From Thraustochytrium sp. TN22 (lineage: Eukaryota > Sar > Bigyra > Thraustochytrida > Thraustochytriidae): 64,000 bases of DNA. Shown here piece by piece: positions 1-64,000 of this stretch; the first letter of the stretch is position 1, and the number at the start of each line of letters is the position of its first letter. The position numbers and the translations under genes are program-made. The stretch is from contig JABLUY010000076.1 in the NCBI GenBank assembly GCA_013306675.1, forward strand, positions 51,614-115,613, in the 5' to 3' direction. The notes beneath the pieces were generated by a model that was not told the DNA's origin, did not search any database, and was given only the letters and a program-made list of their open reading frames with translations.

Positions 1-120
1 GGTTGTATTGCGTCGCCGGACAAGCTGGCATCAGAGCAGGCTGCCAGCTGGCTTCATCTCAACACCTGCCTTGGGGTTGTTTGTCGATTTCGGCTGGCCT
101 GTGCCATCCGTCCATTCTCA

Positions 121-302
121 AGCTGAAAGGAGCCTTTGACTTTTCCCAACTGAGCGCGAGTTCGTAATGACTCCAGCGCAAACGAACTCCCTTTGTTTGT
201 GTTCAATCTAAAGCTGGATAGAGCTTGTGACTTTCTCCAACTGACCGCGACCTCATGACGACTCCAGCACAGGCATACTCCCGTTGCTTGTGTCTAGGCC
301 TA
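121..302. repeat. diverged tandem duplication, unit about 91 bp
   Basis: Two head-to-tail units (121-211 and 212-302) share the blocks AGCTG, TGACTTT, CAACTGA, CGCGA, GACTCCAGC and TTGTGT in the same order with scattered substitutions. No coding sequence is evident in 1-890; the flanking DNA is less GC-rich than the rest of the window and I see nothing else in it. Confidence 0.7.
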
Positions 303-890
303 CTGCACAGCCGTGCGAAGCGCACGGATGCAATTTCCGTTCGATTTTAAGTGGGACCCATGCAGATTTCGTCCGCCTGGTTTACTCCTTGCGCATTTTC
401 AGGACACGTTCGTCACGGGCGTAGCGCACAGTAAACACAGTAAAATAGTACAGGGCTTGGATGGCTGCGGCGATCGGAAGGCAAGTTTCCAAGCGCGAGC
501 AGAACGGTCAGGCATTCGTCACGTTGCACGTTGCGTAGCTCGTCTCGCGCAACTCGCACCACTCAACGTTCTTTTGCAGTGCGGCAAGGAGGTGACGTGG
601 CGTAGGCCGAAGAGAACCTTCTTTGCAGAGCGGAAAGGCGTGTCGGCATCGATGCCTCCCTTCCTGCATCAGCAATTTCTCCAACGTGGTGTTGCTTGAC
701 AGTTCGGATCAACAACTGAACGAAGCGAACTTGGCGGTTCTGTTAGGTGATCGAGTTGGGTGATACAAAATGGTGGCGATGCACACTACCTGCGCCGCTG
801 GCGCACAACAAATCGCGATATCTCAGAGTGCTCCGCCTCAGAAACTGGCGCGGTGCTTCGCGCGTCAACAATCTCTGCTACAAGAACGAG

Positions 891-1056
891 CAGCGTCGGC
901 CCCTTGAAGCCTCGAAATGGCATCAGGCGGCCTGCTTTGCAGGCGAAACAAATGGTGCGTGTGTATAAAAAGCAGCGTCGACCCCCTTGAAGCCTCGAAA
1001 TGGCATCATGCGACCTGCTCTGCAGGGGAAAGAAATGATGCGTGTTCATAAAAAGC
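891..1056. repeat. tandem duplication, units of 82 and 84 bp
   Basis: Units 891-972 and 973-1056 both run CAGCGTCG...CCTTGAAGCCTCGAAATGG...CCTGCT.TGCAGG...GCGTGT..ATAAAAAG. They differ at about a dozen positions, so the duplication is not recent. No gene is visible across 303-1260. Confidence 0.8.
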
Positions 1057-1273
1057 ATCTCTCTGTTTGTGCTCTCCGTCACGTGCAGGACTACGTGCGC
1101 GCCATTACTCAGATTCAGACGCGCAAGCAGGGACAGAAAGCAGAAAAGGAGAGATAGAGGCACAGGGATGACCGCACCCCGGTCGCGTAGGTGGCAACCT
1201 CAGCAACCCCCACGCCTAGTTTAGTAAGTGGCACCAGAAGCTAGGGCCGCAGTGTAAGAACAGCTCCATCATT

Positions 1274-1345
1274 CTTACTTACTCTCTCTCATGCTAATAC
1301 TTGCAGAGCAGGAGATATTGGGTAGGGCCGCCAAGGGCGAGCCCG
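1274..1345 (+). repeat. short diverged repeat, inverted partner at about 2131-2205
   Basis: The plus strand here (CTCTCTCTCATGCTAATACT...GGGTAGGGCCGCC..GGGCGAGCCC) matches the minus strand of 2131-2205 at roughly 80% by eye. Both copies read openly in one shared frame (LAEQ...GRAA.GEP), which suggests they are fragments of a once-coding sequence. The frame at 1291-1476 stays open for 61 codons but I do not recognise the product. Confidence 0.55.
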
Positions 1346-2130
1346 GCCTCCCACCTCGAGACGATGTCGCTAAGCTCCACGAGGGCTGGCGTGTAAGCAA
1401 GGTGGCATCGGCCGGCGACACGGCGCAGGCTGAGGTCATCTCGGACAAAAGCGGCCTCGTTCTCGTCACATCGTGACGTAGATGAGCCTGTACCGCTCTT
1501 CTGTCCAGACGGGCTCAGAAGGCCGCCTTCGTGCATCCTTTGCAGGCACCCTTGGATTCATTCTGGGACCGCGCCGTCGCGCGAGAAGAGATGGCGAGGG
1601 ATGGTGGCGTCCCGATCAGCCAGGATCAGAACCAGTGCCGGCGGACGGGATACCAGCCAGACTGGCGAGACGTCAGTCCTTTCCTGTCGCCAATGCGCCT
1701 CGTCATGCGGTTGTGCTGGCGGTGTTCCTCGGCTCCGCGACGACGCCGTCGGCACATTCCTGAGACCTTTGCCGAGCATCGCGAGAGGGCGCGCAAGGTT
1801 GTGTTGTGTGTCACATGCGTTGGCGTGCAAAGAGGCGCCGCGGGAGTGACGCTGGGGCAGCTCCCGGAGACGTGTGAACCGGCCATGGCGTACGAGCCGG
1901 CGCGTATGGCGGCATCCCAAGTTGGCGGGGCGCCGCTGCAGTTGCTGGATTTGGAGGTTGCCAGAGGGTCCCAAACGCCTCCCAACCAATGATTATAGGT
2001 GCTACGAAGCGTTTGCAGAGCTTGGACGAGCGGATTGCGGCGCACGATTGCTGCAAGCAGCTGAAAGAGGCGCCAAAATTGAAACCATTCTAGAGGCCGC
2101 TCAAGAGGTTTTTTGTCAGACTGTATGCTC

Positions 2131-2205
2131 GGCGGGCTCGGGCTCGCCCACGGCGGCCCTACCCCGCGCCACCTGCTCGGCAAGTACTAGCACGAGAGAG
2201 AGAAG
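2131..2205 (-). repeat. inverted partner of the 1274-1345 repeat
   Basis: Reverse complement of this stretch reads CTCTCTCTCGTGCTAGTACT...GGGGTAGGGCCGCC..GGGCGAGCCC, matching 1274-1345. It lies just outside the left arm of the larger inverted repeat at 2279-2475, so the two elements may derive from the same rearranged sequence. Confidence 0.55.
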
Positions 2206-2278
2206 ATGGTTGAGCTAATCTTGGTCTGCCAGCTGGCCTAGCCTGCGGCGCTGGTCAAGGGGCTGGAGCCGGCGGCCA

Positions 2279-2475
2279 GTGACGACATCGCCTGCCCGGC
2301 CGTGGTCGGCCAGGTGTACGATCGGGCGGTCATATGGCCAGTCCAGGCTGTCCCTTGGCCTGCGGCCTCGGCCAGGTCACGGTGCTGTAGTAGCTGGTGA
2401 GCACCTCGCCGGTCATGTCGTGCACGTTGCCGTCCTTGCCGCCGTACTTGACCTTGAGTGCCGGGACTTGCTGGC
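2279..2475 (-). repeat. left arm of an about 200-bp inverted repeat
   Basis: Read on the minus strand, 2475 down to about 2390 (AAGTCCCGGCACTCAAGGTC...GACCGGCGAGGTGCTCACCAGCTACT) is nearly the same as plus-strand 2672-2765. Weaker similarity continues to about 2279, where CCGGCC.GGCAGGCG..GTCGTCAC is shared. The minus-strand frame reads VKYGGKDGNVHDMTGEVL, which looks protein-derived but is unrecognised. Confidence 0.75.
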
Positions 2476-2671
2476 TGACATTTTTGAATCCAGTACAGAT
2501 TTATTTATATTTATTCAATTTCTCACTTTAAATAACAATATTATTTATTTTTAATTTTTGGGATATTCTGATTTCTAATTCAGCTTTTTAAAAACAATTT
2601 GACTTATTTGTGCAAAATTGTTAAAATTACTATTTTTAATTAAGAATCAAAATTCGAAGACTTCATGCAAA
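2476..2671. other. AT-rich island between inverted arms
   Basis: About 190 bp of strongly AT-rich sequence (runs such as ATTTATTTATATTTATTCAA and TTTTAATTAAGAATCAAAA) sit in DNA that is otherwise well above 60% GC. The compositional switch is abrupt and coincides with the ends of the inverted arms, so the island looks inserted or is the loop of a palindromic rearrangement. No open frame or terminal repeat of its own was seen. Confidence 0.8.
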
Positions 2672-2885
2672 AGCCTGCAAGTCCCGGCACACTCAAGGTC
2701 AAGTGCGGCGGCAAGGACGGCATTGTGCACGAAACGACCGGTGAGGTGCTTACCAGCTACTATAGCACCGCAATATGGCTCTGGCTGCAGGGCAAGGGAC
2801 CTACATGACCGGCGCTATGACCGCCTGACCGAACGGTACGCACGGCTGTGCCCGGCCGGCCAGGCGTCGTCACCACCGGCTGCCG
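2672..2885 (+). repeat. right arm of the inverted repeat
   Basis: Plus strand CAAGTCCCGGCACACTCAAG...GCGGCAAGGACGGCATTG...GGTGAGGTGCTTACCAGCTA pairs with the left arm at 2279-2475. The outer part, to about 2885, is more diverged. This arm runs directly into the 3' end of the S8 protease relic. Confidence 0.75.
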
Positions 2886-4390
2886 AGGCCGAATCCTTGT
2901 GCACGCGCGCGACGCGGTCCGGCTGGCGGGCCTCGCCGCCCAGGTTCTCCAGCATGAGGACCGTGTCGACGGCGGCGTCGGCGGTGATGTGCAGGTGCTT
3001 GGTGAAGGCGAGCGCGAGCAGCGAAGAGCGGCGTCGCGTAGCTGGTGCCCTCGACCGCGCGGAAGCTAACCGCCCCGGCCGGCGGAGATGCAGAGCGGGC
3101 CGTGCGCGTAGGCGCCGAAGCAGTCGCCTCGGTAGCTGACCTTGGCCACGCGCGCTGTGCCGGCGTCGCGTTGGTGGCGGCCTCGAGCGCGCCAACGCGC
3201 ACCAGGGGCTCGCCGCCCGACCGGTAGGTGCGCCTGTGGCCGAAGGTGGGCCACTCGTAGCAGCTGGAGGTCTTGCCAGCGCGGCGCGCGCTTGGACTCA
3301 AAGTCGAAGGCGCAGAGGTCCGCGCCGCGGTTGCCGGCGGCGTCCACGAAGACGAGCCGCGGGTACTCCTGGCGCAGCAGGCAGGCGCATGATCTCGGTC
3401 CACTGCTCCACGGCGCGCTGACAGGAGGCGCGCGAGGCCTTCCAGGCCGCCTCGTCGAAGTGCAGCACGAAGCTCATGGAGACCACGATGGCCTTCTGCT
3501 CGGCCGCGGGGTTGGCGCGCTCGCGGCGCGCGAGCCGTGGCCGGTCCACGACCGGCAGCGAGGAGGCCACGTCCGCGTTGAGCGGCAGGAAGGCGAGCTC
3601 CGCGCCGGAGGCCCAGCCAAAGGTCGCGCCGCAGCACGTGGATGCGACGGCCGCCGCGTGGCTGTCCGCCAGCAGCGCCACGCGGCCCTTGATGTCCTTC
3701 GGCTTGACGGCTCCAAGGGCAGGGGCGCGCGCCGCCGCGCCGCTGCTCGCGCGCGTGCGGCAAGGGCACAACGAGGTCCACCACGCCCGGTGGCGGCGCG
3801 CGAGCGCGCGCGCGGCGGCCGGCGGGCCGCGCACAAGGAGGGTGTCCAAAAAGCGGCACGAGCGCTTCTCGCGCACGCTCAGGTTTGGGTTCTGATCCGC
3901 CATGGCCAGGGTCTGCTCCATGAGTCTGGCCACAGAAAAAGATGGCAACGCGCATCGCCACGCGGGGGCCAGCTTGCAAAGCTCTTATGCCTCGGTGCGC
4001 CACCACTAGGGCACAACTCCATGGCCAGCGCCTTGCACTCGGCCACGTCCATGGGCACCTCCGGGCCCAGCTGCACGAGGAGGAGGCCGGTGCCCGGGCG
4101 TGCAGCGGCGAAGTCCAGGCTGTGGTGGCGCCAGGTGCGGAGCGGGATGCCGGCGTTGGCCTGGAAGCGCTGCTGGCGGCGGGCCGCGTCCGTCATCGCC
4201 GCCGCCTCGCCTTTCGCACAAGTGCCAGAGAAACATCTGGTGAGCAGATGCACACGCGGCCGCACGCGTGCGCGTATGGACGAGGAGTGACAACGATCTT
4301 CGCGTGCGCAAGTCCGCAGCCGGAGCGAGGAGGCCGTCCCACAGCTCCCGGGCTCCAAGCGCCTCGTCCTCGCGGCGCTCGCGCCCAAGC
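2815..4390 (-). pseudogene. relic of a subtilisin-family (S8) serine protease
   Basis: Several minus-strand frames in order give pieces of one S8 peptidase. From about 3660 comes SHAAAVASTCCGATFGWASG, which fits the catalytic-His segment. At about 3360-3320 comes LVFVDAAGNRGAD, the oxyanion-Asn loop. At about 3045 comes VEGTSYATPLFAA, the catalytic-Ser signature GTS.A.P. Reading these in order needs at least four or five frame changes, for example one near 3370 and one near 3050, so no intact product is possible as sequenced. The upstream stretch to about 4388 also reads like decayed coding sequence and could be the propeptide. Which S8 subfamily is unclear. Spliceosomal introns explaining every shift seem unlikely because the pieces abut. 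Confidence 0.65.
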
Positions 4391-4465
4391 CCGCGGCAGA
4401 GAACCCCAGCTTGGGCGCGCGCCGCCTGCACGTCCTTACTTCAATTTTTCTAGCTCTAGCTTGCT

Positions 4466-4513
4466 CTAGCCTAGCTAGCTAGCTAGCTAGCTAGCTAGCT
4501 AGCTAGCTAGAGC
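4466..4513. repeat. TAGC tetranucleotide microsatellite
   Basis: An uninterrupted run of about ten TAGC units. It separates the protease relic from the nuclease-kinase gene; 4514-4878 holds no recognisable feature beyond a GC-rich 5' flank. Confidence 0.9.
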
Positions 4514-4878
4514 TCTACTAGCCAGCTACTAGTAGCACAACGATTTCATGGAACGCCTCAACGAGGGCCGCTGCCGCCAGCTCGGCAAGACGTTATTCGC
4601 GCTCCGCGGCGTCTGCACAGATCCGGATCTCTTTGCCTGCTCCTTACGCACGCTGCTGAAGAACGGGTGAATGGCTGGCCAGCTGGCCAGCTGGCGGATG
4701 AGCAACCATCGTTTCGAATCGCTGGGCTCGCCGATGTTCGCTTTCCCGCGCACTTCCCGGCATGTAAAAGGCCTTATTCCGATAGACTGCCGCGGCGGCG
4801 GCCCAGCCTGAGCAGAGCGACAACGCCAGCGCGGGCGCGGGCGGCGCGGCGGCGGCGGCGCGGGATGCGGCGCGGGCG

Positions 4879-7471
4879 GTGGGCGAGATGGGGGCAAGGT
4901 CTTCGAAGCCCGCTCCCGGCGCCACGTCAGCGCGGGCGGCGTGGCCGAGCGCGCCGGCGAAAAGTTGGCACAACGGAGGAAGCACCGACTTCGCCAAGAC
5001 CCTCAGCGTCCGCGCCCTGAAGAAGCACGCGGACGAGCTCCACCCCTTTTCAGTCGCGCAGCTTGAAGCGATGCGCGAACGCGTGGATGATCTGCGGGAC
5101 GACCGCGCCATCGGGCGGGACACTGCAAAAGGCTTGCGTGATGCGCTGGACGACGCCATCAAGCAGCGTGCTCGCAAGGAGGGCTTGGCAGAGGCCGGCG
5201 GTCTTCACACCGTGGTCGAGTGGTTCGACACGGATCTCCGTGAGGACCACTTCATCTCGCGGAGCTCGCTGTTGCGGGAGGGCGCGTCCGAGGCGGGCGC
5301 ATCCGATGCCTCGCCGGCCAAGAGCATCAAGGTCAGTGGCAAGGATCGCAGGCGGTCCGCGGACAGGCGCTTCGGCAAGTCGAGCACCAAGGACTCCAAG
5401 AAGGATTTCGAGCACGGGACCACGTACGTGCCCTGGTTCTACCAGCCGGTCGAGGTCAAGGAGTGGAACCTCAAGGCAGCGGCCGGCGACCTCCTTGACC
5501 TTCCCATCTTTTCCCAGAAACTGTGCAACTCGGGCGACGCCTGTCCGAGCTCGGACATCGTTGCAATCGATCGCTCCTCGGGCCGCAAGAGGAGCCGCAA
5601 GTTCGCCTTTCACGAGGCGGACTGTGTGGAGCGGGTGTACCGGATCCTCCGCGACGTCCTCGGCAAGGGGATCAATCATCACATCATCGATGTCTTCGAG
5701 GCGCTTGGGCTTCCCGAGGAGATGACGCACCCGCCCAGCGACAACCAGGGCGGCGTCCAAATCGATGGGCTCGCCTACAAGTCGGAGCTCAGGGTGCCCG
5801 TGGCGCCGTGCGAACCGCCGCGGATCGCAGACGCGGCCGTGGTGCTGGACTACGACAACGTGGCGCAGGGGATGTTGGGCGACTTTCGGGCGCCACTCAC
5901 CGTGGCAGGGGCCCGCGGCCTCCGCGAAGAAGTTGCTGCGAACTTCACGCGCGACGTGTCCATCCTGGTCGGCGAGGTGAAGAAGCCTGTCACCCTGGGC
6001 CGGCAGGACACAGACTCCTGGCACTCCCCGGCCTACACGGTCCTCATGCCCCCCGACCTCCGCCTCGCACCCCGCGCGCTAACGCAGAGCGACGATGGAG
6101 GTCGCATGACCGTCGTCAATATGCTGAGGGCGGTTCAGGAGCGCGTCTCTGCGTGGCGCGACGTTCTCGGCCCCACGCGTGGGGCTGCGTCTGGCACCCC
6201 GAGGACTCAGGGGTCCTCTCTCCCCGCGTCCAGCCAGCAGAGCAGGCTCTCGAGCAGCCTGTCGAGCCAGCTTTCAGAGGGCGCCGGTGTGCAAGAAGTC
6301 GAGGTCGAACTCGGCGAAGGCGAGGAGGCCCCGGAGCCGACGCTCTTCGTCGTGGAATGCGCGCTGGCGCAGGCGTGCATGTACATGTCCTCGCTGGGGC
6401 GCAAGTACGGGATCCTCACAGACGGCGCGCGCTTCTTCTTCATCAGGCGCGAGACGCAGGCCCGCACCATCTCTGTCACGCCCGCGTTCTACGCGGACCC
6501 GAGCAAGCACACCAACGTCAACCAGAGCGGGCGGAACCCCGACAACATGAGGCTTCTGCACGCGCTCCTGGCCTTCGTCCTTCTTGCGCTCAAGGATTTC
6601 GGCGCCAGTGCGACCGCCGCGGAGCCCGACTTTGATTGGCTCAAGACCGACGATGCGAAGGAGGACGTGGACAGGTACACCTCGTCCGAGGTCCGAGGTC
6701 AACGCCACCCGGCAGCGCCCGACGCGCACCACCAGGCGCGGGGGCGGCGGCTCGTCTGCGCCCGCACCCGCGCCCGCGGTGCGCGGTGGCCGCGACACCC
6801 GCGGCGGGCGGGTGCACTGCAACGGCGGCGACTCGGCCCCGACGGCCAGCAGTGCCGTCTCCACCTGCGAGAGCGGCGGCCTGCCCGTCCTGCCGCTGCA
6901 GCGCCTCTCGCTCAACCTCGGCGCTGCGTTTGCAGCGAGGCAGTACATGCTGCTCATGGGCCAGGAGGGCTTCGGCTACCCGAAGATGGAGATTGCCGGG
7001 CGGCTCTGCTTCCTGAAGCTCGCTCCGCGCCGTGCGCCGCGGGCGCAGCGCGAGCTACTCCGGGAGGGCGAGGCGTACGACGCACTGCTCGAGCTGCAGG
7101 GCACGGTGCTGCCACGCGTGGTCTTTGACGGCGAAGACACGAGCCGCGGCCTGCGGGTCTTCGCGATTACGGACGAGGGCGAGGGCCTGCACACGCGCGC
7201 CGGCCTGGACCTGGTGGCCGCCCAGCGGGGCGGTGTAGAGATCGTATGCAACGCGATGGAGGAGCTGCTCATGGCGGTCCACGTGCAAGGCTGGCGCCAC
7301 CGCGACGTGGCCCTGCGCAACTTCGTGGTGCGCACTGACGGCCCCAAGCTCGTCGTGCGGCTGATCGACCTCGGCCACGCCGCGCCCGCCGAGCCGGGCC
7401 AGGACTTTTACCTCGACTTGAAGGGCCTTGATGAAGCACAGCGCGACCTCCGGGCTCGCATCCCCGCCTAG
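4879..7471 (+). CDS. Crinkler/FunK1-like protein: PD-(D/E)XK nuclease-fold domain plus protein-kinase-fold domain, frameshifted
   Basis: Frame 1 runs from the ATG at 4879 to about 6690 and frame 2 from about 6690 to the stop at 7471, together about 860 residues. The middle (5820-6470) contains VLDYDNVAQG, ILVGEVKKPV (the E-x-K of a PD-(D/E)XK nuclease) and YGILTDGARFFFIRRE, a pattern I know from nuclease domains fused to kinases in Crinkler-type and fungal FunK1-type proteins. The C-terminal part has GWRHRDVALRNFVV and LIDLGHA, which are the HRD..N catalytic loop and a D-L-G in place of DFG. The frame change coincides with a perfect 7-bp tandem duplication, TCCGAGG at 6685-6691 and 6692-6698; one copy would keep the frame. 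It may be a real knockout or an assembly error. No signal peptide or LxLFLAK-type N-terminus is visible. The assignment to this superfamily is moderately sure; cellular role is unknown. Confidence 0.65.
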
Positions 7472-7596
7472 AGGGAGGACAGCTCGCTCGCTCGCTCGCT
7501 CGTTCGCTCGATAAGAAGCATGAATTATTGTTTGTTGCTATTCTCGCAAAAGATCTCGCCCTTGTCGCCACGACGGCGCGGCTCCGAGGACGCGCG

Positions 7597-7866
7597 ATGG
7601 CGCCGGGCAAGCCGGAGGAGACGGACGAGCCCGAGTGGCTCCAGGAGGTCGACGCCAAGGCGGAGGAGGAGGAGGACCTCGGCGTCAAGTTGTACAAGTT
7701 GTACGACTATCGCTCCGTTCAGTCCCGCTTCTTCAGCAAGAACGAGTCCGCGCTCGTTCTCATGCAGTCCGTGCTGAGCAACATCGGCATCTCCATCTTC
7801 GCCGTTCTCGCGCTCCTACATGCGCTTGGAGCGCGGCGACTGCATCGCTTTTTCCACAAGTGGTAA
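7597..7866 (+). CDS. small single-pass membrane protein or first exon, unknown
   Basis: ATG at 7597 opens 89 codons. The N-terminal half is acidic (EETDEPEWLQEVDAKAEEEE), followed by LYKLYDYRSVQSRFF and one hydrophobic stretch of about 20 residues (VLMQSVLSNIGISIFAVLAL). The residue pattern looks like real protein rather than chance GC-rich reading. The stop codon sits inside GTAAGC, a good 5' splice site, so this may be exon 1 of a longer gene whose next exon I could not identify downstream. I do not recognise the family. Confidence 0.45.
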   Translation: MAPGKPEETDEPEWLQEVDAKAEEEEDLGVKLYKLYDYRSVQSRFFSKNESALVLMQSVLSNIGISIFAVLALLHALGARRLHRFFHKW

Positions 7867-9278
7867 GCAGCGATTACCTCAAGATCTCAGCTATGCCCAA
7901 AAGGAAACCGTCGTCACACCCCTTGCCTGACCTTGTGCTCCGATGAACTGGGCGTGGTCGCGGCGTGTGCGAGCGCGTGCCGGTGCTTGGCGCCTACTGG
8001 TTTGGACAGTGCGCCCGCTAGAATGTCGATTTGCACTGGCCCTCGAGGCAGTCCGAGTCACACGTGTGCATTCGCTTGCGACACCAGAACGCCTTGTGGC
8101 GCTAGCCCTGCCATACCCTTACATGGCGTTGGCACTCGGGGCCGTCGCCGAGCTCACAGAGGACCAGAACTCCGAGCTGGCCGAGGCCGGCAGATGGCAC
8201 CGAAAAGAACCAGCCCAGTGGAACGGCGTGCGCAACATAGTACACCGGGGCCAAAGTACATCAAAGACTCGAGCCCTCGTTTGCCACAAGCCTGCGTTTG
8301 CCACAAGTCTCGTTCCTCCCTGTCAGAAAAAGCCCTGTTTCCCCTCCCGGCAAAGGCATTCATTCGTCAATCGTCAGCACGGTTCATTCATCAATCGTCA
8401 CGACGGTCTACCCGTCCTAAACGAGCACAATGGCAACCGCGCTGCCAACGCTTGCAATCGCGGGCAGGGCATGAATTCAGCAAACGTGCCAGTTGGGCGC
8501 CAGCCACTCAATTCGCAGCACGCTTGGCTCAAGCTCTCCCTCTTTCCTAGGCCACTCACAGATCCTGCTCGGCGCGACTGAGCCTACCTAGATCACCCTC
8601 GTCAGCGCCTCCAAGGCAATAAACCAGCCTCCATTGCTTCTCATTCCGCGTTCTCTGGCATCAGTCATCCTGCAACGAAGCTGTCGCTGCAAGTGACCCC
8701 ACCTTAGGCCTCGGACTCGACTCGATATCCTTCGTCGCCTGTCTCCCTGCGGCTCGGTGACGAGACCCATTCCCCCTTGTTCTCCCTCGGCGTCCGGGCG
8801 CCGCAGCACAAGCTGCGCAACAGAGTCTCGCTGGACGACTTGCGCACGCCGCCTGCGTGCTGCGCCGTGCTGCGGATAACTAACTTAGTAAATCCCTGCC
8901 TCTGAGGCAGCTTCCAGGCGCCGCTAACCTCTTCCACAGCTCGAGTCCGAGTCCGAGATCGCGTCCGGCGAGCGCGGCGTTCCCGCAAAGCTGCGCAAAG
9001 TGCGCGAAGCCGCGCGCGTGCCACGGCCTGCGCTGCAGTGCAGTGCGCTGCGCCTGCGCCGCCACCCGCGACGACCCGGAGCGCCTGTCAGTGAGGGTGA
9101 TGATCCACGGCAGGCACGAGGCGGCAGACCCGGATCAGGCGAGCCGAGGCAGGCAGCGCGAGCGCGAGCGCGGCGGCGGGCGGCGGCGAGCGAGCGCGCG
9201 CGCGCGGGCAGGCGGCAGGCAGGCAGGCAGGCGCGAGGCGGCCGGCGGCGGCGCGAGGCGGCCGGCGGCGGCGCGGAG
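7867..9278. other. intergenic, 5' flank of the aromatic amino-acid fusion gene
   Basis: About 1.4 kb with no convincing gene. Open frames here (for example 7943-8581) lack any domain-like pattern. CATTCATTCGTCAATCGTCA-like motifs repeat near 8358-8400. From about 9140 the DNA becomes a purine-rich GC/GGC and GCAGGCAGG array leading into the ATG at 9279. Confidence 0.5.
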
Positions 9279-11272
9279 ATGGGGCCGCGCGTGGCGTACC
9301 AGGGCGAGCCGGGCGCGTACAGCGAGCAGGCGGCGCTGGAGCTGCTGGGCAGCTCGATCCAGACCAAGGGCCTGGCGTCGTTCGACGCGGTGTTCGAGGC
9401 GGTGTCGAACGGGGAGGTGGACTACGCGCTGGTGCCGATCGAGAACAGCCTGGGCGGGAGCATTCACGCGAACTATGACCTGCAGCTGCGGCATAAGTTC
9501 TTCACGGTGGCGGAGCACAACTTCCGTGTGCGGCACTCGCTCATGGTGCTGCCGGGCGTGAAGCTGGAGGACGTGCGGCGCGTGCTGAGCCACCCGCAGG
9601 CGCTGGCGCAGTGCGACGGCTTTCTGCGGCGCAACGGGCTGCAGGGCGAGGTCTCGTACGACACGGCGGGCAGCGCGAAGAAGATCGCGGAGCAGGGCCT
9701 GCGCGACTGCGCCGCGATCGCGTCGTCGCTGGCGGCGGAGCACTACGGGCTGGAGCTGCTGGACTCGGGCATCGAGGACGCGGAGCGCAACTTCACGCGC
9801 TTCCTGCTGCTGTCCAAGCGGTGGCTGCCGCTGCAGAGCTGGCCGGCGCGCAGCGAGCAGCGCGCGCCCACGCCGGAGCCCGGCGTGGCGCCGGCTGGCC
9901 CGCAGTCCGAGGGCAAGGGGTGGAAGACGTCCATGGTGTTCTCGCTGCTGGACTACACGGGCGTGCTGGTGCGGGCGCTGTCGGCCTTTAGCTTCCGCGA
10001 GGTGAGCATGACCAAGCTGGAGTCGCGCCCGGACAAGCTGCGGCTGCAGGGCCTGGAGATCGTGGCGGAGGGCAAGGCGGAGGAGCAGCTCATCCCGAGC
10101 GAGGACCGTGAGCTGCTGAGCCTGCTGCGGTCGGCGGCGGACGAGGCGGCGCTGGCGACGGCGCTCGACGCGTCGCCCGCGCGAGGCGCGGGCGACGGCG
10201 ACGCGAGCGAGGAGGATGGCGAGGACAAGTTCCAGTTCATCTTTTACGTGGATGTGCTGGGCTCGCTGGCGGACCGGCGCGTGGTGAACGCGATCCGGCA
10301 CCTGGCGGAGATGTCGCGGTACCTGCGCATCTTGGGCTGCTACCCGAAGGACGCCGTGCTGACGGACTTCGTGGCGGAGTCGGTGGGCGTGCCGACCGGA
10401 TCGGTCATGCGCATCCTGTCGCGCAGCACGTCGGGCCTTACCCGGGACGCGGCGGCGGCCGCCATCGCGGCGCAGGCGCGGCGGCTCAAGATTGGCATCG
10501 TCGGCTTTGGCAACTTTGGCCAGTTCCTGGCCAAGACCTTCGCGCGCACCCACGAGGTCTTTGCCTGCTCGCGCGGCGACTACACGGCCGAGGCCGAGGC
10601 GCTGGGCGTGCACTACTCGCGCAGCGTGGAGGAGATGTTCGCGGCGGCCAGCGGCCTGGACTGCTTGGTCATCTCGACGTCCATCCTCTCGTTTGAGAAG
10701 GTGGTGCGCGCCATCCCGCGCGACCTGCTGCACAACGTGCTGGTGGTGGATGTCCTCTCGGTCAAGATGCTGCCCAAGAACACGCTGCAGATCCTACTGC
10801 CCGCGGACGCTGACATCCTCTGCACGCACCCGATGTTCGGCCCGGAGTCGGGCAAGTTCTCCTGGCGCGGCCTCCCGTGCGTGTACGAGAAGGTGCGTGT
10901 GGGCGCGGGCGGCTTGGTGCAGGCGGACCGGCGGTGCGAGCTCTTCCTGGACATCTTCCGCAAGGCCGGCTGCCGCATGGTGGACATGTCGTGCGAGGTG
11001 CACGACGAGGCGGCCGCTGGCAGCCAGTTCGTGACGCACTTTACGGGCCGTATGCTTGCGCAGCTGCAGCTGCGGTCCACGCCCATCAACACCAAGGGCT
11101 TTGAGACGTTGCTGGCGCTCGTGGACAACACCTGCAAGGACTCCTTCGACCTCTTCTACGCGCTTTACAAATGCAACCCGAACTCGTCGCAGCAGCTCGA
11201 GGCGCTCGAGGCTGCCATGCATCGCATAACGGACCAGCTGCGCGAGCCGATGGAGGGTGGCATGCCCTCGGC

Positions 11273-11327
<55 letters not shown>

Positions 11328-12557
11328 ACGCGCCTCAGCGAGTTCGTCGGGCGCGTCCAGCCGTCCAAGACCTCGGAGACGCACGCGCTCGCGCTCGAGC
11401 TGCAGCGCCAGGGCCGCGACATTGTCACGACGCTCACGGTGGGCGAGCCCGACTTCGACCCGCCGCAGCCCGTGCTGGACGCCGTCATCGACGCCGCGCG
11501 CACCGGCAAGACGCGCTACACGCCCGTGGGCGGCGTCTTCGACCTCAAGGCTGCCATCTGCGAAGACTACAAGCGCCGCAAGGGCGTCGAGTGGACGCCG
11601 CAGAAGAACGTGCTCATCACGCACGGCGGCAAGCAGGCCCTCTTCTGCGCCATCATGGCGCTCTGCAATGCCGGCGACGAGGTCATCGTTCCGGCCCCCT
11701 ACTGGGTCTCGTACCCGGAGATCGTGCGCCTCAGCGGCGCCACTCCCATCATCGTCGACCGCCGCCCCGAGGACGACTACATCCTCACGCCCGAGGCGCT
11801 GCGCGCCGCGCTCTCGCCGCGCACTCGCATCTTTATCCTCTGCAACCCGTGCAACCCGTCCGGCTGCACGTACTCGGCCGACCAGCTCGAGGCCCTGGCC
11901 GCCGTCCTGCGCGAGCCCGAGTTCCAGCACGTCATTGTGCTCAGTGACGAGATCTATGAGCGCCTCACCTACGACGGCCTCGAGCACGTCTGTTTCGCCT
12001 CTCTCCCGGACATGTACGAGCGCACGCTCATCGTCAACGGCTTCTCCAAGGCCTACGCCATGACCGGCTTCCGCCTCGCCTACCTGGCCGGCGCCGACAC
12101 CGCGGTCGTCGACGCAGCGCTCAAGCTCCAGTCGCAGCTCAACTCCTGCCCCTGCTCCATCTCGCAGCACGCCGGCATCGCCGCGCTGCGCAGCGTCACG
12201 GATGACATGCTTGACCCGCTCTACGCGCAGCTGCAGGTCAAGCGCGATGCCATCGTCGCGGCGCTCAGCGCCATTCCCAACGTGCGTTGCCCGGTCCCGC
12301 GCGGCGCCTTTTATGCCTTCCCCGACGTGTCCTACTACCTAGGCAAGGGCTTCGTCTCGCGCAGTGGCCGCGTCATCAACACCGCTACCGACCTCTGCAG
12401 CTACCTCATCCAGGACCATGGTATCGCGCTCCCGCCCGGTGACGCCTTTGGTGCTCCGTACGGCGTGCGCTTCTCTTATGCCGCTTCGACCGAGGAGATT
12501 GACAAGGCTCTCACGCGCTTCCGCGCTGGTCTCGAAGAGCTTGCTGAGAGCAAGTAA
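9279..12557 (+). CDS. fusion: prephenate/arogenate dehydratase - ACT - arogenate dehydrogenase - aromatic aminotransferase
   Basis: 1092 residues. Residues 1-190 are the dehydratase (RVAYQGEPGAYSEQAA; ERNFTRFLLL with the TRF motif at about 170). Residues 216-355 form an ACT-type region (SLLDYTGVLVRALSAFSFRE, then FIFYVDVLGSL). Residues 402-660 match plant-type arogenate dehydrogenase (IGIVGFGNFGQFLAKTF, CTHPMFGPESGK, GSQFVTHFTGRML, NTKGFETLLALV). A Ser-Gly linker at about 663-685, encoded by a GGCTCC array, leads to a class I aminotransferase (VGEPDFDPP, CNPCNPSG, GFSKAYAMTGFRLAY with the PLP lysine at K924). Together the domains could transaminate prephenate to arogenate and convert it to both Phe and Tyr. 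The start at 9279 is chosen because the dehydratase fold begins immediately; the frame is open upstream to 9000. No clear plastid leader is seen if this start is right. Substrate preference (prephenate or arogenate) is inferred. Confidence 0.9.
11268..11327 (+). repeat. GGCTCC hexanucleotide array encoding a Ser-Gly linker
   Basis: Eight or more GGCTCC units inside the fusion gene, in frame, encode alternating Gly-Ser between the dehydrogenase and aminotransferase domains. Length change in steps of 6 bp would preserve the frame. Confidence 0.95.
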
Positions 12558-12725
12558 GTAGAGTCGCGAGTCGCGACAGGCGAGAAGAACACCTGTCTGG
12601 TTTACATTGGATTTTGTTGGCTCGCAGTCCTGGAGAAAACGTTGGCTCCCGCCTACTCGAGCGAGAGAAGGTGCAGGCTTTTTTGTTCTCTTGTTGCTCG
12701 CCTGTCTGCCTCCGAGTCAGCGTGA

Positions 12726-12735
12726 CAGCAGCAGC

Positions 12736-12773
<38 letters not shown>
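12726..12773. repeat. CAG/AGC trinucleotide tract
   Basis: A nearly pure AGC run in the short space between the convergent fusion gene (stop at 12557) and ERCC1 (stop at 12800). It lies in presumptive 3' UTR of one or both. Confidence 0.9.
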
Positions 12774-12775
<2 letters not shown>

Positions 12776-12799
12776 GAGAGGCGCAAGGCAAGACTCTGC

Positions 12800-13504
12800 T
12801 CAACCGAGGAATGGATCATTGAACGTGGCATACAACCGCCGCAACTTCTTGTCACCAATGCCCTGACATAGCGAGAGCTCCTCCATGGAGGCTCCCATGA
12901 CATTGCGCAGCGAACCAAAGTTGGTGGAGAGAACACGCACGTCGGTGCGGTTCACGGAGCGAATGACGGTGAGTGCGTCCTCGAGGCGGGGCATGTAGCC
13001 AGCCTCAACACGCTCTTGAATCGCGCGCGGCGCCTTACGATCGTAGAGCGCAAAGGTCTCCAGGTAGCGGGCGCACTCCTGGAGGCTCCAGCAGAGGATG
13101 ACGGTGAACTCATTCGCCGAGGCGAGCGAGGTGAGGAGCATGAGCGGCGTCTCGCAGTTCTGAATGTCCACGACAACAAGCACGACCCGGAGCTTGAAGT
13201 CGCGCTTCAGCTCCGCGATGCGCGAGTAGAGGTAGTCCGGGTGCAGAAGGTGGTAGCGCATGCTGAGGAAGAGTGCACACGTGGACTCGCCCATGACGAA
13301 GTCGGCCGGCGTGTCGGCGAACTTCCACGCCACGTTCTCGACGAGCTGCAGCACGCCGTTTTTGCGCTGCCTCCGCCCTACGAGGATGGGCGCCGCGCCG
13401 CCCGGCTCCGTGGCGCCCGTCGCGCCTGCGGCTGCGGCTGCGGCTGCGGCTGCGGCGCCGCCATCGGCGGAGGAGGCGGCAGTCGCTCTACCGGCCCCGC
13501 TCAT
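12800..13504 (-). CDS. ERCC1: ERCC1/Rad10-like DNA repair endonuclease subunit
   Basis: 234 residues in one exon. After an Ala-rich leader of about 40 residues comes ILVGRRQRKNGVLQLVENVAW, FVMGESTCALFLSMRYHLLH, LRVVLVVVDIQN and CWSLQECARYLETFALY, which follow the ERCC1 central domain almost position by position. The C-terminus has VNRTDVRVLSTNFGSLRNVM and LCQGIGDKKLRRLYATFNDPF, the tandem helix-hairpin-helix that binds XPF. ERCC1 is the non-catalytic partner of XPF in nucleotide excision and interstrand crosslink repair; it positions the nuclease on ss/ds junctions. XPF is not in this window. The start codon lies 6 bp from the ATG of the divergent transporter gene. Confidence 0.93.
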   Translation of the reverse strand: MSGAGRATAASSADGGAAAAAAAAAAGATGATEPGGAAPILVGRRQRKNGVLQLVENVAWKFADTPADFVMGESTCALFLSMRYHLLHPDYLYSRIAELKRDFKLRVVLVVVDIQNCETPLMLLTSLASANEFTVILCWSLQECARYLETFALYDRKAPRAIQERVEAGYMPRLEDALTVIRSVNRTDVRVLSTNFGSLRNVMGASMEELSLCQGIGDKKLRRLYATFNDPFLG

Positions 13505-13510
13505 CGGCCG

Positions 13511-14953
13511 ATGCCGGCCGGCGCGCGCACGGGGGCCCAGCTAGGACGGACGGGCCGCGATGCGGCGGCAGCGCCCGCGCTGCCGCCGCCGCCGCCGCTG
13601 TCGCCGCCGCTGTCGCCGCCGTCGACGCGGGGCGCCTTCTGGCGGGCGGCCGCCTGGGTGCTGGCGATCTACGTGTGCCAGGCGGCCCTCGCCGAGGACA
13701 TCGTGCTCGCCATGAACCGCCAGGGGCTCAGCAACGGCTGGTTCACTAGCCTGCTCACCGTCAGCAGCCAGCTGGCGCTCGCCTCCGTCTCGCTTGCCGC
13801 GTCCGCGGGCTCCGCCGCGCGTCGAACGTCGCCGCCGCCGACGCCCTCTAGGACCTCGACCGCGACCTCGTCAACGGTTTCCTCGACCTCGTCGACCTCG
13901 GCGTCGCTGCGATGGTGGGCTTGGCGGGCCAGGCTCACTACCGCGCCGGCGCCGGCCTGGGTCGGCGGCGTGCAGGACGCTCTGGTGCGCCTGCGGACCG
14001 GCGTGGTGGGCTTCAAGGCCATGTTCCGTTGGGAGTACCTGGCGTGCAGCCTGACCGCCGTGTGCTTCCAAGTCGCCAGCAACCAAGCCACCTTTTTCGT
14101 GGCCTTCAACACGGTGCAGCTCTTCAAGGCCTCCAAGATTGCCTTCGTCATGGCTGCCAGTGCGCTGCTGCTCGGCCGACGCTATTCGCCGCGGGCCACC
14201 CTCTACTGCGCCGGTCTCGTGCTCGGGCTCTACGTGCTTTCGCAGGCTGACCTGCGCGCCCGCAGGGCGCCGGCCGCGAATGGGCCCCTGGCTGACGCCG
14301 ACGCCGAGGCGCTGGTCATCGCCGCGGCGGGCGCGGTCTGGGGCTTTACGCTCATGTTCGGCGCCATGGCCTGTGTCTCAATACACGCCATCCTGCAAGA
14401 GTCTGTCCTGCAGAACCGCCCGCTGCAGCTGCCGCGTTCGCTCTACCGCGCCGCTCCGGCCTCGTTGCTCCCGTCGCGTCGGCCAGTCACGACGCACCCT
14501 CCGCGCTCGCCACAGCAGGTGCGGGACGAGCTCATCTTTTGCACCAATACCATTACGCTCTCTGCGCTCATGACCGGCGTAACGCTTACAGGTGAGCTGC
14601 GTGAAGGTCTGCTCTTCTTTGCGAATGCGCCCCGCCGCCTTCTCGCCGAGGAGGCCGCCGTGCTGCTCATTAGTTCCTTCGGACAGCGCATGGTGCTTCA
14701 GCTCGCGCAGGACTTTGGTTCCACGAGCGCCACCATCGTGGTCACCATTCGCAAGTGCATTACCTTTGGCCTCAGCGTGCTCTTCTTTCCCAAGCCGTTT
14801 TCCCTCACGCACGCGCTCGCACTCCTCCTCATTACCATCTCCGCCTGTTGTCTCCAGCTCCGCCTCCTGCACGAGGATGACCACCTTGCCCAGGAGGGGC
14901 GTGCGCGTCGCAGGCCTCGGCCCATGCCTTCCTCGAAAGCCTTTGCCGTGTGA
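13511..14953 (+). CDS. UAA/SLC35B-like nucleotide-sugar (or PAPS) transporter
   Basis: 480 residues, about ten hydrophobic segments. VCFQVASNQATFFVAFNTVQLFKASKIAFVM fits the UAA-family segment in which a substrate-path lysine follows VQ.LFK.SK. LLGRRYSPRATL and DFGSTSATIVVTIRKCITFGLSVLFF match the later hallmark (S.IVTT.RK...LLS..LF). Such proteins exchange nucleotide sugars or PAPS for nucleotide monophosphates in Golgi or ER membranes; substrate cannot be told from sequence. The ATG at 13511 is preferred over 13712 because the first membrane helix (AAWVLAIYVCQAALAEDIVL) precedes the latter. Residues about 96-152 are Ser/Thr/Pro-rich and unlike the family; an alternative frame there reads more hydrophobic, so a frame error or unrecognised short intron is possible. 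Confidence 0.75.
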   Translation: MPAGARTGAQLGRTGRDAAAAPALPPPPPLSPPLSPPSTRGAFWRAAAWVLAIYVCQAALAEDIVLAMNRQGLSNGWFTSLLTVSSQLALASVSLAASAGSAARRTSPPPTPSRTSTATSSTVSSTSSTSASLRWWAWRARLTTAPAPAWVGGVQDALVRLRTGVVGFKAMFRWEYLACSLTAVCFQVASNQATFFVAFNTVQLFKASKIAFVMAASALLLGRRYSPRATLYCAGLVLGLYVLSQADLRARRAPAANGPLADADAEALVIAAAGAVWGFTLMFGAMACVSIHAILQESVLQNRPLQLPRSLYRAAPASLLPSRRPVTTHPPRSPQQVRDELIFCTNTITLSALMTGVTLTGELREGLLFFANAPRRLLAEEAAVLLISSFGQRMVLQLAQDFGSTSATIVVTIRKCITFGLSVLFFPKPFSLTHALALLLITISACCLQLRLLHEDDHLAQEGRARRRPRPMPSSKAFAV

Positions 14954-14956
14954 GCT

Positions 14957-15019
14957 CATGTCATGTCATGTCATGTCATGTCATGTCATTTCATTTCATG
15001 TCATGTCATGTCATGTGAT
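14957..15019. repeat. CATGT pentanucleotide array
   Basis: About twelve copies of TCATG, two with TCATT, starting three bases after the transporter stop codon; likely in the 3' UTR. The rest of 15020-15440 has no recognisable feature. Confidence 0.95.
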
Positions 15020-15444
15020 GTGTAGAACATGCCGTGTGATGGGACAGGATAGAGCGAGCTGTATATAGACTTCAATCATGCTGCGCGACGGGGCGCGGTA
15101 GTGAGCAAGAAGTAGTGTTGTAAGTCGGCCAGAGGTGTGGAGACATTCAAGGGACGGCGTGCGACTGGGCCCGAAGGCGGACGATCGATAAGAGCAACGC
15201 CTGGATGCCCGACCCGTCGGAAGCCTCATATGAAGCGCACCGGGCAAGCGGCAAAATCTCATCGAGACCTAGCTCGACCACTGTATACTTCGCACGCTGC
15301 CAAGAAAGCACCCAGTGCCTGACCGCGCAGGTCCACGAGCTGCTCCCCGACCAGCCGTAAAAAGTCATAGCAGCAGCCACTGCATAAGCCTCGCAACCAA
15401 CAGTCTGGCACCGCGCCGCCCTGCGGCGCCCAAGAGACTCGCAA

Positions 15445-15648
15445 CTCCGCTCGACCTGGCTTCCCAGCTCTCGGCTATTCCGCTCGACCTGGCTTTCCAG
15501 CTCTCGGCTACTCCGCTCGACCTGGCTTTTCCAGCTCTCGGTAACTTCGCTCGACCTGGCTTTCTTAGCTCTCGGCTACTCCGCTCGACCTGGCTTTCCA
15601 GCTCTCGGCTACTCCGCTCGACCTGGCTTTCCAGCTCTCGGCTACTAC
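15445..15648. repeat. 33-bp minisatellite, six units
   Basis: Units of the form TCCGCTCGACCTGGCTTTCC followed by AGCTCTCGGCTAC repeat six times with small changes (34 bp in unit 3). Because the unit is close to a multiple of three, both strands stay open through it, but there is no other sign of coding. 15649-16058 shows no gene. Confidence 0.9.
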
Positions 15649-16058
15649 TCAACCCTTTGCACCCCGTTCCTCGCCTGGGCGCCTCGGCCTGCGCGGGGGC
15701 GGTCTTTGTTGCGACCTGTCCATCTCTTCATCGGTTCAGTGGAATCGGCGCTTCATCACTTGTCAGGAGACAAGGAGGGGCGATCTCGACAGACAACCTA
15801 TTCCGGTGGTGCCAGTGCTACGACGCAGCCCCTCAGCGGGACAGGCAATCCCCAAAATGTAGACGGAGTTCTCTTTGACGCGCCGCCGGTCATGCGATTG
15901 ACGGGGCGCGATAGCAAGGAGACAATGCCGCGGCGCCGTCCAAGTCGCGGTCAAGCAGATGGAATGTTCTCGAAAGAAGGGACTGTCTTGAACAGCAACT
16001 CGAAAACACCATGGTAAGCTTACTGATGATTTCTAAATAGAGACGAAGCCGCTCACCC

Positions 16059-17031
16059 TCAAGCCCAACCTCCGGCAAACGGCATGATCTGGCCCGTGAT
16101 GAAGTTGGCCTTGTCCGAAGCGAGGAAGGCAATCAGGTCCGCCGGCTCGTGCGGCTTGGCCAGGCGTCCGAGCGGAATCGGCTTGGTCATCTTGGCGTAG
16201 ATGGCCGGATCGTCGCGCAGGCGCTTGGGAAAGTACGTCTCGCTCTCCACAAAGTTCGGGCATACCGCGTTGACGCAAATATTGTCCGGTGCTACCTCCA
16301 TGGCAAGCGTGAGCGCCATGGCGTTGGTGGCGCCGCGCCCAATGGCGTATGACGCATAGTTTGGCAGCCCGCGCAGCGCCGTGGCGCTCGTGACGAAGAT
16401 GACCTTGCCAGACTTGCGCTCGCGCATCGCTGGAAGCAGCTTTGCTGTCAGCTCGAACGGGAACACCGTCAGCCCCTCCAGCGCGTGCACGAATTCCTCG
16501 CGCGGAATATCTGCGAACTTGCGCTTCACTGCAGGGTACGCAGTGTTGTTGATGAGCACGTCAACATCGCGCCCCACCGCCTCGGCCACTGCCTCCGGCT
16601 CGCTCTGCGCGATCAATTCCACATGCTCCGCGTCCAGACCCTCCATGAAGGCATCGCGCTGAGCGCTGTCCGCGAACTTGACATCCTGGCAAATCACCTT
16701 GCACCGTGGCAGGGTCTCCAGCAACGCAGCCGCCACCGGCCGTCCCTGTTGCGCGCAACCGCGCGATGTCACGTCAGTACTTGGTAAAGAAGGAGGAGCA
16801 AAGCAAGTGAGGGCGCTGGCGAGAGCAACAGCCAGGCAGTGGTCGCGGTCGTGAGGTCGAAGTTATGAGGTCGAAGTCATGAGAGGTCGAAGTCATGAGA
16901 GGTCGAAGTCATGAGGTCGAAGTCGCGGTCGTGAGGTCGAAGTCGCGGTCATAGTTTCGGTCATCGTCGCGGCGTTCACATTCACGTACCACGAACTCTG
17001 TCGCATGTGTCACCAGCACTCGCGTCGTCAT
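16059..17031 (-). CDS. halohydrin-dehalogenase-like short-chain dehydrogenase, two exons
   Basis: Proposed exon 1 is 17031-16990 (MTTRVLVTHATEFV), the intron is 16989-16746 (GTACGT...branch-like TACTGAC...CAACAG, 244 nt) and exon 2 is 16745-16059; the product has 242 residues. Joining creates T-HATE-F-V-G, the T-X4-F/Y-X-G motif that replaces the NAD-binding glycine motif in halohydrin dehalogenases. The catalytic set is S134 (in FVTSAT), Y147 and R151: Y-x3-R rather than the Y-x3-K of ordinary SDRs, with S-to-Y spacing of 13 as in HheC (S132/Y145/R149, 254 residues). QSEPEAVAEAV, DVDVLINN, RERKSGKVIFVTSA and LASDKANFITGQIM also follow HheC-type proteins. These enzymes reversibly close vicinal haloalcohols to epoxides without NAD(P). 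If unspliced, the frame lacks an ATG near its N-terminus, which supports the intron. An alternative is a cofactor-free SDR of another function. Confidence 0.72.
16746..16989 (-). other. predicted spliceosomal intron with internal repeats
   Basis: Bounded by GTACGT at 16989 and CAACAG at 16746 on the minus strand, phase 0. It contains a tandem array (about 16848-16955, plus strand GAGGTCGAAGTCATGA-type units, at least six copies) that would be unusual as coding sequence. Confidence 0.65.
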
Positions 17032-17040
17032 CCTGTCGTG

Positions 17041-18928
17041 ATAGGGCCCTAGCGAGCAAGCGAGCAAGCGGGCGAGCGAGCAAGCGAGACGGCGCCGGAG
17101 CACCTTCCCGCTCACGGCCTGCGCAAGGTCACGGTCAGTCCTCCCCGCCTCCCCTGTGCTGCACGTGCAGGCAGCACGTGAAGCGGTGCTACGCACAGCT
17201 ACGCACAGCCAGCTACGCACCAAAGCAGACTGCTTGGACCGCCAGCCAAGCCTGCAGCGGCTCCAGCACCCACGTGCGTCCACGCTGCTCCACGCTCTGC
17301 TGCTCCTTCAGGGTGAAGCGCGTCGAGATCTGGCTGCTAAAAAGGTGGTCGCCCCACGAGTTGATTGCTTGCAGAATTCCCTCGATCCATCCCCGTTCCC
17401 ATGCCGAGTGTGTATTGTCACGAGGCCCGGGGTGCCCGGGTCGGTGCGCGGCGGGCTGAGCGGCGCGCGGCGGCCGCATTTCGCGCCGGCCGGCCAGCGC
17501 CGGGCGCCGACTCGGAGGCATGACGCGGCGTGACGACAGCGGCCCGGCTCGGCAAGCGATGCGTCGCCGCTCGCAGCGGGCGGACGATCGCCAGCTTGCA
17601 AATGCAGTGCACTGGACTGGCACCCGCCGGTACGGCCGGCCAGCGGGCCGGGCGGGGCAGGTACAGCCAGGCCGGGCAGTCGGGCACGTCGTCACGCACG
17701 GGCTTGGCACTCAGGCTGAGCCTTGCCAGCCAGGGCTTCGACGGTGGCGTCCCGCGTCCGGGCTCGCGCTCAGCCAACTCGCGGGCCCGCCTGGCTGCAG
17801 GCAGCCAGCCTGGCTTTGTCAAAGCCTCCTTCACTCGCCGTCAGTAAGTTCCTCCTCCCCTCCAGCTGGCTGGCTTGCCTTGCCAGGCTCGGCGCGAGGG
17901 TAGGTAGCTGCTAGCTAGCTGGCTAGGCCGCTAGGAGCCCTGAGAGGGCGTCGCAGACTCGCAGGCCGGCCAGCAGCGACAGCTCGACTCGAGTCGCCGG
18001 GCGGCGGTCGGAGCGCGTGCGGAAAAGTCCGTGTGCGCGAAAGACGTGCGGTGGGCCCCGACCGAGACGAGACGCGCGTGGCCCCGCGGCGGCGGCGTGG
18101 CCCTGCCTTGACCTGCCAGCTGTCGAGCGCCGCGCCGCAGGCCAAGGCCTCGCAGGAACGACTCACAGCGCGCGCGTGGCAGGCGGCTGCCAGCGATCAC
18201 GAGCGAGCGTGCGCTCTGCGTCGCGGGCTCAGGCTTGGCCGCGCCGCGCTTGCAGCTGCCGGCCTGGGCCTCGCTCGTCCTTGCGTGGCCCGGGTCTCGC
18301 GCCGCCTGTGAGCCGCCGCACCGGTGCGGGCATCTGGCTCGCGACTGCCGCGGCCAATCGATCGACGATCGATCGGTCGATCGTCGATCGATCGATCGTT
18401 GGCCTCGACGTCGAGTCGACCACGATCCTCGTTGCCGCTCTGCAGGCCGGTGGCGGGCCTGGCCGTGGGCTCCTCCACGGAGGCGTCGATTTCGAAATTC
18501 GAATTCAAACCCGCGGTCGTTGGTCGTTGGGCGCGACTCGGCGCAGAATCGCAGACCTCGTTTCGCCGCGCCGCCGCGGGCGTAGGCAGGCAGGCAGGCA
18601 GGCGGGCAGGCAGGCAGGCGCGGGCAGGAGCGGCGAGGAGCGGGCAGGACTCGGCTCGCAGCGCGGGCGGGGAGACTCTTCCTTGCCTCAGGCTGGCCGG
18701 GCTGCTCCGGTGGGCGGGCGGGCAGACGGGCAGTCAGTCAGTCAGTCAGTCGGTCCTGGCGAGCACAGCAACCAACTGCAAGCACGCGAGCACAGCACTG
18801 CACTGCACTGTGAGCGCGCGGCGGGCAAACCAGTTTCCGCGCTCGTTCGCCCGCTCCCGCTCGCTCGCTCGGGCGCTCGGGGGCTCGGGCGCTCCCAGCG
18901 GCGTCGCGCGGGCACCGCCACGCAGCCA

Positions 18929-18968
<40 letters not shown>

Positions 18969-19660
18969 CTCGGGCAGAGCTTGCTTTCGCGCACGCGCGT
19001 CAGACTCCAGCGCGCGCCGGCCACGGCGACGCGAGAGCGGCGCGGCGGAACGGTCGCGGTCGCTGTCGCGGCGGCGCGCTGCTCGCGGCGCGGCGCTCCT
19101 TGGACCTTCTTCCTCCAGCGGCGCTCTTGGCAAAAGGAAGGCGAAGCTAGCTATAGCGCGCGCAACTCGTGCTGTCGTGCTGCGCCGTGCCGCGCAGAGC
19201 CGCGCAGAACAGGTCCAGCCAGCGCCGCGCGGAGAGGCGCGACGCGGCCAGGCTAGCGCTCGGGCGCAAGCGCAGCGCGGCAGCGAGGCACGGCGGCGGC
19301 GCTCGGCGGACGACCGCTCGCTCCTCTGTCTCTCTCTCCCCCTCTCCGCTGAGAGAGAGCGGTGCAGAAGTAGTGCGCGAGACGAGCAGGAGACTTCGCC
19401 TCGAGACAGTTGGGAAAACCCGCGCGCCGACCCGGCGACGCGCGCGCGCGCGGCGAAGCGCGCAGGGCGGCGGCGCGGCGCGGCGCGGGAGGAGAGGCGC
19501 CTCGCGGCGCGGCGCAGGCGTCCAGCTAGCTCGCGTCCAGCTAGCTCGCGCAGCGACCCGCGGCGTGTGCCCGCCCGCCCGCTCGCCCTCCTGAGCGCGG
19601 GCTCAGACGGCCGCTGCCCGCCTGTGCATAAGCAGGTACGAGGCCGGGACGGACAGCATC
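17041..19660. other. 2.6-kb GC-rich intergenic region with simple arrays
   Basis: No supported gene. It contains GGCA/GGCAG arrays (18588-18622 and 18928-18970), an ATCGATCG-rich patch (18353-18400), a short AGTC array (18731-18750) and the motif TTTCGAAATTCGAATTC at 18490. Long open frames through it (such as 18017-19150) are repeats of Ala, Arg and Gly with no domain pattern. It probably includes the promoter and 5' UTR of the downstream gene at 19661. Confidence 0.6.
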
Positions 19661-20917
19661 ATGCAGCACGCAATGCACAAGGAAAAGGACGCGACGGTGG
19701 CGGCGGCAACCCAGCAGCTGCAGGAGGAGCAGCAGCTGCAGGCAGCGCCTGCCGTGGCCAAGCTGCCGCTGCGCGTGACAACGTGCGAGGAGGAGGAGGA
19801 GGAACACCACCACGACGCTGACGTTGAGGAGGAGGAGGAGGAGGAGGACGAGGAGGCGGACCTGGGGCTGGACGCGCAGCAGCTTGAGCAGCTGCGGGGG
19901 CCGAGGTCGCACGGCGCGGACGCGGGTCCCGTGCCGCGAGAGAACAGCCGCGCCAGCATGGGCGCGCGCACGAGCGACTCGTGGATCGTGCTGGATGAGA
20001 CGGGCGGGCCGTACTCGCGCGCGTCCTCGCGCGCGAGCGAGCGCGAGCTCAGCGACTTCGCGGTCGAAAGCTATGCGCACGAGATGCTGCCCATCCGCCG
20101 CACGCCGGACGCCGTCCACCCCGCGTTGCAAGACGTCTGCTTCGACTCCATTGCGCAGGCCGAGCGCTCGCTCGGGCTCGCCGTGCAGCGCGACAGCCAT
20201 ATCAACCGCTACGGCTCACCGTTCTCCGTCGGCACCGACGGCTCAGCCGCTGCCGCCGCCGAAGACGAGATTCGCGCCGCGGCGCTCGCAGCGGCCGTCG
20301 CGCGCAGCCTGCGCTACGCGGAGCGCGCGCCGCCCTACCTGGGGGTCACCGTGCCCGTTGGCATGCCACTCTCGCCGCGCTCCGTTGATGCGCAGCCGCA
20401 CGAGCCGAGCCGCGTTGGCTCGCCGCGCGGGTTGCTTCCCGCCCACCATCCTCATCCTCATCCTCACCCTCACCACCACCTCCACCACCACCACCACCAT
20501 CACCCCCCCCGCAGTCAATACCAGGTGCACCAGCACCAGCAGACCAGCTGGAGCGCCGCCACGCGCGTCTGCGTGCGCTCGCGCTCCTCCGAAGACGAGG
20601 ACACGCTCTCCTCCTCGGGTGGCTCGCGCCGCCGCCACGATTGGAGCGACGCCGCCAGCACGGCGTCCATGCCGCTCTTCCAGCGGGGCGAGAAGTCCGA
20701 CAAGGCCGAGCGCAGGAGGCAGCGCCGCGAGTGTCGCGCCAAGGTCGCCGACGATGTCGGCCCCGAATCGTTGCTCTGGATCGGCTGGCTGTCCCTCTCC
20801 CGCGTCGTCGACGTGCTCTCCGCGCCGCTCTTCGTCTCGCACATTTGCGTGCTCACTTTCGGCGTGATGGTCGGCCGCTCCTCCATGGCCAACCGCGCCC
20901 TCATGTACATCGTGTAG
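19661..20917 (+). CDS. BNIP3/NIX-like tail-anchored protein, candidate mitophagy receptor
   Basis: 418 residues, mostly disordered: Gln-rich start, two acidic tracts (about 45-70), a His/Pro run (about 265-290) and Ser-rich patches. The one membrane helix is near the C-terminus: LFVSHICVLTFGVMVGRSS. It aligns with the BNIP3 helix at S-H (S393, H394 here; S172, H173 in human BNIP3), at two glycines with matching spacing (G401 and G405; G180 and G184) and the following Arg; the Ala before them is Val here. DSWIVLDE (W108, L111) has the form of an LC3/Atg8-interacting motif, S-W-x-x-L, as in BNIP3. BNIP3 and NIX sit in the outer mitochondrial membrane and recruit Atg8 proteins. The similarity is short, so homology is likely but not proven. 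Start is the first ATG in frame; the upstream region is low complexity. Confidence 0.6.
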   Translation: MQHAMHKEKDATVAAATQQLQEEQQLQAAPAVAKLPLRVTTCEEEEEEHHHDADVEEEEEEEDEEADLGLDAQQLEQLRGPRSHGADAGPVPRENSRASMGARTSDSWIVLDETGGPYSRASSRASERELSDFAVESYAHEMLPIRRTPDAVHPALQDVCFDSIAQAERSLGLAVQRDSHINRYGSPFSVGTDGSAAAAAEDEIRAAALAAAVARSLRYAERAPPYLGVTVPVGMPLSPRSVDAQPHEPSRVGSPRGLLPAHHPHPHPHPHHHLHHHHHHHPPRSQYQVHQHQQTSWSAATRVCVRSRSSEDEDTLSSSGGSRRRHDWSDAASTASMPLFQRGEKSDKAERRRQRRECRAKVADDVGPESLLWIGWLSLSRVVDVLSAPLFVSHICVLTFGVMVGRSSMANRALMYIV

Positions 20918-21680
20918 ATATTCACCCTATCCTCGTCCCCGTTGTCGGCGTGCTTGCCACTGCACGCGGCGCGATGCGTGCCGGCACGGTGCGGCGTGTA
21001 CATAGTTACTTTCATGAACTCAACAAACAAAAATGTGAGAAATCACTGTCAGACGCCACGATGAGGTCGGGCGGCGCCCCGCGGCCAGCCGGGCCCGTGG
21101 GTGGGCGGACCGCTCGGCCTCGTGCCAGTCAGAGCATGACTTCTCTGACTTGTCAAAGCCTCCGCGGCCGCCTGAGAGCCTGAAAGCTCAGCATTTTCCG
21201 AGTCAGAAAACTCGCGAAAGACCGGCGTCACACAGACGGACAGTCTCAAAGGCAAGGTCACAGGCGGTCCTGGCGGCTGAGCCTCTTGCAGCTGCCATGG
21301 CTGCCAGCCTGAGCCTTCCTTGACGCCACGGTGGCTGCCTGCTTGCTGGAGTTGTCTGCCAGGCTGCCAGGAAGCGTCGCACTGCTTGGCAAGCACCCGC
21401 CGAGCAACTTGATGCAAGGAAGCTGTAAGGAAGCTGTAAGTCCGTCGAAGCCGAAGCCGCGGCCAAGCCCAAACCCAGGCTCGAGCACTGAGCGCCTCTG
21501 ATCTCTGAGCAACAGACTGCCTACGCAAGCCGAGGTGCCAGGACGACGCGGCGGCGCGTGACAAGCTTGTCTAGCTAGCTAGCGACCTCAGCTAGCTCGC
21601 GCGCAGCAGAGCAGGCAGACCAAAGCAAAGCAGCGTCGTGGTAGAGCACAGCCACAGAACAGAGCATCCATCCATCCACC
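20918..21680. other. intergenic region, no gene seen
   Basis: About 760 bp between the BNIP3-like gene and the DUF4442 gene. It has partial direct repeats such as AAGGAAGCTGTAAG (21417-21440) and GC-rich promoter-like DNA near 21560-21680. The last bases before the next ATG are CCATCCACCATG, a good eukaryotic start context. Confidence 0.5.
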
Positions 21681-22307
21681 ATGCTTGGGGTGGCGGCGCT
21701 CTTCGTCAAGCCCGTGTACGACCTGCTGAGCGTGGTGCGCACGACGCTGTCGGTGGCGCTGGCGGCCGGCCCGCTGCTGACGGCCGTGGTGCGCGACCCG
21801 AGTGTGCTGAGCGACTACGCGCGGCTCTTCAACAGCCTCAGCCTCGTGCCGTGGCGCGCGCAGTTCTTCCAGCTCCTCACGCGCGTCGTGGCGCCTTACT
21901 CGGGCACGTGCGAGCCGCTGCTGCAAAAGATCGATGTGGACCGCCCCACCGGCACCGTCACCGTCGAGGCCACCATGACGGAGCGCCCCTGGCTGCAGAA
22001 CCCCTTCAACTCGCTGCACGCCGTGGCCATCACCAACCTTGGCGAGTACGTGAGCGGCGTCGTCATGCTCTCGCTGCAGCAGCAGGTCAAGCTCCGCGAG
22101 GACCGTAAGGTGCGCGCCATCGTCACGCACCTCGAGGCAGACTTCGTCGCCAAGGCGCGCGGGACCATCACCGCCACCTGCTCCGTCTCGCCCGACGTCC
22201 TTCCGCCGCCCGACAAGGAGGCCGTCACGCCCGTCAAGGTCACGCTTCGCAACGACCAGGGCGACGTTGTCGCCACCGTCACGGCCGAGTGGTCCATTCG
22301 CGGCTAA
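21681..22307 (+). CDS. DUF4442 hotdog-fold thioesterase-like protein
   Basis: 208 residues in one exon. NPFNSLHAVAITNLGEYVSGVVML corresponds to the hotdog helix and flanking strand of DUF4442/YiiD-C proteins, in which an N..H.....A.L.N..E pattern forms the putative acyl-CoA thioesterase site. TGTVTVEATMTERPWLQN before it and ADFVAKARGTITATC after it give the expected antiparallel strands. The N-terminal 30 residues are hydrophobic (VAALFVKPVYDLL..VALAAGPLLTAVV) and could be a membrane anchor or targeting segment. The native substrate is unknown; family membership is from memory of the fold pattern and reasonably sure. Confidence 0.7.
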   Translation: MLGVAALFVKPVYDLLSVVRTTLSVALAAGPLLTAVVRDPSVLSDYARLFNSLSLVPWRAQFFQLLTRVVAPYSGTCEPLLQKIDVDRPTGTVTVEATMTERPWLQNPFNSLHAVAITNLGEYVSGVVMLSLQQQVKLREDRKVRAIVTHLEADFVAKARGTITATCSVSPDVLPPPDKEAVTPVKVTLRNDQGDVVATVTAEWSIRG

Positions 22308-22616
22308 ATGTTCACCACGAGCGTAGCCGTCCGAGTCCGCGCCAATCTTTTGTGAATTTACCTGGTAAAAAGAACATCCAAGCCACCAACCTGTCTTCCG
22401 GCACCATCTACCTGATCAAAAGAAGAAGAGCGCAATCTCGCTCACACCAGAAAAACACACGCACACACACGCAAAGACAGTGAGAGAGAGAGAGAGATGC
22501 AGCAGTCACGTCTCCATATCTTGTCTTGCCAACGTCGTGCACGACGGCACCCACGGCTTTTTGATGCCGTGATCGTCCTTCAAGGCATGCATGCAGTCAG
22601 AAATCGTGAAACTCAA
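22308..22616. other. convergent 3' intergenic
   Basis: Contains a short CACACAC/ GAGAGAG patch at 22455-22496; nothing else is recognised. Confidence 0.5.
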
Positions 22617-23516
22617 TCAAAGTGCAACGACGGTCTGTCGTGCAACAGCACTATCCGCGATGCCCTCGGCCGAGACCTCGCTCACACCAGTGAGCTGCAG
22701 CAACTGCATGCTCATCTTGCCCGACACCGTCCGCGGCTGGAAGACCTCGAGCGGGCTTGCATAGTACAAAAATCGTGGATGGACCAGGCGCAGGCGTAGC
22801 TTGCGCGCACGCAGGCCCAGCACCACGCGTACCTGCGCGTACACGGCCAGCAGCGGCACCGCGAGAATCTGCACCCATGCCAGCAGCGCGCTGGCCGTGT
22901 CAACGCTGCGCGAGCAGTGGCTCGCGCCGGCGGCACCCTGCGTCCAGCACACATAGGCCGCTGCAAGGGCGCTCAGGTACAGGTGCAGGTAAAGCACAGC
23001 GCGCACAGAGACGCCAAGGTACGCGGCGTCCTGGATATCCTCCGCGCTTGTCTTGATGCATCGCCGCCGCCGCACCAGGTCCACCTTGTACAGTAGGAAC
23101 GCCCAAATGTCCTGCTTGCGCCGCTCTGGCAGCACGTGGCGCAGGCACACGAGCCACAAGAGCGAGGCGAGCGAGAGCGCCCCCGTCACCGCCACGCCCA
23201 GCGAGTAGTCGTCCTCGCAAGCCTCCGCGCCCAAGACCACCAAACAGGCAGCCATGAGCAAGGCCCGGCCCCATCCGAAACACATCTCGCGCAGGAGGAC
23301 GGCCGGCACCTGAGCCACGCCGTCTTCGCGCCGCCATGTCTCGAACTTGGGTAGCTCGAACGGGTAGTCCAGGGTTTCGTGGCTGCGCTCCACGCCTCGA
23401 GCCCTCACGAGCTGCAGGCCGACGGCGCGGTCCAGTGCTTGGTGCGCTTTCACGAAAACCACCAACCCAAGCGAGAGCGCGTACGGCAGCAAGACCTGCG
23501 CCTGCTCGGCTCGCAT
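22617..23516 (-). CDS. multi-pass membrane protein, unknown
   Basis: 299 residues from the ATG at 23516; the frame is open 101 codons further upstream but that part is low-complexity and has no hydrophobic pattern. Likely membrane segments are VLLPYALSLGLVVFV (8-22), WGRALLMAACLVVLGA, LGVAVTGALSLASLLWLVCL, VRAVLYLHLYLSALAAAYVC and ALLAWVQILAVPLLAVYAQVR. A charged cytosolic-looking loop (HVLPERRKQDIWAF..KVDLVRRRRC) lies in the middle. C-terminal tail: SPLEVFQPRTVSGKMSM. I do not recognise the family. Confidence 0.7.
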   Translation of the reverse strand: MRAEQAQVLLPYALSLGLVVFVKAHQALDRAVGLQLVRARGVERSHETLDYPFELPKFETWRREDGVAQVPAVLLREMCFGWGRALLMAACLVVLGAEACEDDYSLGVAVTGALSLASLLWLVCLRHVLPERRKQDIWAFLLYKVDLVRRRRCIKTSAEDIQDAAYLGVSVRAVLYLHLYLSALAAAYVCWTQGAAGASHCSRSVDTASALLAWVQILAVPLLAVYAQVRVVLGLRARKLRLRLVHPRFLYYASPLEVFQPRTVSGKMSMQLLQLTGVSEVSAEGIADSAVARQTVVAL

Positions 23517-24703
23517 CGCGCCGCGAGGGCTCGCTAGCAGTACTCTCTCCACAATTTGCTTGCTTTCCTCTCCTTTGCTTCCTCTGCTGGTTCCCGTGAG
23601 AAGGCGAGGAGACAATGCGTTCGGGTCCGTCAGCAGCCCTACAACATGCTGCGGCAGCAGCACGCCCGCCCGTCCGTCTGCCCGCTCGTCGCTCCGCGGC
23701 GCCGCGCCGCGTTGTGCCGCGCCTCGCGGAGCGAGTCTGCTAGCCGAGGCAAATGCAGTGCCGTGCCAAGAGCAAGGAAGGCAAGAGGCGTGGCAATGCG
23801 CTTGCTCGCCCCGTGCCACGCAGCGAGGGCCCGCATCGCCGGCAAAAAACGCCCGACCTCAGGTCCCGCAAACCTCCTGCGCTCGAGCCTCGCGCACGTG
23901 AGGCTGTGCTCAGAGTCAACCTGAAGTGAACAAACGGTCTCACTTTAGCTAAGTAGGCAAGTTACGTACCTTGCTTGCTCTCCACCTCCGGACAACCTCA
24001 GGTGGGTTCCTTGCCACGCAGTAGCAAGCAAGCAAGCAAGCAAGCAGTGCGAGGCAAGCGAAACGAAACGCCGGCCCCTCCCTCTCGCTGTTCTCGCTCA
24101 TCACAGCCGCCACCAGGGCGTCCGACGGCCGCCCTTCATCACTCTCACTGTCTGTCAGCTAGCTCAGCTCTGCAAGGTCCCCACCAAATAGCACCTCCCC
24201 CCTCGTCGTCTCACAGTCGGCACCAGAGCCGGGCCGCCGGCCCCGCCGCGCGGCTTCGCCAGCCCGCTTTGACCGCTTCCACTGCCACGCGTCGGAAGCG
24301 CTCCGATTCGTGGTCGCCTGCGTGACGACCCGACGATCAACCACCAGCCTGACTCGGAGATGAGTGACGAAGACGAATCGATTTTTCCCTCGCCATGATC
24401 GACGCCAAGAGGGGTGCGCGCGAGCACCCGGTGTGCAGCACCCCGCGCGCGCACCCTCCAAAACTTGCAGAGAAGCCCCGCGGGGGCGGGGTTTCCGTAG
24501 TCGCGGAGGGGGCACAGAGCGCGAAAGGGACTGAGCCACTCCGCGAGGGGCCGAATGGCGCCTGGCAATCAGAGCGCGCTCGCCATCGCGGGCAGGGCGA
24601 TCGATCAATCCGTGCAGGCGATCGATTGATCGGTCGATCGGTCGATCGGTCGATCGGTCGGTCCTTCGAGCAAGCAGAAGCAGCCGGGCACGGCAGCGGC
24701 GCC
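23517..24703. other. divergent intergenic region
   Basis: 1.2 kb between the divergently transcribed membrane-protein gene and GRWD1. It includes an AAGC array (24027-24048) and a CGATCGGT array (24600-24662) just 5' of the GRWD1 ATG. No gene is supported, though a plus-strand frame from 24395 is open into GRWD1. Confidence 0.6.
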
Positions 24704-26458
24704 ATGGCGGAGCGGCGGCGCGGCAAGCGGCGCGGCGAGGACGAGGCGCAGGGCGCCAAGGCGGCGAGGTCCGCGCGGGACGCGCTGGGCGGCGCCGGCG
24801 CGGTGGCGCGCGGCGAGGACGAGGAGGACGGCCAGGGCGACCTGGCCTTCGAGGACCCGTTCGAGGACGAGGTCGACGAGGAGGACGAGCAGCAGCTGCG
24901 GGCCGCCGCCGCCACCGGCGCCGCCGCCGCCAAGAGGCATGGGGCCGGCATGGACCTGGACGGCGAGGTGGAGATCGGCGCCACAATCGGCGACGAGTAC
25001 ATGGAGGAGACCCAGGAGCAGCAGCAGCGGAGGCTCTTCCGCGCCGGCGTGGACGAGCTCGGCGAGGATGAGGAGCTGGAGCACGACAGCTCCGCCTACA
25101 TCATGCTGCACCAGCTGCGCATGGAGTGGCCGTGCCTGAGCTACGACTTCGTGCGCGACGGCTTGGGCGCCGACCGCATCAAACTGCCTGCCTCGATGCT
25201 CATGGTGGCCGGCACGCAGGCCGACGAGACGCGCAACAACCGCCTGGTCGTCATGAAGCTGACCGACCTGCACCGCACGCGCAAGGACCGCCTCGACGAC
25301 GATGACGATGACGACGACGACGACGACGACGACGACGGCCTCGACGACGACCCGACCGTCGACTCGCGCTTCGTCAAGCACCCGGGCGCTGTGAACCGCG
25401 TGCGCGTCATGCCGCAGCACCCCAACATTGTGGCCTCCTGGTCCGACGCCGGCCGCGTCTACATGTGGGACATCGCGCCGCAGCTGCAGTCGCTGCGTGT
25501 GCCGGTGCCCGGCATGGCGGCCAACGCCGGCGCCGCCAAGGCCATGGCGCCGCCCACGGCGCAGGGCGCCGTCTTCGCCTTCAAGGGCCACAAGGACGAG
25601 GGCTTCGCGCTCGACTGGTCGCCCGTGCACGCCGGCCGCATGGCCAGCGGCGACTGCCATCGCGACATTTTCCTCTGGCAGGTCCAGCCGGACGGCTCCT
25701 GCGTCGTCGACGCCACGCCGCTGCCCGGCCACACCGACTCGGTGGAGGATATCCAGTGGAGCCCGACCGAGCCCACGGTGCTGTCGTCCGGCTCCGTCGA
25801 CCTCAGCGTGCGCATCTGGGATATTCGCGAGCGCAGCCGCGCCATGATCACGCTTGCCGACGCGCACACCAAGGACGTCAACGTGCTCTCCTGGAACAAG
25901 CGCGTGCCTTACCTGCTCGCCTCTGGCTCCGACGACGGCTCCTTCAAGGTCTGGGACCTGCGCATGCTCAAGCCCTCGCCCAACGGCAAGGCCGCCGGCC
26001 CCAAGCCCGAGCCCGTCGGCTTCTTCCAGTGGCACACGGCGCCCATCACATCACTCGAGTGGCACCCGCACGACGAGACCGTCATCGCCGCCGCAGGCGC
26101 CGACCACACCGTCTCCGTCTGGGACTTTAGTCTCGAGGAGGACGCCGAGCAGGCCAGCTCTGCCGCCAAGCTGCACGGCGAGGTCCTCGGCGCCGACGGC
26201 AACAAGCTCGACATCCCGCCGCAGCTCCTCTTCTTGCATCAGGGCCTCACGGACCCCAAGGAGATCCACTTCCACCCGCAGATCCCGGGCCTCATTGGCG
26301 CCACCGCCCTGGATGGCTTCCACGCCTTCATCTGCGAGCCGCTCGACCCCAAGGGCATTTACAACAAGTACCTCGTCGACGGCAAGGCCCCTCCCCCTGC
26401 CGCCGATGCCAATGCCAATGCCGGTGCCAATGCCAATGCCGCCGCTGCCGACCCTTGA
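24704..26458 (+). CDS. GRWD1: GRWD1/Rrb1-like WD-repeat ribosome biogenesis protein
   Basis: 584 residues. The N-terminal 120 residues are Lys/Arg then strongly acidic (EDEEDGQGDLAFEDPFEDEV). DSSAYIMLHQLRMEWPCLSYDFVRD at about 128 is the histone-binding N-terminal helix region typical of GRWD1/RBBP4-type WD proteins, followed by MLMVAGTQADETRNNRLVVMKL. A run of 14 Asp residues (25290-25335) precedes the propeller. WD repeats from about 226 to 545 include GFALDWSPVHAGRMASGD, DSVEDIQWSPTEPTVLSSGS, VNVLSWNKRVPYLLASGSDDG and ITSLEWHPHDETVIAAAGAD. In yeast and animals this family chaperones ribosomal protein L3 and acts in 60S assembly and chromatin. The start at 24704 (GCCATGG) is chosen over the longer open frame. 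Confidence 0.92.
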   Translation: MAERRRGKRRGEDEAQGAKAARSARDALGGAGAVARGEDEEDGQGDLAFEDPFEDEVDEEDEQQLRAAAATGAAAAKRHGAGMDLDGEVEIGATIGDEYMEETQEQQQRRLFRAGVDELGEDEELEHDSSAYIMLHQLRMEWPCLSYDFVRDGLGADRIKLPASMLMVAGTQADETRNNRLVVMKLTDLHRTRKDRLDDDDDDDDDDDDDDGLDDDPTVDSRFVKHPGAVNRVRVMPQHPNIVASWSDAGRVYMWDIAPQLQSLRVPVPGMAANAGAAKAMAPPTAQGAVFAFKGHKDEGFALDWSPVHAGRMASGDCHRDIFLWQVQPDGSCVVDATPLPGHTDSVEDIQWSPTEPTVLSSGSVDLSVRIWDIRERSRAMITLADAHTKDVNVLSWNKRVPYLLASGSDDGSFKVWDLRMLKPSPNGKAAGPKPEPVGFFQWHTAPITSLEWHPHDETVIAAAGADHTVSVWDFSLEEDAEQASSAAKLHGEVLGADGNKLDIPPQLLFLHQGLTDPKEIHFHPQIPGLIGATALDGFHAFICEPLDPKGIYNKYLVDGKAPPPAADANANAGANANAAAADP

Positions 26459-27576
26459 TGATGATGCCTCGCTGTCCGAGTCGAGGGGCCCACTGATGTA
26501 GCTAGCTTAGTAGAATGACGCCCTTTGATGATTGACTGCTGCGCGCAGCGTGAAATGACACCTTCTGATGTTTGACAGCTCCGCAACTGCGCCCAGCGTG
26601 ATCACTGGTCACGAATCTTCGGCCACGGCCACGGCCATGGCAGAAGGTCCACCCTTTGCGCTGTAGTGCAGCGCAGCACAGCACAGCCGAGCACAGCACA
26701 GCGCAGCACGGCGTCGGCGCCCGCCGCCTTGACTAGGCCTAGGCCCAGCCGCCGCGCGCCGAGCTCGGGTTTAACCAAGTCTCACTCACCCTGTTAGGAC
26801 TCAGCAGCAGCCTTCCGGCCCGGGCCCGGCTGGCTGGAAGACCGCAGCCGAAGATGTGGCTGTGCCGCTGTGCGAGCCTGTGCCACGCTGTGCACGAGCG
26901 CCACGCGCCCTTCTTCCGCCACGGCGCGCGCCACGCGCCGGCGTCGCCTCCACTGCCGGCCCTGCCGCCTGCCAGGGCCGCGGCGCTGCGACGGCCCTCG
27001 CTCGCTCGCTCGCTCGCTCGCTCGCTCGCTCGCTCGCTCTCGCGCTCGCCCTCGCGCTCGCCTCTCGCCTCTCGCGCGCGGGTCGCGCGCTCGGATCTGG
27101 GTTGTGCATTGCAGGCTCGCTCTCGCTGCAGAAGGGGAAGAAGGCGGAGAAGTAGGAGTAGAAGTAGAAGAAGAAGAAGAAGAAGGTGAGGTGCACGTCG
27201 GCTCGGCCCGCCTGCTTGCAGTGCTTTTTCGAATTTCAAACCCAAATCCGAACGCGCCGGCGCCCGCTCGCGAGCAGGAGGCGGCGGCGGCGGCGGCGCG
27301 CGGCCCTGCGTGCGTGCGTGCGTGCGTGCGTGCGGACGAGCGCCGGCAGGCCGGCCGGCCGGCCCCCGGGGGCCATTCCCGCGGCGGCGGCATTCACATC
27401 CCATCCCATCCCATCCGACGCGCCCCGGCGGCGCTCGGCCCTCCCTCCCTGCCTCAGGCTCGCCGCCCCTCCGCGCGGGCGGTCAGCGGCGCTGCGCTCC
27501 GGCCACCCCCGTCCCCCCTCGGCCGCGCGGCGACGGGCAGGCCAGGCAGGCAGGCGGCGAGGCGGCGGAGGCGGGC
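26459..27576. other. intergenic region, 5' flank of the kinase-phosphatase gene
   Basis: No gene seen. Holds GCACAGCACAGC-type repeats (26660-26712), a CTCG array of about ten units (26998-27040), a GAAGAA tract (27160-27186), TGCG array (27308-27334) and the motif TTTTTCGAATTTCAAACCC at 27226. Confidence 0.6.
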
Positions 27577-30500
27577 ATGAACAGGCTACGGCGCGTGCGC
27601 AGGGCGGGGCTCAAGCGCGAGAAGAGGTCGCCGCGCGCGTCGGAGGACAGCGCGACGTCCGGGCGGCTGGCGCTGGGCGCGGGCGCGGCGGCGGCGGAGG
27701 AGCGCGCGTCGAAGCGCGTGATGCGGACGTCGGGCGACGAGCGCGAAGAGCGCGACGGCGGGAGCGAGAGCGGGAGCGGGAGCGGGTCCTCGGTGGAGGA
27801 GCTCTCGGAGAGCGGCGGCGGCGAGGGGAGCAGCGACGAGGACGAGGAGCTGGTGGACCTGGACGACGATGAGGAGTTCTTCGGGCAGGGCGAGAGCGAC
27901 GGCGCGGCAGCGCTGGAGCGCGAGCGCGCCGAGATCGTGCGCAGCAACTTCGAGGTGCTGTGCGCGGTGCCCTTTTTCGCGCGCTTCCCCGAGGAGCACC
28001 AGCGGCAGCTCTTTGATGAGCTGCGCGTGGAGCACTACAAGGACGGCGACCGCATCGTGACGCAGGGCGAGATGGGCGACCGCATGTACATCATCGTGAG
28101 CGGCGAGGCCGTGGTGTGGCGCGAGGACGTTGGCGAGATCACCCATCTGTACACCCACGACTACTTCGGCGAGCAGGCGCTACTGTACAGCCAAGTGCGC
28201 AATTCCAACGTGTCGGCGGTGGGCGCCACCGTCGTCATGTACCTGTCCATAGAGTGCTTCGAGAAGTACCCCAACATTCGCGTCTTCATGATCGTGCAGA
28301 AGATCCCGCTTCTCAGCAAGCTGAGGCCCGACATGCAGCAGAAGATCGTGGCGCGCCTGCGGCCGATCTCGTACGAGCAGGGCGAGTTCGTGGTGACACA
28401 GGGCGAGGTGGGCGACGCCTTCTACATGATCGCCAAGGGCTCCGCCGAGGTCGTCGAGAACGGCGAGGTCACCACGCACCTGTACGAAGGGCACACCTTT
28501 GGCCAGATGGCGCTCATGAGCGGCGCGCCGCGGCTGGCCAGCATCCGCGCGTCGGAGTCGCTCGTCTGCATGGAGCTCAAGGCCAAGGACTTCCAGGAGC
28601 TCATGAAGGAGGACTCGGAGTTCAGCCAGATCCTGGAGACCGACGACAAGGTCATCCGCCGCCGTCGCTCCAAGCGCGACGCGCACCGTAACAAGCCGCG
28701 CAACTCCTCCATGGACTCAGGCGCGTCGCGCCGCTACTCGACCGAGAGCGCCTCCGTCTCGCTCGGCCACACGCTCTCTGCCGGCAAGATGGTGGACGAG
28801 GCGCGCGTTGTCACCACGCGCCGCAAGGGCGGCCACCGCGTCATCAACGGCTTCGTGCTGCGCCGCGAGATCGGCCGCGGCACCTTTGGCCGCGTCCGCC
28901 TCTGCGTGCAGGAGCAGACCAACGAGCAGTTCGCCATCAAGATCATCGACAAGTCCAAAATCAAGGACAACGTGTCAGTGCACACGCCGGGCCTCGCCGA
29001 GATGCGCCAAGAGGTCGCCATCATGAAGCGCCTGCGTCACCCCAACATCGTCAACCTCGTCGCCGTCATCGACGACCCGGCCGACGACCACCTGTACATT
29101 GTCACCGAGTTCTGCGAGAACGGCGCGCTCATGGAGGGCCTTGACGACAACGAGCCGCTCCCCGAGGCCACCGCGCGCGCCTACTTCCGCGACCTCCTGC
29201 TCGGCCTGCACTACCTGCACGCGCAGGGCGTCATTCACCGCGACATCAAGCCGGCCAACCTGCTCATCACCAAGGACGACGACGTCAAGATCGCCGACTT
29301 TGGCGCCGCGCGCATGATCACCGGTGGCACCAAGTGGATCTCCGGCGTGACTGGCACGCCAGCCTTCATGGCACCCGAGCTCCTGGTCGAGGACAACGAG
29401 GAGTACGACGGCCCGGCCGTCGATCTCTGGTCCTGCGGCGCCACGCTCTTCATGATGGTGACCGGCGCGCCGCCCTGGATGTCCGACGACGAGATCAAGC
29501 TTGCCAAAAAGGTCAAGAACGACGAGCTCCACTTTCCCTCCGACTGGAACCAGCGCAACTACTCGCCGCACCTCAAGAACCTCATTCAGCGCCTGCTCTC
29601 CAAGGACCCGCTCAAGCGCCCCGGCCTGCCCGAGGTCATGAACCACGAGTGGGTCACCGAGGAGGGCTCCGAGATGCTCATGCCCATCGCCGAGATGTAC
29701 CTCACCGAGGAGCTCATGCGCGACGCCGCGTCCGGCCGCCCCTCCAAGACCCTCGCCAGCTTCGACACCGGCGCGCCCACCAAGGAGGAGGAGGACGCTG
29801 CCATTGACCAGCTTGAGATGCGCGACAGTTCGATCGGTTTCGCCTCCAACTTCAGCCCGGCCTCCAGCATGTCCATCCCGCGCACTGCCTCCGGCCGCCG
29901 AGAAGAGGAAGACCTCGACGACCTCCTCAAGCCGGACCATGTTCTTGTTGACGAGGACCTCAATTCTGACGATGAGAGCGAGTACTCGCAGCACACGAAC
30001 CGATACGACATTGGCCGCATGCACGCGGCGCAACCGCCCAAGCACGCCACCGCCGCCGACGCCGCCGCTGCCGCAGCGGCTGCCGCGGCCTCCTCCTCCG
30101 TCTCGGGCTCCATCGACGAGGAGGACGACGCCGACGTATCCGCGCTTCCCGACGACCCGGACGAGTTGCCGCCCGCGCACCCGATCCGCGCCGCCGAGGT
30201 TCCCGAGGAGATCAAGGGCGGCAAGAAGGCCTCCTGGATCAACCTGCGCTACGCCTCCGCCAAGGCGCAGAACAACCGCGCGCGTATGGAGGACTACGTC
30301 TCCATCTGCAGCAAGCTCTCGCCGCCCGGCTCGAGCTCCTGGTTCCTCTCCAGCTCCGCCTCCAAGGGACCCTCCTGCTTCTTCGCCGCCGTCTACGACG
30401 GCCACGGCGGCACGCGCGTCTCCGAGCTTCTCAAGGAGTCCCTGCACCGCACCATCGCGGCGCAGTCCTCGTTTGGCACCGACATTGACGAGGCCATCAC

Positions 30501-31239
30501 CGCCGGCTGCCTCCAGTTCGACCGAATCATGCTGCACAAGGCAGCCACCTCCATCATGGAGCAGCGCCTCAAGATCTCCAACGGCGAGGCGCGTCAGTCT
30601 CTCCTGCGCACCAAGGGCGACCGCTCCACCACGCCCTCCGCCGTCGACGAGTACCGCAAGACCGGCTCCACCGCAGTCATGGCCTTTGTCGGCCAGGACG
30701 ACAATGTCGCCTCGCCGCAACCGCGCCAGCTCACCGTTGCCTGGGTCGGCGACAGCCGCGCGGTCCTCTCGCGCAACGGCACCGCAGTTCCGCTCTCCGA
30801 GGACCACAAGGCCATCCGCGAGGACGAAAAGGCGCGCATCCGCGCGGCCGGCGGCACCGTCAACCGAAAGGGCCAGGTCGATGGCGCCCTCGCTGTCTCA
30901 CGCGCCTTCGGCGACATCATGCACAAGGGTCTCGACATCGAGCGCCTCGCTGCCATGAAGCCCAGCGGCGACTCACCCGAGGACGACGAACTCCTCGCCA
31001 GCGGCATTGTCATTGCCAAGCCTGAGATCACCAGCGACGCACTCCTTCCTTCGGACGACTTTCTCATTCTCGCTTCCGACGGCCTCTGGGATGTCATCAC
31101 CAACCAGGAGGCGGTCAACATCGTCTCCCACTTCCTCGCTACCAAGAATGACCTGCAGGGGGCTGCGGACGAGCTTGTCCGTCGCGCTCTCCCGACGTCC
31201 GTCGACAATATTTCCGTCGTGCTGCTGTCGTTCCACTGA
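27577..31239 (+). CDS. cyclic-nucleotide-binding x2 - CaMKK-like kinase - PP2C phosphatase fusion
   Basis: 1220 residues, one exon. Two cNMP-binding domains occupy about 120-355: the first has YFGEQALLYSQVRNSNV, with Glu and Arg of the phosphate cassette; the second has TFGQMALMSGAPRLASI, with Gln in place of that Glu. The kinase (about 424-705) has IGRGTFGRVRLC, FAIKII, HRDIKPANLL, ADFGAA and GTPAFMAPELL. The VHTPGLAEMRQEVAIMKRLRHPNIVNLV and HEWVTEEG segments resemble CaMKK/SNF1-kinase-kinase types rather than PKA/PKG. PP2C (about 890-1218) has RMEDYVSI, VYDGHGGTRVSELL, VAWVGDSRAVLSRNG, DGALAVSRAFGD and LASDGLWDVITNQEAV, so its metal-binding Asp residues are present. Kinase and phosphatase both look active. 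A cyclic-nucleotide-controlled protein with opposed activities is inferred. Gene start is the ATG at 27577; the open frame upstream is low complexity. Confidence 0.92.
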   Translation: MNRLRRVRRAGLKREKRSPRASEDSATSGRLALGAGAAAAEERASKRVMRTSGDEREERDGGSESGSGSGSSVEELSESGGGEGSSDEDEELVDLDDDEEFFGQGESDGAAALERERAEIVRSNFEVLCAVPFFARFPEEHQRQLFDELRVEHYKDGDRIVTQGEMGDRMYIIVSGEAVVWREDVGEITHLYTHDYFGEQALLYSQVRNSNVSAVGATVVMYLSIECFEKYPNIRVFMIVQKIPLLSKLRPDMQQKIVARLRPISYEQGEFVVTQGEVGDAFYMIAKGSAEVVENGEVTTHLYEGHTFGQMALMSGAPRLASIRASESLVCMELKAKDFQELMKEDSEFSQILETDDKVIRRRRSKRDAHRNKPRNSSMDSGASRRYSTESASVSLGHTLSAGKMVDEARVVTTRRKGGHRVINGFVLRREIGRGTFGRVRLCVQEQTNEQFAIKIIDKSKIKDNVSVHTPGLAEMRQEVAIMKRLRHPNIVNLVAVIDDPADDHLYIVTEFCENGALMEGLDDNEPLPEATARAYFRDLLLGLHYLHAQGVIHRDIKPANLLITKDDDVKIADFGAARMITGGTKWISGVTGTPAFMAPELLVEDNEEYDGPAVDLWSCGATLFMMVTGAPPWMSDDEIKLAKKVKNDELHFPSDWNQRNYSPHLKNLIQRLLSKDPLKRPGLPEVMNHEWVTEEGSEMLMPIAEMYLTEELMRDAASGRPSKTLASFDTGAPTKEEEDAAIDQLEMRDSSIGFASNFSPASSMSIPRTASGRREEEDLDDLLKPDHVLVDEDLNSDDESEYSQHTNRYDIGRMHAAQPPKHATAADAAAAAAAAAASSSVSGSIDEEDDADVSALPDDPDELPPAHPIRAAEVPEEIKGGKKASWINLRYASAKAQNNRARMEDYVSICSKLSPPGSSSWFLSSSASKGPSCFFAAVYDGHGGTRVSELLKESLHRTIAAQSSFGTDIDEAITAGCLQFDRIMLHKAATSIMEQRLKISNGEARQSLLRTKGDRSTTPSAVDEYRKTGSTAVMAFVGQDDNVASPQPRQLTVAWVGDSRAVLSRNGTAVPLSEDHKAIREDEKARIRAAGGTVNRKGQVDGALAVSRAFGDIMHKGLDIERLAAMKPSGDSPEDDELLASGIVIAKPEITSDALLPSDDFLILASDGLWDVITNQEAVNIVSHFLATKNDLQGAADELVRRALPTSVDNISVVLLSFH

Positions 31240-31581
31240 GGGAGGAGGAGATAGGCCTTGAGGCCCAATCAAACGCCCCTTCCGTTGATCACGCATTCAC
31301 CATCACTGCAAATTCATCATTGTTTTTTTGTTATTTTGGGGTGTGTTATGTGTGTTGCACGTGTCTTCTCTCTCTCCTCTTCCTGCGCTGCGCTGCAACT
31401 CAGGCTGCTTGAAGCGCCGACGCGTCATTGCCAGATAAGTAAGTAGAGTAGCCTTACTGTTCGGTGGGTAGGTCGGGCCGGTCGGCCTGAGCCGGCCTCT
31501 CTAAACCTAAGCTACTATGGACACCGTAGCTAGCTAGCTTAGAGTTCGCTCGCTCGGGCCGCTGGTTTCCTTTTTCTCGTC
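31240..31581. other. convergent 3' intergenic
   Basis: 342 bp between the stop codons of the kinase-phosphatase gene and the HECT ligase gene. T-rich TGTTTTTTTGTTATTTTGGG at 31321-31340 may belong to the 3' end of the first gene. No gene is seen. Confidence 0.5.
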
Positions 31582-34500
31582 TCAGAGCCAACCCTCGGCA
31601 GACCGCTGCAGAAAGTCGCCATCCATGAGGGAACATTCAAACGCCAGCAAGAGCTTACGGCGCATGATGTCCTTGGACGAATACCGTGGGAGCGACATCT
31701 GCCAAAAGCACGTCTGGCTCGTGGGCAGAAAGTCGTCCGGATGCTCGGCCGCCTTGCCGGACGGCGCGGTGATCTTGAAAGAACTCTGCATGTCCACGGT
31801 CGAGGCCGGCATGCGCGAGCGCGCCGACGAGAAGCGCAAGAACGCCGTGCGCTCCTCGTTCGACATTTCCTCCAGGTTCTCCCAGAACCACTGCACGTGC
31901 TGGTCCGACGGCTGCACGCCCTCGTATTCAGTGCACGCCTTGAGCTGAGACACGTCCAGCTCCTTGCGGCCGCACAGGAGCGTCTCCAGCTCGCCCTCTG
32001 TGAAGAGCGCAAAGATCTCCACCGGAACCACGGCGCTCAAGCCAGACCGAAAGGCCTCCAGCTGCTCGCGAGCCTCCGCGAGCCGCACCGCCTGCGCGCG
32101 CTCAATGTAGGTGCTTGCATTCTCGAACGTGAGCGCCGTCCGGGCGCCGTCCTTGATCACCGGAACAACCGTGCCGTCCGACAGGGAAACCTCCATGAAG
32201 CGCTCCACGCCGAGCGCGTCCGCCAGGGTGGCGGCCTCGTCGGTCGGCCCGGCCGCCCCAAGCTTGGCGATGGTGCGTAGCGTGTTCGTGAACACCTTGT
32301 CAATCTCGTCCAGTGCCGCCGGGCCCACCTCGAGGTTCGCCAGCCGGCGCCAGTAAGACGACGGCAGGTCCAGGCCCATCTGCAGGCCGTGCCGCGCCGC
32401 CATGCCCACCAGCTTGCCCAGGAACACGAAGCGCTTCAGGCTCTTCTCCGACGGGCTAAAGCAGTACTTGTCGCGGCCCAGGTCACCGCTGTTCGTGGCG
32501 CGGTTCGGGCTTGGCACGAGCAGAGGCAGCAGGCACGCGTTGCGCGCGTCCGCCCACTCCGTGTCATTCTGCAGCTCGTCCACCGACTGCTCGAACACCG
32601 CGCGGTACGGCCCGCCGTAGTCCTTGACGCCCTCGCCCAAGAACTTCACCTTGAACGCGCGACGCTGCCCGCCATGGCCCTTGCCCACGTACGCGCGCCG
32701 CAGGCTGTGCGGCGACCACTTGGCTACCTCCGCGTACAGCTGGCCAAAGACCGACGCCTGCAGCCGCTTGCTCGCGTTCGAGATGGTCACCAGCTTGTTG
32801 GGCGCCGCACGAATGCGGTTTACGTTCACATTGCGAATCTGCTGCGGGTCGTCGTACTCGTCCGAAGCCAGCGGCGTCGGCGTCGTCGTCGCCGCCAGCA
32901 CCTGGTCGAAGAAGGACTTCTTGGTCCACGTGAAGAGCAGCTGCCGCAGCGACGAGAGCCGCAGCCCGAGCGGCCCGCTAAGGTCCACCAGCGGCAGCAC
33001 GCGCTTCACCATGCAGTTCCACAGCCGCAGCAGCGCGAGCCGCGCCAGAACCGGACCCGGCGCCCGCGCAGGCAGCACGCCGCTCACCTCCCAGGGCTCC
33101 ACGTTCATCACGTCCGTGCCCAGCACGTTGCACCGCTCGTTCACCAGCTGCACCAGCGTGAAGTCGTCCTGCGTGCGCCAGCCCTCCAGCGCGGCGCGGA
33201 AGTCGTCCAGGTCCGGCATCGCCGGCATGCCCTCGGCGTGACGGCTCGCCACGGCCTCGGGATCCTCCTCCGCTGGCGCCTCCTGCAGCACCTCCAGCAG
33301 CGGGAGCTCCTCCGCGTCCCAGTACCACGCGTGTGAGGCGCCTTCCTCCAGGCCGTCGTGCCCGCCGCCCGATTGCGACTCCACGCGATACCAGATGCGC
33401 CCGCGGTGCACACCAAGCACGGCGGCCTCCTCTGAGGCCTCCAGGTCGCGACCGCAGCTCTGCAAGACGCGCACACGGTCGCCTGCGCGCAGACCACGCC
33501 GCCCGCTCTCCAGCTGCACGTGCGCGCCGCTCACGGCCTCGCACGCGGCCGCGGAGATGTCCACCTCTACAACCTGGCCGCGCGCGCGGCACGGGTACCG
33601 CCGCAGCCGCTCCGTGGTCCACCGCTGATAGTGCGAATGCGCACGCCGCACAAGGTCCTCCGGTAGGCTGGCCGCCGCGCCGTCCTGCGCGGCCCAGGTA
33701 CCCTCAAGCACCGCAGCCACAGTGCGCAGGTCGCGCAGGAGGGCGTCCGGGCTCCGCCGCGGCACCGCAAAGTGCTTGTGCGAGAGCCGCACCTTATTGC
33801 CCCGCGACCGACGCAGCCCAATGACCGGGAAGAGCGTCAGCGGCGCGGCGCGATCGCCGCGCGCATCCGCCTTGCCCTCGATTTGCGACGCCGAGAACGC
33901 GATGCCCAGGTCCTTCATCGTATGCTGCCCGTACTTGATGCCGTCCATGAAAAAGGACACCACGCCATGGTCCATGTCCAGGCACACACCCACCGTATCG
34001 CCTGCACCATAGAATTCGCCGTAGATCTGCTCGTTGCCCTGCGGCTGATTCGCGTGCGTCTCCAGGGTCGCGCGGAAGTTCACGTAACCGTACGCGGCCG
34101 GCGACCGGTCCCAACGCCGCAAGAATGCCATCTGCGTCCCGGCGGGGTACACACCGGGCGGACGCTCCGAGACGCCCACGAACACCGATCCGTATTCGTG
34201 CGTTGCCTGCTCCACCTTCACCTCCCAGTAGTGTACGCCGCCGCTGAAGCCCACTGTGCCCATGGCAAGGCCGCGCGACTCCATGTCCATCGAGCTCAGT
34301 GTCACCAGGGTGTGCTCGTCGTCCAGATTCATCGACGACCCCTTCACATCCGGATCCAATCGGTACAGTTCGTGCGCCACCAGCTCCACGTCCCCGCGCA
34401 CCACGAGCGGCTCGCGCGCGCCCGACGACGCCCTGCGCACGACCGCGTCCTCGCTCTGCGCCGCCGAGGCGTCCGCACCGCTCTCCTTGGCTACCACGCG

Positions 34501-37500
34501 CAGCGTCAGCGACTCGTCCTCCACGGACTTGCACAGCTCAGACAGCACGCAGCATGACGCGAACCGCTCGTCGCCGCGCAGGACCTCCAACTCCGGCGCT
34601 TCCGGCACCTCGGCCCCACTTCCGGCCGATCCGGCGACTGCGGCTGTGGCGGCGGCGGCGGCGGTGAGGACCTCAAAGACGGTCCACAGGCGCGTTGCCT
34701 CAATCGTTGCGGTCAGCTCGCCCTCCAGATGCACGGCCAGCGGCTTGGCATACGCCTCATCCAGCGACGCCATCACATCCTCGTGCATGTCGGCGGCCGG
34801 CGGCGTCTGACTCGACGAGGCCGTCGACCGACGTCGCGAGGAAGGCGCGTGGAGCTGCATGAAGCGCTCCCGGGCACTGCCGCCCTCCGACGGGCGCGAC
34901 GACGCTTGCCGGCCCAGCGCCTCCTGCATCGTGCGCCGTCCGAGTTGGCGCACGTCACGCGAGGCGCTCGTAGGCCTCGCGCCAGACGAGGACGACGAGC
35001 CTGCCAACCCGCCCGTCGCACCCATGAGCGGCCGCAGGAGCGCCTCCAAGAGCTCCGAATCGCCCAGCTCCTCGAGTGCGGAGATGTCCACGGCCAGCGC
35101 CTGCTCTTGCTCGCCACGTTGAATGAAGACGCGCTGCATGCCGGCCGCTGCACTCGCCGCGGACGACCGCGAGCGCGAGCCGCCCTCACGCTCGCTGGAC
35201 GAGGGCGCCTTGTCGCGCAGCTCCGCCTCCAGTGCGGTCAGCTCCTGCAGGTCCGCGCGTCGCGCGTCCACATCGTTCACCGACGGTGGCACGAGGATCT
35301 CTGGGATCGTCACCTCGAAGCTGCCCGTAAGCCGGCCTGTTCCTGGATCCTCACGCAGGTTGTACTCGGTGCCGGGCCGCCATGCCGGCGACCCGAAGCG
35401 CGCCTCCCAGCCACGGGTCGGGGTACCCTGCAGCAGATCTGTCTCCACAAGCTTGAGGCCGCCGTCCGCCGTGCTTGTCACGCTCACGCGCACCTCGGCA
35501 CGGAACACGGGCAGGCGCAGCGTCCCGCTCGAGCGGTCACGCGAGAGCCACAGCTGCGCGCCGACCCGGAGCCGCGCGCCAAGCTCTGCTTTCTTCTCCG
35601 CGATGGCGCGCGACGAGTGCACCACATCAAAGGCGCGCCGTTTGCGGCTCGCCTCCTGTACGCGCTCCTCCTCGGCCTGCTGCATTTCCTCCAGGTCGAG
35701 CCGCTTCACCTTGCCGTTTTCCTCCACGCGCAGCACCACCACACGCCAGTCGCCCTTGACTGCATCGTATGGCTGGTATCGGCGCAGCGAGGCGCGGGAA
35801 GACGCATCATCGTCGTCATCGTCACCGTCGCCATCGTCCTCGTCCTCGTCCTCGTCCTCGTCGTCTTCGTCCTCGTCCTCCTCGTCCTCCTCTGCCCCCG
35901 CCGCAACGGCAGCAGAGGCCTCGTTCTCTTGGTCCGCGAAGTGCGTCGCGATGACCGTGGCCAGAGACGCCGGCGAGGCGGCTGTCACGGACGGCGAGCT
36001 GGGTGAAGTGTCACCAGCGCCGCCCTGAGCGGCAGGCGGGGGCGTGGACACAGTCGAGACGTCACCGGCCTGCGCAGCCGCGGGAGGCGTGGAAACGGTA
36101 GAGTCGCCACCGGTCTGAGCGGCCGCGGGAGGCGTGGACACGGTCGAGGCTCCACCGGCCTCATCCGTAACCGGGCTTGCCTCCTCGCCGGCCTCCGCCG
36201 CACTCGAGCCCGACGACGGCCGCCGCCACCGCACAACGATACAGGATTCATCCATGCCGACCACGACACCCACAGCGCCGTAGTTCGTGCCATGGGTCTC
36301 CCCGACCTCGTCACGGCCAACCCCGCTGCCGCCACCGGGGCGCGCCCCAGCCCCAGCCGCAGCCGCAGTCACACCTGGAGCCTCGCCGTCCTCTCTTTCG
36401 TCGTCCTCGTCGCTGTCCGCATCCCAGGCAGGCCCGCGCACCACAAGGTCGCCGATCTGAATGTTGCGCATGATGAGCGCGTCCGGGCCCGGGTCGGCCG
36501 CGCCCGGCGTGGCGGCCGCCGGGTCCGCAGCCGCACCCCCCTGCGACCCGGCGCGGGAGTCCTGAACCTTGAGATTCGCCGGCAGCGTGATGGGCAGCTG
36601 CGTCAGCGTCCCGGCGAAGGAATCCGGCGCGGCGCCCACGAGGTCGTCCGCATCGCGCATGGCCTGGCTCGCCGCGTCCTCCACAGTAGGTCGGGGCGTG
36701 TCGACGGAGTCGAGCATGCAAAACTCCGAGAAAGACTGAACCAGGTGGCCCTGCACCGAGGCCGTCACGCCGCCCCGCTCCAGATACCGCCCGCACAGCA
36801 CGCGGATGCGGTCCAACGGCGCAAGGCGGAGGAGGTCCGCGCGTGCCTCGGACGGCACCTTGGACAGAAGCTTGGTGAGCATCGTGACCGCGATCCGCTT
36901 CAGCGAGACACCCGGCGACCGCAGCGCATGCGCCCACGCCGCGAAGAGCCTGCGCACCACATGCGAGTCTGCAGGCCGCGCCGAGAGGAGAAAGTCAGAG
37001 TACCACATGGCCAGCTGCACGGATGGGAGCTCCGCAATGGTGGCATCGTCGAAGCGAAGGTCCCCGACCGCGTGCTCCACTTCGTCGCCGCCGCCCTCCT
37101 GGAGACGGGCGCTGTACACGCGTGCCGCCTCGGCAAGAAGGGCCGGGAGGTCGAAGCGCTTCGCCTCGGCGAAGACACGCGCTAGCACCGCGCCGCCCGT
37201 CCACTGAACAGCGCCGAAGGCCCGCATGCTGGCGCGCGCCAAACTGGCCGCCACTGCATCCACCAGTGCGTTGACCATGTTGGGACTTTTGCAGAACGCT
37301 GTGAGCGCTGAGCTGAAGGACGACAGGATGGCGTCCGGCTCCGCGAGCAGGTCGCCCTGCGTAAAGGAGATGACGTCGCTCGCCACTAACTTGAGCAGGC
37401 GCACAAGGGTGTCGGCGCCCGCGCGGCCCGTCGCCAGGGGCACGATGGCCTCGCCCTGCACGAGCAGGTGCATGACAGCGGAACGCGCGTAGAGCGCGGC

Positions 37501-40500
37501 GAGCGCGCGGCTCGTCACGAGCAGTGAAGCCATGACGGCGTGCAGCGGCGCGGCCGCCAGGCGGTCGAGCGCCGCGCGCAGGTCCGTCACGACCTCATTG
37601 ACCGGGGCGGCAGAGATCGCATCGAGGTCCGCCACTTGGGTGAGGTCCTTCTCGAGCTGGCCAAGCGGGCCGAGAGCTTCGGGCACGTCGCTCGGCGGCG
37701 CGTCCACGGTCCCTCGCGAGCGTCTCGACGAAGAAGATTGGTGGCGGGACGAGGACGCGTGCATCCGGTAGGCGTGGCGCGCGGCCGAAGAAGACGAACC
37801 GCCGCTCGGCCCGCCCGGGCCCGCCCACAGGTTGCTGGCAAGCCCCGAGGACGACTCGGACGCGAAGTACCGCTCCTTGGGCACACGCGAGGAGTACGAA
37901 GGGACTTCCTCCTCGAGGCAGTCCTCGACGAGGTGGCGGTGGAAGTGACGAGCCACATCGGCATCCACATGTTCCGGCTGCTCGAACCATAAGTAGTGGC
38001 GAGCGTTGCACTCGCGGTCGTTGATGGACGCCGCTACAGGCCGTGCAAGACCCACCAGGTGCGGGGGCGGCTTGAACCGGAAGGGCCGCTGGCCAAAATT
38101 GAATTGCATGCGCTCCGTGCGGTTGAGTGAGGCGGCAGGCGTCAGGCCACGCAAAAAGTCGCGCCCCTCCTGCAGGCCGCGCACCATGCAGCCCATGCCG
38201 TTCTCGTAGTCGCCGTCCAGGCCGAACCACATCTCGCCCTTTTCGAGGTCGAGCGCGGCGCAGACTACCTGGTTCTTCGCCCACGCGCGGCCCCAAACCT
38301 GGCTTTTGGCGTGCCAGGCAAACTGTCGATAACCGTCGAACGACCACGACCGGCCGTCGTCGCCGACGCCATCGCCCTCACCGGCATTGCCCGTGAACGA
38401 GGCATCAGCCCAGCCGATCTGCATGCAGTTGTCCGTGAGCAGCGTCACCTCGTAGTACCAGATGCCCTTGTGCAGGAGGACGTCGCGTGCGCAGACGCTC
38501 GGGAACCCGTTCGCGCTCGACTTGACGCCCACCGTCAGGTCGTCCTGGATGTCCACCACGTCCAGGCCGCTCGTGGCCGTTAGCCCGCCCACGCCAGGCG
38601 GCAAGCCTGTGACAGGCGGTGCCTCCTCCGGCTTGGTGGCCTCCGACGGCGCTGGCTCCTGCGCCGCCTGCTCAACAGGCTCCTGCGTGGAGGCAGTGCC
38701 GCCCTCGACATTCGTTTGCTGCTCCTGGTCTTGTGACGCTGATTGTTGTTCTTGTTGCTGCTGCTGCTGCTCATCCTCCTGCTGCAGCGTGTCGCCATTG
38801 CTGAGGATCCACGTGAGCGCGTCGTCGAAGTTTTCGCCAACAGCATCCACGGCGCGGGCGCAGTAGCGCTCGGGAAACCCCATCTCCACCAGCTTATCGA
38901 TAATGACAGCGCGGCGCGACGAGGCCACAACGGCGGCGGCCGCCGCAGCGGCAGACCCGGAGGGGGCATTGGACGAGCTGGCCGCCGTGGCCGCCGCCTG
39001 CGACGAGGGCGCAGCACGGCGCCGCTGGCGAGCAGCGGCCTCCACGAGAATATCGATGTCACTGTTGTGCTCCACGCAAAAGTCGATGGCAGCATCGAGG
39101 TCATTGTTGCAGCGCTCCAGCGCAATCTGACAAACTTCCTTGGGAAAGCCCATGCCGAGCTCCATCATGTGACGCAGCTCGGGCGAGGCCTCCTCCTCGT
39201 CGTCGGAAATGGCGGAGGCGGCTGAGGATCGGTCTGCGTCCTCAGCCCTGGGCTTTTCCGGCTGCGCGGCCTGCGCCATTTGCTCCTCGAGGATCTCGTC
39301 GAAGCGCATCAGCGCGTGCCGCCACCAGGACTCGAGCCGGCCGAGGTCGCGCAAGCCGGACGTTGGCGTGTGCGCGGCAGCCGCCTCCACAAGGCCGCGC
39401 AGGAGCTCCTCGGTCACCTCAACGTCCTGATCGCCACCGCGGGCTGTGATCTTGTCGGCGCCAAGCGCCACCACACTCTTGAAGAGAGAGGTACGCAGCA
39501 TGGCCTCTCGCACAGCGAGATCTGCGCGTTGGTAGTTCTCGGCGGCCTTGGCGGCCTGCGCGGCGGCCTCCTCGGCGTCGTCGTCCATGGGATCCTCTCT
39601 GGTCTCCTCGGGACCCGCCGGGGTTGGCTCCACACCTCCCGCCTCCGCCTCATTCTCGCTCGTGTTCGCCGCTCCCGCTCCCGCTCCCATTTCCGCCGTT
39701 GTCCCCTCGCGCAGGGCCTCGAGCTCTTCGCAAAGCGCCTCACGGTAGGCTGCGAGGAGTGCCGGCGAGAGATCAGCTGCGAGATCGACCTCCGCGGCCG
39801 GGATGAGCAAGTCGGTGTCGACGCTGGCCGACATGAGGCGAATCGTCTCCTTGCCCTCGGCACTGGCACCGCCGCCGCTCCCGCCGCTTTGTGGGCCGGG
39901 CGCATTGGCCTGGGTGGCAGGCGCGCTGGCGCTGGCAGTATTCGAGGCCGTCTCAGCAGCGGGCGGTTGCTGCTTCTCCTGCAGGAGGACCTGCGCGCTC
40001 TCGAGGCGCGGGCCTTTAAGCGTGGCCAAAATCCCGACGCGCTGCGAGAGCGCCTTCATCTCGTCGTAGTGTGCCTCGTCCACACGGCTGAGCCAGGTGG
40101 GCGAAAACTGCACCTTGCCGCAGATGCGGAGCGGATCGAACATGCCGCCCAGCACGCAGACCGCCGCCCAGCGCGAGGGCAACTCTGTCCCGCGCAGCAT
40201 GGACAGCAGCATCTCCTGGGCCAGCGTCGACCAGGGCGTCTCGCGCTGGTTGAGCAAAAGGCGCAGCAGCGCGACGGCATCAGACGCGCGGCCAAGGCGC
40301 GTCTCGTAGGATGCGTGGCCAGTGGCCAGGGGCGCAGCCTCCGAGGCTTGGTCGTCTGCGGGGCTCTGGTCGGCCCCGCCCTCCTGGTCCTCCTGCTGTG
40401 CATGCTGCTGCCCTGCCGGCGCGCGCGCCTGCGCCGGGTAAGCCGCTTCGACGAGGCAGACGAGGCGGCCTAGTACGTCAACGTTGGTCTGGAGCTCCCG

Positions 40501-43500
40501 CACAAGGGGTGCCGCCCGGATGGTCGGCAGCAGGCGCGCCAGCAGGCGCAGCGTGCGGTGCTGGATACGGGGCGACGGCGATGCGGCGGCGCCCAGGAGC
40601 GTGTCGACGCGATCCGCAGTGGAGAGGAAAGGCGTGCTGGAGCGGATGCCGTTCACCGTGATGGTGAAGAGGAGCATGATGACCTGGTAGGCATACTCTT
40701 CCTCAGCACTGGACTCAAGCGCGGTCTCAAGCTCGGTGAAGAGCATGTCAAAGACCGAGTAGCCGAGCGTCTCGACCCCAACCGGCTTGGTGTGCGTCTT
40801 GAGGTTGTTGAGTAGCGAGGCGGTCGGACTGCGGATGCTGAAGCTCGTGGTGTCGTCATCCGTGTAGAGACCCCGCGAGGAGACGATCTGTGCAGCGAGC
40901 AGGTGCACGACAGTTAGCGTGGCCTTCATGATGCGCTGGTGCGCCTCGACGCGCGCGGTGGGTGTTTCAGGCCCGTCCTCCAGCGCGGCGATGGCGGCGC
41001 GCGCAGATGTGAGCACCTGGTGGAAGATGCGGAAGATTTTGACGCGCGAAAGAAACTCGTGGTCGTGCGGCGAAAGGCGCAGGTTCCATGCCTGAATAAT
41101 GCCAAGCTGCAGCGCGATATTTCCACCCATGGCGGCACGTTCCAGGTCACTGGCGAGCGACTCAAACAAATGGTCGAAGGACGCGCGCACTGTGTGCTGA
41201 AGACGCTTGCCACAGCCGAGCGTGTCGGCCAGGTAGTGCGCGGCAGCATCGCCGGCCGCGTCGGGTTGTGGCGGCGTGGCGAGGTTGTTGGAGGCGCTCC
41301 GCGCATGTCGCGCGGAGCTGGGTGAGACTGTGGTGTCGTCATCGTCTCCACCGAGGTTCACAAAGTCCAGCGGCGATATTTCTGGCCCATGCACGGGCGG
41401 CGCCGCAGCATCGCCCTGATGGTGTTGGTGTTGGTGCTGGTGCTGGTGCTGCGCCTTGCCGGCAGAGGGAACCATGCGCGTGGCGCGTGAGAGCGCAACC
41501 TCGCGCGGACCGGCGCCTTTCTCCATAAAGGAACCCTCGAGGATGCAGAGCGGCGTCTTGCCGTCCTGCAGCGCCGGGCCAAGCCACTCGAGAACGCCCT
41601 CGCGTGCCGAGGGCGTCAGAGTCTCGATGGCGATACCGAAGACGTGCTCCGCGGAACGGGCCTTGGAGCGCGCCTTGGCGAAGAAGAGTGAGAACAGATT
41701 GAGGCCGGCGGAGCGCTGCGTGGCGCGCCAGACGGCATCGAGCATGCGTTCCTGGAGGCGCGAGACCGCAAAGTTACCCTTGAGAAAGAAGATGACGGCC
41801 TCGAGGGCTTGCGGATGGGTGCGCGAGCCAGCGGACCCGCGCGTGACAAAGTGCGCCACGCGCTTCCACTGATCGAGCACCTCGAGCAGCGAGACGGACT
41901 GATCCGCGGCCATGGCGATCTGCTGGTTGACGAAGCCGGCGGTGATGAGGCTGGCGACCGAGATCTGACGACCGGCATCGCGATTCGCCTCGACGCGGAG
42001 CGCCGTGGAGGCCTGCGAAGAAGCCGCGACGGCGGCCGCCGAGGTGGGCGTCGGCGCGCCGGGCCCCATGGCGAGGCCGCCCAGACTGTCCGAGGATAGC
42101 TTGCGCTGCAGACCGACCGAATAGTCGAGGAAGGGCACGGTGCCCGGGCGTACGGAGAGCAGGAAGCGCGCTTTGGCAACAATCTTCTCGGCCAGCACGC
42201 CGTAGGTGGACCCACTCTGCTGCTTGGAGCGAATTGCCCACTCGACAATGCGCTGCGCCGCGCGCCAGACGCCCGTCAGCATGCGCGAGGGTTGCACGCC
42301 GTCCACCTCCTTGTCGCGCGACTCAGATTCCTGCAGCCACGCGAAGAGGAGGCGCGCCTCCTGCAGAACGCCGGTGTGCATGAGCATGGAGGCTACGGTG
42401 GCAAGGCGTGCCGCGCGCATGGCGGCGCCGCCCACGCTGATGAAGGCGCTCTTGCCTGCAAAGCGCAGCATCCACTGATCGAAGCGGTTGAGCGGCTGCT
42501 GCGCGGTCTGCTGCTCCTGCTGCTCCGGTGCCGGTGGACTGCTGGCAAATGCGGCCTTGTTGGCACTGCCGCTGCTGCTGTCCTCTTCGCGCGAGGGCGC
42601 CGGCGCCGGCGCTGTGTCCTCGCTGGCGACCAGAAACATTTGCAAAAAGGCGATGTCGGTCTCGTCGTCGAGGCCCCACGTTGCCGCGTACGTGGCCGTG
42701 AGGCTGGCCGCCGAGTCGAGCGAACCTGTGCGGGGCGATGTGGGCGGTGACAGCGAGGCTGCCGACGAGTCCGAGGACGAGAGTGCCGAGGAGGAACCGT
42801 CGCGCAACTCCAAACCAGACAGAGCGAGCACTAGGGAGCCCTCATCGAGTTGCACGCTGCGCTCTCGCAGAAAGCTGTTGAGGAAGGAAATCGAGAAGCC
42901 GCCCTCCAGCAGGCGCGACTTGAGCAGCTTGGCGATTTCCTTTTCGGCAGCGTCGGAAGCCAGGGCCAAGCCCTCGCCGCCCGACTGCGCCCGGCTGCCC
43001 TCGGTCCCGCCGTCGGCATTGCCGCGATTCTCGCCGCTGCGCTCAGCCCTGGGCCCGCCCTCCGCATTGCCCTCTTGTTCTTCCTCTTCGTCGTCGTCTT
43101 CTTCGTCTTCTTCTCCTTCGTCGTCGTCGTCGTCATCATCATCCGGGGACCCAAGCTGACCCGACGTATGCATGTCCAGGAGCGTTTCGCTAGGGCGCCC
43201 GCGGAGTACGATGGCGGCGGCCTTGCCAAGCAGCAGACCGAGCAGCTGCTGCCAGAGCGCCACATCCGAGGTCGCCGACGGCGAAGCCTCGGCGCGGAAG
43301 GCCGTGACGAGGCCGGCCGCTGTCGGCGTGCGCTCATCAGCGTAGGTCCCATAAAGGACGCGGTGGCCCGGCATGAGGCGCAGAGTGAGGGAGCAGGAGG
43401 AGTCGGACTCGGGCCAGCGCTCGACAAAGTCGACGCGGCGGCCCGCCCGAAAGCCGGACACCTGCACATTGGGCACCTTGTCGCCGGAGCTCGCGACGGT

Positions 43501-45912
43501 GAGCGCGCCCGACTCCGGGTCCTCGTCAAAGGTGAGCTCGTACGTCTGGCTGAGGGGTTCCTGGGAGTAAAAGGTCCAGCGCCCTGAGAGGTCGGCGTGG
43601 GGCTCAGCGCCCTCGTGCGACGGCGCCTCGGCCAAAAGGGTGAGCGTGACGCGGACGAGCTCGAGCGCCGCAGGCAGCGCGATGCCATTCTGCGGCCAAA
43701 GCACGAGCGTGGCGAGGAGCGGCTCAATGAGGCCAGCGCGCACGGGCGCCGGCTGCGCGGCCAAGTCGTGCAGGTACTGCAGCGAAGGGAGCGCAAGGTC
43801 GTCGCTGGAGAGGCGGTCGTTGACTCGCGTCATGCGCGCAGTCATGGAGGGCAGCGGAAGCATCATGCTGAAGAGTCCAGCGGGGCTCGCGTCGCGCGTG
43901 GCATCCGCGGTCTCAGACGCGGCCGCCGAGGATGCGGCTGCGGAGGATGGCGTGGGCGGCGAGAGTGCGCCCTGCGACGGCGCGCCGGCCTCCATGAGCG
44001 TGACGGAATCGCCCCGCTGGTATAGGGCCACAGCGGGGTAGAGCCCCTCGGTGCAAAAGTCAGAAAGACCGCGGAAGGCGATGCCCCAGTCGCTCCTGCC
44101 GTTGCACTGGTAAGAGAGCGTGCCCTCCTCGGTATCGAGCGTGAGCGTGACGACGTCGCCGGTGCGAAAGCCCGTGCCATAGGACCGAAATTTGGAGCGG
44201 TTATGCCAGAGCACCTTGGTGCCGATGAGGCCCCAGCCGTTGCGGTCGCCACCCAGGTAGGTGCTGGTGTTGGCGCTTTGCGTCGCGACGCCCAAAAACA
44301 CGTGACCGCGCTCGCACCGGTTGAGCGTGACGGTCCACTGGTGAATGCGGCGGTCCTTGGTGAGCGGCGTCTCCGCAAGCGCCGTGCCCCACTCCTTGTC
44401 CGCCTTTTGCGTGGCGGTCCGGTCGCCGTTGCTGAGCTCGATGGTCTCGGCGCAGCGCGCCTCTTGGAGCGCGAGTCGCGCCTGCGCCTGGATGGGCGCG
44501 GCCAGCGCCTTGCCCGCCGCATACAGCTGCATCTGTAGGTCCTGCGCGGTACGAAGGAGACGCCTGCGAAAGTAGGCAGGCGGCAGAGGGGTCCGGGGAA
44601 CAGGCGGCGCCGCGGTAGATTCTGCTGCAGACGCCGGCACGGCGGTCGCTGCCGCACCGCTCACCACAGTCGTGAGCGTGCCGGGCGTGCGCGGCGAGCG
44701 AGGCGGCTCCATGGGCGGCGTGGATGGCTCCGCCTCGTTGGCAGTCGCCAACGAGAGCGCGAGCGCCTGCTGCAGCATGGCCTCCTCGTCGTCCATGTCA
44801 AAGTGCTCGACCCCCTCGTCCGTCGTAAAGTCCTGCTGCGCGACTTCTTCGTGGTGCTCCCGAGGCTCTCCCGCATCCTTGTCCTTATCCTCGTCCTTGT
44901 CCTCGTCCTCCTGCTGCGGATAAAAAGGTGCAGTATCCAAGTCTCCGGCGTTGGTAGTAGACGCGATGGACCGCAGCAGGGAGCGCATGATGTCGGCGTC
45001 TACAATGGCCAGAGACGGGTGGCTGAGCTGCGCGCAAAGCGACTCCAGCAACAGCGGGTTGCCGTTGCCGTTGGACGCCGGCGCGTTGAGCAAGTCGACC
45101 AGGACGGCGCGCCGGCGCACCTGCGTCGGGTAAAAGAACGGGACGGCGAGCGCCCAGCACAGCGTGGCCTGATTGACTGCGGCCGCCGCATCGCTGGCTG
45201 GCGAATAGGGCGCCTCCGCGCATGCCCGCACCCGGTCGCGCAGCTTGAAAGCAAAGTCGCTCTCACCGGTAGGCGTAGGCGACGGGGTCGACGCCGACGA
45301 TGCGGACGAGGTCGACGAGGAGGACGTGGACGATGCGGCGCTATCTACGGCGACGTGACCGAGGCCCACAGAGGCCGGCGCCACCCGCTTGAGGCCCAGG
45401 TGGTAAAAGTTGGCAGTGAGGAGCGCCAAAGCCCTGCGCAGGCGCGCAGGCACCGACTTGAAGACGCGCAGGAGCGAGTGCAGCATGAGAAAGGTGAGCG
45501 GGTGCGCATGAATGGCGCGGCCGCCCTGCTTGCCTTTGGACGCGAGGTAGTCCTGCGCCAGGAGACCAAAGTAGTCGAGCAGCACGTTCGCCGCATCAGC
45601 TGCGGACGCGGCCTTGAGCGTGCGGCCGCAGATCTCGAGCCCGTAGACATGCAACGACTCACGTGGCTCCGCGTCCAGCACCCGGATCGCGATGAGCACC
45701 GCATGGAGCGGTTGCGCATCATCCGTGGCGCGTTGCACGAGCGCGCGCACCTCGTCTGAGGTCAGCGGCGGTGCATCGGCGGCCTCCCCGAGAGCGCGCA
45801 GCTCTGCCGTGCGCTTTGTCTTCCAGCCCACCACCGTGTCGGTGGCTGACGCTGTTGCATCTGTGGCCGCCGTCGCGGCCGTGGTCGTCGAGGCGCCCTG
45901 CTCCTGTTGTTG

Positions 45913-45960
<48 letters not shown>

Positions 45961-46734
45961 ATGATGTTGATGCTCATCCCCTTGCTGCAACTGGTGCACG
46001 TCATCCTTCTGCTGCGCCTCCCGCTTCTGATCTTGTTCCTCCTCCTCCTCCTGCTGCTGCTGCTGCTCCTCCTCCTCCTGCTGCTGCTGCTGGGCTGCAT
46101 TATCCTCACTGGGCACCGGAGGACGGTCCAGGAGAAAGTCATGGCTCACGAGGGCCTCGTAAAGGAGCGCATCGCCGCGACTCTCCGCAAGCAGGCGCTG
46201 GAAGATGCGCGGCTCCAGAGGCAAATGAGGCGACGTAGACGAAGAACCGGCATCGTTGCTCTCGTCATCGTCAGCGTCGGCGTCACGAGCACCACGACGC
46301 TTCTTGCGACGCTGTTGCTTACGCTCACGCTCCTTGTCGCGCTCGACTCTCTGAGCCCACTCCTCCTCGAGCGGCAGGGGATCCCGGGCGCGCGGGTAGC
46401 GCACGAGGTCCAGGAGCAGGTCCACGAGAGTGCGGCGCTCTGCCGACTCGTCCGTCTCGGTGCTGGCGAGGAAGACGAGGTCATCGCGCGCCAGGTTGGT
46501 CAGCTTGTCCGCGCAAACCGCGCTGAGGCCACGTCGAGGCGGCTTGCCAAGCGCAGACGCGCCGGTCTGGCTCGGCGCGGGCATGCCCGAGACGCCGCCG
46601 CGCCGCCTGCTGCCATCGCCCGGCGCGCGCGGCAGCGAATGCGTCGGCAGCACGTGTGTCGGTAGGCGTTGCCGGACACGCCCGTTGTTGCTCCCGCTGC
46701 CACTGCCGCCGCCGCCGCTGCTGCTCAGCATCAT
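31582..46734 (-). CDS. giant HECT E3 ubiquitin ligase with SPRY and UBA domains
   Basis: About 5050 residues in an uninterrupted 15.2-kb frame. Start taken as the Met-Met at 46734/46731 because upstream codons are Arg/Ala/Gly low complexity. SPRY-like domains lie at about 768-915 (VFLGVATQSANTSTYLGG), 2720-2895 (GIWYYEVTLLTDNCMQIGWA) and 4125-4320 (GVHYWEVKVEQATHEYGSVF). Two UBA domains lie at about 2515-2560 (MMELGMGFPKEVCQIALERC) and 2606-2650 (KLVEMGFPERYCARAVDAV). The HECT domain ends the protein: VKFLGEGVKDYGGPYRAVFE near 4690 and LPTSQTCFWQMSLPRYSS with catalytic Cys at about C5009 (codon 31708-31710). Poly-Gln (about residue 265) and acidic tracts are interspersed. The layout recalls HECTD4/HERC1-type giant ligases but lacks visible RCC1 repeats. 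Substrates are unknown. Confidence 0.93.
45904..45975 (-). repeat. CAG/CAA tract encoding poly-Gln then poly-His in the HECT ligase
   Basis: On the coding strand a CAT/CAC run is followed by a CAG and CAA run, giving several His and then about 17 Gln near residues 255-275. The same region also has Gln/Glu tracts (46030-46100). Such tracts are common length-variable sites. Confidence 0.9.
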
Positions 46735-47197
46735 GGCTCTCCGCGGCCTCGCTCTCGCCGCGAGTTCTCCTCGCTGCCCAGCGCCCCGCGCACCGCGCGC
46801 GCGCGCGCCCTGGGCGTCTTTTCTCGCGAGCGTCGCTCGCTCGCTCGCTTGCTCGCTCGCCGGTTGACGCCCAGATCGAGCCCGATCAAAGCCCTTCCTC
46901 GCGCCGGGCCGCTCTCGGGCGCCCGGCGAGCGCGCTCGCCGGCCCGCCCTCGCTGCGCGCCGCGCGCCGCTCTCTGCCGCGCGCCGCGCCTCGCGCGCGC
47001 GCCGCTCCGCGCCAATTCGAATTCTATCTCTCCTCTGCCTCGGCAACGACCGGGCTCCGAGCCCGGCCCGAGTCGCCCAAATCGCAGAACGGCGGAACGG
47101 AGAACGCCGCTAGGGCCTGCCTAGGCGAATTGCCAAGACCCGTTCGTTCCGTTCTGCCATTCGCACGCCGCGGCGCGGATCTTTCTGAGTCTGTACC
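46735..47197. other. divergent promoter region
   Basis: 463 bp between the HECT ligase start and the MAPR-like gene start. It holds a CTCG array (46826-46858) and AATTCGAATTC at 47012. No gene is seen. Confidence 0.6.
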
Positions 47198-47236
47198 ATG
47201 CGCAGACAGACCTCACAGCCAGGCTCGGCCACTGGA

Positions 47237-47292
<56 letters not shown>

Positions 47293-48073
47293 CCATGCGC
47301 ACGCGATGAGGGCCCTGCGCCGCGAGCAGCAGCTCGTGCTGGCGCTGGCCTGCGCCGGCATGCTGGCCTCGGTCTTCTGGGAGACCACTGAGACGATGGT
47401 GGCGTGGATGGCGGCGCGCGCGACGGGCCACGCGCACGCGCACGCACGCGGCGCCGGCGCGGACGAGTGCCCCTTTCTCGCGCCGGCCAGGGCGCGCGCG
47501 GGCTCGCTTAGCAGAGAGCCGGAGGCGGAGGGCCGAAATGCCCTCTTGATTGAGGCGCTGCGCGGCCACATCCAGGAGGGCGAGCCAGCCGAAGCGGTGG
47601 ACCTGGGCCGCCTGGAGGTGCTCAGTGAGGACGACCTCGCCTATTATGAGGGCTCCGACGCGGCGCGGCCCGCTCTGGCCGCGGCGCAGGGGCTTGTGTA
47701 CGACGTCTCCGGCACGCCGCACGCCAAGCTGCTCGCCGGCAAGGATTTGTCTCGTTTTGCCGCCGGCGGTTTGTTCGGCTTTCCTGTCCTCGCGAAGCTT
47801 CAGGACGATGTCAACAACGATGAGAGTGAGGGCGCAGCTGGGGACAGGGATGAGGATGAGGCAAGTCTACTTGCGCGTTGTCCCTCGCGAGCCTTCACCC
47901 TCGACGAGGCTGACCTGGCTCATTCACCTCGCGCTCGTACCAAGCACGGCTTCGTACTCGACGTGTCTTCAGCCGCTTGGCTCTACGGCCCGCACGGTGT
48001 GCGCTTCGCCAAGGCTCCTCGCAATTCTCGCCTTTATCCATGCATCGGTGTTCTTGCAGACGGCGAGCTCTAG
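47198..48073 (+). CDS. membrane-anchored cytochrome-b5/MAPR-like heme-binding protein, uncertain
   Basis: 291 residues. A GGC array encodes about 19 Ala (residues 13-31), then one membrane helix (LVLALACAGMLASVF, about 46-60). LEVLSEDDLAYYEGSDAARP, GLVYDVSGTPHAKLLAGKDLSRFAAG follows the MAPR/PGRMC pattern (L..DL..Y.G......A..G.VYDV...F.G.D.SR.LA), though the part between V-D-V and the AGKD block is shorter than usual. A second stretch, FTLDEADLAHS and HGFVLDVSSAAWLYGPHGVRF, resembles a second, incomplete copy. MAPR proteins bind heme and act in sterol and P450 pathways. The compressed domain and odd C-terminus may mean an unrecognised intron. Confidence 0.5.
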
Positions 48074-48101
48074 CTTAGCTAGACAAATGACCTTCTGTGA
48101 G

Positions 48102-48165
48102 TCGTTGCAGTCATGTCTGCATCTTCGGAGCTGTCGTTGCAGTCATGTCTGCATCTTCGGAGCTG
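48102..48165. repeat. perfect 32-bp tandem duplication
   Basis: Units 48102-48133 and 48134-48165 are identical (TCGTTGCAGTCATGTC... ending CGGAGCTG). It lies just 3' of the MAPR-like gene; being exact, it is recent. Confidence 0.95.
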
Positions 48166-48404
48166 TGCTGTCTTTCAGCGGGCCTGACAAGAGGCGATGT
48201 CGAAGTAGCCTACACCATGTAATCATCGCCTTCGCCTTCTTTGCCGCCTTCGCGTGGCCTTTGGTTTCTTATCTCCTTCAAGCTCTCTGCCCGTAGCTTC
48301 TCGTCAGTCGCAGCGGCCTGCCCCGCGAAAAAAAAGGGAGCCCAGTGTTGCCCGTCGCCCGCGGGGGGCAGGGAGGACGTCGCTAGGCAAAAAGGACCTA
48401 ATGC

Positions 48405-48519
48405 TGCAGTTGGGGAGGATTGAACTCCCGGATCTCCAGATTCACCTGGCATGTGCTAGGGATAAGCCTAGCCATGCGCGCCTTACAAGTCTGGCGCATT
48501 GCCACTTTGCTACAACTGC
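48405..48519 (-). tRNA. tRNA-Thr(UGU) with a 42-nt intron
   Basis: Minus strand. Acceptor GCAGTTG (48519-48513) pairs perfectly with CAACTGC (48412-48406), discriminator A at 48405. D-arm starts TAGCAAAGTGG (A box). Anticodon stem CCAGA/TCTGG encloses loop C-T-TGT-A-A, anticodon UGU. The 42-nt intron (AGGCGCGC...CCAGGTGA) sits after position 37, the canonical site, and contains its own hairpin (GGCTAGG/CCTAGC). The T-arm is GGGAG-TTCAATC-CTCCC (B box). Mature length is 73 nt without CCA. A Pol III stop (TTTTT, plus-strand AAAAA at 48389-48393) follows about 12 nt downstream. Confidence 0.93.
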
Positions 48520-48639
48520 TCGCGCGCGCCACCGGCGCATCGCGCTACACGATAGACCACTTCTGGCAATGCGCACGCTGCCTCTTAAACAGCAGGTCAG
48601 CCTGGTCAGGCGCCAGTCCCGTGGAGCTGGTCGTCGTCA

Positions 48640-48880
48640 ACGTTGGTGAGGATGCAGATGATGTGTAGGTCATAGATGATGCAGGTGATTGATCACCTGG
48701 TGATGCAGATGATGCAGGTTATGCAGGTGGTGATGCAGGTGATGTACTGGCAGATGATTGCAGGTGATGCCCAGGCAGATGATGCAAATGATGCAGGTGG
48801 TGATGCAGGTGATGCACTGGCAGATGATGTGCAGGTGATGCACTGGCAGATGATGCAGGTGATGATGATGAAGATGCTGG
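48640..48880. repeat. GATGATGCAGGTGATGC-type minisatellite
   Basis: About 240 bp of irregular repeats built from GATGATGCA, GGTGATGCA and CACTGGCAGATGATG. No coding evidence. It lies upstream of the acyl-CoA dehydrogenase gene; the remaining 48881-49181 is GC-rich 5' flank. Confidence 0.9.
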
Positions 48881-49181
48881 CCGCCTGCGCCCCGACCGCT
48901 GCCAGCGGCCGCCGGGCCTGTGCTTGCAAGTTGCGACTGTTGCGGCAGTCTGGCAGACCTGGGGAGCGACGGAGTGAGGGCGCAACGGGGAGGACCGAGC
49001 CCTGACGCAGGCGCGGCGCGCGCGGCGCAGCGGGCGGCGGCAGACCGGGTCGGCGCGCGCGGCGAGAGCGGAGCGGAGAGGGCGACAGCGGGGCCGCGGC
49101 GGCGAGCCCTCCCGTGCCGGCGCGGCGAGCGGCGCTCGGAGCGGCACGGCAGGCGGTGATCATATCATCAGTGAGGGCAGG

Positions 49182-50504
49182 ATGGCGCTGGCGCTGCGGG
49201 CCGCGGCGCGCGAGCTGAGCCTGGGGAGCAAGCTGCGCGGCGCGGAGGGCGTCGGAGGCGCGGCGAGACGCGCGATGAGCAGCGGCAGCCGCAAGACGGG
49301 CGTCGACGGCATCGCGCCGAGGCTGGAGGTGCGCGCGCGAGCGGCGGAGGAGGGCACGCACGTGGACCTGCGCGAGTCGGTGCGCGCGCTGTGCGCGCAG
49401 TTCCCCGGGAGCTACTGGCGCAAGTGCGACCGCGAGCGCGCGTACCCGTCGGAGTTCGTGAACGAGCTGACGTCGAGCGGGTACCTGTCGCTGCTCATCC
49501 CGGAGGAGTTCGGCGGGAGCGGGCTGGGCCTGGGCGAGGCGTGCGTGGTGATGGAGGAGATCCACCGCAGCGGGTGTAACGGCGGCGCGGCGCACGCGCA
49601 AATGTACACCATGGGCACGGTGCTGCGGCACGGGTCGCAGGCGCAAAAGGAGGCGTACTTGCCGCGCATCGCGACGGGCGATCTGCGGCTGCAGGCGTTC
49701 GGCGTGTCGGAGCCCAACTCCGGCACGGACACGCTGAGCCTGCAGACGGCGGCCAAGAAGCAGGCAGACGGCTCGTACGTGGTGAACGGGACCAAGCTGT
49801 GGACGAGCCGCGCGGAGCACAGCGACCTCATGCTGCTGCTGGCGCGCACGGCGAGCCCGGAGGACGGCACGCCGCGACAGGACTGCCTCAGCACCTTCCT
49901 CGTGGACATGCACGCGGCGCGAGAGCAGGGCACCATGACGATCCAGCCCATCGAGACCATGATCAACCACAACACGTGCCAGGTTTTCTTCGACGACCTG
50001 CATCTACCGGCAGATAGCCTGGTCGGCGAGGAGGGCAAGGGATTCCGCTACATTCTGTCCTCCATGAACGCGGAGCGCATCCTGATCGCGTCCGAGTGCC
50101 TGGGCGACGGCCGCTTCTTCTTGGACCGCGCCACCAAGTACGCGAACGAGCGCTCGGTGTTCGGCCGCAAGATTGGGCAGAACCAGGGCATCCAGTTCCC
50201 GCTCGCGCAGGCCTACGCGCAGCTCGAGGCCGCCTCGCTCATGGTCAAGGCGGCATCTGCGTTGTACCAGGACGGCCAGTTCTGCGGGCCGCAGGCCAAC
50301 ATGGCCAAGTACCTTGCGAGCGAGGCGGCCTGGGCCGCGGGCGAGGCATGCATGCAGGTCTACGGCGGCTTTGCCTTTGCCTCTGAGTACGACGTCGAGC
50401 GCAAGTGGCGCGAGTCGCGCCTTTACCGCACGGCACCCATCTCCTCCAACCTCATCCTCACCAACCTTGCGGAGAAGGAGCTCGGCTTGCCCCGCAGCTT
50501 CTGA
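49182..50504 (+). CDS. acyl-CoA dehydrogenase family protein, probably mitochondrial
   Basis: 440 residues. N-terminus MALALRAAARELSLGSKLRG lacks acids except one Glu and is Arg/Ala/Leu-rich, like a mitochondrial presequence. Family blocks: LSLLIPEEFGGSGLGLGEAC, LQAFGVSEPNSGTD (flavin-binding), YVVNGTKLWTSRAEHSD, SVFGRKIGQNQGIQFPLAQ, ACMQVYGGFAFASEYDVERKWRESRLYRTAPISSNLI and ELGLPRSF. The Glu used as base in MCAD (just after Y in the YEGT segment) is absent; the sequence is YRTAPISSN. A Glu in MNAERILIA (E298) sits where isovaleryl-CoA dehydrogenase has its base, so that may be catalytic. The APIS.N and GLPRS ending is shared with a group of bacterial ACADs, as far as I recall. Acyl substrate unknown. 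Confidence 0.88.
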   Translation: MALALRAAARELSLGSKLRGAEGVGGAARRAMSSGSRKTGVDGIAPRLEVRARAAEEGTHVDLRESVRALCAQFPGSYWRKCDRERAYPSEFVNELTSSGYLSLLIPEEFGGSGLGLGEACVVMEEIHRSGCNGGAAHAQMYTMGTVLRHGSQAQKEAYLPRIATGDLRLQAFGVSEPNSGTDTLSLQTAAKKQADGSYVVNGTKLWTSRAEHSDLMLLLARTASPEDGTPRQDCLSTFLVDMHAAREQGTMTIQPIETMINHNTCQVFFDDLHLPADSLVGEEGKGFRYILSSMNAERILIASECLGDGRFFLDRATKYANERSVFGRKIGQNQGIQFPLAQAYAQLEAASLMVKAASALYQDGQFCGPQANMAKYLASEAAWAAGEACMQVYGGFAFASEYDVERKWRESRLYRTAPISSNLILTNLAEKELGLPRSF

Positions 50505-50649
50505 CTTGAAAAAAACTAAGTTAAGGACACCCCAACGTTTCGAGTACCCAAACCGCGCATGAACAACGCCACAGGGCCAGCTTCTTCATCGACGAACGAC
50601 GGCGAAGTTGAGCGACACGAGTTTGCGACAGGGGCATGGCGAGTCCTGC

Positions 50650-51711
50650 CTACCTCAAATTCAGTCGATCCAAGATGCTCGTCGCAAAGGCGAGACGAGC
50701 GCGCAAGAGACGAGCCGCCGTCGGGTGGTCGGTCTTGGCCAGCTGCGACTGCAAGCGCTCTGCGCGGAGCAATGCAACGTCGTTCACCAACGCATGCACG
50801 TCAACGAGGCCGTGCGCGAGCCCGTAGGTCTCGCGCAGCGTGCGCAGTTGCGCGGTCTCGAGCGGTGGGATCTGAAAGCGCCTCGTGACGACTGCCCACG
50901 TCTCTGGGCCCATACCAGCGAGCAGCAGCGCGGCGCCCTGTGACTCCAGTGCCGCCCAAACCGGCTTGGCGATGCGGCGGAGCGCGCGCTTGAGCGGGAC
51001 AGCCAAGCCTCGCCGCACGACCTTGGCACAAAAGACGTCGAACGGGATGGACCCGTGTTCCGCCAAGTCGTCCGCGATCGTGCAGAGCACAGGCCACGCC
51101 ATTCGCAGCCCGAGAACCTGCGCAAGGCCTTCGGCGAAGCGCAGGCGCGACATGACGCCAAAGTTCGTCGGGCCCGCCACATCTCGGCGGTGCGCCGCGC
51201 AGGCAGCACCGCAGACCGCCTGGTGGTCTCGCTTCCACGGCATGTAGCGCCGGTCCAGGGCGCCGTGCGTGCACGCCTTGGTCAGCGAGCAATACCCGAA
51301 CCCAGACGCCTGCGTGTTGGCCTGCTGGAAGTCAGCCCAGACCAGGGCCGCGATTTGCTCTTCGTGGTCGTGGCGCGGGTCCGTCTTGTCCGTGAGCTCC
51401 TTGTCCTCGGCGTAGGCCCAGACGAAGTCGCGCAGACGGGCGAAGATGTCCTCCTTGCTTAGGCCCGCCGGGATGGTGCGCTCGTCGCAGCACGGGCACC
51501 CATCGTCGAGCTTTGGATCCCAGCGATCAAACTGCGCCGCATCCAGCTTCTCCGCGCACTTGACCAGGTCCCCCGCCGTCTTCGCCCTGTACGCGTCGAA
51601 CACAAACTGCTCATGCCCCGCCCACGTGCACGCGTCCCGCTCGTGCCTCCCTCCATTCCTCAGAATCTCCACGCGCAGGTCTTCCTCCGCGTCCCCTCTC
51701 CTTCTCCCCAT
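50650..51711 (-). CDS. unknown protein, Cys/His-containing
   Basis: 353 residues, convergent with the acyl-CoA dehydrogenase gene (145 bp between stop codons). Not recognised. The N-terminal 200 residues have scattered Cys and His (ACTWAGHEQ, DGCPCCDERT, YCSLTKACTHG, AVCGAACAAHRRD) that could bind a metal, but no standard finger spacing is seen. The C-terminal half is helical and free of them (RMAWPVLCTIADDLAEHGSI, LVDVHALVNDVALLRAERLQ). Codon use and amino-acid variety look like a true gene. No membrane segment or signal peptide. Confidence 0.65.
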   Translation of the reverse strand: MGRRRGDAEEDLRVEILRNGGRHERDACTWAGHEQFVFDAYRAKTAGDLVKCAEKLDAAQFDRWDPKLDDGCPCCDERTIPAGLSKEDIFARLRDFVWAYAEDKELTDKTDPRHDHEEQIAALVWADFQQANTQASGFGYCSLTKACTHGALDRRYMPWKRDHQAVCGAACAAHRRDVAGPTNFGVMSRLRFAEGLAQVLGLRMAWPVLCTIADDLAEHGSIPFDVFCAKVVRRGLAVPLKRALRRIAKPVWAALESQGAALLLAGMGPETWAVVTRRFQIPPLETAQLRTLRETYGLAHGLVDVHALVNDVALLRAERLQSQLAKTDHPTAARLLRARLAFATSILDRLNLR

Positions 51712-52574
51712 CGGTGCCGCAGCGCCGCTCCTCCGAGTCGCGCTCCGAGGCTCGAACTTCGCCCGCGAGCTCCTCTTCGCGAGCCGGCCGCCCTGACAGT
51801 GAGCGAGCCGCGAGCCGAGCGAGGCCTCTGCGGCGGCGACAGGCCGCAGCGGGCCGTGGCCGCGGCCGAGGTCGCTCGAGACTCACCTGTCCAGTCCTCC
51901 GAGTCGTCGCCACCGAGCCGTGCTCGTCCTCACTGTCTGCTCTTCTGAGTGCCGTCAATTCGCGTAACGATAAAAAAAAATTCGTGCCACTGGCATCGCG
52001 CGGCCGCGGCCGAGGTCGCTCGCGACGCACTCAAGCTACATGCCAAGTCCTCCGAGTCGTCCTCGAGTCGCCTTCGAGTCGTCACAGTCAGGCTCTTCGC
52101 TGTCACGCGATAAGAACTCGCGCCATTGCCTCCTCACCCTCACGGGTGTGCTCCGACGCGCCACTGCCGGCCACGTCCTCCGAGTCGTCCTCGAGTCGCC
52201 TCCGAGTCGTCACAGTCAGGCTCGTCGCTGTCAAGCGATAAGAACTCGTGCCATTGACTCCTCACGGCGTGCTCCGACTCGGACGCGCCACTGCACTGCC
52301 GGCGTGCCGCGCAACTGCGGCGCAAGGCAACGGCGGCCTCTGCGGGAATACGGAAGGTCGAGGATCCGGGCGCCGCCGCCGGTTAGCGCGGCGGCGGTGA
52401 CGTGGCGCAGCCTGACTCCGACAACCAGCGAGCGAGTCGCGGTCGCGCGCAGGGCGGCAGAACGGAATCTAGGCTCCAGCGCGCGCGGGCCCGGTCCGGT
52501 GCGGTGCGGTCGCGGGAGGGCCTCTGGCACTGGCGGCGGCGTCGCGATCGGCGGCGACGAGCAGGCAGGAGAAG
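51712..52574. other. divergent intergenic region with tandem repeat
   Basis: Promoter-side DNA for two divergent unknown genes. Contains the repeat at 52042-52293 and a related, more diverged block near 51889-51990 that ends in an A9 run. No gene is supported. Confidence 0.55.
52042..52293. repeat. about 127-bp tandem repeat, two clear units
   Basis: Units starting near 52042 and 52169 share CCTCCGAGTCGTCCTCGAGT, GTCACAGTCAGGCTC, GCGATAAGAACTCG and GCGCCACTGC in order at high identity. A third partial copy may lie at 51889-51990 (CCTCCGAGTCGTCGCC...ATTCGTGCCACTGG). Confidence 0.85.
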
Positions 52575-53825
52575 ATGGCGTCTCGCATGGGCGACGTGAC
52601 GGCGCTGGTGTACGCGGCGGACATCATGTGGGCGTTCTCGTTCCTGTCGCTGGTGACGTACGTCAAGCAGCGGCCGGCGAGCGCGCGGGACGAGGGCCCG
52701 GACGGCTACAGGCCGCTGCCGACGAGCTTCCTGTGCGTGGCGCTGGTGGGAAGCCTGGTGCACGTGGTCGGCGTGGCGTACCCGGGCGCGCTCGTGGTGG
52801 AGTCCATCGTGGACCTGCTGCAGCAGTCGCCGGTCAGCTTCAACACGCAGCCGTTTAAGGTGGGCGTGCTGATCCTGCAGAAGATCAGCGGCAGCTACGA
52901 GCTAGTGTTCTCGCTCTTCTTGCTGGTCGTCAACCTGTCCTTCGTCCTGGCTGCGATCTTCTCGCGTGTAAGCAACCTGCTGAGCGGCGATACTCGCGTT
53001 GAGGCGACCGCCACGGAGGCGGCGGCCAAGGACATCAAGGACACGAAGAACAAGAAGGGCAAGACCAAGAAGGCTGAGGAGGCGGCCGCTGCGCCGACCT
53101 CCGAGGTGTCGGAGGAGTCGCTCTATGAGCCGGTGGACCCGGTGTCCACGCCCACGCTTCTCATGCTGGTGACCTTTGCGCTGGGCGCCGTGGCGCTGAC
53201 GGGCTTTGCCCTGGTGTCCACCAACCGGTGGGAAGACATGCTCAGCTCCCCGGAGACCTTCAAGAAGGAATTCCGCTACCTGGTGCCACCCAACTTCGGC
53301 CTCTTTGCGCTGCTGGAGAGCGCCGCGCTGCTGAGCGAGCCGCGCGCCCTCTTTGGCCGCGTCGACGGCCGCCTGCGCGCCACCGGCGTCGGCCAGACCC
53401 TCTTCGTGCGCTGCCTCGCGCTCGTCGTGTACCTGGGCTCGGTGCTCCTGCGCGCGCTCCCGGACCCGGTCACCTTCCTCGGCAACCAGTCCATCGAGTC
53501 CCAAGTGCACGTGGCCATTGGCATCATGCATTTCACCATGCTCGTCACTCTGCACCTGTCCCAGATCGCCGAGGCGCACGCCTCCATGGCGCTCGGTTTC
53601 TTCGTCTACATTGCTGGCGTGGCGGCCGTCATCGTCGACCCGAGCGTGCTGTCCAAGTACAACATCCTCGAGAACGACGAGTCTCTGAAGACTGTCGCCC
53701 TGGTCATTCTCATTGTCGCCGCGGTCATCAACAGCTCCTACTCGGCCCCCGTCATGGCTCTTGTCGGCTCCGTCTTTGCGAATGTGCACAAGGACGTGCT
53801 CAAGTCTGACGGCCACAAGTTTTAG
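52575..53825 (+). CDS. multi-pass membrane protein, unknown
   Basis: 416 residues. Hydrophobic segments include IMWAFSFLSLVTYV, FLCVALVGSLVHVVGVA, YELVFSLFLLVVNLSFVLAAIF, TLLMLVTFALGAVALTGFALV, LFVRCLALVVYLGSVLL, VAIGIMHFTMLVTLHL, ALGFFVYIAGVAAVIV and TVALVILIVAAVINSSY, so about eight helices in two groups. The groups are separated by a Lys/Glu-rich loop (DIKDTKNKKGKTKKAEEAAA, about 150-175). Single exon, two possible starts (residues 1 and 5). No family recognised; the even codon quality and membrane pattern make it a confident gene. Confidence 0.8.
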   Translation: MASRMGDVTALVYAADIMWAFSFLSLVTYVKQRPASARDEGPDGYRPLPTSFLCVALVGSLVHVVGVAYPGALVVESIVDLLQQSPVSFNTQPFKVGVLILQKISGSYELVFSLFLLVVNLSFVLAAIFSRVSNLLSGDTRVEATATEAAAKDIKDTKNKKGKTKKAEEAAAAPTSEVSEESLYEPVDPVSTPTLLMLVTFALGAVALTGFALVSTNRWEDMLSSPETFKKEFRYLVPPNFGLFALLESAALLSEPRALFGRVDGRLRATGVGQTLFVRCLALVVYLGSVLLRALPDPVTFLGNQSIESQVHVAIGIMHFTMLVTLHLSQIAEAHASMALGFFVYIAGVAAVIVDPSVLSKYNILENDESLKTVALVILIVAAVINSSYSAPVMALVGSVFANVHKDVLKSDGHKF

Positions 53826-54369
53826 AATCAAAAATCGTCTTGGAAGGCGCCATCGGTCACGGCAAGGGCTTCGCCTCGCGCAGCGGCATCGCGGTGGTCT
53901 TTTCTGAGGAGCAGCATGGCGCCCCGCGCAGGCGCCGCGAGGACTGGAGCCCGCGCGCGTCTCGCACGCGCGAGACGTGCGCGCCAGAGACTTGGTGCAC
54001 GTCAATCCGGACGAGGAGAACGTGGGCAACTTCACCAAGTTCGTAGCGTAACTCATCTCAGACCAGGCTCTAAAAATGGGAGAAACAAAATGAAAACATT
54101 GCTACGTCGCAAACTTTTCCGAACAAGACTCGGAGAGCGAAACGATTGTGTGTGCTGTGTGATGGATTGGGCAAAATGATTGGGCAAAACGATTGTGCTG
54201 TATGATGAATTGGTATGGAGGACTGCGTCCCTGCCTGCATGCCTGACGTCATCACTATTTTTCGCGCCGGACCGTCACACACGACGGTGCGACGAAAAAC
54301 TGCCATTGGCTCCGCACAGCGCTCCAGAACGATGATGAATTCCGATCTCCATCCACACTGACACTGAGT
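53826..54369. other. intergenic region
   Basis: About 540 bp with no gene. GATTGGGCAAAA is directly repeated (54165-54189) and GTGCTGTGTGATG recurs as GTGCTGTATGATG. The stretch next to 54370 leads into the receptor relic. Confidence 0.45.
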
Positions 54370-54470
54370 CAATATGATTTGCAGTCCAAAGTTCGCCATG
54401 AGACCGACGCTCCCTAGCGCCGTCAGCAGCAAGATTGAGACGTGAGGAAGAAGTAGTAGGCGAAGAACAA
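54370..54470 (-). pseudogene. relic of the receptor C-terminal membrane region
   Basis: On the minus strand LLTALGSVGLMANFGLQIIL matches LLMALGSVSLMVHLEILS of the adjacent intact receptor (54940-55010), and in a shifted frame SLFFAYYFFLTSQSC matches its STFFIHQVSLLL segment. Nucleotide similarity to 54955-55030 is about 70% by eye over 70 bp. It is a diverged fragment 3' of the intact copy and in the same orientation, so it looks like the oldest member of the tandem array. Confidence 0.55.
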
Positions 54471-54684
54471 AGAGCCAAAGTAGCTCTCGTGGCTCTCGTG
54501 TCGAGAACTGGCGTGCGCACGTTGCTTGGCGACGTATTCAGACGGTGCCACCACGTGCGCAATAGGAGAAGCAGCCCTGGAGTCTGTATGAACAGGAGAG
54601 TCGAGGGGATCTCGGGAAATAACTGAAGTGCCTGAAGTACAAAGTGCCTGGCGTTGCTTCCGTCCACAGTGCGCCTCCACAAAG

Positions 54685-57600
54685 TTATGCCAGAGAGACC
54701 TGCTTTACAAGGCTCCGAGGCCTCGCTGCACTATTATCACCGTCGTCGTCGTTGCAAACATCGTCGTCATTGCCCCCATCGTCATCGTCCTTGCCGCCGC
54801 CGCCAAGGTCATCGTCGTCAGACTTGCCCTTCGACGCCAACGGAGGGCGACGGCGCAGACGGCCAGGCAGCAGAAAGGCGAGGAGCACCGCGAAAACCTC
54901 CACCACAATGATGATCACCACGAAGTCCACCTGCAAGGATTCAGAGAGGATTTCCAGGTGGACCATGAGACTGACACTGCCCAGCGCCATGAGCAGCAGC
55001 AGGGAGACCTGGTGAATGAAGAAGGTGCTGTCGTCCGCAAACGGGTCCGCCCTACCCGACAGGAAAACGAAGATGACGCAGCACGCCGTGAAGAAAAAGG
55101 CGCCGCCCGCCGCCGACGTCTGGAACACCAGCAGGAACACAGAGGAGAGCACGAGACGCTGGAAGAGGTCAAAGCTCACAAACCACTCCAGCGAGTGCCG
55201 ATACGGGTCTCGCAGAAAGGCCGTCGCCTCGACGAGCGCGTGCGCATACGAGTCCTGCTCGGCGTGCAGGCGCTGCCGTGCGAGGCGACCGCCCACCACG
55301 AAGAGCGCCACTGTGCCGATCGGGTACACGGCGAACATGACGCCGGCGTAGACACGTGCTCTTTGACTGGCGGCCGAGTCGTAGTCGATGGAGTAGTCCG
55401 CGCGCAGCGCGCGGAACGGCGCGTCGTCGCCGGCGAAGCGGGGCATGGCGTGGTACAAAAAGGTCTCGGTGAGCGTCTTGGCGATGCCGATGTAGAAGAA
55501 GAGCAGAATCTGGAAGCCGAGCCAGATGGCAAACTTGAGCGCCGCCAGCGTCGGCTTGGCGCGCGGCCTGCGCCAGATGGCCAAGATCACGACCAGGCCC
55601 ATGAGCGCGATGGCGGCCATGGGCATGAGCGTCATGACCAGCAACTGCGCGTAGTGATGGAGCTCAAAGTAGCAGGACACCTTGATGCGGCGGAGGAGCA
55701 CCGCGAGGCGCGCTTCAAAGACCGCATTGAGCGTGAGCGCCACGGTCTCCGGGAGCAGCTCGGTGGTCTTGATGAACTGTGAGGCGAGCTGGTAGAAGGC
55801 AATGACGATGCGCAGCTTGTCGCCGAAGGTGTGCACCAAGGTCGAAGTGATGCGCCTGCCGGTGGTGGCGGAGCGAGGCATCGGTGATTTCGAGGAGCTG
55901 AAGGAGCTGCCCGTTGGTGCCACGTCCGGCTGGGACGCAGCACGGTGTCTCGATCGGCCCCGGCAGCAGAGGCAGCACCGCTTGACCATGGCGAGAAGTG
56001 CCTCGAGACGGTCCGCGCCGCTGCGGCGGCGGTCAGGCGCGTAGACCCCGAGGAGGTAGGCGCGCAGCGTGAGCGCCGCAGGTGCAGCAACGATGAGACA
56101 GGCCAGGGTCACCATGCTGTACCAGAGTGATCTATCGCGACGGTCGCGAGCCTCCGTACACGGCTGGCACAGACCGTCGCGATTGGCGAAGCCAACGTCG
56201 CATTCCGTGCAGAGCACGCCCTGATGGTGCGGCGCGCAGTATCTGCCAGCCGCATCCCCGCCAGTGCAGGCGTCTCGGGCCGGGCAAGCCAGGAAGTCGT
56301 TGCTCTGGTTCGAGATGCGCCAAAAGCCGGGCCGCAGTGGCAGGTTCTCCAGCTGCAGCCCGGCCCTGGAGCAGTTGAGCGAGTCTGAGAGTCCGGCCTC
56401 AGCGCACTGCAGCACCGAGCCGCCGATGTTCACGGATCCGGCGCCCGCCACGCAGTCGTCGATCGTGAGCGCGCCTGCTGTGAGCGTGGCGGGCAGATCC
56501 GCAGGACAGGCGTTGCAGGTGTCCTCCTCGGTCGGATGTCTGTAGAAGTTGTGCGCGCAGACGCAGACGCCGTCCACCGGCTCGCGGTCCGCGGCGCACT
56601 CGCAGAGGCTGGCGGAGTCGGCACCCAAGCGCGGCGTGAGCGCCCCAAGGGGCGAGCAGGCCGTGCAGGCCGTGCTGTGGTCGAGCGCGTCACTGTATGC
56701 ACCGAGCGGGCACGGGCGGCAGCTGCTCGCCTCCTCGTCCACGTACTGTCCAGCGGGGCAGTCGCAGCGGAAGCTGGTGCCGTCGTCAAGCCAGGTGCGC
56801 ACGAAGCCGTCGAGGCACTGGCAGTCGTCCAGGACGAGCGGGATCGGGAAGGCGCGCTTCTCGAGCGTGCGCGAGAAGGCCGGGCAGGCCTGGTCGCAGT
56901 CACGACCATAAACATCGTCGCGCGTGCAGCGCTCGCATGCGACGCCCTGGAAGGTGGCCTGATCGTAACATGCGCAGGTGCCCACGATGGACCAGGTATC
57001 GTCGTCCACGGTGCTGGGGAGCACGAGGCCGAGCAGACCGCGCTCCACGGCGCTGAGCGACTCGTGCGAGAAGAAGTTGGGCTGAACGCAAATGCCGCGG
57101 AAGGAGCAGGCGGACAGGCAGTCGCGCGCCGTGTTCATGGCGAAGCGATACTCTTGGTCGAAGCCGAAGACGAAGGCGTCGAGGTCACCATCCAGGTCGA
57201 CGTCAAAGAGCGCAAGTATGCGGGTCGTTTCGACCGTGAAGTCGAGACTTCGCTTGACCAAGACTGGCACACCGTCGGTGTCGAGTCCCTCGTTGCGCAG
57301 GTAGAAGAGCGGGATGCTCCGTGCGTGCCAGGGCATGAGGTCGAGTCGGCCATCCTGATCGAAGTCATGGAGGGCGAGGCTGGCAAGGTCGTCAATGACG
57401 TAGTCAAAGTTTGTGGGAGTGAGTTCGATGCCAGCGAAGATGTCCCCCAAGAGCGGCACCGGCGTGGCAAAGACAGGCCGCGTCGCATCGCCGACGTTGC
57501 GCACGAAGTAGAGGCCGTCTTCCTGCAGCGCGTAGAGGTCCAAGTCGCCGTCAGTGTCGACGTCGACGAAGACTAGGTCCATGACGCGGTCCGAAAGAAC

Positions 57601-59229
57601 GTGACGCAGGGGGTCTTCGTCGGTCACATCAAGCGGCTCGAATTGCGGGATGCCGTTCTCGTCGACGCCGGCGTTGCGGCGAAAATAGACCTTTCCGGCT
57701 TTGGCGATGCCGTCTGGCTGCGTGCGGCAGATCACCGCGCCGTCGAGCGCCGCAGAGGTGAGCGGCGCCAGCGCGAGACGGACGAGCTCGCATGGCGCGT
57801 GCTGGGGCCATCTGAGCTCGATGGATATCTCGCTCTCCTCGATCACCTCAACGGAGGTCGCGGCCGCGTTGACGTCCAGGCGAAATAGCGTGAGAGTCTG
57901 GTGGATGCTGGATGGAAATGGCGGCGGAAGGAAGAACTCCGGTAGGCCGTCGTGGTCGATGTCAGCCTCCGCCGCGATCTTGGGCAATCGTCGCGCTCGC
58001 TCCCTCGTGGCCATGTGGATGGTGAGATGCTGCTCGCCGGGGAAGGGCCCAAAGCGCGCGTTGACGTGCACAAAGTCGAAGTCAGCGAGAGAGGCCGCAG
58101 TGTTATTGACCGGGATCAGCGATTCGCTGGCGAGCAGGATTGCCTCCGTGATCTGCGGATCCGTGAGGCGGCCAAATGCGATCGGGAAGTAGTCCATGAC
58201 GTGGCGCAGTGGATTGGAAGCCTGATCCATGGCCACGAAGACTGGAGCTGTGGGCGTCCCAATGTTCTCGAAGTACCGCGTCGCAATAATGGGGAGCGGC
58301 GTCACCATGAGTGCGTCGAGGTCGCCATCCTGATCGGCGTCCTCGAAGATGAGCAAGTAATTCGGATTGGATGTGTCTGTGCCGTGCAGTGGGTTCTCCG
58401 GCCCCTCCACCAGTGTGAAGTTAGGCACGTTAGCGTTGCCATCGTTGCGGTAGTAGACAAAGGTGCCAGATTCCACAAGCCACGTGTCCCTGCCCTCGTG
58501 CTCGAGCTCGTACCAGACGAGCCCGAAGGCGTCCGTGTCGCCGTCACCGTCAATGTCAGCGTACGCCATGACATGGTCCAGCGACCAGGCGTGCTCGAAG
58601 CGCGGTGGCGAGCGCCCGCCCTGGTTCAGGTACACGTGGCTGTTCTGCAGGTTGGTGGTGGAGCACACCACGACCAGGTCAGGAAGGCCGTCCAGGTTCA
58701 CGTCCTGCGCGCGCACCAAGACGACGCCGGGATGTGGCACGAAGTCGAAGTCGCCAAACCGCAAGAGTGTGAGCGACTCGTGCGAGACCGCGGTCTGCGG
58801 GCCGTCGTTCCGCAGGGCGTACAGCATGCCGTAGGTGCGGTCCATGATGAGGTAGTCGTCCAGCTCATCGCCCACGAGGTCTACCAAATCCAGCACCACT
58901 GGGCGCTCGATGCCGTGTGCAGCCGCTTGCCGCACCAGCGTCTCCGTCCGAAAGGGCGCTTCCTCGTCCACGTGGAGCACGAGGCGCTCCGCGCCGCCAG
59001 CTGCGCTGGGCCTATGCCTGCAGAAGCCGCCCGCTGCGCCGGCCGCGAAGCCCTCTTCGCATGGTCCGCACGAGCCGTCCTCGAGCTCCACTCTGCTGCG
59101 GGCCTCGCAGTCGGAGGTCTCCGTGGACGCCGCCGCGGTCTCGACGCTGGAGACAGAGAGGGAAAACACGGCCGCCAGCAACACTAGCGCAAGCCTCACG
59201 AAGAGGCTCAAGGCCAGCGTCGGAGGCAT
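54685..59229 (-). CDS. large FG-GAP/VCBS - cysteine-rich - multi-TM receptor-like protein
   Basis: 1514 residues in one exon. Signal peptide at 1-32 (LFVRLALVLLAAVFSLSVSS). A beta-propeller-like ectodomain (about 100-700) has at least seven calcium-loop repeats of D-x-D-x-D-G type, e.g. DVNLDGLPDLVVV, DIDGDGDTDAFG, DADQDGDLDALM, DVDTDGDLDLYA and DVDLDGDLDAFVF, typical of FG-GAP/VCBS modules. A Cys-rich region (about 703-1023) resembles GCC2/GCC3 ephrin-receptor-like and EGF-like repeats (CPAGQYVDEEASSCRPCPLG). Then come about eight to nine membrane helices (1031-1476), starting LWYSMVTLACLIVAAPAAL and including KLRIVIAFYQLASQFIKTTE. An Asp-rich cytosolic tail ends the protein. The membrane part recalls TRP-like proteins seen next to GCC2/GCC3 ectodomains in algae and choanoflagellates. 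Surface sensing or adhesion is inferred; ligand unknown. Confidence 0.85.
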   Translation of the reverse strand: MPPTLALSLFVRLALVLLAAVFSLSVSSVETAAASTETSDCEARSRVELEDGSCGPCEEGFAAGAAGGFCRHRPSAAGGAERLVLHVDEEAPFRTETLVRQAAAHGIERPVVLDLVDLVGDELDDYLIMDRTYGMLYALRNDGPQTAVSHESLTLLRFGDFDFVPHPGVVLVRAQDVNLDGLPDLVVVCSTTNLQNSHVYLNQGGRSPPRFEHAWSLDHVMAYADIDGDGDTDAFGLVWYELEHEGRDTWLVESGTFVYYRNDGNANVPNFTLVEGPENPLHGTDTSNPNYLLIFEDADQDGDLDALMVTPLPIIATRYFENIGTPTAPVFVAMDQASNPLRHVMDYFPIAFGRLTDPQITEAILLASESLIPVNNTAASLADFDFVHVNARFGPFPGEQHLTIHMATRERARRLPKIAAEADIDHDGLPEFFLPPPFPSSIHQTLTLFRLDVNAAATSVEVIEESEISIELRWPQHAPCELVRLALAPLTSAALDGAVICRTQPDGIAKAGKVYFRRNAGVDENGIPQFEPLDVTDEDPLRHVLSDRVMDLVFVDVDTDGDLDLYALQEDGLYFVRNVGDATRPVFATPVPLLGDIFAGIELTPTNFDYVIDDLASLALHDFDQDGRLDLMPWHARSIPLFYLRNEGLDTDGVPVLVKRSLDFTVETTRILALFDVDLDGDLDAFVFGFDQEYRFAMNTARDCLSACSFRGICVQPNFFSHESLSAVERGLLGLVLPSTVDDDTWSIVGTCACYDQATFQGVACERCTRDDVYGRDCDQACPAFSRTLEKRAFPIPLVLDDCQCLDGFVRTWLDDGTSFRCDCPAGQYVDEEASSCRPCPLGAYSDALDHSTACTACSPLGALTPRLGADSASLCECAADREPVDGVCVCAHNFYRHPTEEDTCNACPADLPATLTAGALTIDDCVAGAGSVNIGGSVLQCAEAGLSDSLNCSRAGLQLENLPLRPGFWRISNQSNDFLACPARDACTGGDAAGRYCAPHHQGVLCTECDVGFANRDGLCQPCTEARDRRDRSLWYSMVTLACLIVAAPAALTLRAYLLGVYAPDRRRSGADRLEALLAMVKRCCLCCRGRSRHRAASQPDVAPTGSSFSSSKSPMPRSATTGRRITSTLVHTFGDKLRIVIAFYQLASQFIKTTELLPETVALTLNAVFEARLAVLLRRIKVSCYFELHHYAQLLVMTLMPMAAIALMGLVVILAIWRRPRAKPTLAALKFAIWLGFQILLFFYIGIAKTLTETFLYHAMPRFAGDDAPFRALRADYSIDYDSAASQRARVYAGVMFAVYPIGTVALFVVGGRLARQRLHAEQDSYAHALVEATAFLRDPYRHSLEWFVSFDLFQRLVLSSVFLLVFQTSAAGGAFFFTACCVIFVFLSGRADPFADDSTFFIHQVSLLLLMALGSVSLMVHLEILSESLQVDFVVIIIVVEVFAVLLAFLLPGRLRRRPPLASKGKSDDDDLGGGGKDDDDGGNDDDVCNDDDGDNSAARPRSLVKQVSLA

Positions 59230-61213
59230 CCTCCGATCTCTGCCCCACTCGTGCAGCTAGCTCCAAGTAGCTAAGCCAGAGCCGCTGCGGCCGCGGCAGT
59301 CGATTCGGAGTTTGCGCGCTGGGTGGCGGTGGCCGGCCTGCGCCCCCCCTCCTCGAGCGCATGCACGGTCACAGCCAAGGCTTGCAGTGCCGGAGTAGAC
59401 GCACTGCCGCACCGGCAGTCCGGCTCCCCTAAGCCCTTGGTGACTCAAACTACTTCAAGCCTCACTGTCAGACCGATGGCGCGTTTGCAGCGCGCGTACC
59501 CACGGCCCAGCCCACTGCAGTGCCACCGATCTGGCTGCCAGCTGCCAGAACGACACATCTCCATGGCCGAGTGATGTCCTGCCTGCAAAGACTACTTACA
59601 AGCACACAGAACGTAATTGGATCCATGCGAAATTTGGAGCCAACTTACAGCCAGGCCGTGGTCTGGCCGACTCGAACTGGCGCGCCTCCCAGCTGCGGCT
59701 GCCCGGTCTGGCTGACGATGTGTCGATCGAAACCCACTCCAGCACTCCAGGCAAGTCAGAGGTCGCCTCGCAGGCAGCAGACGATACCGCAGCGCAAGGC
59801 AAGGGCCGCCAGACCGCATGTGCAGGCATGTGCAGTCATGCTCTGCAGTTCCTGTAGGCTGGCCACACGCTGCCAGCTGCGCTCATCGCACTCACTGGCA
59901 GTGGCGGTGCTGGCAGTCACGGTGACTGGAGCGGAGCACCGTCAAAGACTCAAGGGCCCTGGTCGGCGCACGCCCACCACCGGCGGGTTGTGCCTTGCAG
60001 TGCAGTGCCACCGCAATTCGCCGCAGCGCTCGCGATCGGCGACCGACCGCACGCAGCCTTTCAGGCCAGGCGCGGCACCAGTCCGCCGGACACTCCCATC
60101 AGCCCACGCCGCCGAGGGCCGCGGCCCGAGGGCCGAGACGCGCGGTTGCGTCGTCGTCGACTCGTCGGTCGTGATGCGCCTCGCTTGCCGGGCCGCCTCC
60201 GGCGCCTCGCTCAAAGATCGAGCGGTGGACGCACGCGCCCCTCATCTCCCAGTCAGTGTCGCCACTCGGCAACTTGCTTGCAACACCATGCATCCGCTCC
60301 CGGCCGGCCACGGCCCACTGTAGACGACTCGGACGGTCGCCATGCATCTGCAGCAGGCCCACGCATGCAGGCCGGAACCCCTCGCGCCGCGTGCTCGCGA
60401 GCTGCGAGCCTCCGAGCCCGAGTCCTCCGAGTCGTACCCCGAGTCCGAGTCGTCCTGCGCTGCCAGTGGTACCGCCCGCACTGCACTGCCGCTGGCCGCC
60501 GAGACTGTGCACCACAATGGTAGCTCAGCCCAGCGCAGTGCGCCGCAGCCTCCGGCCAGCCAGCTACGCAAGATTACTACTACCACGAGCTTCCGACTCG
60601 GCTCCCGGTGCCGCTCCGCGGCGGCGCGCGCGGCTGCGGCCCGGTGCCTGGCCTCGGGTCGCGCGCCGCGAGCCTCGGGCGCCCGGTTCCTGGCCGGAGG
60701 CGGCGGCATTGGCATGGCATGGCATGACATGGCGGAGGACTTCTCGTCGCTCGCTCGCTCGCGCTCCCGGGCGCCACGCCGGCGGGCTGTCCACCGTGCC
60801 GCGCCGCCGCAGCGCGCCGTGCGACGGGCGAGAGAGAGCCTGAGAGCAGCCGAGCAGGCCGCGCCGCTCGCCGGCGGCTGGTTCTCACTCACCGTCAGTT
60901 CTGCGACCACGGCGCTCGGCGACCACGACTCGGACGCTCTGCGACCACGACGCTCTGCGACCATAACGACCCGCCGAACTTGAAGCGGGCCGGGCCCCGT
61001 CCAGGCATCCGGCCTTCAAGTTGGCTTCTCCAAGGCCCGGTCTCCTTCTTGCGGCCGAGGGAGGGCCACGCCACGACCGCGTGAAGCGAGGAAGCGAGGC
61101 TGGCTGCCGGGACCCACCGCCGAGTCTGCCCTTCGGGTCAAGCTGCCCGACTCGGGCAGGCAGGCGGCCGCCTGAGCTGAGCAAGGATGCCAACAAGTTT
61201 TACAAAACTTAGC
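59230..61213. other. 2-kb spacer between receptor copies
   Basis: No supported gene. Contains 5' flank of the intact receptor and 3' flank of the second copy. GAGTCCTCCGAGTCGTAC-like motifs (60418-60450) echo the 52-kb tandem repeat, and a short CTCTGCGACCA tandem occurs at 60938-60962. I saw no block here matching the flank 3' of the intact copy. Confidence 0.55.
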
Positions 61214-64000
61214 TTAGACCAGCGAGATTTGCTTTGCTAGGCTCGGAGGACTCGATGCATTGCCAGCGTCGTCGTCTCCGTCTTCATCATCGTCCTTGGC
61301 GCCGCCGTCAAGATCATTGTCATCAGACTTGCCCTTCGACGCCAACGAAGCCCAACGGCGCAGACGGCCAGGCAGCAGAAATGCGACGAGCACTGCAACG
61401 AGCTCCGCCACAATGATGATCACCACGAGGTACAGCTGCTGCGCTTCGTACAAGAGATCCAGGTGGACCATGAGACTGACGCTGCCCAGCACCAGGAGCA
61501 GCAGCAGGGAGACCTGGTGAATGAAAAAGGTGCTGCCGTCCGCAAACGGGTCCGCCCTACCCGACAGGGAAATGAAGATGACGCAGCACGCCGTGAAGAA
61601 AAAGGCGCCGCCCGCCGCCGACGTCTGGAACACCAGCAGGAACACAGAGGAGAGCACGAGACGCTGGAAGAGGTCAAAGCTCACGAACCACTCCAGCGAG
61701 TGCCGATACGGGTCTCGCAGAAAGGCCGTCGATTCGACGAGCGCGTGCGCATACGAGTCCTGCTCGGCGTGCAGGCGCTGCCGTGCGAGGCGACCGCCCA
61801 CCACGAAGAGCGCCACTGTGCCGATCGGGTACACGGCGAACATGACGCCGGCGTAGACACGTGCTCTTTGACTGGCGGCCGAGTCGTAGTCGATGGAGTA
61901 GTCCGCGCGCAGCGCGCGGAACGGCGCGTCGTCGCCGGCGAAGCGGGGCATGGCGTGGTACAAAAAGGTCTCGGTGAGCGTCTTGGCGATGCCGATGTAG
62001 AAGAAGAGCAGAATCTGGAAGCCGAGCCAGATGGCAAACTTGAGCGCCGCCAGCGTCGGCTTGGCGCGCGGCCTGCGCCAGATGGCCAAGATCACGACCA
62101 GGCCCATGAGCGCGATGGCGGCCATGGGCATGAGCGTCATGACCAGCAACTGCGCGTAGTGATGGAGCTCAAAGTAGCAGGACACCTTGATGCGGCGGAG
62201 GAGCACCGCGAGGCGCGCTTCAAAGACCGCATTGAGCGTGAGCGCCACGGTCTCCGGGAGCAGCTCGGTGGTCTTGATGAACTGTGAGGCGAGCTGGTAG
62301 AAGGCAATGACGATGCGCAGCTTGTCGCCGAAGGTGTGCACCAAGGTCGAAGTGATGCGCCTGCCGGTGGTGGCGGAGCGAGGCATCGGTGATTTCGAGG
62401 AGCTGAAGGAGCTGCCCGTTGGTGCCACGTCCGGCTGGGACGCAGCACGGTGTCTCGATCGGCCCCGGCAGCAGAGGCAGCACCGCTTGACCATGGCGAG
62501 GAGCGCCTCGAGACGTTCCGCGCCGCTGCGGCGGCGGTCAGGCGCGTAGATCCCGAGTAGGTAGGCGCGCAGCGTGAGCGCCGCAGGCGTAGCAACGATG
62601 AGACAGGCCAGGGTCACCATGCTGTACCAGAGTGATCTATCGCGACGGTCGCGAGCCTCCGTACACGGCTGGCACAGACCGTCGCGATTGGCGAAGCCGA
62701 CGTCGCACTCCGTGCAGAGCACGCCCTGATGGTGCGGCGCGCAGTACCTGCCAGCGACATCCCCGCCAGTGCAGGCGTCTCGGGCCGGGCAAGCCAGGAA
62801 GTCGTTGCTCTGGTTCGAGATGCGCCAAAAGCCGGGCCGCAGCGGTAGGTTCTCCAGCTGCAGCCCGGCCCTGGAGCAGTTGAGCGCGTCTGAGAGTCCG
62901 GCCTCGGCGCACTGCAGCACCGAGCCGCCGATGTTCACGGATCCGGCGCCCGCCACGCAGTCGTCGATCGTGAGCGCGCCTGCTCTGAGCGTGGCGGGCA
63001 GATCCGCAGGACAAGCGTTGCAGGTGTCCTCCTCGGTCGGATGTCTGTAGAAGTTGTGCGCGCAGACGCAGACGCCGTCCACCGGCTCGCGGTCCGCGGC
63101 GCACTCGCAGAGGCTGGCGGAGTCGGCACCCAAGCGCGGCGTGAGCGCCCCAAGGGGTGAGCAGGCCGTGCAGGCCGTGCTGTGGTCGAGCGCGTCACTG
63201 TATGCACCGAGCGGGCACAGGCGGCAGCTGCTCGCCTCCTCGTCCACGTACTGTCCAGCGGGGCAGTCGCAGCGGAAGCTGGCGCCGTCGTCAAGCCAGG
63301 TGCGCACGAAGCCGTCGAGGCACTGGCAGTCGTCCAGGACGAGCGGGATCGGGAAGGCGCGCTTCTCAAGCGTGCGCGAGAAGGCCGGGCAGGCCTGGTC
63401 GCAGTCACGACCATAAACATCGTCGCGCGTGCAGCGCTCGCATGCGACGCCCTGGAAGGTGGCCTGGTCGTAACATGCGCAGGTGCCCACGATGGACCAG
63501 GTATCGTCGTCCACGGTGCTGGGGAGCACGAGGTCGAGCAGACCGCGCTCCACGGCGCTGAGCGACTCGTGCGAGAAGAAGTTGGGCTGAACGCAAATGC
63601 CGCGGAAGGAGCAGGCGGACAGGCAGTCGCGCGCCGTGTTCATGATACTCTTGGTCGAAGCCGAAGACGAAGGCGTCGAGGTCGCCGTCCAGGTCGACGT
63701 CAAAGAGACCAAGTATGCGGGTCGTTTCGACCGTGAAGTCGAGGCTTCGCTTGACCAAGACTGGCACACCGTCGGTGTCGAGTCCCTCGTTGCGCAGGTA
63801 GAAGAGCGGGGTGCTCCGTGCGTGCCAGGGCATGAGATCGAGTCGGCCATCCTGATCGAAGTCATGGAGGGCGAGGCTGGCAAGGTCGTCTATGACGTAT
63901 TCAAGCTTTATGGGGCTGAGTTCGATGCCACCGAAGATGTCCCGCAAGAGCGGCACCGGCGTGGCAAAGACAGGCCGCGTCGCATCGCCGACGTTGCGCA
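61214..64000 (-). pseudogene. second receptor copy, frameshifted by an 8-bp deletion, runs off the window
   Basis: Partial. Same gene as 54685-59229, in the same orientation, with near-identical DNA over about 61480-64000. Compared with the intact copy, 8 bp (GCGAAGCG, 57140-57147) are missing at 63644/63645, so the FG-GAP part (DFDQDGRLDLMPW, DVDLDGDLDAFVF) and the Cys-rich/membrane part are in different frames. From the ATG at 63643 a frame of 809 codons reads intact through all membrane helices to the stop at 61214. The last 80 codons are clearly diverged (LDLLYEAQQLYLVVIIIVAE against LEILSESLQVDFVVIIIVVE). It could be a pseudogene, an assembly error, or a translatable truncated form. The 5' end lies beyond 64000. 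Confidence 0.8.

Follow-up and report, generated by a model that had tools for sequence, protein, structure and literature searches.

The 64,000-nt stretch of DNA analysed here (the window) very likely carries a nuclear gene with two exons, from a thraustochytrid-like eukaryote of marine type, that encodes a predicted halohydrin dehalogenase (HHDH), a cofactor-free member of the SDR superfamily. Sequence evidence supports placing the protein in a branch of the HHDH family found in eukaryotes. We regard it as a new member, from a eukaryote, of an already known family that has been described from bacteria and converts halogenated alcohols to epoxides independently of NAD(P). A literature search covering titles and abstract openings, with most subscription journals outside its reach, found no paper on a eukaryotic HHDH.

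Gene structure and predicted splicing

The gene lies on the minus strand and comprises the following features.

16990..17031, minus strand: coding part of exon 1, 14 residues (MTTRVLVTHATEFV), starting at the first in-frame ATG (17031); the N-terminus matches those of P0001 and P0002
16746..16989, minus strand: predicted intron, 244 nt, GTACGT...CAACAG, phase 0, from sequence and homology
16059..16745, minus strand: exon 2, residues 15-242 and stop codon (TGA at 16061-16059)
16841..16952, no strand assigned: tandem repeats (unit length about 14-20 nt) that make up a large part of the intron
16743..17010, minus strand: motif 1, T8-x4-F13-x-G15, predicted anion pocket (motif as defined in PMC4989007, section 5)
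16335..16388, minus strand: motif 2, S134-x12-Y147-x3-R151, predicted catalytic triad
16542..16544, minus strand: Thr82 codon, replacing the Asp of HheC position 80 and common to the eukaryotic clade

Joining 17031..16990 to 16745..16059 (42 + 687 nt of coding sequence) yields a protein of 242 amino acids, in which the 14 codons of exon 1 are followed by 228 further codons of exon 2. The initial annotation had placed a GTACGT donor at 16989 and a CAACAG acceptor at 16746, spliced in phase 0 to give THATEFVG; these coordinates and the frame were reproduced, with THATEFVG at residues 8-15. Motif 1 is divided by the intron, with T8 to V14 in exon 1 (17010-16990) and G15 as the first codon of exon 2 (16745-16743). 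The GC content is 0.57 in the intron versus 0.63 in exon 2.

Alternative joins were enumerated by combining 12 ATGs lying no more than 1.2 kb upstream with 46 GT donors and with six AG acceptors close to the junction, and were limited to a first exon of at most 300 nt, an intron of at least 50 nt and a frame open into exon 2. Motif 1 (T-x4-[FY]-x-G) appeared in one of the 80 distinct open peptides, which is the join originally proposed; the 79 other open joins all lack it and were rejected as sources of an alternative first exon. It is also absent from the intron-retaining frame (267 codons, open upstream of exon 2). Residues 5-15, VLVTHATEFVG, correspond to VLVTHATEFLG in P0001, a Hondaea fermentalgiana protein, and to VLITHATGFVG in P0002, a protein from an MMETSP transcript. 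With motif 1 confined to this single join and exon 1 in agreement with both N-termini, sequence comparison supports the predicted splice 16990/16745 beyond chance.

Assignment to the halohydrin dehalogenase family

Two sequence motifs have been used to pick 37 new HHDH genes, with activity confirmed for a selection of 19 (PMC4989007, section 5), and the query carries both. The N-terminal motif T-x4-F/Y-x-G, which replaces the glycine-rich dinucleotide motif, reads THATEFVG at residues 8-15 (dependent on the inferred splice), and the catalytic motif S-x12-Y-x3-R recurs in the joined protein as S134, Y147 and R151, with the Arg instead of Lys that had been noted in exon 2. Neither classical SDR motif is present: the first two glycines of T-G-x3-G/A-x-G are His9 and Phe13, and Y147-x3-R151 occupies the place of Y-x3-K. 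As initially proposed, S132, Y145 and R149 of HheC (Agrobacterium radiobacter, 1pwx) align to the query triad with a shift of two; T7/F12/G14, P175 and N176 of HheC align to T8/F13/G15, P177 and N178. The query lacks the C-terminal extension of HheC with W249 and has T82 at HheC D80.

Three sequence searches of the PDB placed HHDH chains first. With the single protein as query, they fill the first 12 rows at 171-91 bits, the next row scoring 86; 6a41 ('dehalogenase', 171 bits) leads, followed by 8xxb, 7b73, HheA and HheC chains, while HheB (81 bits), 7wkq (75) and 8h8y (73) are intermixed with SDRs. Two of these first 12 rows, 7b73 and 8xxb, are labelled SDR in the PDB table, and we take both to be D-type HHDHs; 8h8y is presumably HheG-type. 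A profile of 58 homologs, hand-picked from 120 listed of 1840 matches, again returned HHDH chains in the first 12 rows (325-167 bits: 6a41 325, HheC 237, HheA 211, 7b73 172, 8xxb 167), ahead of the best ketoacyl reductase at 145, with 7wkq (138), HheB (138) and HheG-type chains (134-128) all among SDRs. A profile of the six eukaryotic-clade rows alone was led by 12 HHDH chains at 205-124 bits, the best other chain being DHRS4 (3o4r, 107 bits). In the profile comparison with HHDHs and classical SDRs proposed in the initial annotation, HHDH chains take the leading 12 rows, and HheB and the HheG-type chains rank among SDRs. Overall, the protein is nearer in sequence to known HHDHs than to classical SDRs, as judged with reference rows that include no type E, F or G and with HheB and HheG-type chains scoring among SDRs.

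Both motifs occur in 110 of 120 listed homologs and in 75 of 80 bacterial genome loci, where S-Y-R is found in 79 and S-x12-Y-x3-K in none (counted with W also accepted as aromatic and the first 40 or 45 residues scanned). Arg stands at the Lys site in all 251 aligned rows (170 database proteins, 80 loci and the query; a redundant set in which some proteins and loci are identical), a count that is not independent because retrieval of the loci had relied in part on a pattern containing that Arg. All five SDR paralogs checked in the source genome (L002-L006) have Y-x3-K, and no second HHDH was found there, the other 29 of 30 matches being at most 36% identical. The nr name of one 45% identical relative, P0280, begins 'halohydrin dehalo' (among 120 listed of 6838).

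A predicted single-chain model of the orthologue from Hondaea, with a mean pLDDT of 95.1, has the SDR-type Rossmann fold, which is common to SDRs and not discriminating. When this model was compared by VIA-align with Foldseek's PDB candidates, the eight best rows were 6a41 and HheC; HheC is 32% identical to the model. The entry 6a41 is named 'dehalogenase' or 'Dehalogenation enzyme', and the literature search found no paper on it.

The HheC D80 site sets the eukaryotic proteins apart. It is Thr (Thr82) in all five eukaryotic-clade rows that reach it, whereas 245 other relatives (genomic or metagenomic rows, redundancy kept) have Asp in 243 cases and His in two, and 6a41 also has Asp. Judged from these alignments, the Asp-to-Thr replacement is a new trait distinctive of the eukaryotic clade.

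Phylogeny and probable acquisition from bacteria

In a tree of 56 hand-picked rows (including 22 of the 120 proteins and 20 of the 80 loci, with no type E, F or G reference), FabG and the five SDR paralogs were split from all HHDH references and relatives with support of 100/99, and the protein falls on the HHDH side. Together, both motifs, the three PDB searches and this split argue for its HHDH family call. The six eukaryotic-clade rows group at 100/100; three of them (P0003, P0004 and P0075) are counted as eukaryotic solely from their place in the clade. This tree leaves 21 of 52 inner branches open; no single clade unites HheA, HheC and 6a41, and close to the base long branches come together. 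HheB (4zd6), 7b73 and 8xxb carry both motifs and lie on the same side as the query of the branch against SDRs, but are distant from it on the tree (stem 1.78) and show an alignment gap of some 25 residues following strand 2.

A second tree of 52 rows, rooted on 6a41, was built after rows at least 72% alike had been thinned (37 of 156 kept) and ten proteins judged short, long or odd, including P0075, had been removed by hand. Here five eukaryotic-clade rows unite with 100/100 support on a long stem branch (1.38), surrounded by bacterial and metagenomic rows; those of the surrounding rows that carry a name are mostly Alphaproteobacteria. The neighbours of the clade, with support of 81/88, are P0019, whose sequence matches a Minwuiaceae locus exactly, and three further rows, in an analysis whose bootstrap had not settled. 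The surrounding bacterial group, filed as 'SDR family oxidoreductase' (Sneathiella, Minwuiales and Rhodospirillales; including P0280), is about 44-54% identical to the query over nearly its full length and shares its motifs, but its frames run on without an intron and 243 of 245 rows have Asp at the position of D80. Since the eukaryotic rows form one clade among bacterial rows, the simplest interpretation is that the gene was transferred once from bacteria. The transfer suspected initially is thus supported by the sequences, with the exact place of the clade moderately supported: a single gain from a bacterium is probable, and the donor may have been an alphaproteobacterium.

Genomic context and host

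The genome comprises 37.9 Mb in 453 contigs, and the GC content of the window is about 66%. Neighbouring frames encode ERCC1, a UAA-type transporter, WD40 proteins and cNMP-kinase-PP2C proteins, a eukaryotic neighbourhood. The HHDH is 76% identical to the Hondaea protein and 71% to the MMETSP protein; ERCC1 is 85% identical to Hondaea, its best match, and 79% to an MMETSP protein (120 listed of 312). Both genes searched thus match Hondaea best, in line with the marine-type eukaryotic host first suggested; Hondaea is named as a thraustochytrid genus in a title cited by PMC12258536. The Hondaea ERCC1 record is on a 346,940-base contig, and the same figure is given for the contig with the Hondaea HHDH; because of this equal size, HHDH and ERCC1 are probably linked in both organisms. 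The gene is not unique to the source genome, as a relative exists in at least Hondaea, where it is filed under an SDR/oxidoreductase name, and one MMETSP transcriptome. A viral origin was also considered and rejected: ten stretches in viral contigs match a pattern, none of which encodes a relative.

The window holds several other features. A 1209-codon frame (8928-12554, plus strand) apparently fuses aromatic amino acid functions, namely prephenate dehydratase, a segment resembling prephenate dehydrogenase and an aminotransferase of class I/II, and a 1349-codon frame (27190-31236, plus strand) encodes a single protein made up of cNMP-binding domains together with a protein kinase and PP2C. A 5175-codon open frame spans 31585-47109 (minus strand), with a SPRY domain within the scanned part, 40000-47109. 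A tRNA match at 48405-48519 (minus strand) is probably intron-bearing, as it spans 115 nt for a 71-position model; ARAGORN in bacterial mode reported none there. Downstream of the HHDH gene, a 33-nt tandem array of about six copies occupies 15444-15646.

Alternative explanations

The database names (DHRS4, 3-oxoacyl-ACP reductase) would suggest an NAD(P)-dependent classical SDR in which Arg has replaced Lys by chance. Such an enzyme would share the fold, and the only Pfam matches are adh_short_C2 and adh_short; the 25 NCBIfam families listed of 196 matching are all named dehydrogenases, reductases or oxidoreductases, none of them reaching its cut-off. We nevertheless consider this explanation improbable, since TGxxxGxG is absent, Arg is invariant at the Lys site across the aligned rows, and both the leading rows of the PDB searches and the tree split favour HHDHs. 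Somewhat less improbable, though still unlikely, is that the eukaryotic protein descends from an HHDH and now performs another reaction, for example as an epoxide-opening lyase or a binding protein, with the Asp-to-Thr change as its mark. The uniform Thr82 of the clade and its long stem are consistent with such a shift, and other physiological functions of HHDHs have been left open (PMC4989007, section 3), but no catalytic or motif 1 residue has been lost.

Bacterial contamination or a mis-joined contig, which would be suggested by a family that is otherwise bacterial in the genome collection searched, is hardly credible and was rejected. The gene stands singly among eukaryotic genes and requires an intron for its N-terminus, its linkage with ERCC1 is probably common to Hondaea, as the equal contig sizes suggest, and its identity to the Hondaea and MMETSP proteins contrasts with at most 54% over at least 98% of the length, or 57% over 68%, outside the eukaryotic clade (120 listed of 1840).

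Predicted mechanism and physiological role

In HHDHs, Ser holds the substrate hydroxyl, Tyr acts as base and Arg lowers its pKa, and the nucleophile pocket occupies the place of the nicotinamide site (PMC4989007, section 4). All residues needed for this mechanism are present in the predicted protein. For the preferred HHDH reading, removal of the intron would bring the strand of the anion pocket together with the catalytic portion; Tyr147, its acidity raised by Arg151, would take the hydroxyl proton of a vicinal haloalcohol held by Ser134, and the alkoxide would displace the halide into a pocket around Thr8-Phe13-Gly15, Pro177 and the 177-187 loop, followed by release of epoxide and halide. 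The reverse reaction, epoxide opening with halide, azide, cyanide or nitrite, should likewise be possible.

The first known HHDHs were obtained from bacteria that had been enriched on epihalohydrins or haloalcohols (PMC4989007, section 5), and only two of the HHDH genes then known shared an operon with an epoxide hydrolase (PMC4989007, section 3). Clustering of 737 open frames around the 80 bacterial loci, several of which have short flanks, gave a largest cluster of 13 loci. In the source genome, an epoxide-hydrolase N-terminal domain was found at three loci on other contigs, and a haloperoxidase search returned 12 unspecific PAP2 matches. A likely role of the enzyme would be the clearing of natural marine haloalcohols or epoxides, whose products the three epoxide-hydrolase loci could take onward. 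More tentatively, as a possibility that we favour less than the family assignment itself, thraustochytrids may have gained a cofactor-free SDR lyase for native halohydrins or epoxides, with a pocket retuned by the fixed Asp-to-Thr change and a halide pocket that needs splicing of the first intron; such substrates may arise, for example, from polyunsaturated lipids or seaweed compounds via marine haloperoxidases.

The presence of an intron-bearing HHDH gene in marine-type eukaryotes, probably with shared linkage in Hondaea, points to a natural role that has nothing to do with pollution and that becomes testable in a thraustochytrid. It also suggests correcting the 'SDR family member 4' names, and a family employed in biocatalysis gains a branch from eukaryotes that is marked by a distinctive residue.
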